This document shows positions 1-32,498 of a DNA stretch of 32,498 nt, one piece after another. Below the pieces are notes generated by a model. The model saw nothing but the letters and a program-made list of their open reading frames with translations. It was not told the origin of the DNA and did not search any database. The DNA comes from Micrococcales bacterium. GTDB taxonomy: Bacteria; Actinomycetota; Actinomycetes; Actinomycetales; Microbacteriaceae. Every line of letters starts with the position of its first letter. Within the stretch, counting starts at the first letter, position 1. The DNA lies in the NCBI GenBank assembly GCA_947454255.1, contig CANGIU010000015.1, positions 1-32,498 on the forward strand, given 5' to 3'. The translations under genes were made by a program, and so were the position numbers.

Positions 1-17
1 AACTGAGCTAAGTCCCC
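1..17 (-). tRNA. tRNA-Ala, 5' end only (cut by window edge)
   Basis: Read on the minus strand, these bases give a tRNA start: acceptor strand GGGGACT, then TA, then the D-stem start GCTCAGTT. This is the usual beginning of a bacterial tRNA-Ala and sits directly downstream of tRNA-Ile, a common actinobacterial arrangement after gyrA. The anticodon lies outside the window, so the identity is an inference from the 5' sequence and the context. Confidence 0.6.
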
Positions 18-21
18 ATTC

Positions 22-49
22 GGAAGCCCACTCGGTTGAGAGTGCTTCC
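22..49 (-). other. Hairpin in the tRNA-Ile/tRNA-Ala spacer
   Basis: GGAAGC (22-27) pairs with GCTTCC (44-49), and the inner bases 30-33 pair with 40-43. The stem fills the spacer between the encoded CCA of tRNA-Ile and the next tRNA. No T-run follows it on the minus strand, so it looks like a processing or spacer structure in a tRNA co-transcript rather than a terminator. Confidence 0.4.
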
Positions 50-126
50 TGGTGGGCCTAGGAGGACTTGAACCTCCGACCTCTTCATTATCAGTGAAGC
101 GCTCTAACCACCTGAGCTATAGGCCC
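50..126 (-). tRNA. tRNA-Ile (anticodon GAT)
   Basis: The minus strand folds as a full cloverleaf. The acceptor stem is GGGCCTA/TAGGCCC with discriminator A and an encoded CCA (50-52). The D-arm begins GCTC. The anticodon arm is CTTCA-CTGATAA-TGAAG, giving anticodon GAT. The T-arm is GGAGG-TTCAAGT-CCTCC. It lies downstream of gyrA and the DUF3566 gene on the same strand and may be co-transcribed with the tRNA-Ala that follows. Confidence 0.97.
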
Positions 127-179
127 GTAGAGCAGACTTAACCTTATCCGATATAGAGCCAAGGCTCAAACTGAAGAAG

Positions 180-557
180 TTATTGCTGGTTGTTATTGGT
201 GAAACCCACTGAAACTCCGCCAATGATGCGGGCAACAATGTTGAATATCGCAGCCCAGATACCGGCCAGTATGGTGCCAACCAGAATCATGAATACCGCG
301 ATGCTCAGTGAAACAGAGAGTACTGCAGGCAGTGTGATCTCCATGTTTAGGTAAGTTTTAAGAAGATTACCGAAACCGGCAACATTCATAATCAGGAAAA
401 CAACGGTTAGGGCGATGACTAGCCCAATGCCCAAAGCCACGCTTAGAACAAAGGCGAATCGGACCGCTGACCAGAAGTTGATTTTAACCAGCTTCAAGTT
501 CACTGGCTTTGCTGCAGCAGAATTGCTTCTTGTTCCCTTGCGAGAAAATACGCTCAT
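180..557 (-). CDS. DUF3566 family membrane protein
   Basis: This is a 125-residue protein of unknown molecular function. A basic, Ser/Ala-rich head (about residues 1-25) is followed by two long hydrophobic segments (about 32-60 and 77-112) and a short Asn/Gln-rich tail, so it is probably an inner-membrane protein with two membrane spans. A small DUF3566 protein directly downstream of gyrA is a standard actinobacterial arrangement, and position and topology are the basis for the name. Its ATG directly abuts the gyrA stop (558-560), so it is very likely translated with gyrA as the last protein gene of the gyrB-gyrA transcript. The family has been discussed in connection with the cell envelope, but nothing in the sequence shows a reaction. 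Confidence 0.8.
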   Translation of the reverse strand: MSVFSRKGTRSNSAAAKPVNLKLVKINFWSAVRFAFVLSVALGIGLVIALTVVFLIMNVAGFGNLLKTYLNMEITLPAVLSVSLSIAVFMILVGTILAGIWAAIFNIVARIIGGVSVGFTNNNQQ

Positions 558-3068
558 TTACTCTCCTTGCTCTTCCACAACAGCCTCAACGGAGCCTGTT
601 TCGGTTCCTTCAAGATTGCGTTCACTGTTCTTAGCCAACCCTAGTACTGAATCATCGTCTTCGAAACGGGCAAAAACAACACCCATGGTGTCTCGACCTC
701 TGGCTGGAACTTCACTAACGGCAGATCTGACGACTTTACCGCTGGCTAGCACGATTAGAACTTCGTCTTCTTCCTCAACGATTAGAGCTCCAACGATGTC
801 TCCTCGCTTTTCCTCAAGCTTGGCTACCTTGATACCGATACCACCACGGTTCTGAATGCGATACTGCTCAACAGCTGTCCGTTTAGCGAAACCACCTTCA
901 GTAACAACAAAGACGAAGCCCTTGTCGCTGATTACATCAGCTGACAGTAGGTGATCATCCTTACGGAAGTGCATACCAATGTTTCCACTAGTGTCACGAC
1001 CCATCGGTCTTAGAGATTCATCGCTTGCAGAGAATCGAATTGACATTCCCTTGCTAGAAACAAGAAGCAAATCATCACTCTGGTTAACCAGTAGAGCTGA
1101 AACAACTTCATCTTCTTCGCGAAGTTTGATAGCAATTACGCCACCGCTACGTGAAGTGTCGTAAGCTTCCAGGTTTGTCTTCTTCACAAGACCTGACTTA
1201 GTAGCAATAACTAGGAACTGTGCTTGCTGGTAGTCACGAATGTCTAGAACCTGTGCGATCTTCTCATCTGGCTGTAATGCGAGAAGGTTAGCTACGTGCT
1301 GACCCTTTGCATCTCTTCCAGCTTCTTGAACTTCATAAGCCTTGGTTCTATAAACTCTTCCCTTGTTTGTGAAGAAGAGTAGATAGTGGTGAGTTGTTGT
1401 CACAAAGAAGTGTTCAACAACATCATCTGCCCTAAGGTTTGCACCCTTAACGCCTTTACCACCGCGGTGTTGTGATCGATAGTTATCGCTCTTGGTGCGC
1501 TTGATGTACCCACCGCGAGTAATGGTGATAACCATTTCCTCTTCTGGAATTAGATCAAGGTCAGTAACACCGTCTTCACCAGGAAGAATAACTGTTCTTC
1601 TGTCATCACCGTGACGGCGAACAACTTCTTCTAGTTCCTCAGCAACGATAGAACGTTGTCTCTGTGGATCAGCAATGATTGCCTTGTATTCCACAATCAA
1701 AGCTTCTAGTTCAGCAGCTTCATCGATAATCTTTTGACGTTCAAGAGCAGCCAGCTGTCTTAGCTGCATGTTCAAGATTGCTCTTGCCTGCAGGTCATCA
1801 ATCTCTAGAAGTTTCATCAAACCTTCGCGAGCATCATCAGCTGTTGCGCTTGCACGAATCAACTTGATTACTTCATCAAGAGCATCTAGTGCCTTTAAGT
1901 AACCGCGGAGAATGTGAGCACGTTCTTCTGCCTTACGCAAACGGAACTGGGTTCTTCGAACAATGACTTCAATCTGGTGTGTGATCCAGTGAGTAATGAA
2001 TCCATCAAGGCTCAGAGTTCGTGGAACACCGTCCACCAATGCCAACATGTTAGCGCTGAAGTTTTCTTGCAATGGAGTGAACTTGTATAGGTTGTTTAGA
2101 ACAACCTGCGCCACTGCATCCTTCTTTAGAACAATTACCAGACGCTGACCAGTTCTACCTGAAGTCTCATCGCGGATATCAGCAACACCTTGCAAACGCC
2201 CTTCTTTAACTAGCTCTGCGATTTTCAAAGCAAGGTTGTCTGGGTTCACCTGATAAGGAAGTTCTGTAACAACCAAACAGGTTCTGTTTTGGAGTTCTTC
2301 CACATTGACGATTGCTCGCATGGTGATAGAACCGCGACCAGTACGATAAGCATCTTTGATTCCCTGAGAACCAAGAATGGTTGCAGCAGTTGGGAAATCT
2401 GGCCCCTTGATTCGCTGCATCAACGCTTCTAGCAGTTCTTCTTTTGAAGCATCTGGATTTTCAAGAGCCCAGAGAGCACCGGCGGCAACTTCACGAAGGT
2501 TGTGTGGAGGGATGTTGGTTGCCATCGCAACGGCGATACCGATGGATCCATTGATTAGAAGGTTGGGGATACGACTAGGCAGAACGGTTGGCTCCTGTGT
2601 TCTACCGTCGTAGTTGTCCTGGAAATTAACCGTTTCTTCATCAATGTCTCTAACCATTTCAAGTGCTAGAGGCGCCATTCGACACTCTGTGTAACGAGGG
2701 GCAGCTGCACCATCGTTACCAGGAGAACCAAAGTTACCCTGACCACTTACCAGCGGATACCTAAGGTTCCACTCTTGAACAAGACGAACCAAGGTGTCAT
2801 AGATAGCACCATCACCATGAGGGTGATACTGGCCCATTACATCTCCAACAACGCGTGAGCACTTGCTGAATTGCTTGTCTGGGCGGTAGCCACCGTCATA
2901 CATCGCATAAATAACTCTGCGGTGAACAGGCTTTAAACCATCTCTAACATCTGGGAGAGCTCTTCCCACGATAACGCTCATCGCGTAGTCGAGGTATGAC
3001 CGTTGCATTTCAACGGTTAGGTCGATCTGTTCGACTCTGTCTACTGTTGGTTCGTTGTTCTCTGTCAT
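558..3068 (-). CDS. gyrA: DNA gyrase subunit A
   Basis: This is the breakage-reunion subunit of DNA gyrase. With GyrB it forms A2B2 and introduces negative supercoils using ATP. The 836 residues match the usual length. The N-terminal winged-helix/tower region contains [19 protein letters not shown] (about 26-44). The catalytic tyrosine is Tyr126 in [10 protein letters not shown]. The quinolone-determining stretch is [10 protein letters not shown] (82-91), with Gly87 where E. coli has Ser83. The C-terminal beta-pinwheel carries a GyrA-box variant QHRGGKG (533-539; the E. coli form is QRRGGKG), and the tail is acidic. The start ATG lies 14 bases downstream of the gyrB stop, so both subunits come from one transcript. 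No inserted intein is visible. Confidence 0.98.
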
Positions 3069-3082
3069 AGTTTTACCTCGCT

Positions 3083-5050
<1,968 letters not shown>

Positions 5051-5111
5051 TTAGGCCCGCACAACTGCCAACTGAGAAATTGGACTTAAATTCGGGGTTG
5101 CTAACCCTCTA

Positions 5112-5117
5112 ATTCTA
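5112..5117 (-). promoter_or_regulatory. Possible -10 element of a gyrB promoter
   Basis: On the minus strand this reads TAGAAT, one base from TATAAT, about 92 bases upstream of the gyrB ATG in the 208-base dciA-gyrB gap. No convincing -35 hexamer stands at the right distance, so the call rests on the hexamer and the position only. Confidence 0.3.
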
Positions 5118-5228
5118 CCTTTTTGCAGCCCAATATCGAGGCTAAAACAGTGCTTATGGAGGGTTATTTTGGGTTGTGGAAAACCCGCTAGAAGCCAGTA
5201 ATTTCCTAGGTTCGCACCTTTGTTGGCT

Positions 5229-5720
5229 TTAGCCGAAAGTATCTCTCGGTCCACGACCAGGAACTGACCTAAGACCACGCTTAAAACTAGGTGCTTGAGG
5301 ACCAATAAACCGAAGTTCTTTGATCTCCAAACTAGGCAATTTGGCGCCTATTTTGATCAAGATATCCGCACTCATGATTCTCAACTGAGTTGCCCAAGCA
5401 GTGCTTTTACAGCGGATGGTCAATATCCCTTTGCTGAGATCCTCTGGGAAGCTATTCTCAGCCACCTTATCGCCCACCAATTCGCGCCAATTAGCGAATA
5501 ATTCCCCCTCAGAAAGCTTGTTTTCCCACCCAAAGCTTTGAATTAGCCCATCCATCGTTGAGGCAATGCTCTTTGGCTGGCGACCTTGATCAAATGGCTT
5601 TGACTTCTGTTTCTTGATTTTGTCCCTGCGGATAGTGTCTCTGTCTTTTCTGCCTGTGATGGCAGCTTTCATTCGGTAATAAAACTCAACCGCAACATCG
5701 GGCTTCTCAGCATCAGTCAT
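5229..5720 (-). CDS. dciA: DciA-like DUF721 protein, probable DnaB helicase loader/operator
   Basis: This is a 163-residue basic protein between recF and gyrB, the position of the DciA homologue in mycobacteria. An N-terminal charged region of about 55 residues (many Lys/Arg/Asp) precedes a DUF721 domain. That domain includes a WRELVGDKVAENS-type motif (Trp plus Gly-Asp/Val/Ala), a segment like GILTIRCKSTAWATQLR, and a terminal basic tail. DciA proteins act in place of DnaC/DnaI to load or operate DnaB at the origin. A longer reading from 5786 would lie inside recF. I chose the ATG at 5718-5720 because it overlaps the recF stop as ATGACTGA, typical of translational coupling. The function is assigned from family and position. 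Confidence 0.8.
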   Translation of the reverse strand: MTDAEKPDVAVEFYYRMKAAITGRKDRDTIRRDKIKKQKSKPFDQGRQPKSIASTMDGLIQSFGWENKLSEGELFANWRELVGDKVAENSFPEDLSKGILTIRCKSTAWATQLRIMSADILIKIGAKLPSLEIKELRFIGPQAPSFKRGLRSVPGRGPRDTFG

Positions 5721-6879
5721 TTTGAACCTCAACGGTTCCACTGGTAACTGCCAGGCGATGAGCGTGCAAAGCCACTGGCACATCATCCGAAACAGCTGCA
5801 GTAATAATCACCTGTTCATTATCGGATACTAACTCGGCTAAACGCGAGCGTCTTGTTGAATCCAATTCAGCAAAAACATCATCCAAAATCAAGATTGGAT
5901 CTCCCGCCCTAGATTCTGCTTTAAGAAGTTTTGCTGAAGCAAGTTTTAGAGCAAGAGCATATGACCAAGATTCACCATGGCTAACATATCCCTTTGCCGG
6001 AAATTCTCCTAGAAAAAGAACTAGATCATCGCGGTGAGGGCCAACTAACGTAATTCCCCGTTCAAGTTCTTTAGGTTTTAGTAGGGCAAGTTTTTCTCTG
6101 AATAGTTTCTCTATCTCTGAGCGATCAGCACTCAAGAGAAAGTCACCGGCCTCTGAATCGATTTCCACCAAAGTGTTTACTGTCAAAGAGCTTCGATACT
6201 TAATGCTCGGGTTGTTCTTCTCATCCGCTATAGCCTGATATGCCGCTAACAGTGGGTCAGAGATTCTTTGGATTAATTCTTGTCTAAATGAAATAATTTC
6301 GGTGCCAAGTTTGACTAGCGAATCATCCCAGGCGGCGAGGGTGTCTAACCCCGGTGAATTACTCGGTAGGTTTCTTGATGTCTTGAGTAAAGTGTTTCTT
6401 TGTTTTAGAACTCGATCATAATCAGAAAAAACTCCTGCAAGTCTAGGAGTCATCTGCACAAGAAGATCATCGATGAATGCTCGTCTATTGGCTGGATCGC
6501 GTTTAACAATATCCAAATCCTCAGGCGAGAAGATAACAGTATTTACTAGACCTAGAACATCGCGAACCCTAGTAGTCTCTGATCTATTTATTCTTGCCCT
6601 ATTGCTACCGACAGAGTTGAGCTCCAACTCAATTTGGTTTTCTCTTTCTTCAAACCCAGCAAGTAACCTGATCACAGCTTTGTCTTGGTGATGTTTGATG
6701 AGTGGAATATAGCCACTGACTCGATGAGAACTTAACGTTGCGCAATAAAAAATTGCTTCAGCAAGATTAGTCTTCCCTTGACCATTTCTACCAACCAGAA
6801 GGTTTACTCCAGGTGATAGTGATAATTCAAGAGTTGAGTAATTTCGAAAGTTACTAAGACTTAGATGCTTGATGTGCAT
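5713..6879 (-). CDS. recF: DNA replication/repair protein RecF
   Basis: This is an SMC-like ATPase that, with RecO and RecR, helps load RecA at gapped DNA. The 388 residues match the family. The start MHIKHLSLSNFRNY is typical. Walker A is GRNGQGKT (30-37). The ABC-type signature is in SHGESWSYALALKL. Walker B ends in LDD (about 332-334), followed by FAELD. The ATG lies 9 bases from the gnd stop, with AAGG upstream. The 3' end overlaps the dciA start by 8 bases. It is part of the dnaN-gnd-recF-dciA minus-strand run. Confidence 0.96.
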   Translation of the reverse strand: MHIKHLSLSNFRNYSTLELSLSPGVNLLVGRNGQGKTNLAEAIFYCATLSSHRVSGYIPLIKHHQDKAVIRLLAGFEERENQIELELNSVGSNRARINRSETTRVRDVLGLVNTVIFSPEDLDIVKRDPANRRAFIDDLLVQMTPRLAGVFSDYDRVLKQRNTLLKTSRNLPSNSPGLDTLAAWDDSLVKLGTEIISFRQELIQRISDPLLAAYQAIADEKNNPSIKYRSSLTVNTLVEIDSEAGDFLLSADRSEIEKLFREKLALLKPKELERGITLVGPHRDDLVLFLGEFPAKGYVSHGESWSYALALKLASAKLLKAESRAGDPILILDDVFAELDSTRRSRLAELVSDNEQVIITAAVSDDVPVALHAHRLAVTSGTVEVQND

Positions 6880-6888
6880 CTAAAAACC

Positions 6889-7773
6889 TTACTCAGCCTT
6901 TTTGACCGCGTGACCACCGAATTGGTTTCTCAACGCTGCAACTGCCTTCATGGCAGGTGAATCATCTTGACGAGAAGTAAAGCGAGCAAAGAGTGATGCA
7001 GTAATAGCTGGCATTGGAACTGCGTTAGCAATACCTTCTTCAACTGTCCATCTACCCTCACCCGAGTCCTCTACATAACCCTTGATCTGAGATAGGTTTG
7101 GATCCTCTTCCAAGGCAAGAACTAGTAGATCAAGCAACCATGAACGAACAACTGTTCCACGTTGCCAAGCAGCAAAAGTTCCGTGAACATCCTTGATGAT
7201 TTCCTTTTTCTCAAGTAGTTCATAGCCTTCAGCAAATGCCTGCATCATCGCGTATTCGATTCCGTTGTGAACCATCTTTGCGTAGTGACCGGCACCAACA
7301 TCTCCAACGTGAACAAAGCCTTCAGCTCTTTCACCCTCTGGACGGAGTGCATCAAAAATTGGCATGGCTTTTTCAACAAGAGCTGAATCGCCACCAACCA
7401 TAAGTCCGTAACCATTTTGTAAGCCCCAGACACCACCGGAGACACCACAGTCAAGATAACCAATGCCCTTAGGTGCAAGTTGTTCAGCGTGACGAATGTC
7501 TTCGCTGAAACGTGAGTTACCACCCTCAATAATTAGATCGCCCGGAGTTAAATATTTCTCAAGTTCATCGATGACATCATCGGTTGGTTTGCCATGAGGA
7601 ACCATGACCCAAACAATTTTTGGACTAGGTAGAGCTGCAACCAATGCCTCAATGCTTTCCACATCTGAAACATCTTTGGTGCGTGCGTATCCTGTTACTT
7701 CGATTCCATTGTTGCGAAGACGGGTACGCATGTTGCCACCCATTTTGCCTAAGCCGATAAGACCGATGTGCAT
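6889..7773 (-). CDS. gnd: 6-phosphogluconate dehydrogenase, decarboxylating (short form)
   Basis: Oxidatively decarboxylates 6-phosphogluconate to ribulose 5-phosphate in the pentose phosphate pathway. At 294 residues it belongs to the short (about 300-residue) Gnd/GntZ-like class rather than the about 470-residue E. coli type. The dinucleotide-binding loop is GLGKMG (7-12). GGNSRFSED (84-92) and the glycine-rich CGVSGGVWGL (109-118) line the substrate site, and GHYAKMVHNG (162-171) supplies the family catalytic Lys166 and Asn170. Short forms are often NAD-dependent, but cofactor choice cannot be settled here. It sits between dnaN and recF, as in many Actinobacteria, with AAGAAAGG upstream of its ATG. 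Confidence 0.95.
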   Translation of the reverse strand: MHIGLIGLGKMGGNMRTRLRNNGIEVTGYARTKDVSDVESIEALVAALPSPKIVWVMVPHGKPTDDVIDELEKYLTPGDLIIEGGNSRFSEDIRHAEQLAPKGIGYLDCGVSGGVWGLQNGYGLMVGGDSALVEKAMPIFDALRPEGERAEGFVHVGDVGAGHYAKMVHNGIEYAMMQAFAEGYELLEKKEIIKDVHGTFAAWQRGTVVRSWLLDLLVLALEEDPNLSQIKGYVEDSGEGRWTVEEGIANAVPMPAITASLFARFTSRQDDSPAMKAVAALRNQFGGHAVKKAE

Positions 7774-7802
7774 TTGTGTTGCCTTTCTTTGAAACTAAAG
7801 CT

Positions 7803-8951
7803 TTAGCGCTTAAGCATGTTTGGGTTTAGCAGGTAGCGATATGTGTCTGGGCTCTTAGCATCCTTAGATGTTTGGCTTGACATGATGATCGGGCCTGGAC
7901 GACTTGGATCGCGTTGGTTTTTAGTAAATTCAATTTTTACAAATTCGCTTGTTATCTGTGAAAGACCATCGTGGAATAACCAAGGCTTAAATCTAAGGTT
8001 GGTTGGGTTGCCAGTAAGAGTTGCTTCAACTGATTCAGTTGCGTTATTTTCTGAACTTGTTGATTCAAGTTGAACTGAACCCTCTTCGAATGAATAGCGA
8101 ATAGTGTCTTCTGATTCACTCACAACAAGTTCAACACGCTTTGTTGCATCCATAAGGTCTTGCTTGTTAACAACTGCAGACTCTTCCAAGTTGTTTGGGA
8201 AGTATTGATCAATATCTGGATAGTTATCGATGTTTAGAACAATGGTGGTAACGATTCTGTTCTTAGCTTGGAATGCAACCATTCCTCGTTCACCCACAGC
8301 CGCGATAGAGATGTTTACTTCACCTAGGTTTGCGAATGATTTTTCAATATCTTGCATCGTCTTTGTTAGAACAACAGCAGAAGTTTCCTCAGCAACATCT
8401 TTACCCAACCAAGCCACCTGGCAACGAGCAATTCGGTTTGGATCAGCTGCAGTCAACATAACTGAAGTTGGTGTTGCCTTGATTTGAATACCTTTTTGGA
8501 ATGGACGAGTTGAATCCTTAGCTGAAGCGACAGAAACGCGCTTGATGGCATTAATAAATGCTTCACCATCAATAGTTCCAGTTACCGGTGGAACTGGAGG
8601 AAGTGTTGGGTATTGAGCAATTGGAAGAATTGCTAATTCAAATTTTGTTGATCCACAGGTAATAACCGCCTTGTGCTCGCCAACTTCAAAATTTACTGGT
8701 TGGTTTGGTAGTCTTCCAACAATCTCGTTTAGTAGGCGGCCTGAAACAAGAGCTGTTCCGGCTGTCTCCACGTTTGCAACTAGATCTGTCTGAGCTGATA
8801 CATCGTGGTCAAATACAGAGATTTGGAGAGAGTTGGCATCGGCGACTAAACGCATGCCAGAGAGAATTTGAGAGGTCGGCTTTGATTGGAGCATTCGGGC
8901 TGCAAATGACACCGCATCAGCTAGGACGTCGCGATTTACCTGGAACTTCAC
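7803..8951 (-). CDS. dnaN: DNA polymerase III beta subunit (sliding clamp)
   Basis: This is the ring-shaped processivity clamp that tethers DNA polymerase to its template. I chose the GTG at 8949-8951, which gives 382 residues beginning MKFQVNRDVLADAVSF, the classical clamp start; AAAGG stands about 8 bases upstream. An ATG at 8990 would add 13 residues unlike the family. Three clamp domains are present: AARMLQSKPTSQIL near the start, the conserved RPFQKGI segment in the middle, and the C-terminal YLLNPNMLKR, where the last residues form the clamp-binding pocket region. It is separated from dnaA by the oriC-type spacer and followed closely by gnd. Confidence 0.96.
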   Translation of the reverse strand: MKFQVNRDVLADAVSFAARMLQSKPTSQILSGMRLVADANSLQISVFDHDVSAQTDLVANVETAGTALVSGRLLNEIVGRLPNQPVNFEVGEHKAVITCGSTKFELAILPIAQYPTLPPVPPVTGTIDGEAFINAIKRVSVASAKDSTRPFQKGIQIKATPTSVMLTAADPNRIARCQVAWLGKDVAEETSAVVLTKTMQDIEKSFANLGEVNISIAAVGERGMVAFQAKNRIVTTIVLNIDNYPDIDQYFPNNLEESAVVNKQDLMDATKRVELVVSESEDTIRYSFEEGSVQLESTSSENNATESVEATLTGNPTNLRFKPWLFHDGLSQITSEFVKIEFTKNQRDPSRPGPIIMSSQTSKDAKSPDTYRYLLNPNMLKR

Positions 8952-9167
8952 AGTTCGCCTTTCAGGGGAATGGTTAGTTAATCTTCCCACACAATAACAA
9001 GGAGTTCGTTCAAGACCAGAAACCCTAAAGTTATGGTCTTTCTAGATATTTCTTTAAATATTAATAGCAGTAATAGCCTCTGTGGAATATGTGTATAACT
9101 GGCTACTTATCAGTATTTAGTCCTAAATAACAACGGTGAAAGTTGTATACACAGGTGGGGATAAAAG

Positions 9168-9176
9168 TGTGGATAA
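9168..9176 (-). promoter_or_regulatory. Perfect DnaA box in oriC region
   Basis: TGTGGATAA, the exact complement of TTATCCACA. It lies 12 bases from the one-mismatch box at 9156-9164. Confidence 0.85.
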
Positions 9177-9269
9177 CTCTTGGGGTTGTGTAAAGGAAAT
9201 AGGGAACTAACACTATAGGCCTAGCTATTCACAGTTTTTGCATGGAAATTTGATAGTTATCAACAGAAA

Positions 9270-9278
9270 TGTGGATAA
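9270..9278 (-). promoter_or_regulatory. Perfect DnaA box next to the dnaA stop
   Basis: TGTGGATAA, 17 bases from the dnaA stop codon. The oppositely oriented one-mismatch box TTATCAACA lies at 9257-9265. Confidence 0.85.
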
Positions 9279-9295
9279 AAACATAGGTAAAAGAT

Positions 9296-10699
9296 CTACT
9301 TGAGACCAGCCATGATGTCAGTTACTTGGTTGTAGATGTAGCGGCGTTCTTTCATTAGATCGCCCACTTTCTTGATCGCATACATAACAGTTGTGTGGTC
9401 TCGATTGCCAAATAAAGCACCAATTTTGGGAAGTGACATAGTTGTCTTCTCGCGGCATAAATACATGGCAATCTGGCGAGCAATAACAATCGCCTGAGAC
9501 CTTGACTTACCGAATAGCTCCTCTTGGGTCAACTTGAAGTAGTCGGCAACAGCCCGGACTATCTCCATAGGAGCAATACTGTTGGAATCTTCTCCCAGTG
9601 GGACAACATCTTTTAGAACAGCCTGAACTAAAGGCATATCGATTTGGGTTCTGTTTAGGGCAGCAAAAGCCGTTACACGAATCAAAGCTCCTTCAAGTTC
9701 ACGGATATTAGAAGAAATTCGAGCAGCCATATAGTCGAGAATCTCGTCACTAACGCGGATCTTGTCGTTTTCAGCCTTCTTTCGAAGGATGGCAATTCTA
9801 GTTTCAAGCTCAGGAGCCTGAATGTCGGTCATTAGACCCCATTCGAAACGGCTGCGCATGCGCTCATCAAAGCTGTTTAGGAGTTTTGGAGACACGTCGC
9901 TAGTGATAACCACTTGCTTTCCCTGCTCGTGCAGAGCATTGAAAGTAGCGAAGAAAGACTCCTGGGTCTCTTTCTTACCCTGTAAGAATTGGATGTCATC
10001 GATTAGTAGAACATCCACCTGACGGTATTTTGATTGGAAGTTAAAGCTGGTGTTGTTTTGGATGGCATTGATGAAGTCATTGGTGAACACCTCGCTCGAC
10101 ACATAGCGAACACGCTTAGCAGGCCAGTACTGCTGAACGTAGTTACCTATCGCATGAAGTAGGTGAGTTTTGCCTAGACCGGAGTTACCGTAGATAAATA
10201 GCGGGTTATAGGCTTTGGCAGGTACTTCAGCAACAGCGAATGCAGCTGCGTAGGCAAATCGGTTGGAGTTACCTTGGACGAAACTTTCGAAGGTATATCT
10301 AGGGTTCAGCCTTGATGACCCATCAGGGATCTGACCGCTTTCAGTTGGCTTATAAGATTCACGAGGTTCTTGAATCTCTTCAATTGGCTCTAGATCAACC
10401 TGAGCGCTAGCAGAAAAAGCGTCGGCTAGATCTGGATTTACAACGATTCCAATGTTTGTCGGTGGGACATCCAAACCCACACGCTGAAGGGTCTCCAACA
10501 AAGGCTGCTTGATTCTTTGCTCGATAATGCCTCGAGTCATTTCATTAGCGACCTGAAGATACAGGGTTTCACCCAATAAACCTTGGAGAGAGACCAGTTT
10601 TACGAAACCAAAGAGCTGTTTGGTGACTCTCTCGTCGTCCTGTAGCTGCGAGATGACTTCAGCCCACTGATCGGGGCTAATGCCGGCTACTTCTGCCAT
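9296..10699 (-). CDS. dnaA: Chromosomal replication initiator DnaA
   Basis: This AAA+ initiator binds DnaA boxes and melts oriC. The ATG at 10697-10699 gives 467 residues starting MAEVAGISPDQWAEV, with GGAAG upstream. An upstream ATG at 10795 would run through the promoter and DnaA boxes, so I rejected it. Domain I covers about 1-85 and the linker (domain II) about 86-130. Domain III has Walker A GNSGLGKT (171-178) and Walker B LLIDD (231-235). Domain IV carries the box-reading signature GNRDHTTV (431-438). The linker is short, unlike the very long one in Streptomyces. A DnaA box inside the probable promoter suggests autoregulation. Confidence 0.98.
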   Translation of the reverse strand: MAEVAGISPDQWAEVISQLQDDERVTKQLFGFVKLVSLQGLLGETLYLQVANEMTRGIIEQRIKQPLLETLQRVGLDVPPTNIGIVVNPDLADAFSASAQVDLEPIEEIQEPRESYKPTESGQIPDGSSRLNPRYTFESFVQGNSNRFAYAAAFAVAEVPAKAYNPLFIYGNSGLGKTHLLHAIGNYVQQYWPAKRVRYVSSEVFTNDFINAIQNNTSFNFQSKYRQVDVLLIDDIQFLQGKKETQESFFATFNALHEQGKQVVITSDVSPKLLNSFDERMRSRFEWGLMTDIQAPELETRIAILRKKAENDKIRVSDEILDYMAARISSNIRELEGALIRVTAFAALNRTQIDMPLVQAVLKDVVPLGEDSNSIAPMEIVRAVADYFKLTQEELFGKSRSQAIVIARQIAMYLCREKTTMSLPKIGALFGNRDHTTVMYAIKKVGDLMKERRYIYNQVTDIMAGLK

Positions 10700-10765
10700 C
10701 GCAACTTCCAAACTTCTAGTAAAGACAAAGGGTTCGGCTAGTTTTCCACAACCGACACTCAGGAA

Positions 10766-10795
10766 ATCATACCCTGTGGATAAATCAAAATACAA
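10766..10795 (-). promoter_or_regulatory. Probable dnaA promoter with a DnaA box in the spacer
   Basis: On the minus strand a -10 hexamer TATGAT (10766-10771) is preceded at 18 bases by a weak -35 TTGTAT (10790-10795). The perfect DnaA box TTATCCACA (10775-10783) lies between them, so DnaA bound there would block RNA polymerase. The transcript would begin about 60 bases before the dnaA ATG. Confidence 0.5.
10775..10783 (-). promoter_or_regulatory. Perfect DnaA box upstream of dnaA
   Basis: TGTGGATAA on the plus strand, i.e. TTATCCACA on the dnaA coding strand. Together with the weaker boxes at 10742 and 10807 it is a likely autoregulatory site. Confidence 0.8.
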
Positions 10796-10949
10796 ACTTT
10801 TGACCCTGTGGAAAACTCCGCTAGTGTATTCAACTGCCTAATGGAATGAAATTGCAAATCGAGAGGGTACTTTTTGCTTAGTTTTTTCAAAAATGTTACA
10901 AACATCATTTTGAAACTTGAGTTTTCCAAAATATTTCTTTGATAAAAAC

Positions 10950-10978
10950 TTGACCCACCTGGCAAAGTAGCGTAAGTT
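10950..10978 (+). promoter_or_regulatory. Possible rpmH promoter
   Basis: TTGACC (10950-10955) is followed after 17 bases by TAAGTT (10973-10978), which fits the relaxed actinobacterial TANNNT -10. It would give a leader of about 85 bases before rpmH. Confidence 0.4.
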
Positions 10979-11069
10979 TAACAGGTTGCTCTGCTCTGGA
11001 TTCGCGAGTAACAAAGCGATCTAAACATTTTGACTTGAATCCAACAACAAAGTTTTGGAGTAATACCAA

Positions 11070-11207
11070 ATGACTAAGCGTACTTTTCAGCCTAACAACC
11101 GCCGTCGCGCTAAGACTCACGGCTTCCGTCTACGCATGAAGACCCGTGCCGGTCGTGCCATCCTTGCAGCTCGTCGCCGCAAGGGTCGTAGCGAGCTTTC
11201 GGCCTAA
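11070..11207 (+). CDS. rpmH: Ribosomal protein bL34
   Basis: This 45-residue, strongly basic protein of the large ribosomal subunit begins [20 protein letters not shown] and ends GRSELSA, the classical L34 pattern. GGAG lies 9 bases before the ATG. It is the first gene of the rightward run rpmH-rnpA-yidD-yidC-jag and lies divergent from dnaA, the almost universal bacterial arrangement. It has family-typical length and no anomalies. Confidence 0.98.
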
Positions 11208-11213
11208 AGAACC

Positions 11214-11549
11214 TTGCTGGCTCGCGAGAACCGGCTGCGCTCAGCGGAGGATTTTCGCTCGACCATGAAAACTGGTCGCAAAGCCACCTCACAACACCTA
11301 GTAATTTACCTAAATTCCAGCACGTCCTCATCGCCTGCTCGATTTGGATTCGTTGTCGCTAAGACAGTCGGATCTGCAGTTGCTAGAAACCTGGTCAAAC
11401 GCAGAGCTCGTGCCGCAATCAGGGAACGTCTAAGCACTTTTGCTGAAGGGCAAGATTTAGTTCTAAGAGCGTTACCGGGTTTAGCAGAGCTAACCTGGCT
11501 CGAGTTCAGTTCAGAACTAGATGGTTGTCTAAAACAGATCAAGAATTAG
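11214..11549 (+). CDS. rnpA: Ribonuclease P protein component
   Basis: This is the protein subunit that assists the RNase P RNA in removing 5' leaders from pre-tRNAs. The 111 residues match the family. It starts at TTG (11214-11216), 6 bases after the rpmH stop, giving MLARENRLRSAEDFR, which matches the family N-terminus. The conserved RNR-type helix is in ARNLVKRRARAAIRE (about residues 57-71), with FGFVVAKTVG before it. The start has only a weak Shine-Dalgarno sequence, so coupling to rpmH is likely. Confidence 0.95.
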   Translation: MLARENRLRSAEDFRSTMKTGRKATSQHLVIYLNSSTSSSPARFGFVVAKTVGSAVARNLVKRRARAAIRERLSTFAEGQDLVLRALPGLAELTWLEFSSELDGCLKQIKN

Positions 11550-11565
11550 TTAATAAGGTTAACAA

Positions 11566-11889
11566 ATGCAACTAGTAGCCCTAAATCTCTGGTTAGTTCC
11601 CAGAAATGCCATGGTGGCATTCATTGTTGCCTGGCGTAAATTAATCTCACCACTTTATGGAAATGTCTGCCGTTATTACCCTTCCTGCTCTGCTTACGGT
11701 CTAGGCTCTATACAGCAGCATGGTTTGATCTACGGTTCACTATTGACCAGTTGGAGAATACTGCGTTGCAACCCATTTGCTAAAGGTGGCGTCGACGAAG
11801 TCAAGCCCGGCCCTAGTTGGTTGAGCCTGACTAAAACAGGTTTTGTATATGCGAAACACGAAGTAGTGCCTTCGGAAAAGGATAAATAA
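11566..11889 (+). CDS. yidD: Membrane protein insertion efficiency factor YidD
   Basis: This is a small peripheral membrane protein thought to help YidC/Sec-dependent insertion. The 107 residues carry the family core CRYYPSCSAYG (35-45) and ILRCNPFAKGG (65-75), with conserved Cys35, Cys41 and Cys68. An amphipathic or hydrophobic N-terminal segment (about 4-28) precedes it. AAGG stands before the ATG. It lies between rnpA and yidC, and its stop is 2 bases from the yidC ATG. Confidence 0.95.
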   Translation: MQLVALNLWLVPRNAMVAFIVAWRKLISPLYGNVCRYYPSCSAYGLGSIQQHGLIYGSLLTSWRILRCNPFAKGGVDEVKPGPSWLSLTKTGFVYAKHEVVPSEKDK

Positions 11890-11891
11890 AA

Positions 11892-12836
11892 ATGGACATA
11901 ATTTCAGCCATACTCTGGCCCTTTAAGTGGGTCATCGAGCTATTACTTGTTAGTTTCCACGCTCTATTCACCACGGTAGGTATGGACAAAGACGCAGGGT
12001 TAACCTGGGTGCTATCAATCGTTGGGTTGGTATTAGTAGTTAGAGCAGCTCTTATACCGCTGTTTGTAAAGCAGATTAGATCACAGAGGTCTATGTATGT
12101 TTTGCAACCAGACCTCCAAAAACTGCAGAAGAAATACAAAGGCAAGACAGACCGCGATTCTCGCGAACGCATGGCCAAAGAACAGATGGAGCTATACAAG
12201 AAGCACGGATCTAGTCCGTTCTCGTCATGTCTTCCTCTGCTAGCTCAAATGCCAGTCTTCTTCTCACTATTCCAAACTCTTCAGGAGGCTCAGCAGTCAA
12301 AACACGGTGTTGGCCTTCTCAGCGAAGACCTGTCAGTGTCTTTTGCTCAGTCGCATTTCCTAGGGGCGAGCCTTTCAGAAACTTTCCTAACTGCAACGTC
12401 TGACTCAGTCAAGATAATTGCCGGTGTGATGATTGTTCTGATGACCGCGTCTCAGTTCATCACTCAGCGCCAGATTATGGCTAAGAACCAAAGCCAAGCA
12501 ACTCAGAACTCACAGTTTGCTCAAACTCAGAAGATCATGCTGTATGTCTTCCCAGTAATCTTCCTTATCTCAGGTGTTTCATTCCCTCTAGGTGTACTTA
12601 TCTACTGGCTAGTTTCTAACTTCTGGACCATGGGACAGCAGTATTACGTAATTAGGAGAATGCCTACACCTGGTTCCCTAGCTCACGATGAACGCCAAGC
12701 TCGCCTCGAAAAGAAGGGCAAACTTAGCCCTAAGTCAACTGAGATAGCCGAGGAAATCGAAGCCCCTCAACCAAGCCAACGCACACAGCCAGTTTCAAAG
12801 GCTCGTGCAAAGAAGAAGCCGAAAGGCACGAAGTAG
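11892..12836 (+). CDS. yidC: Membrane protein insertase YidC
   Basis: This is the Oxa1/YidC/Alb3 insertase that places membrane proteins into the cytoplasmic membrane, alone or with SecYEG. At 314 residues it is the short Gram-positive-type form without a large periplasmic domain. The first helix is at about 4-28. The family arginine of the hydrophilic groove is Arg51 in LVVRAALIP. A charged cytoplasmic hairpin (about 61-108) follows, then LPLLAQMPVFFSLF, and two more membrane segments up to about residue 250. The tail is Lys/Arg-rich and presumably binds ribosomes. It follows yidD directly and ends 6 bases before jag. Confidence 0.96.
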   Translation: MDIISAILWPFKWVIELLLVSFHALFTTVGMDKDAGLTWVLSIVGLVLVVRAALIPLFVKQIRSQRSMYVLQPDLQKLQKKYKGKTDRDSRERMAKEQMELYKKHGSSPFSSCLPLLAQMPVFFSLFQTLQEAQQSKHGVGLLSEDLSVSFAQSHFLGASLSETFLTATSDSVKIIAGVMIVLMTASQFITQRQIMAKNQSQATQNSQFAQTQKIMLYVFPVIFLISGVSFPLGVLIYWLVSNFWTMGQQYYVIRRMPTPGSLAHDERQARLEKKGKLSPKSTEIAEEIEAPQPSQRTQPVSKARAKKKPKGTK

Positions 12837-12842
12837 GACTAA

Positions 12843-13370
12843 ATGTCAGATGAATTAGAGACCCAAGAAGTAATTGCAGAAACAGAAGCAACAGAGCCTA
12901 AGAGCTCAGCAAAGGATCTAGAAGAAGAAGGCGAAGTAGCTGCCGACTACCTAGAAGAACTCCTTGACATCTTTGACTTAGACGGAGATATCAACATTGA
13001 CGTTCGCCAAGGCAGAGCATATTTGGAGATCACAGCCGACCAGGAGAGCAACCTAAGACTAATCTCTGAACCAGAGACAGTCGAGGCCCTTCAGGAGCTA
13101 ACTCGAATTGCTGTTCAGGCTAAGACCCAGTCATTCAGCCGACTAATCCTTGATATCGCAGGTTCGCGTCAGGCCAAGGTGGATGCCCTAACTAAGGTTG
13201 TGAACCGAGTAATCGACAAGGTGAAGGACACGAACGCACCTGTTGCGATGAAGCCAATGTCCTCTTACGAGCGCAAAATCGCCCACGACCTTATTGGCGA
13301 AGCGGGCCTAGTTTCAGAATCAGAAGGCGAAGGCAAAGAGCGCCACATTGTGGCTAAGCCAGCTGAATAG
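12843..13370 (+). CDS. jag: KH/R3H RNA-binding protein Jag/KhpB
   Basis: This is a 175-residue single-stranded nucleic-acid-binding protein. An acidic N-terminal tail (about 1-45) replaces the Jag_N domain found in Firmicutes. It is followed by a KH-like domain (about 46-110) and an R3H domain whose RxxxH is Arg144-Lys-Ile-Ala-His148 in SYERKIAHDL. In other bacteria KhpB pairs with KhpA to bind RNAs and affects cell division and wall synthesis; whether that holds here is unknown. It is the last gene before a strong terminator, and a parS site begins at its stop codon. Confidence 0.92.
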   Translation: MSDELETQEVIAETEATEPKSSAKDLEEEGEVAADYLEELLDIFDLDGDINIDVRQGRAYLEITADQESNLRLISEPETVEALQELTRIAVQAKTQSFSRLILDIAGSRQAKVDALTKVVNRVIDKVKDTNAPVAMKPMSSYERKIAHDLIGEAGLVSESEGEGKERHIVAKPAE

Positions 13371-13384
13371 TTTCACGTGAAACA
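13369..13384. promoter_or_regulatory. parS site 1 (jag-rsmG)
   Basis: AGTTTCACGTGAAACA matches the bacterial parS consensus TGTTTCACGTGAAACA at 15 of 16 bases. It overlaps the end of the jag stop codon and lies about 1.8 kb from parB. ParB should load here as a CTP-dependent clamp. Confidence 0.95.
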
Positions 13385-13388
13385 TGAG

Positions 13389-13413
13389 GCCAGGAATCCG
13401 TTCCTGGCTTTTT
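13389..13413 (+). terminator. Rho-independent terminator after jag
   Basis: An eight-base-pair perfect stem GCCAGGAA/TTCCTGGC (13389-13396 with 13401-13408) closes a TCCG loop and is followed by TTTTTG. It ends the rpmH-jag operon. It also shows that the ATG at 13384, which lies in parS and just before this hairpin, is not the rsmG start. Confidence 0.85.
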
Positions 13414-13440
13414 GTTTCTCTCAAGAAAGCAGAGTTAGAG

Positions 13441-14097
13441 ATGGCAAATCAGAGTTCAGCCGAGGGCCAAGTTATCCCAGAAGCAGAGCCTGCAGTCGCC
13501 GCAATCATCTTTGGCAACCATATGAACCAAGCCAGAAAATACGCTGAACTTCTGATCCGCGACGGAGACATGCTAGGTCTCATTGGTCCAAGAGAACTCC
13601 CTAAGCTTTGGTCAAGACACATCCTAAATTCGGCCGTAGTGGCAGAGTACGTGTCAGCTGGGCAGAAAGTGGCAGACATTGGCTCAGGAGCCGGGCTTCC
13701 TGGAATCCCAATGGCCATTGTTAGCCCAGACACCGAATTTGTTCTAATCGAACCGATGGAGCGTCGAGCAACTTGGTTAGCCGAAGTCGCCATTCCTGAG
13801 ATAGGCCTTCAAAACGTCAAAGTTCTTAGGGGGAGAGCTGAAGAAGCGCCATTGGCAAATTACGACGTAGCTACTGCAAGGGCAGTCTCGGCACTACCTA
13901 AGTTGCTCAAAATGCTAGTTCCACTAGTTGTACCAGGTGGACAGATTCTTGCCCTCAAAGGTTCAAGAGCGGGTGAGGAGATCGAAGAGTCCAGGCCTCT
14001 GGCAAAAAGGATGAAAATCTCAAATTTCGAGGTTCTAACTGCAGGAGCCAAGACGCTCGAAGAGCCAACAACGATTGTTCGCGTTACGCTACTCTAG
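13441..14097 (+). CDS. rsmG: 16S rRNA (guanine527-N7)-methyltransferase RsmG
   Basis: Methylates N7 of G527 in 16S rRNA using S-adenosylmethionine (formerly GidB). I chose the ATG at 13441, giving 218 residues. The longer reading from 13384 would translate parS and the terminator hairpin. The Rossmann-type SAM loop is VADIGSGAGLPGIP (about 78-91), preceded by the family motif WSRHILNS (about 57-64). A further conserved stretch is ATARAVSALPKL, and LALKGSRAGEEI follows it. Loss of this enzyme causes low-level streptomycin resistance in other bacteria. It stands before parA as in most Actinobacteria. Confidence 0.93.
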   Translation: MANQSSAEGQVIPEAEPAVAAIIFGNHMNQARKYAELLIRDGDMLGLIGPRELPKLWSRHILNSAVVAEYVSAGQKVADIGSGAGLPGIPMAIVSPDTEFVLIEPMERRATWLAEVAIPEIGLQNVKVLRGRAEEAPLANYDVATARAVSALPKLLKMLVPLVVPGGQILALKGSRAGEEIEESRPLAKRMKISNFEVLTAGAKTLEEPTTIVRVTLL

Positions 14098-14118
14098 AGA
14101 CCTAAACATGGAGAAATA

Positions 14119-14316
14119 TTGTCAGAAGAACTAAAGACTTCAGCAGCGATGGAGATTCCTGCTGAGCATAGCGCGACAGCTCCTCGCACAGTTGTCGCGG
14201 GTCTTGGATACCCTAACGGTAGAGATTCAGCTAGCCCTCAACCCACCGGGTGGCAGGCAAATACAGCCGAAGTAACGATTATTGAGAAGCAGGTTTCACG
14301 TGAAACATCCAGATGA
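14119..14316 (+). CDS. Small ORF between rsmG and parA; possible detached ParA N-terminal extension
   Basis: This is a 65-residue open frame from TTG with GGAG 5 bases upstream. The peptide is polar, Pro/Ala-rich and probably disordered, with no recognised domain. Its last residues, VSRETSR, are encoded by parS site 2. In mycobacterial ParA the residues VSRETS, also encoded by a parS, lie inside a long N-terminal extension. Here the ParA body continues in the +1 frame from the same spot. This could be a real coupled small gene, a remnant of a longer ParA separated by a frameshift, or a sequencing error. I cannot choose between these. Confidence 0.4.
   Translation: MSEELKTSAAMEIPAEHSATAPRTVVAGLGYPNGRDSASPQPTGWQANTAEVTIIEKQVSRETSR
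14292..14307. promoter_or_regulatory. parS site 2 (overlaps the parA start)
   Basis: GGTTTCACGTGAAACA matches the parS consensus at 15 of 16 bases. The GTG proposed as the parA start (14300-14302) lies in the centre of the palindrome, and the AGCAGG that serves as its ribosome-binding site overlaps the left edge. ParB bound here could therefore affect expression of its own operon. Confidence 0.95.
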
Positions 14317-15205
14317 AATTGGTATCCCAGGGGGTTTCAAGGACGCCCCGCTTGCTCAAGAACTAAGCGAAAACTCTCGAAGACTTTCTAACGTAAACAG
14401 CGCAGTGGTCCCCCAGCCTGCCAAAACCAGGATTTTCGCGGTATCAAACCAAAAAGGTGGGGTTGGCAAGACAACCACAGCTGTCAACATCGCAGTCGCA
14501 CTTGCCAATAAGGGCATGAAAGTGCTAGTTATTGACCTAGATCCTCAAGGAAACGCATCCACCGCACTTGGAATCGACCATGCAAATCGCGAAGCTTCCA
14601 TCTATGACGTTCTTCTCAAGGGCAGGTCTATTGCTGAAACAGCCCAGATAAGCCCTGAGTCCCCAAATGTGAAGTGTGTGCCGGCAAACATTTATTTGGC
14701 TAACGCAGAACTTGAGCTCTATCCCCTAAAGCCATGGGAGCATCGCTTACAAAACGCCATCAGCACCTATCTGGAGAGCCCAGAAAACGCGCTTGATTAC
14801 GTATTCATCGACTGCCCACCAAGCTTGGGTGTTCTTACTATCAACGCTTTTAGTGCGGCAACTGAGGTGCTTATCCCTATTCAGTGCGAGTACTACGCCC
14901 TCGAAGGTTTGAGCCAACTAAGAGAGACCATTGGCAAGATTCGCCAGTTCCAGAACCCCGAACTAGGCGCGGCAACCATTGTGCTGACTATGTATGACTC
15001 CAGGACCAAACTAAATGCTGCCGTAGTTGAGGATGTGCGAGCGCACTTCCCTGACCAGACGCTAAACACCCTTATCCCCCGACAAATCGGCGTAGCAGAG
15101 GCACCAGGCTATGGTCAAACAGTAATCAACTACGACCGTAGCTCAACAGGATCTATCGCATACATGGAAGCCGCAATCGAACTAGCACAAAGAGGAGCAA
15201 AGTAA
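14300..15205 (+). CDS. parA: Chromosome partitioning ATPase ParA (Soj)
   Basis: This is a Walker-type ATPase that moves ParB-parS complexes to segregate origins. I chose the GTG at 14300 (301 residues), with AGCAGG 6 bases upstream; a TTG at 14282 is the alternative. A short tail with DAPLAQEL (about 15-22) precedes the deviant Walker A KGGVGKTT (52-59), whose first Lys is the signature lysine of the ParA/MinD class. VIDLDPQGNAS is the A' motif and VFIDCPPSLG the Walker B. The stop TAA shares one base with the parB ATG. The N-terminus is shorter than in mycobacteria. Confidence 0.93.
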   Translation: MKHPDEIGIPGGFKDAPLAQELSENSRRLSNVNSAVVPQPAKTRIFAVSNQKGGVGKTTTAVNIAVALANKGMKVLVIDLDPQGNASTALGIDHANREASIYDVLLKGRSIAETAQISPESPNVKCVPANIYLANAELELYPLKPWEHRLQNAISTYLESPENALDYVFIDCPPSLGVLTINAFSAATEVLIPIQCEYYALEGLSQLRETIGKIRQFQNPELGAATIVLTMYDSRTKLNAAVVEDVRAHFPDQTLNTLIPRQIGVAEAPGYGQTVINYDRSSTGSIAYMEAAIELAQRGAK

Positions 15206-16158
15206 TGGCTGAGAAAAAAGGTGGCCTAGGCAGAGGAATCGGAGCTCTAATCCCTGCAGCTGCAAGCCAGGATCGCATGGAACGTCCAGCTGACGGCAAC
15301 CCGATCAGCGTCTTCTTTGGCGGATCAACTAATGCACCGGTCGATTTACTTCCTGTTCCAGGGGCAACCTTTGGTTTTATAAACATTGATGACATAACCC
15401 CTAACGCTAAACAGCCGAGAACCAACTTCGATCCAGATGATTTCGCAGAACTCGTTGGCAGCGTCAAGGAGTTCGGTGTTCTTCAGCCAATCTCTGTTCG
15501 TTCACTTGGTAAACAAAACGGGATCGACAAGTATGAACTGATCATGGGAGAGCGTAGATTGCGCGCCTCTAAGGCTGCAGGCTTGACTCAGATCCCTGCG
15601 GTTATCCGTGAAACCGGCGATGAGAACATGCTTCGTGACGCTTTGCTTGAAAACCTGCACAGAAGTGATCTAAATGCAATCGAAGAAGCCAGCGCTTATC
15701 AACAACTTCTTGAGGAATACGGCTGCACCCAGGATCAGCTAGCAGAAAAACTTTCTAGATCAAGACCTCAAATCACAAATACCATTCGTCTTCTAAAGCT
15801 TCCAACCACACTTCAAAGCAAAGTTGCTGCTGGAGTGCTCAGTGCAGGGCATGCCAGAGCCATTCTGGCTCTAGATACACCTGAGCGCATGATTGAGGTT
15901 GCAGACAAGGTTATAAACCTAGGGCTATCTGTGAGAGCCACCGAAGAATTAGTCAAAGCCCCGGCAAAAAGAGGCAAAGTCAAGGTCGGCACAAAGCAAC
16001 AAGCCCTCAAAACTCTCGCTGACTCGATTGCGGATCGTCTAAACACATCAGTGCGGATCAAGTTAGGTTTGAAAAAGGGAACGATTGAGATCGACTTCGC
16101 AAGTGTTGACGATATGAATCGTATTTTGACTGAACTAGGCCACGACACCAAGTATTGA
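15205..16158 (+). CDS. parB: Chromosome partitioning protein ParB (Spo0J)
   Basis: This CTP-dependent DNA clamp loads at parS and spreads. The 317 residues start with LGRGIGALI (8-16), the ParA-stimulating peptide. The CTPase domain shows KQPRTNFD (69-76), GERRLRAS (115-122) and ENLHR (149-153). The helix-turn-helix that reads parS follows (about 165-220, with LSRSRPQITNTIRLLKLP). A C-terminal dimerisation region ends the protein. The start overlaps the parA stop by one base, so it is tightly coupled to parA. The two parS sites upstream are its targets. The gene ends convergently with the aminotransferase. Confidence 0.96.
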   Translation: MAEKKGGLGRGIGALIPAAASQDRMERPADGNPISVFFGGSTNAPVDLLPVPGATFGFINIDDITPNAKQPRTNFDPDDFAELVGSVKEFGVLQPISVRSLGKQNGIDKYELIMGERRLRASKAAGLTQIPAVIRETGDENMLRDALLENLHRSDLNAIEEASAYQQLLEEYGCTQDQLAEKLSRSRPQITNTIRLLKLPTTLQSKVAAGVLSAGHARAILALDTPERMIEVADKVINLGLSVRATEELVKAPAKRGKVKVGTKQQALKTLADSIADRLNTSVRIKLGLKKGTIEIDFASVDDMNRILTELGHDTKY

Positions 16159-16163
16159 GCGGG

Positions 16164-16204
16164 TGTGGATAACTATCCACAAGTTATAAACAGAGTTATC
16201 CACA
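16164..16204. promoter_or_regulatory. DnaA-box cluster in the parB-aminotransferase spacer
   Basis: Within 41 bases there are two perfect DnaA boxes, TGTGGATAA (16164-16172) and TTATCCACA (16196-16204), and one with a single mismatch, CTATCCACA (16173-16181). The first and second are head-to-head and form the inverted repeat GTGGAT-AACT-ATCCAC (16165-16180). The spacer is only 57 bases long and lies between convergent genes, so no promoter is expected here. It may be a DnaA titration or regulatory site. Confidence 0.8.
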
Positions 16205-16215
16205 GGGTAAAACTG

Positions 16216-17427
16216 TTACTTTGATGCCAGTTCATCATTGATTGTCTTAGCTAGTCGCTGAACACCGACTCTAATGTTTTCAGGTGTCGGGTAAGAGTAA
16301 GAGATTCTTAGGAACTCTTGTCCTGTTCCATTGCCATAGAAGGCAGTTCCTGGAGTATAGGCGACTAAATTCTCAACTGCTCGAGGCAGCATCTTCTTAG
16401 AGTTAATACCCTTAGGAAGGTCTACCCATAGATAGAACCCACCTCCTGGGTTGGTTGTAGTCAGATTGGGTAAGAATTCTTTCATTGCTGCCTGAGCTGC
16501 GTCTCTTCTTTGTCGATATTCTCCACGGAAGACTTCAATCTGAGCCTTCCAGTCGTTATTGCTCAAATACTCGCTGATCATCATCTGGCTAAATGCACTA
16601 GGGCATAGCACTGCAGATTCATTAGCTAAAACCAATTTCTCTCTAATGCTCGGTGGTGCAAGAACATAACCAACACGAAATCCTGGAACAAGAATTTTTG
16701 AGAAGCTACCTAAGTAGATAACTCCGTCTTCATCAAGCGAGCGCAAAGCATCAGGTGCACGATTTTCAAAATACAAAAGCCCATAGACGTTATCTTCTAA
16801 AACCAAGATGTGATGACGACGGCAGATTTCTAAAACTTTGCTTCGACGATCAGCGCTGAGAGTCACACCGCTAGGGTTAGCAAAGTTTGGTACCAAGTAG
16901 AGAAACTTAATTTTCTTTCCAGCAGCCTGGACTCTTTCGATAGTTTGGTTTAGAGCTTCAGGAGAAATACCTTCTAGGTCTGTGTATACGTGTTCGATGT
17001 GCGCTTGTCTTGCACGGAACACCCCTAAAGCTCCTACGTAACTCGGTCCTTCAGCTAAAACAACATCACCTGGATCTAAGAACAGTGAAGAAACCAGATC
17101 AAGTCCATGTTGTGAACCAGTGGTAATGACGATGTCGTCAACCTTGCTTTTAATTCCTTCGAGACCCATGATCTCTCGGATGTGTTCTCGCAAAACAGGA
17201 TCACCTTGACCGCCAGAATATTGCAGAGCTTGGTTTGATCGATCTGACATCAAAGAGTTAAATGTTTCAATCATTCGTTCTTTAGGAAGCGCTGGGACAA
17301 AGGGCATTCCACCGGCAAGAGAAACTACTTCCGGTCTTGAGACAACAGCAAATAACGCTCGCACTTCAGAAGCGGATAAACCGTTTGCGCGCGATGCGTA
17401 GTTATCTGACCACAGGTCTTTTGTCAT
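16216..17427 (-). CDS. PLP-dependent aminotransferase, class I/II fold (LysN-like)
   Basis: This is a fold-type I pyridoxal-phosphate transaminase of 403 residues. The Schiff-base lysine is Lys244 in GSFSKILVPG. Asn184 (PNFANPSG) and Asp212 (LEDNVYG) are the cofactor-contacting residues, and ITTGSQHGLD (101-110) starts the cofactor loop. The pattern resembles the 2-aminoadipate/aromatic aminotransferase group related to the catalytic half of MocR regulators, but no DNA-binding domain is attached. Substrate cannot be deduced from sequence; amino-acid metabolism is likely. It lies behind the trxA terminator, so it probably has its own promoter, and it converges with parB. Confidence 0.88.
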   Translation of the reverse strand: MTKDLWSDNYASRANGLSASEVRALFAVVSRPEVVSLAGGMPFVPALPKERMIETFNSLMSDRSNQALQYSGGQGDPVLREHIREIMGLEGIKSKVDDIVITTGSQHGLDLVSSLFLDPGDVVLAEGPSYVGALGVFRARQAHIEHVYTDLEGISPEALNQTIERVQAAGKKIKFLYLVPNFANPSGVTLSADRRSKVLEICRRHHILVLEDNVYGLLYFENRAPDALRSLDEDGVIYLGSFSKILVPGFRVGYVLAPPSIREKLVLANESAVLCPSAFSQMMISEYLSNNDWKAQIEVFRGEYRQRRDAAQAAMKEFLPNLTTTNPGGGFYLWVDLPKGINSKKMLPRAVENLVAYTPGTAFYGNGTGQEFLRISYSYPTPENIRVGVQRLAKTINDELASK

Positions 17428-17453
17428 GTGCTGTCCTTATTCGAGGTTAAAGG

Positions 17454-17490
17454 AAAACGGCTAGAGGGCGGTTGGCCCCATAGCCGTTTT
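17454..17490 (-). terminator. Terminator after trxA
   Basis: The minus strand reads AAAACGGCTA (17481-17490) then TAGCCGTTTT (17454-17463), a ten-base-pair stem with a GC-rich inner part, ending in T residues. It lies directly after trxA and separates it from the aminotransferase gene. Confidence 0.75.
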
Positions 17491-17504
17491 GCTTAGAAAC
17501 TAAT

Positions 17505-17828
17505 TTAGTTGATGAAATCACTCAAATCAGCCAAAAGCTGTGGCTTTGGCTTTGCACCAACAATTGACTTCACGACTTCACCGTTCTGGAAAACCTGAAG
17601 TGCTGGGATTGAGGTGATGCCATACTGCTGTGCTAGCTGTGGCTCTTCATCTACGTTTACTTTGACGATGGTTAGCTTCTCACCGTGTTCCGCTGAGATC
17701 TCATCGAGGATAGGAGAGACCATGCGGCATGGGCCACACCACTCAGCCCAGAAATCTACAAGTACTGGCTTGCCTGATGAGAGGACATCGGCCTGGAATG
17801 ATGCTGTGGTAACGCTCTTTGCTGACAT
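17505..17828 (-). CDS. trxA: Thioredoxin
   Basis: This is the small dithiol protein that reduces disulfides in cytoplasmic proteins and is recycled by TrxB with NADPH. The 107 residues are normal. The active site is WCGPC (30-34) after VDFWAEW, and the cis-proline is Pro75 in TSIPAL. A textbook AAGGAGC precedes the ATG. It lies 22 bases downstream of trxB, so both halves of the system are made together. It is followed by a strong terminator. Confidence 0.98.
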   Translation of the reverse strand: MSAKSVTTASFQADVLSSGKPVLVDFWAEWCGPCRMVSPILDEISAEHGEKLTIVKVNVDEEPQLAQQYGITSIPALQVFQNGEVVKSIVGAKPKPQLLADLSDFIN

Positions 17829-17850
17829 GTTTGCTCCTTGTTTAGTGACT

Positions 17851-18774
17851 CTATTTTACGCTTGCTAGATAGTGTTCTGCATCTAATGCGGCAACACATC
17901 CCGAACCTGCTGCAGTAATCGCTTGGCGGTAGGTCGGATCAATAACATCACCACAGGCGAACACACCTGGCAACGATGTCTTAGAAGATCTACCATCGAC
18001 TTTGATGAATTTCTCAGCAGTTAGCTCAACCTGGTTTTCTACCAACCAGACTCTTGGATCATTACCAACTGCAATGAACAATCCATCTAAATCAAGTTGA
18101 GCGGTTGTACCATCCACAGTGTTTCTGGTAACTATTCCTGAAAGTTTTCCATCACCAAGTAATTCGGCAACTTCGGTGTTCCAGATAACTTCAATCTTTG
18201 GATTAGCAAGAGCTCGCTCCTGCATAATCTTTGACGCCTTGAAGGTGTCTCTTCTATGAATTAGATATACCTTGCTGGCGAAACGTGTAAGGAAATTAGC
18301 TTCCTCCATGGCGGAGTCTCCACCACCGATAACCGCAATGGTCTTCTCTCTGAAGAAGAAACCATCGCAAGTAGCACACCATGAAACACCGTGACCACTG
18401 AGCTCCTTTTCCTTAGGCAAGCCAAGTTCACGGTATGCAGCTCCGGTAGCAAGAATTACAGTTTTAGCCTCAAAGGTTTGACCGCCACCGGTCTTCACAA
18501 TTTTTACGGTGCCCGAAAGATCAACTTCGATTACATCATCGAGTAAAACTTCCGTGCCAAATCTTTCAGCTTGGGCTCTGAATGCATCCATAAGTTCAGG
18601 ACCTTGTAAACCGGTCGGGAAGCCTGGGTAGTTTTCAACTTCAGTGGTCTTCATAAGCTCACCACCAGCTTCAACAGAAGAGGCGATAAGTAGTGGGTTT
18701 AGACCAGCGCGTGCTGTGTATATGCCCGCGGTATATCCTGCTGGGCCTGAACCGATGATGATGACTTCGCGCAA
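17851..18774 (-). CDS. trxB: Thioredoxin-disulfide reductase
   Basis: This flavoenzyme passes electrons from NADPH to thioredoxin. The start is TTG at 18772-18774 with GGAG 7 bases upstream, giving 307 residues starting MREVIIIGSGPAGY. A longer open frame to 19194 would run into murJ and encodes non-family sequence. The FAD loop is GSGPAG (8-13), the redox pair is Cys133/Cys136 in CATCDG, the NADPH loop is GGGDSA (150-155), and the second FAD segment is VFACGD near the end. It is followed by trxA; a 62-base gap separates it from murJ. Confidence 0.96.
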   Translation of the reverse strand: MREVIIIGSGPAGYTAGIYTARAGLNPLLIASSVEAGGELMKTTEVENYPGFPTGLQGPELMDAFRAQAERFGTEVLLDDVIEVDLSGTVKIVKTGGGQTFEAKTVILATGAAYRELGLPKEKELSGHGVSWCATCDGFFFREKTIAVIGGGDSAMEEANFLTRFASKVYLIHRRDTFKASKIMQERALANPKIEVIWNTEVAELLGDGKLSGIVTRNTVDGTTAQLDLDGLFIAVGNDPRVWLVENQVELTAEKFIKVDGRSSKTSLPGVFACGDVIDPTYRQAITAAGSGCVAALDAEHYLASVK

Positions 18775-18836
18775 GGTGATACTCCAAAAAATTGGGGATT
18801 CAGTCGAAATGACTAAGGCAAGTTTATCTCTTGTGT

Positions 18837-20474
18837 TTAGCGTTTCAGGAAGGCACGGATTGGCTTGGTTAGTGTTTCGATTTCCTCTGCCTGTAGAAGC
18901 TTTAGAACTACAAGATATACGGCTGTCATTACTGAACCGATAAGAGCACAGGTAGCCGCAGCGGCAAGTACTGAAAGCACAGGGAATGCTCCCGGCTTTG
19001 CCCCGCCTAAGGCCTGAAGGATTGCAAAGCCGACACCACCAGAAACTACTGCTGCGATAGCAAACTTCAGGGTAGCCATTGTTAGATGTGAGTGACCCAG
19101 CGAACCGAACTTTCTCTTGAACATGAAGAAAGCTAAAACTGCTTGAACGACAATACTTCCGCTTGTTACCAGAGAGAGAGAGAACACTATCCAAACAGGT
19201 TCTATATAGAACGCAACAAGTAGCGATCCGGCAACGTTAAACACCATCTGCACAGCAGTAAAGATGAATGGTGTTCTGGTGTCTTCGAGTGAGTAGAAAG
19301 CGCGTTGAATCATAAAGACGTAACTAAATGGCAGAAGTCCAACGACCATTGCGATTACAACATTTCCTAGAGCAATCGCGCTTGGTATTTCACCAACGAA
19401 AACTCTTGAGATCGGATATGCCAAAAGAATTAATCCTGTGGTTGCTAGAAAGCTAATCATCGCTATTGTTCTAAGACCATCGGCAAGATCATTTTTGAGT
19501 TCGTCGAATTTCTTTTCAACAGCATGAAGAGACATTCTGGTGAAGTATGCGGTGGCAATTGAAACTGTGGCTACCGAGTGTGGCAACATAAAAATCAACC
19601 AAGCAATTCCCATGGCTGCAACAGATGCGATTGCGACATATTGACCATTGATGTATTCACGACCGCCAACAGCAGTTGATGCAACTGCAGTTTGCACCAC
19701 ACCACCAATTTGAGTGATTAACAACATTCCTAAAGTCCAGGAAGCAGTCTTCATTGCAGGTGCGAGACCAACACCCTTCCAACCAAAGTTGAGATTGAAG
19801 GTAAGGCCCATGCGCTTCCAAAACACAAAGAGAATCAAAGCTTGAGCTGCAACACCGAGCGTTGCCGTTCCGGCTAGAAGAGTGATTTGTCCCTGACCCC
19901 AGGTTTCGACTGTTTGTTTACCCGTCGGGTCTAAGCCGAATTGCCAGATGAAGGCAGCCATACCAGCGATGGCAACTATGTTATTCAGAACCGGAGCCCA
20001 CATAAAGGGGCCAAATTTACTTCTTGCGTTTAGCACTTCACCAAGCAGTGTGTATAGACCATAGAAAAACAGTTGGGGCAAGCACCAGTATGCGAAAGCG
20101 GTAGCGAGAGCTAGTTGAGATTCAGACCAACCCTTGGTGTATAGGGAAACTAGCAGAGGAGCAGCCAGCGTGGTGATTATGGTGATCACTCCGAAGACGG
20201 TGATGGCTAAGGTCAGTAGCCGATCTATGTATGCCTTACCCCCGTCAGCGTGTAGGCGGGCTCTAACAATTTGGGGAACTAAAACTGCGTTTAGAACACC
20301 CCCGACGATGATGGCGTAAACGTTGTTGGGGAGTTGATTAGCAACTCCAAAAGCATCAGCAGCGTTAGTGGTAACACCAATGGTGGCCGCCAACATGATG
20401 GCACGAACAATGCCAAGCACTCTCGAGAGGACAGTGCCGCTTGCCATGATTAGTGACGAGCGCAGAACACTCAT
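18837..20474 (-). CDS. murJ: Lipid II flippase MurJ
   Basis: This is a MOP-superfamily flippase that carries lipid II across the membrane for peptidoglycan synthesis. The 545 residues contain about 14 hydrophobic segments. The start MSVLRSSLIMASGTVLSRVLG and the DAFGVANQLPN motif (about 40-50) are typical of the MviN/MurJ family. It lacks the long cytoplasmic pseudokinase extension of mycobacterial MviN. The start overlaps the stop of the DUF6049-like gene as ATGA, so the two are coupled, and the protein upstream may work with MurJ at the envelope. Confidence 0.93.
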   Translation of the reverse strand: MSVLRSSLIMASGTVLSRVLGIVRAIMLAATIGVTTNAADAFGVANQLPNNVYAIIVGGVLNAVLVPQIVRARLHADGGKAYIDRLLTLAITVFGVITIITTLAAPLLVSLYTKGWSESQLALATAFAYWCLPQLFFYGLYTLLGEVLNARSKFGPFMWAPVLNNIVAIAGMAAFIWQFGLDPTGKQTVETWGQGQITLLAGTATLGVAAQALILFVFWKRMGLTFNLNFGWKGVGLAPAMKTASWTLGMLLITQIGGVVQTAVASTAVGGREYINGQYVAIASVAAMGIAWLIFMLPHSVATVSIATAYFTRMSLHAVEKKFDELKNDLADGLRTIAMISFLATTGLILLAYPISRVFVGEIPSAIALGNVVIAMVVGLLPFSYVFMIQRAFYSLEDTRTPFIFTAVQMVFNVAGSLLVAFYIEPVWIVFSLSLVTSGSIVVQAVLAFFMFKRKFGSLGHSHLTMATLKFAIAAVVSGGVGFAILQALGGAKPGAFPVLSVLAAAATCALIGSVMTAVYLVVLKLLQAEEIETLTKPIRAFLKR

Positions 20475-20956
20475 GCGCTTTGCTTTCTTCTTCGCATGCG
20501 GATAACGCCAAGTGCAAGCAAGATCAGAATCAACCCGGCAAAACCGAATAACAAAAATAATTCAATATCAGGGTTAGCGGTCAGCTTTATCTCAGTAGTT
20601 GTACCTAAGCGTAAGTCAGTGAAAGTTGTTACCCACACTTTCAATGTGAAAGATCCCGATGCGATAGCTGTTACTGGAACTAGGGCATCTTTTCTTGAAT
20701 TAGCAGGCACAGTTAATGAAACATAGTCCTGAACATTAAGTGATGCATTTGTAGTTTGGGCATGCACGCGAATTCGGATTGGGCGATCGTAATTGTTCTG
20801 AACCGAAACTGGAACTTTTGATTCACGAGAGACCATGTTTATGTCAGAGCCAGGGACGATGAAAACTTGAGCTTGCGGCAGTGTCGCATTTGCAGGGCTG
20901 ACACTTCCAGCAATAGTCAAAACCAGAGAAAGTAAAACAAGTATTTTCTTCATCAT
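20471..20956 (-). CDS. Short DUF6049-like secreted/membrane-anchored protein
   Basis: This is a 161-residue protein with a signal peptide (about 1-25, MMKKILVLLSL then SPANA), a beta-rich extracellular part (about 26-130) and one C-terminal membrane helix (about 132-152) followed by a basic cytoplasmic end RMRRRK. In other Actinobacteria the place between a NUDIX gene and murJ is held by DUF6049 proteins of several hundred residues with the same C-terminal layout, so this looks like a minimal version keeping only the last domain and anchor. Homology is inferred from position and topology. The ATG at 20954-20956 overlaps the NUDIX stop, and its own stop overlaps murJ. The function is unknown. 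Confidence 0.65.
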   Translation of the reverse strand: MMKKILVLLSLVLTIAGSVSPANATLPQAQVFIVPGSDINMVSRESKVPVSVQNNYDRPIRIRVHAQTTNASLNVQDYVSLTVPANSRKDALVPVTAIASGSFTLKVWVTTFTDLRLGTTTEIKLTANPDIELFLLFGFAGLILILLALGVIRMRRRKQSA

Positions 20957-21405
20957 TGTTTTGAAACCCACTCTTGAACGATTATCGCTAATCGTCTTTC
21001 ATTTTCGTGAGTTAGCTCTTCTGATATTAAGTCGGTGTTGATCCAACGGATATCAACTGCTTCATGATCTGGATCGTTATCAATAGTTAGCGTGCCACCG
21101 GTTTGTTTCATCAAGAAGTGGTGCACTGTTTTACTAATGACCGCTGTTGGAGTTGAGAATTCATATCTGATTGAACCCAATGGTTCAATAATCTCTGCCT
21201 CTAAGCCAGTTTCTTCGAGAACTTCTCTGAGGGCTGCTGCCTCGATAGTTTCATTTCCTTCAAGGTGCCCCTTAGGAATGCACCAGTCAATTCGACCACC
21301 GCGATTGCGGCGGCCGATGACGGCTATGCGCGAAGACCCATCACCAGCTAGAACAAATCCCCCGGCTGAAGTCTCCTCGACGCGAGGTTTCGCTCGAGAG
21401 TTCAT
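20953..21405 (-). CDS. NUDIX hydrolase (MutT4-like)
   Basis: This is a 150-residue pyrophosphohydrolase of nucleoside-diphosphate-linked substrates. The complete Nudix box GX5EX7REVLEETGL is present from Gly46 to Leu68. The N-terminus ETSAGGFVLA and WCIPKGHLE are as in actinobacterial MutT4-type proteins located next to murJ. The substrate is not deducible. A TAGGCT hexamer 6 bases before the ATG may give a leaderless transcript. It is the first gene of the leftward run NUDIX-DUF6049-murJ and is divergent from cca, with 37 bases between them. Confidence 0.92.
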   Translation of the reverse strand: MNSRAKPRVEETSAGGFVLAGDGSSRIAVIGRRNRGGRIDWCIPKGHLEGNETIEAAALREVLEETGLEAEIIEPLGSIRYEFSTPTAVISKTVHHFLMKQTGGTLTIDNDPDHEAVDIRWINTDLISEELTHENERRLAIIVQEWVSKQ

Positions 21406-21442
21406 GCCTTAAGCCTAACGCCGTAGGGGAATTCAAAAGCGG

Positions 21443-22891
21443 ATGAACGATTTCACGGGCATACTTAAATCCATGCCAACAGTTGAAGAGGCTCTAGCCA
21501 ATTTGCAGCGGACCAGCGAGAGTCCGTTACTTGTCAAACTCGGCACACTTTTCACAGCTGCAGGCTACGAGCTGGCCCTAGTTGGTGGCCCAGTTAGAGA
21601 TGCTTTCCTAGGCCGTGAAACAAATGATCTAGATTTCACAACTTCAGCAGACCCAGATCAAATCCTTTCTGTTCTAAAAGGGAACGTGGATGCCCACTGG
21701 GATATAGGTAGAGATTTTGGCACCATTGGCGCTCGCATTGGGGACACAACTGTTGAAATCACAACCTATCGCGCAGATCAGTATGACGCTGACTCTCGTA
21801 AGCCACACGTGGTCTTTGGTAAGGACCTAAGCGATGACCTATTCAGAAGGGACTTCGCAGTCAATGCCATGGCACTTAGGTTGCCTGATGGAGTATTTGT
21901 TGACCCATTCAACGGATTACAGGACCTTTTAGATGGAGTAATCAGAACACCTGGTAAACCTGAGGATAGTTTCAGTGATGATCCTCTGAGAATGATGAGG
22001 GCGGCCAGATTCGCTTCTCAACTGGGATTTCAGATTCACGAGGACACTTTCACAGCCATGAAGTCCATGGCTGAAAGAATTGAGATAGTTTCAGCTGAAC
22101 GCATTCAGGTTGAACTAGGCAAGCTGCTGCTAGGTGCTAATCCTAGGGAGGGCCTTGAAGCCCTTGTGGATTCAGGTTTGGCACAGATTGTTATTCCTGA
22201 ATTGCCGGCTCTAAAACTTGAGATTGATGAGCATCACCATCACAAGGATGTCTATCAACATACTCTTACTGTTGTTGAGCAGGCTATTGATTATGAGAAG
22301 GACTATGGCCTAGAGGGCGATTTAGTTCTTCGATTAGCAGCATTAATGCACGATATTGGTAAGCCTGCGACTAGAAAACTGGAACCAGGTGGTGGGGTTA
22401 CCTTCTATCACCACGATGTTGTTGGTTCAAAGCTTGCGAGTAAGCGGTTGAAAGAGCTCAAGTTTGATAACGAGACCATCAAATCTGTTTCAAGACTTAT
22501 CGAACTACACCTTCGTTTCTTTGGTTATAGCGATCAACCGTGGAGTGATTCAGCAATCAGGAGGTATGTCCGTGACGCTGATGACCAGCTTCTGAGACTT
22601 CACGCACTGACTCGTGCAGATGTGACCACACGCAATCAGAGAAAATCGGACCGCCTAGCCCATGCTTACGATGATCTTGAGAAGCGAATAGCAATTCTTG
22701 CTGAGCAAGAGCAGTTGAATGCAATTCGTCCTGATTTATCAGGCGAAGAGATCATGGAGATTCTGGAGATAAAGCCAGGACCTGAGGTTGGTGACGCTTA
22801 TCGATATCTACTGGAACTACGTTTGGACGAAGGCCCACTTTCAGAAGAAGAAGCAAAATCCCGCTTGCTTGCTTGGTGGCAATCAAGGTAG
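21443..22891 (+). CDS. cca: CCA tRNA nucleotidyltransferase
   Basis: This template-independent polymerase adds or repairs the CCA end of tRNAs. The 482 residues have the class II head domain with GGPVRD (48-53) and the metal-binding DLDFTT (62-67). The RNA-binding and specificity segment is around RRDFAVNAMA, and a C-terminal HD domain carries LMHDIGKP (about 301-308). The HD domain suggests extra phosphohydrolase activity, as in E. coli. It could start at ATG 21443 or at the later ATG 21473; I kept the first. Divergent from the NUDIX gene. Confidence 0.95.
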   Translation: MNDFTGILKSMPTVEEALANLQRTSESPLLVKLGTLFTAAGYELALVGGPVRDAFLGRETNDLDFTTSADPDQILSVLKGNVDAHWDIGRDFGTIGARIGDTTVEITTYRADQYDADSRKPHVVFGKDLSDDLFRRDFAVNAMALRLPDGVFVDPFNGLQDLLDGVIRTPGKPEDSFSDDPLRMMRAARFASQLGFQIHEDTFTAMKSMAERIEIVSAERIQVELGKLLLGANPREGLEALVDSGLAQIVIPELPALKLEIDEHHHHKDVYQHTLTVVEQAIDYEKDYGLEGDLVLRLAALMHDIGKPATRKLEPGGGVTFYHHDVVGSKLASKRLKELKFDNETIKSVSRLIELHLRFFGYSDQPWSDSAIRRYVRDADDQLLRLHALTRADVTTRNQRKSDRLAHAYDDLEKRIAILAEQEQLNAIRPDLSGEEIMEILEIKPGPEVGDAYRYLLELRLDEGPLSEEEAKSRLLAWWQSR

Positions 22892-22901
22892 AGTAGTGAA
22901 G

Positions 22902-22930
22902 TTGCCCTGAAGAGACCCTGTGCTTTTTAT
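22902..22930 (+). promoter_or_regulatory. Possible promoter of the rpsF operon
   Basis: TTGCCC (22902-22907) and TTTTAT (22925-22930) stand 17 bases apart, each matching four of six consensus bases. The transcript would carry the structured leader that follows. Confidence 0.35.
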
Positions 22931-22950
22931 GTGGGCAGCAACTGCATATA

Positions 22951-22995
22951 CCCTCCTGTCACGGAAACGCCGTGGCCGTTCTAGTCCAAAGGAGG
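22951..22995 (+). promoter_or_regulatory. rpsF leader structure, possible S6:S18 autoregulatory element
   Basis: A hairpin GTCACGG-AAACG-CCGTGGC (22958-22976) is followed by CCG. It is flanked by CCTCC (22952-22956), which is complementary to the strong ribosome-binding site GGAGG (22991-22995) of rpsF. Pairing of these two would close the structure and hide the binding site. Leaders of rpsF in many bacteria carry an S6:S18-binding motif with a conserved CCG. The match here is structural and by eye, not by a covariance model. Confidence 0.5.
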
Positions 22996-23005
22996 TGGGT
23001 TAGTC

Positions 23006-23401
23006 ATGCATAAATACGAAGTCATGGTCATTCTTGACTCAGACATCGAAGAGCGTACCGTCGGTGCCAGCTTAGACAAATTCCTCAACGTAGTTCGTAA
23101 CGGTGGAGGCACCGTTGACAGCGTTGACATTTGGGGCCGTCGCCGTTTCGCTTACGAAATCAACAAGAAAACCGAAGGCATCTACGCCGTCCTATACCTG
23201 ACCTGTCAGCCTGCTGAAGTTCTTGAGTTGGACCGTCAGTTGAAGCTCTCAGAAGCCGTTGTTCGCACCAAGGTGCTACGTGCTGAAGACGCAGTCTTCA
23301 GAATCAACGCTGTAGTCGTTCCAGAAGTTACTGCTGCTGAAAAGGCTGCTGACGAGAAGCCAGCTAGAGCCAAGAAGCCAGCAGCAAAGTCAGCTGAGTA
23401 A
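23006..23401 (+). CDS. rpsF: Ribosomal protein bS6
   Basis: This small-subunit protein pairs with S18 on the 16S platform. The 131 residues begin [16 protein letters not shown]. The core is about 1-95, with [17 protein letters not shown] as the conserved strand-loop, followed by an Ala/Lys/Glu-rich tail. The Shine-Dalgarno AAAGGAGG is optimal but may be masked by the leader. It is the first gene of rpsF-ssb-rpsR-rplI. Confidence 0.97.
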
Positions 23402-23406
23402 TTCTC

Positions 23407-23907
23407 ATGGCCGGTGAACTAACTATTACCGTCGTTGGCAACCTAGCCAACGATCCAGAATTGCGTAATACCAACAGTGGTATTGCTTTTGTAGGCCTAA
23501 ACGTGGCTTCAACTCCACGTACCTACAACCGCAACACCAGCACTTGGGAAGACGGCGAAACTGTTTGGGTTAGATGCACAGCTTGGCGCGATGTTGCCGA
23601 TAACGTAGCTCGTTCTCTTACAAAGGGAACCAGAGTCATCGTGACCGGTCGTCTAAAGCCTGCCTCTGCTTACCAGTCAAACACTGGTGAAGCCCGTGCT
23701 TCAATCGAAATTGAGATTGAAGAAATTGGTCCTTCACTTCGCTACGCAACCGCAACCGTAACCCGCAAGGCACGCGATGCTGGGGCAGTTGACTCTAACG
23801 CTTGGGGTAGTACTCCAGTTGCGCCAGTCACCCCACCAGCTAACGATGCTTGGGCCAACCCAGGAGTTGATGGTGGCTTTGCCGCTGGCGACTCGACACC
23901 TTTCTAA
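23407..23907 (+). CDS. ssb: Single-stranded DNA-binding protein
   Basis: This protein coats single-stranded DNA at forks and recruits partner enzymes through its C-terminal tip. The 166 residues contain an OB fold (about 1-112) starting with ELTITVVGNLANDPELR. A short disordered linker rich in Pro/Ala/Asn follows, then the end GDSTPF. The Pro-Phe of the usual acidic tip (DDDIPF type) is kept but only one acidic residue remains in the last six. The gene lies 5 bases after rpsF without a strong Shine-Dalgarno sequence, so coupling is likely. Confidence 0.96.
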   Translation: MAGELTITVVGNLANDPELRNTNSGIAFVGLNVASTPRTYNRNTSTWEDGETVWVRCTAWRDVADNVARSLTKGTRVIVTGRLKPASAYQSNTGEARASIEIEIEEIGPSLRYATATVTRKARDAGAVDSNAWGSTPVAPVTPPANDAWANPGVDGGFAAGDSTPF

Positions 23908-23926
23908 GAATTCATAGGAGATACAA

Positions 23927-24190
23927 ATGGCAGCAAAAGTAAACAGCGACCGCGTCAAGAAGGGCAGTCGCAACGCAAAGAACCTAAAGCTTGCACCTGC
24001 AAAGCCAATCAAGGTCGGCGTTATCGATTACAAGGACATCGCAACTCTTCGTAAGTTCGTGTCTGACCGTGGCAAGATCCGCTCTCGCCGCATCACCGGA
24101 GTTTCTGTTCAGGAACAACGTCTAATTGCCCGTGCAGTAAAGAACGCTCGTGAGGTTGCACTTATGCCTTACGCTGGCGCTGGCAGATAA
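23927..24190 (+). CDS. rpsR: Ribosomal protein bS18
   Basis: This 87-residue small-subunit protein is the partner of S6. It contains [20 protein letters not shown] and the signature [20 protein letters not shown]. It has no cysteines, so it is the zinc-free form. TAGGAGA precedes the ATG. Standing in the same operon as rpsF fits feedback by an S6:S18 complex on the leader. Confidence 0.97.
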
Positions 24191-24203
24191 GTAAGGAAGA
24201 CAG

Positions 24204-24656
24204 ATGTCTAAAGTAATTTTGACCAACGAGGTATCGGGCCTAGGCTCAGCCGGAGACGTTGTTGAAGTAAAGAACGGTTACGCACGTAACTACCTATTGC
24301 CTAGAGGCTTTGCAGTTATCTGGACCAAGGGTGGCGAGAAGCAGGTTAGTTCAATCAAAGCTGCTCGTGACGCACGTGCGCTAGCAACTGTTGAAGAAGC
24401 CCAGGCTTTCAAAGACAGCTTGCAGGCTAACCCAATCAAGGTGGCTGTTAAAGCTGGCGTTGGTGGCCGTCTATTCGGTGCAGTCAAGAATGGCGATGTT
24501 GCAGCAGCAGTTGCAGCAGCAGGTCTTGGCGAGATCGACAAGCGCAAGGTAGCTTTCTTCTCACCAATCCGCACCACAGGTAACTTTGAAGCAACTGTAA
24601 AGCTGCATTCAGACCTAACCGCAACTCTAAAACTTCAGGTTGTTGCAAAGAAGTAA
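24204..24656 (+). CDS. rplI: Ribosomal protein bL9
   Basis: This is a large-subunit protein with two globular domains joined by a helix. The 150 residues start [18 protein letters not shown] and show the L9 signature [17 protein letters not shown] (about 20-36). The connecting helix runs at about 40-75, and the C-terminal domain follows. AAGGAAG precedes the start. It is the last gene of the ribosomal/SSB operon, followed by a strong terminator. Confidence 0.97.
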
Positions 24657-24668
24657 TTAGTTCTAAAG

Positions 24669-24705
24669 CTAATGGCAGGCTCAGTGAGCCTGCCATTAGT
24701 GCTTT
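24669..24705 (+). terminator. Rho-independent terminator after rplI
   Basis: CTAATGGCAGGCTCA (24669-24683) is the exact complement of 24685-24699, giving a very strong stem with a minimal loop, followed by TGCTTT. It ends the rpsF-rplI operon and insulates dnaB. Confidence 0.85.
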
Positions 24706-24728
24706 AAGAGGACCAGACACGCCGAATC

Positions 24729-24748
24729 TGTGGATAACTTGTGGATAA
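24729..24748 (-). promoter_or_regulatory. Two DnaA boxes, 11 bases apart
   Basis: TGTGGATAA at 24729-24737 and again at 24740-24748. The 11-base period places both on the same face of the helix. Confidence 0.85.
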
Positions 24749-24750
24749 CC

Positions 24751-24766
24751 CATGAAATATTTCATG
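24751..24766. repeat. 16-base perfect palindrome
   Basis: CATGAAATATTTCATG equals its own complement. It begins 2 bases after the second DnaA box and is AT-rich. It could be a dimeric regulator site or a start of DNA unwinding. It does not match parS or any operator I recognise. Confidence 0.6.
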
Positions 24767-24865
24767 AAAAACAGATCGTTTCAAAACCTTAATGCACAGG
24801 TTTAACCTTTAGTTAATGTTTGAACAGTGAGCCTACAGGCCAATGAATCATTAGGTTTCAGGAAG

Positions 24866-24939
24866 TTATCCACAGCTATCACCAGATTTATCCACAATTT
24901 ATCCACAGTTGACACGGCGTGTTCCCCTAGTTATCCACA
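24866..24939 (+). promoter_or_regulatory. Four DnaA boxes with near-helical phasing
   Basis: TTATCCACA occurs at 24866-24874, 24888-24896, 24899-24907 and 24931-24939. The start-to-start steps are 22, 11 and 32 bases, close to two, one and three helical turns. All four face opposite to the boxes at 24729-24748. Confidence 0.88.
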
Positions 24940-25001
24940 GATTAAATCACAGCCTTTATTGCCTACTGAATGTCTATGGTGGATGCTACACATAAGTTCT
25001 G

Positions 25002-25007
25002 TATGAT
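25002..25007 (+). promoter_or_regulatory. Possible -10 element of dnaB
   Basis: TATGAT preceded by TG, 24 bases before the dnaB ATG. There is no clear -35. The four-box DnaA array ends 62 bases upstream, close enough to affect this promoter. Confidence 0.4.
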
Positions 25008-25031
25008 TTTGCTTCAAAAAGAAAGAAAAAG

Positions 25032-26381
25032 ATGTCCATTGCACCAGTAGCTAAGGCCTTCAAATCTGAAGATCGCTTGCTCCCTCATGACCTAAACGCT
25101 GAACAGAGCACCTTGGGTGGAATGCTGCTTTCAGCAGATGTAGTTCACTCAATTCTTTCTGAGGGAAAGCTTAAAGCTAGAGACTTTTATGCCCCTAAGC
25201 ACGAGCTTATTTATAGCGCCATTGCTGCATTGGCTAATCATGGTGAACCAACTGACGTTATTACTGTCAACGCGGAACTTTCAAAAATGGGAAAGCTCGC
25301 AACAATCGGTGGAGCCGAATACTTACATGAATTAACTTCGATTGTTCCAACAGCAGCGAGCGCAAAGTTTTACGCAGACATCGTAAGAGATAAAGCGGTA
25401 TTGCGCCGGTTGATTGAAGTTGGAACACGTATTGCCCAACGGGGTTATGACGCTGAAGGTGAAGTTGAAGAATTAGTCAACGTTGCACAAAACGAAATCT
25501 ACACAGTTGCAGATGAATCAACTGGTGCAGATTGGACGAGACTAAGTAAAGCGTTGCAGGATGCTGCAGATGAAATTGAATTGATCCAGAAGAAGGACGG
25601 TCTTTCTGGAGTGCCAACTGGGTTTACACAATTTGATAAAGACACTAACGGATTACACCCAGGACAACTTGTGATTATTGCTGCACGTCCAGGTCTTGGT
25701 AAGTCAACTCTTGCACTTGACATAGCGAGAGAAGCTGCAATCAACAACAAACTTGCAACAGCAGTTTTCTCACTTGAAATGAGCACCACAGAAATTGCGA
25801 TGCGGTTGCTTTCTGCAGAAACAGGAATTCAATTGCAGAGTATGCGTCGCGGTGGAATTACAGATAACGAGTGGGCAATCATGGCAGAGCGCAGAAGCAA
25901 CATTGGTGCGGCTCCTCTAGTCATTGACGACAGCCCGAATCTAAACATTGTTGAGATTAGAGCAAAGTGTCGCCGCATGCTTAAAGAGTTTGATTTGAAA
26001 CTTGTAATTATTGATTACTTGCAATTGATGACATCAGGCAAGAAAGTTGAAAACCGTCAGCAAGAAGTCTCTGAATTCTCAAGATCTCTAAAGCTGCTGG
26101 CAAAGGAATTAAAGGTTCCAGTTATCGCTCTTTCACAGCTGAACCGTAAATCTGAAGACGGCACGAACAAGAAACCAGAATTGTCACAACTTCGTGAGTC
26201 AGGGTCCCTTGAGCAAGACGCTGACGTTGTAGTACTAATTCATCGCGATCTCACTGGTGCAGAAACCGCAAGACCAGGTGAAGCAGAACTTATTCTTGCG
26301 AAGCAACGTAACGGACCTACTGGATCTTCAACTGTTCTATTCCAAGGACAGTACTCTCGATTCGTCAACCCGAAGGAATAG
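25032..26381 (+). CDS. dnaB: Replicative DNA helicase DnaB
   Basis: This hexameric 5'-3' helicase unwinds DNA ahead of the fork and recruits primase. The 449 residues match the family; there is no intein, although actinobacterial dnaB genes often carry one. The N-terminal domain (about 15-160) starts LPHDLNAEQSTLGGML. The RecA-like motor has Walker A ARPGLGKST (218-226), LVIIDYLQLM as Walker B, and ALSQLNRKSE. The end SRFVNPKE is usual. The upstream DnaA-box array is unusual. The loader in this genome is probably the DciA-like protein at 5229-5720. Confidence 0.97.
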   Translation: MSIAPVAKAFKSEDRLLPHDLNAEQSTLGGMLLSADVVHSILSEGKLKARDFYAPKHELIYSAIAALANHGEPTDVITVNAELSKMGKLATIGGAEYLHELTSIVPTAASAKFYADIVRDKAVLRRLIEVGTRIAQRGYDAEGEVEELVNVAQNEIYTVADESTGADWTRLSKALQDAADEIELIQKKDGLSGVPTGFTQFDKDTNGLHPGQLVIIAARPGLGKSTLALDIAREAAINNKLATAVFSLEMSTTEIAMRLLSAETGIQLQSMRRGGITDNEWAIMAERRSNIGAAPLVIDDSPNLNIVEIRAKCRRMLKEFDLKLVIIDYLQLMTSGKKVENRQQEVSEFSRSLKLLAKELKVPVIALSQLNRKSEDGTNKKPELSQLRESGSLEQDADVVVLIHRDLTGAETARPGEAELILAKQRNGPTGSSTVLFQGQYSRFVNPKE

Positions 26382-26384
26382 CGT

Positions 26385-26906
26385 ATGAAGCTTGCGAACA
26401 TTCTCCGCTCGATAATTTTCGCGAGTGCTGCTGCATTTCTTATTTTCAATCAAGATCATTCTGTGGCCACCGGTATTGCTGTTGTGCAATATGTTTCAGT
26501 AGCGATTGCATTTGGATCAGCAGTCATATACAAATTGGACACCAGTGAAAACAAACTAGGACCAATTGCCACTCCCGGTGCGATTGCTTTTTTAATCGCG
26601 CTAATGTCAATTTTCATTTCACCTGCAACTCCGCAAATGTCTTTGAGTGTGCTAACTGGTTTAATCGCTGCCTTTGCTGGCGGTAACGCAATCGCTGAGT
26701 TTGTCCTTTCACTGAGAAGTTCCAAAGCAGATCAGCTCGAACTTCGCATAAGTGCAGCTATTGGTGTTTTGACCGCTTTGGTGTTCGCACTAGGCCAGCT
26801 AGATGGGCTGAATGCTGTTGGATTCTTAAGTGCATACTTGAGTGTGTTGGCAGTGCAAAGAGCTATATGGCTAGCTTCACCGAAATCAAAGGAACAAAAT
26901 GGCTAA
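26385..26906 (+). CDS. Unrecognised polytopic membrane protein
   Basis: This is a 173-residue protein I do not recognise. It has about six hydrophobic segments (about 6-20, 27-49, 60-78, 86-109, 122-139 and 141-165) joined by short loops, and a polar Lys/Glu/Asn-rich end. No catalytic motif is visible. The ATG lies 3 bases after the dnaB stop, with AAGGA inside the dnaB end as ribosome-binding site, so it is co-translated with dnaB. Its own end overlaps the next small gene by 8 bases. Confidence 0.75.
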   Translation: MKLANILRSIIFASAAAFLIFNQDHSVATGIAVVQYVSVAIAFGSAVIYKLDTSENKLGPIATPGAIAFLIALMSIFISPATPQMSLSVLTGLIAAFAGGNAIAEFVLSLRSSKADQLELRISAAIGVLTALVFALGQLDGLNAVGFLSAYLSVLAVQRAIWLASPKSKEQNG

Positions 26907-27123
26907 GCAAAGATCCGCCACATCAATCGCATCGATATTCCGAATCGCAGTTCTAAGTGGAGTATTTGTTGGTTTCGTTATTTGGGGAGCAGTGCGCGAT
27001 TGGAACAGAGTCTTCATTTTCGCTGGTAGCACGGTTGTGATTGTGTTTTTAGGCTTTGTGGTTTTGAAGTGGCTAGCCAAGCCAGATGCAGATGTTAAGC
27101 CTGGTCAAACCAGACTGAAGTAA
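26899..27123 (+). CDS. Unrecognised small membrane protein (two spans)
   Basis: This is a 74-residue protein with two predicted membrane helices (about 13-30 and 38-58), a basic N-terminus and a polar tail. AAAGGA precedes the ATG, which lies inside the 3' end of the previous gene (8-base overlap). It ends with TAA directly next to the stop codon of purB on the other strand. No function can be given. It is probably expressed as the third gene of the dnaB transcript. Confidence 0.7.
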   Translation: MAKQRSATSIASIFRIAVLSGVFVGFVIWGAVRDWNRVFIFAGSTVVIVFLGFVVLKWLAKPDADVKPGQTRLK

Positions 27124-28518
27124 TTACTGCTCTTTTGTAATTAGCAACACGAGTTGTGAAGCTAGACCAGTGTATGTATTTGGCTTTAGCAAAGTTAGTC
27201 TCTCCTTGGCCTCATCACTTATATCTAGAGCATTTACAAAAGCAGCTAGCTCTTCGCCACCGATTCGCTTACCTCGGGTTAGCTCTTTGAGAAGTTGGTA
27301 TGGATCGGTGATGTTGCTTCGTCCAGCCGCAACTTCTGCTCTGATAACTGTCTGAACAGCTTCAGCTAATACTTCCCAGTTTTCGGCAAGGTCTGCTTCA
27401 AGAACTGGAAGAGACAATTCAAGTTCACCAAGACCTCTAGTTGCATTATCAAGAGCAAGCACTGAGTGACCTAAACCGAGGCCAATATTTCTCTGTGAAC
27501 TCGAGTCGGTCAGATCTCTTTGCAATCTAGAGGTGACAAGTGTTGCACCCAGTGAGTCAAGAATCGCGTTTGACAGTTCAAGGTTAGATTCTGCATTTTC
27601 AAAACGAATTGGGTTGATCTTGTGTGGCATTGTTGACGAACCAGTTGCACCGGCCACAGGAATCTGCTTGAAGTAGTTCAGGGAGATGTATGTCCAAATA
27701 TCTGTGCAGAGATTGTGCAAGATTCTGTTGAACAATGTGATTGCTGAATAAAGTTCGGCTTGCCAATCATGGGATTCAATTTGCGTGGTTAAAGGGTTGA
27801 ACTTAAGTCCAAGACTTTCAACGAAAGCTTGTGATTCAGATTTCCAATCAACATTTGGAACTGCTGCCAGATGCGCTGACCAGGTTCCGGTAGCTCCAGA
27901 GAACTTACCTAAATACTCGTTGTTTCTAACTCTTTCAAGTTGACGATCAAGTCGATGCACAAATACTGCTAGCTCTTTGCCCATTGTGGTTGGTGTTGCT
28001 GGTTGCCCATGAGTTCTAGCCAACATCGCCGCGTCTTTGTATTCGACTGCAAGCATTCGAACTCTTTCAACAAGTGCTTCTGCCTTTGGAAGCCAAACAT
28101 TTGTGACTGCGTCACGGATCGTGATTGCATAAGAGAGATTGTTGATGTCTTCGCTGGTGCAAGCAAAGTGAGTTAGCTCCAGGAGGTCATCTCTATCAAG
28201 TTTGGATAGTCTTGCGCGAATGAAATATTCAATTGCTTTGACATCGTGCCTAGTTTGAGCTTCGGTAGAAGCAAGCTCAGCAACATCGTCAGCATTGAAG
28301 TTAGTGACAATTTCCCGCATTTGCTTTGTGAGGACGCTGTCAATCTCTGCACCTGAGGAGAGCAGGTCACGCTTTGCCAGAAAGAGAATCCACTCAATTT
28401 CGACGTGCAGCCTGGCACGGTTCAACCCTGCTTCGCTGAGGTGTTGACCTAGCTCTGCCACAACCGGCTGGTAACGACCATCAAGGGGGCTAAGGGGTTG
28501 ATTTTCAAGATTACTCAC
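27124..28518 (-). CDS. purB: Adenylosuccinate lyase
   Basis: Cleaves adenylosuccinate to AMP and SAICAR to AICAR in purine synthesis. I chose the GTG at 28516-28518, giving 464 residues starting MSNLENQPLSPLDGRYQ, the family start. A GTG at 28563 would add 15 residues unlike the family. The superfamily signature SSTMPHKINPIRFENAE is at about 285-303, and TSEDINNLSYAI and ARTHGQPATPTTMGKE are conserved active-site stretches. It belongs to the longer E. coli-like group. It converges on the dnaB-linked genes with stop codons touching and has no visible terminator. Confidence 0.95.
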   Translation of the reverse strand: MSNLENQPLSPLDGRYQPVVAELGQHLSEAGLNRARLHVEIEWILFLAKRDLLSSGAEIDSVLTKQMREIVTNFNADDVAELASTEAQTRHDVKAIEYFIRARLSKLDRDDLLELTHFACTSEDINNLSYAITIRDAVTNVWLPKAEALVERVRMLAVEYKDAAMLARTHGQPATPTTMGKELAVFVHRLDRQLERVRNNEYLGKFSGATGTWSAHLAAVPNVDWKSESQAFVESLGLKFNPLTTQIESHDWQAELYSAITLFNRILHNLCTDIWTYISLNYFKQIPVAGATGSSTMPHKINPIRFENAESNLELSNAILDSLGATLVTSRLQRDLTDSSSQRNIGLGLGHSVLALDNATRGLGELELSLPVLEADLAENWEVLAEAVQTVIRAEVAAGRSNITDPYQLLKELTRGKRIGGEELAAFVNALDISDEAKERLTLLKPNTYTGLASQLVLLITKEQ

Positions 28519-28579
28519 ATGTCTATATTGCCCTGAATTATTCACAGAAGTGTTCACTAACACTTAGTTGGTTACGCTC

Positions 28580-28774
28580 GTGAGCAATTCTTTGCTCATG
28601 AATATTTTCAACAATCACTTGGCAGTTACTATCGCACTGCTTCAGCATGCTCAACCGAGTCCAGCGTTGTGGCGTGGGCCAGCAGCCGATAGCGCTCGCA
28701 TGGAAATGCAGAAATTGGCCCACCAATTGAAGTCTTTGATGTGGCAGATGCAGTTATTGGGGTTGATCCCATGA
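28580..28774 (+). CDS. Small WXG-like helical protein (candidate)
   Basis: From the GTG at 28580 the frame gives 64 residues. Two predicted helices flank a Trp-Arg-Gly turn: NSLLMNIFNNHLAVTIALL before it, and WRGPAADSARMEMQKLAHQL after it. The W-x-G-x-A-A pattern at the turn resembles WXG100 (ESAT-6-like) proteins, but these are usually near 100 residues and no good ribosome-binding site stands before any of the possible starts (28568, 28580, 28598). It overlaps the next gene by 34 bases. The call is an inference from pattern only. Confidence 0.45.
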   Translation: MSNSLLMNIFNNHLAVTIALLQHAQPSPALWRGPAADSARMEMQKLAHQLKSLMWQMQLLGLIP

Positions 28775-29502
28775 CCAGTCAATACATTGGCCCTGTTCCG
28801 GTTCATCCAACTACGCCGGTTTCTGTTGTTGCCTCGCACGAGGAATTAGTTAGAAGCGCGAGAGATCTTTGGGCTGTTGCGGTTAGCTTGCTGACCGAGC
28901 TAACTCCGGATAAGTTCGTGACCGCTCCCTGGGCAGCTGGCTTATTCACAGCAGAGCTGCCTTTCATCATGGCAAAGCTCTGGCACCTTCAGCAGGGCAT
29001 CATCACATCAGCGCACGCATATCTTGAAACAGAAGCGATGTTGATCACCGTGCTCGAGACCATAGATGTGCCTAAACTCTTCCAAGAACTGAGCTCCTGG
29101 GCTATTGAACTTGGCCCCTTGAAGAATTTGCCTTTGGGGATAGGTCAACATGTACCGCCAGTGCAGATGCTAGCTCCAGAAAACGTAGAGATCATTCAAC
29201 AAAGACATGCCGAAACCACTTGGTCGGACCAACAGCTGATCCGTCATGAGGAGTATTCATTACCTTCAGGGCAGAGCAACCACTGGTTTTACCTGCCAAA
29301 GGGCGAAGGCTGGGACGTGTTCACTCAAGAGAAGCCAGATCAGCTCATCGAATTACAAAAAACATTAGAAATCAGTCCTGGCGCAGACATTCATTATGTC
29401 GGCCTAAGTGACGGGAAATTAATGACCCCCAGCAGAGCTGAATTACAAGAAATACAGAATCTGGAAGGAGTAGTTACGGTCTATCGGGTGAATGGTATTT
29501 AG
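28741..29502 (+). CDS. Unrecognised protein with helical, ESX-like N-terminal half
   Basis: This is a 253-residue protein (GTG at 28741; the ATG at 28771 is an alternative start giving 243 residues). Residues about 30-110 look like two amphipathic helices with a turn, and the second is followed by AYLETE, which fits the YxxxD/E signal of type VII secretion substrates. The second half (about 120-253) is mixed alpha/beta and contains no motif I know. No signal peptide or membrane segment is present. It overlaps the small WXG-like frame and ends convergently with the holin-superfamily gene (their stop codons overlap). The function is unknown. Confidence 0.65.
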   Translation: MADAVIGVDPMTSQYIGPVPVHPTTPVSVVASHEELVRSARDLWAVAVSLLTELTPDKFVTAPWAAGLFTAELPFIMAKLWHLQQGIITSAHAYLETEAMLITVLETIDVPKLFQELSSWAIELGPLKNLPLGIGQHVPPVQMLAPENVEIIQQRHAETTWSDQQLIRHEEYSLPSGQSNHWFYLPKGEGWDVFTQEKPDQLIELQKTLEISPGADIHYVGLSDGKLMTPSRAELQEIQNLEGVVTVYRVNGI

Positions 29503-29924
29503 AGGATCTTCATGGCTTTGAAAAGCCCGCGGCCAATGAATGAACAGACACTCATCACCAAGGAGGCCAAAATTGCCCAACCTAAGGAGGTAATTGCTAG
29601 TCCTTCAGAGGTAAAACCTTCGATTGTGAAGGTATCTGGGCTTAGTTGCTGGCTAATCCAGGCAACTAGAAGCAATAGTGAGCCATTGATTACGAAGGAA
29701 ATAAGCCCAAAAGTAAGGATGTAGAGGGGAATTGCAATGATTTTGATCACTGGGGCAATTACTGAATTGATTAGCCCGAAAATCGCTCCAATGACAAGAA
29801 GTGTGAGCACAAGATTGACCAAATCTGTTCCCCCGTAAGGGCGTAACTGCACACCGGGGATGATTGCTGAGACCAGCCAGAGGCCCAGGGCATTAAGAAC
29901 AGTACTAACTAGAAATCGCTTCAT
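29499..29924 (-). CDS. 4-TM holin-superfamily IV membrane protein (PF04020-like)
   Basis: This 141-residue protein has four hydrophobic segments (about 3-23, 33-52, 56-90 and 110-132). The pattern LGLWLVSAIIPGVQL, then FGLINSVIAPVIK and LYILTFGLISFVINGSLLL, matches the bacterial 'phage holin family' membrane proteins, which are chromosomal and not evidence of a phage. The ATG at 29922-29924 begins MKRFLVS. A reading from 30032 would run over the pdhA start. The function is unknown. Confidence 0.85.
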   Translation of the reverse strand: MKRFLVSTVLNALGLWLVSAIIPGVQLRPYGGTDLVNLVLTLLVIGAIFGLINSVIAPVIKIIAIPLYILTFGLISFVINGSLLLLVAWISQQLSPDTFTIEGFTSEGLAITSLGWAILASLVMSVCSFIGRGLFKAMKIL

Positions 29925-29948
29925 GGTTCGATTGTGCCACGGGTCAAG

Positions 29949-29964
29949 TAAATTGGTACTTGTG
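29949..29964 (+). promoter_or_regulatory. Possible leaderless promoter of the 2-oxo-acid dehydrogenase operon
   Basis: TAAATT (29949-29954) lies exactly 7 bases before the GTG at 29962, the spacing expected if transcription starts on the start codon. No Shine-Dalgarno sequence precedes the GTG. Leaderless mRNAs are common in Actinobacteria. Confidence 0.4.
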
Positions 29965-31122
29965 ACTGCCCAAAATCCTGAAATTCCCATGGTGCAGCTG
30001 TTATCGGTTGATGGCGATTTCAGTGTGCCCAAAGAGCACGCTGTCTACGGCGAACTTATTAGAGACCTCCGCGAAGCTGACTTCCTAAAGTTCTATCGGG
30101 ACATGGCTCGCATCCGACGTTTTGATCACGAGGCAACAGCTTTACAACGTCAAGGACAGATGGGACTCTGGGTTCCAGCCATTGGTCAAGAGGGTGCGCA
30201 AATCGGTTCAGGTTATGGCGTTGGACCTAACGATCACATCTTCCCTTCTTATCGCGAACACGGTGTTGCAATTACCCACGGCGTTGACTTGATGTCAATC
30301 GTGAAAATGTATCGCGGTGTGAATCATGGTGGTTGGAATCCACACGAAACGAGATTCCACCTATATGCAATTGTTTTAGGAACTCAAGCTCTGCATGCAA
30401 CCGGTTATGCAATGGGTTTGAACTTTGAGGGGAGAGTCGGCACAGGCGATCCTGAAAATGATCTCGCCGTTATTACATACTTCGGTGATGGAGCAACTGC
30501 TGAGGGAGATGTTAGCGAAGCGCTTCTTTTTGCATCAATCAATAAAACTCCGCAGGTATTTTTCTGCCAGAACAACCAGTGGGCAATTTCATCTCCAGTT
30601 GGAACTCAAACAACTGTTCCGATTTATAGACGTGGCGAAGGTTTCGGTGTTCCTGGTATTCGTGTTGACGGTAACGATGTGCTTGCGTGTTATGCAGTGA
30701 CAAAAAAGCACATGGATGACGCTCGAGGCGGACTTGGCCCAACACTTATAGAAGCATTGACCTACCGTATCGGTGCACACACCACCAGTGATGATCCATC
30801 TAAGTATCGCGATGCTGATGAAGTAGCACACTGGGAAGCAAGAGACCCAATTAGTCGTTTTGAAAAGTTCCTGAGAAAGCAAGGAATTGGCCAGGACTTC
30901 TTCGATGAGGTAGCTCATGCAGGAGATGTCATTGCAGCTGAAGTTCGCGAAGCAACCTTTGCTCTTACAGAACCAGCATTAGAGAACATGTTTGATCATG
31001 TTTATTCAGAACCACATCCACTTGTTGAAGAACAAAAAGCTTGGTTGCAAAAATACGAATCCGAACTAGGTGGTCACTCATCAAAGCCTGATGATGGAGT
31101 TAGTTACGGAGGAACTCGCTAA
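29962..31122 (+). CDS. pdhA: 2-oxo-acid dehydrogenase E1 alpha subunit (pyruvate or branched-chain)
   Basis: This thiamine-diphosphate enzyme subunit decarboxylates the 2-oxo acid and transfers the acyl group to lipoyl-E2. With the GTG at 29962 it has 386 residues and starts MTAQNPEIPMVQLLS; an ATG at 29989 is the alternative. The ThDP-binding motif GDGATAEGD starts at about residue 175 and runs to the Asn pair of FFCQNN. RFHLYAIVLGTQALHATGYA precedes it. The E1alpha/E1beta pair could be pyruvate or branched-chain oxo-acid dehydrogenase; sequence by eye does not settle this. It overlaps pdhB by one base. Confidence 0.88.
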   Translation: MTAQNPEIPMVQLLSVDGDFSVPKEHAVYGELIRDLREADFLKFYRDMARIRRFDHEATALQRQGQMGLWVPAIGQEGAQIGSGYGVGPNDHIFPSYREHGVAITHGVDLMSIVKMYRGVNHGGWNPHETRFHLYAIVLGTQALHATGYAMGLNFEGRVGTGDPENDLAVITYFGDGATAEGDVSEALLFASINKTPQVFFCQNNQWAISSPVGTQTTVPIYRRGEGFGVPGIRVDGNDVLACYAVTKKHMDDARGGLGPTLIEALTYRIGAHTTSDDPSKYRDADEVAHWEARDPISRFEKFLRKQGIGQDFFDEVAHAGDVIAAEVREATFALTEPALENMFDHVYSEPHPLVEEQKAWLQKYESELGGHSSKPDDGVSYGGTR

Positions 31123-32105
31123 TGAGTAACTCAGTTGAACTTTCAATCGCAAAGGCTATTAACGCAGGTCTTGCTAAGTCAATGCGTGATAACGAAAAGG
31201 TTTTAGTTTTCGGTGAAGACGTTGCGCGTCTAGGTGGAGTGTTCCGTGTTACCGAAGGACTACTTGATGAGTTCGGCGACAAGAGAATATTTAATTCACC
31301 GATTGCAGAATCTGGAATTATTGGAACAGCTATCGGTTTAGCTATGCGCGGGTTTAGCCCAGTTGCAGAAATACAGTTTGATGGTTTTATCTACCCAGCC
31401 TTTAACCAGATTGTTTCTCAGCTTGCAAAGCTGACAAACCGAAGCGAAGGCTTCCTGCAAATGCCAGTGGTTATCCGTGTTCCTTACGGAGGCGGTATTG
31501 GAGCTGTTGAGCACCACAGTGAATCACCCGAGGCATACTTTGCTCACACAGCTGGTCTTCGAGTAGTTAGCCCAAGTAACGCCAACGATGCATACTGGAT
31601 GATCCAGCAGGCAATTGAGTCAAGAGACCCAGTGATGTTCTTTGAGCCTAAGCGCCGTTATTGGCAAAAAGGTCAAGTGAATTTAGATGAAGCACCTCAA
31701 CCTCTCCACTCAGCTGCAACGCTTAGAAGCGGTAGCGATGTGACCGTTGTTACCTACGGACCTATGGTTGTCACCGCACTTCAAGCTGCAGAAGTTGCAG
31801 CTACCGAAGGGATCAACCTAGAGGTAATTGATATCCGTTCACTTTCACCAATCGATTTCAACCACATAGTTGAATCGGTTAAGCGAACCGGCAGATTGAT
31901 TGTTGCTCACGAGGCAGGAACCTTTGTCAGCATCTCTTCTGAGATTGCAGCGAAGATCGCAGAGCTTTGTTTCTATCACCTAGAAGCACCAGTAATTCGT
32001 GTTGGTGGTTTTGATGTGCCATACCCTGCAGCAAAACTTGAAGAACTTTATTTACCAGACGCAGACCGCTTAATGGAAGCTGTCGATCGAGTGTTGGCTT
32101 ACTAA
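31122..32105 (+). CDS. pdhB: 2-oxo-acid dehydrogenase E1 beta subunit
   Basis: This is a 327-residue partner of E1 alpha. The conserved start region is KVLVFGEDVARLGGVFRVT (about 24-42), the centre contains RVPYGGGIGAVEHHSESPEA (about 123-142) with the catalytic-site His residues, and the transketolase C-terminal domain begins near EVIDIRSLSPID. It starts within the pdhA stop (TAATG), so both subunits are made in equal amount. Confidence 0.93.
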   Translation: MSNSVELSIAKAINAGLAKSMRDNEKVLVFGEDVARLGGVFRVTEGLLDEFGDKRIFNSPIAESGIIGTAIGLAMRGFSPVAEIQFDGFIYPAFNQIVSQLAKLTNRSEGFLQMPVVIRVPYGGGIGAVEHHSESPEAYFAHTAGLRVVSPSNANDAYWMIQQAIESRDPVMFFEPKRRYWQKGQVNLDEAPQPLHSAATLRSGSDVTVVTYGPMVVTALQAAEVAATEGINLEVIDIRSLSPIDFNHIVESVKRTGRLIVAHEAGTFVSISSEIAAKIAELCFYHLEAPVIRVGGFDVPYPAAKLEELYLPDADRLMEAVDRVLAY

Positions 32106-32118
32106 GGCGGAAATGAAT

Positions 32119-32498
32119 ATGTCACAACTTGCATACTTTGATTTGCCTGACGTAGGTGAAGGATTAACCGAAGCTGAGATTGTTACCTGGAAAGTAAAAG
32201 TTGGGGATGTTGTTTCAATCAACCAAATTATTGTTGAGATTGAAACCGCTAAATCTCTAGTTGAACTACCTTGCCCTTTTGCTGGAACCGTGACACAACT
32301 ACTGGCCAATGAAGGTGACACCGTAAATGTTGGTTCACCAATCATTGCTGTGACAGTTTCAGGATCAACTGCAGCCGTTAACGCAGGTCACGCACCATCA
32401 CTGCACGATGCAGTAACGGAAGCTATCGCAGCTGTTGCTGATGTTGCAGCAAGTGAAGAGAAACCACAACCAACACTTGTCGGTTATGGAGTTTCAAC
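32119..32498 (+). CDS. pdhC: Dihydrolipoamide acyltransferase E2 (5' part, cut by window end)
   Basis: The first 126 codons are present. A lipoyl domain (about 1-80) contains the lipoylated lysine in EIETAKSLVE, after LPDVGEGLTEAEIV. A flexible Ala/Pro/Glu-rich linker begins after about residue 85. I chose the ATG at 32119 with GGCGG 8 bases upstream; the ATG at 32113 would put that site too close. The binding and catalytic domains lie beyond the window. It completes an E1alpha-E1beta-E2 operon. Confidence 0.9.
   Translation, partial: MSQLAYFDLPDVGEGLTEAEIVTWKVKVGDVVSINQIIVEIETAKSLVELPCPFAGTVTQLLANEGDTVNVGSPIIAVTVSGSTAAVNAGHAPSLHDAVTEAIAAVADVAASEEKPQPTLVGYGVS

Follow-up and report, generated by a model that had tools for sequence, protein, structure and literature searches.

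A regularly spaced DnaA-box array upstream of dnaB in Actinomycetes and its probable role as a DnaA-responsive control region

DnaA binding upstream of dnaB in described bacteria

The control of initiation by DnaA has been less studied in Actinomycetes than in Escherichia coli and Bacillus subtilis. The dnaB gene of Caulobacter crescentus was reportedly assigned to the DnaA regulon by Hottes in 2005. Closest to the locus studied here are the mycobacteria, in which IDAP-seq with Mycobacterium tuberculosis DnaA and ChIP-seq in Mycobacterium smegmatis both detected binding upstream of dnaB (PMC7738170). At 150 nM M. tuberculosis DnaA, five regions were highly enriched, namely oriC, rpmH-dnaA, dnaB and two more, and homologues of the same five regions were recovered by ChIP-seq in M. 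smegmatis (PMC7738170). The DnaA variant I282T showed weaker binding upstream of dnaB, and dnaB was under-expressed; in the available text of that study, the dnaB site is treated in only a few sentences (PMC7738170). According to the accessible part of another source, C. crescentus dnaB belongs to the DnaA regulon (PMC8203912), and its predicted upstream DnaA boxes and DnaA-dependent expression (PMC8203912, PMC7738170) resemble what we propose below. C. crescentus belongs to another phylum than our Micrococcales host, and the likeness drawn here concerns the gene and its predicted boxes.

The DNA analysed here, hereafter the window, is the whole stretch of 32,498 nucleotides from a Micrococcales bacterium. 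Like the bound regions of M. tuberculosis, it carries box clusters at oriC, rpmH-dnaA and dnaB, and the array before dnaB lies at the same gene and on the same side as the bound Rv0057/dnaB region of M. tuberculosis and its counterpart in M. smegmatis (PMC7738170). The upstream neighbour differs, being Rv0057 in M. tuberculosis (PMC7738170) and here rplI with a hairpin behind it. The boxes here are perfect TTATCCACA and more numerous than those of locus L255, which is only inferred to be mycobacterial and has two sites within 500 bp. DnaA binding before dnaB is already known from mycobacteria, and the conservation reported here is wider and more regular than what we have seen in print; a literature search, largely outside subscription journals, recognised nothing on the conservation or class-wide spacing of the array.

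DnaA boxes in the rplI-dnaB spacer

A motif scan of the window located six perfect DnaA boxes in the 375-bp spacer between rplI and dnaB (Table 1), two facing left with a step of 11 bp and four facing right with successive steps of 22, 11 and 32 bp, which confirmed the count, orientation and spacing given in a previous sequence-only reading of this DNA. The left pair and the right-facing four are separated by 117 bp without a perfect box. The register of the boxes is largely kept in 14 aligned rows, window included, and all nine columns of the last perfect box are invariant there. At up to one mismatch, both boxes of the left pair were found in 13/13 close relatives (L009-L021) and the first right-facing box in 11 of the 13, being absent from L012 and L014. 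Most of the array is flanked by an element ACACGCCG (24717-24724) and its complement (24915-24922), the right copy of which is kept as TCGGCGTGTT in most of the 14 rows. A role for TCGGCGTGTT between the boxes was rejected, with occurrences at up to two mismatches before dnaB in 24/40 family genomes and before dnaN in 25/40.

Table 1. Coordinates of features in and around the DnaA-box array and the likely origin.
Feature	Position	Strand	Basis
Likely oriC, dnaA-dnaN spacer	9062..9278		Box sites 9081, 9090, 9156, 9168, 9257, 9270 and DnaA-trio run
DnaA-trio run TAATAGCAGTAATAG	9062-9076		Trio scoring
rplI (50S ribosomal protein L9), upstream of array	24204..24656	+	TIGR00158, 120.6 bits (cut-off 58.6)
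15-bp perfect hairpin after rplI	24669..24699	+	Repeat search
Left-facing perfect DnaA box pair, step 11	24729-24737, 24740-24748	-	Motif scan
Right-facing perfect DnaA box	24866-24874	+	Motif scan
Right-facing perfect DnaA box pair, step 11	24888-24896, 24899-24907	+	Motif scan and alignment
Right-facing DnaA box, last perfect one before dnaB	24931-24939	+	Motif scan and alignment
Conserved promoter-like block TGTCTATG-N8-TACACA	24971..24992	+	Alignment of relatives
dnaB, replicative DNA helicase	25032..26381	+	TIGR00665, 492.9 bits (cut-off 385.25)

The window holds 11 perfect boxes, compared with a mean of 0.28 and a largest value of 3 in 100 dinucleotide-preserving shuffles, and 27 boxes at up to one mismatch, compared with a shuffle mean of 6.66. 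The draft genome (1.24 Mb, 34 contigs) has 20 copies of the perfect box, 11 of them in the window, and five of the reversed motif. The degenerate motif TTDTCCACA and its reversed form each occur 34 times genome-wide; 14 of the 34 sites are on the window contig, and no close group of three was present among the 20 sites on the other contigs of the draft. Within the window, the clusters are found in the dnaA-dnaN spacer (9081-9278), upstream of dnaA (10742-10815), after parB (16164-16204) and before dnaB. A chance cluster, in favour of which nothing speaks beyond the shortness of the motif, is refuted by these shuffle counts together with the conservation of the array in the class sample, and its probability can be regarded as negligible.

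Distribution of the array in relatives

Sites were counted as TTDTCCACA at up to one mismatch within 500 bp upstream of dnaB, and the reversed motif served as control. Of the 66 loci obtained by a DnaB search of named genomes, 64 have at least three sites (control 0/66), with a mean of 7.3 sites against 0.21 for the reversed motif, and L066 is the only one of them to lack a perfect box in the upstream stretch of up to 500 bp (present in 65). For the family, 199 genomes were searched, dnaN was located in 60, and 40 of these (37 genera) were taken, a sample that requires dnaB among the matches listed and leans to nearer DnaB relatives. At least three sites precede dnaB in 37/40 of these genomes (control 2) and fewer than three in 3/40, counts that overstate the evidence since genomes within the family are not independent; before dnaN, at least three sites were found in 38/40 (control 0; one dnaN stretch has just 378 bp).

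For the class, the 30 best matches among 78 genomes were taken, the host's own among them, genomes with a dnaB match in pieces having ranked lower; two of the other 29 loci belong to the host's own family. Among these 29, at least three sites were found in 26 (control 3/29) and fewer than three in three. The best matches from 90 genomes of the phylum gave 26 further loci, one of which (L255) belongs to the class, and four of the 26 have at least three sites (control 0). Within the Actinomycetes sampled the array is widespread, and outside them it occurs sporadically; the conservation in relatives that the sequence-only reading had named as a check was borne out.

The spacing is conserved as well, since same-facing boxes repeat steps of 12, 44, 55 and 67 bp across the family. 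Between right-facing sites of the 40 family genomes, a 12-bp distance is present in 28, the 55-bp and 67-bp distances in 22 each and the 44-bp distance in 17, whereas random placement of the same site numbers in 300 bp (500 runs, kinship of the genomes being ignored) gave no single distance in more than 10/40. In 27 class loci outside the family, listed without a null model, the 12-bp step recurs in four families, 44 and 45 bp in three each, and 55 and 66 bp in two each, along with distances of 20-24, 56 and 64-65 bp. According to the available text of PMC11317965, E. coli DnaA has a preference for boxes separated by 2-3 bp, which gives a step of 11-12 bp, and this step between same-facing boxes is common to the E. 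coli pairs and the array described here. Unlike the E. coli pairs (PMC11317965), the array extends beyond two boxes and adds recurrent distances of about 44, 55 and 67 bp.

Association of the array with dnaB

The gene rplI lies near dnaB in 36/40 family stretches (1 kb) and in 25/26 phylum loci. Among the 29 class loci it was found within about 1.5 kb upstream of dnaB in three and not found there in 26, of which 23 nevertheless have at least three sites in the 500 bp before dnaB. Three genomes of a single genus, which may share one rearrangement, have dnaB about 566 kb (G147), 454 kb (G020) and, if its contig is circular, 624 kb (G189) from dnaN, and the steps are kept despite this distance (12/57/67, 44/57/67 and 12/44/57/67, respectively). 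A genome of another genus (G163), with dnaB about 762 kb from dnaN, has five sites and keeps the steps 12/57. Conservation follows dnaB rather than the origin or rplI, because the boxes are retained at a dnaB remote from dnaN and at loci where rplI was not found nearby.

Dense DnaA boxes outside oriC and near the origin are found in E. coli at datA, where the boxes and an IHF site promote hydrolysis of DnaA-ATP, and at DARS a core group of boxes releases ADP from DnaA. In Streptomyces coelicolor, box clusters lie near oriC, and one of them (D78) affects replication frequency, which counts in favour of the idea that the array would mainly titrate or inactivate DnaA near the origin, as datA does, its place before dnaB being incidental. 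At a distance of about 15 kb from oriC, the six perfect boxes would take up a large amount of DnaA and would be copied early in replication; a titration site would also fit the proximity of the array to dnaA, which holds for most of the genomes sampled. Dense boxes outside oriC and near the origin are shared by the array, datA and a titration region described in the accessible part of PMC12371093; unlike the latter two, the array is tied to one gene and is kept when dnaB is far from dnaN. The persistence of the array with dnaB hundreds of kb from dnaN and the recurrence of its steps directly upstream of dnaB in several families argue against titration as the main role, which we consider quite unlikely.

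The dnaA-dnaN spacer and the origin of replication

The sequence-only reading had counted two perfect boxes in the dnaA-dnaN spacer; this number is correct, but six sites are present there at up to one mismatch of TTDTCCACA (Table 1). The box register of this spacer is largely kept in genus relatives, and 4-8 box sites were found in 29 of 30 usable loci of the genus sample (dnaN found in 32/40 genomes), the exception being L241 with only 41 bp upstream. The DnaA-trio run TAATAGCAGTAATAG is identical in the window and its three nearest loci, and its score was matched by 4/1000 simple shuffles. The trio score is 4.5 in the dnaA-dnaN spacer vs 2.5 in the dnaB spacer; it serves as a local argument only, because 0/40 family genomes reach 4 at either dnaN or dnaB.

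The sequence-only reading had named the skew minimum as a check on the origin, and the outcome was mixed. The skew of G189, as sampled, is positive to the right of dnaN and negative to its left over about 900 kb and has the same sign on either side of dnaB, and G147 weakly resembles it, with a turn at dnaN and not at dnaB. The window (wide low in cumulative skew, spanning about 8-20 kb), G006 (local low in the dnaA-dnaB interval, about 13 kb from dnaA), and G163 and G020 (noisy, with no clear turn for dnaN) gave no clear answer. Skew per gene at four-fold sites mostly tracked gene direction and gave no replication signal.

An origin at the array, either an additional one or the true one of the chromosome, would agree with its number of boxes and with the left pair facing the right boxes, both of which resemble an origin, as well as with the skew lows of the window and G006 and the unclear skew of G163 and G020. 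The conserved boxes of the dnaA-dnaN spacer, the trio run in the window without a comparable run in the dnaB spacer, and the skew of G189, with which G147 weakly agrees, oppose it, and we judge an origin at the array very unlikely; the second initiation site suggested earlier finds little support. The same reading had argued that genes between rpmH and rplI would be head-on to forks from here. Assuming a leftward fork starting at the array, this holds for the plus-strand genes at 11214-16158 and 21443-24656 and fails for 16216-21405, which is on the minus strand and co-directional. Its preference for regulation of dnaB rather than a main oriC is supported, as the boxes track dnaB and the dnaA-dnaN spacer keeps its own.

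Promoter-like block and proposed function of the array

The hairpin after rplI was found in all 14 aligned rows, window included, and is possibly a transcription terminator without a strong T run that separates rplI from dnaB; a terminator scan reported none. The promoter-like block starts 31 bp beyond the last perfect box, upstream of dnaB, and its TGC-TACACA may represent an extended -10. A sigma-70 scan gave no plus-strand site, and the conservation of the block suggests that the dnaB promoter is located there. An RNA family search of the window returned only a tRNA (53-126).

The position of the perfect boxes upstream of the promoter-like block, not over it, bears on the sign of regulation. 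If the array were a repressor site, bound DnaA would hold dnaB down until that DnaA is consumed or inactivated once initiation has taken place. In several bacteria DnaA acts as a repressor of the dnaA promoter according to the accessible part of PMC8203912, and both the published binding upstream of dnaB (PMC7738170) and the conservation of the array together with dnaB would fit repression. In addition to the position of the boxes, the available data on DnaA I282T, which binds less and gives less dnaB, not more (PMC7738170), speak against it, and repression appears unlikely.

We propose, with a probability of roughly 0.68, that the array is a DnaA-responsive, most likely activating, control region of dnaB, a reading also supported by the published mycobacterial binding of DnaA upstream of this gene (PMC7738170, as far as its text is available). 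What we observe here is the box row with its recurrent steps, its link to dnaB and its position before the promoter-like block; occupancy by DnaA in the host, cooperativity and activation are inferred. DnaA molecules would occupy the boxes cooperatively, aligned head to tail along nearly the same face of the helix, between the rplI hairpin and the dnaB promoter. The bound row would most likely activate dnaB transcription, a sign that the sequence itself cannot give, and helicase supply would follow the amount or nucleotide state of DnaA. Helicase supply is probably tied to the state of this replication initiator, because the box row before dnaB recurs with regular spacing across the sampled class. 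That an array with repeated steps precedes dnaB in the families sampled from the class, near dnaA or far from it, suggests an ancient coupling between the initiator and the helicase recruited by it, and the array offers a defined 200-bp target for testing the DnaA-dnaB coupling.

Possible DNA-damage promoter of dnaB

In relatives, the promoter-like block often reads TGTCGGTAG-N-GGATGCTAGACA, which resembles TTGTCRGTG-N8-TANNNT, the RecA-NDp/PafBC promoter consensus. Scores of at least 7/9 against this consensus were obtained before dnaB in 31/66 DnaB-search loci (shuffles 3.3%, other strand 3), 20/40 family genomes (3.4%, other strand 1), 9/29 class loci (2.6%, other strand 1) and 1/25 phylum loci (1.8%), and before dnaN in 3/40 family genomes (4.3%). 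As a positive control, recA reached this score in 17/24 genus loci, own included (shuffles 2.7%). The dnaB block of the window is weak, with 6/9, a score reached by 16.7% of shuffles of the 66-locus set. The host's own recA scores 4; upstream of it (L313, G000:C17), TAGTGT is kept and the TGTCGGTG-like part is absent.

The strict RecA-NDp pattern occurs at four sites in the host genome, compared with four for the reversed control. Two of the four have a frame of at least 100 codons starting within 250 bp, these frames appearing by eye to be oligoribonuclease-like and BirA-like, and two have none. A damage promoter is unproven in the host species, because the strict pattern is no commoner than its reversed control and two of its sites lack a frame. 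The genome encodes two neighbouring WYL proteins, neither of which was named by an NCBIfam search, followed by frames that resemble TatA and TatC by eye.

We know of no described Hda, SeqA or datA in Actinomycetes. It is conceivable, though doubtful, that dnaB of Actinomycetes has an ancestral two-input region composed of the fixed-step DnaA array and a PafBC-type damage promoter, in which the array may be a main DnaA sensor and sink; if so, helicase supply would answer both replication initiation and DNA damage. In M. tuberculosis treated with mitomycin C, dnaB was overexpressed in a partly PafBC-dependent manner, and its promoter was listed with those that carry an SOS box, annotated or putative, according to the available text of PMC8151990. 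The gene was still induced with recA deleted and pafBC silenced, and other inputs therefore exist (PMC8151990).

Other box clusters and replication-related features of the window

Three TTDTCCACA sites (one perfect) lie about the dnaA start at 10742-10815, match the DnaA-bound rpmH-dnaA site of mycobacteria and likely serve dnaA autoregulation. Three further boxes (two perfect) are located at 16164-16204, between the convergent parB and an aminotransferase-like gene, where a promoter is not expected. Among 22 loci scanned, a counterpart with five sites is present at the matching distance from dnaB in L010, L012, L014 and L016, and two or three sites occur in the matching region of L017, L018, L019, L023 and L070, known by region alone and not relative to parB; the remaining 13 relatives have one or no site there. 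The boxes at 16164-16204 are a candidate for a subgroup-specific titration or segregation-linked DnaA site.

Beside recF, a DUF721-like protein is encoded at 5229-5786 (128.1 bits, below the curated cut-off of 246), which is presumably DciA-like, that is, a helicase loader. According to the available part of PMC13270200, conservation of a DnaA domain I dimer is seen in the class and is less evident in the phylum, and this reach resembles that of the array. Two parS-like sites, with one mismatch, are located near parA (13369-13384 and 14292-14307).
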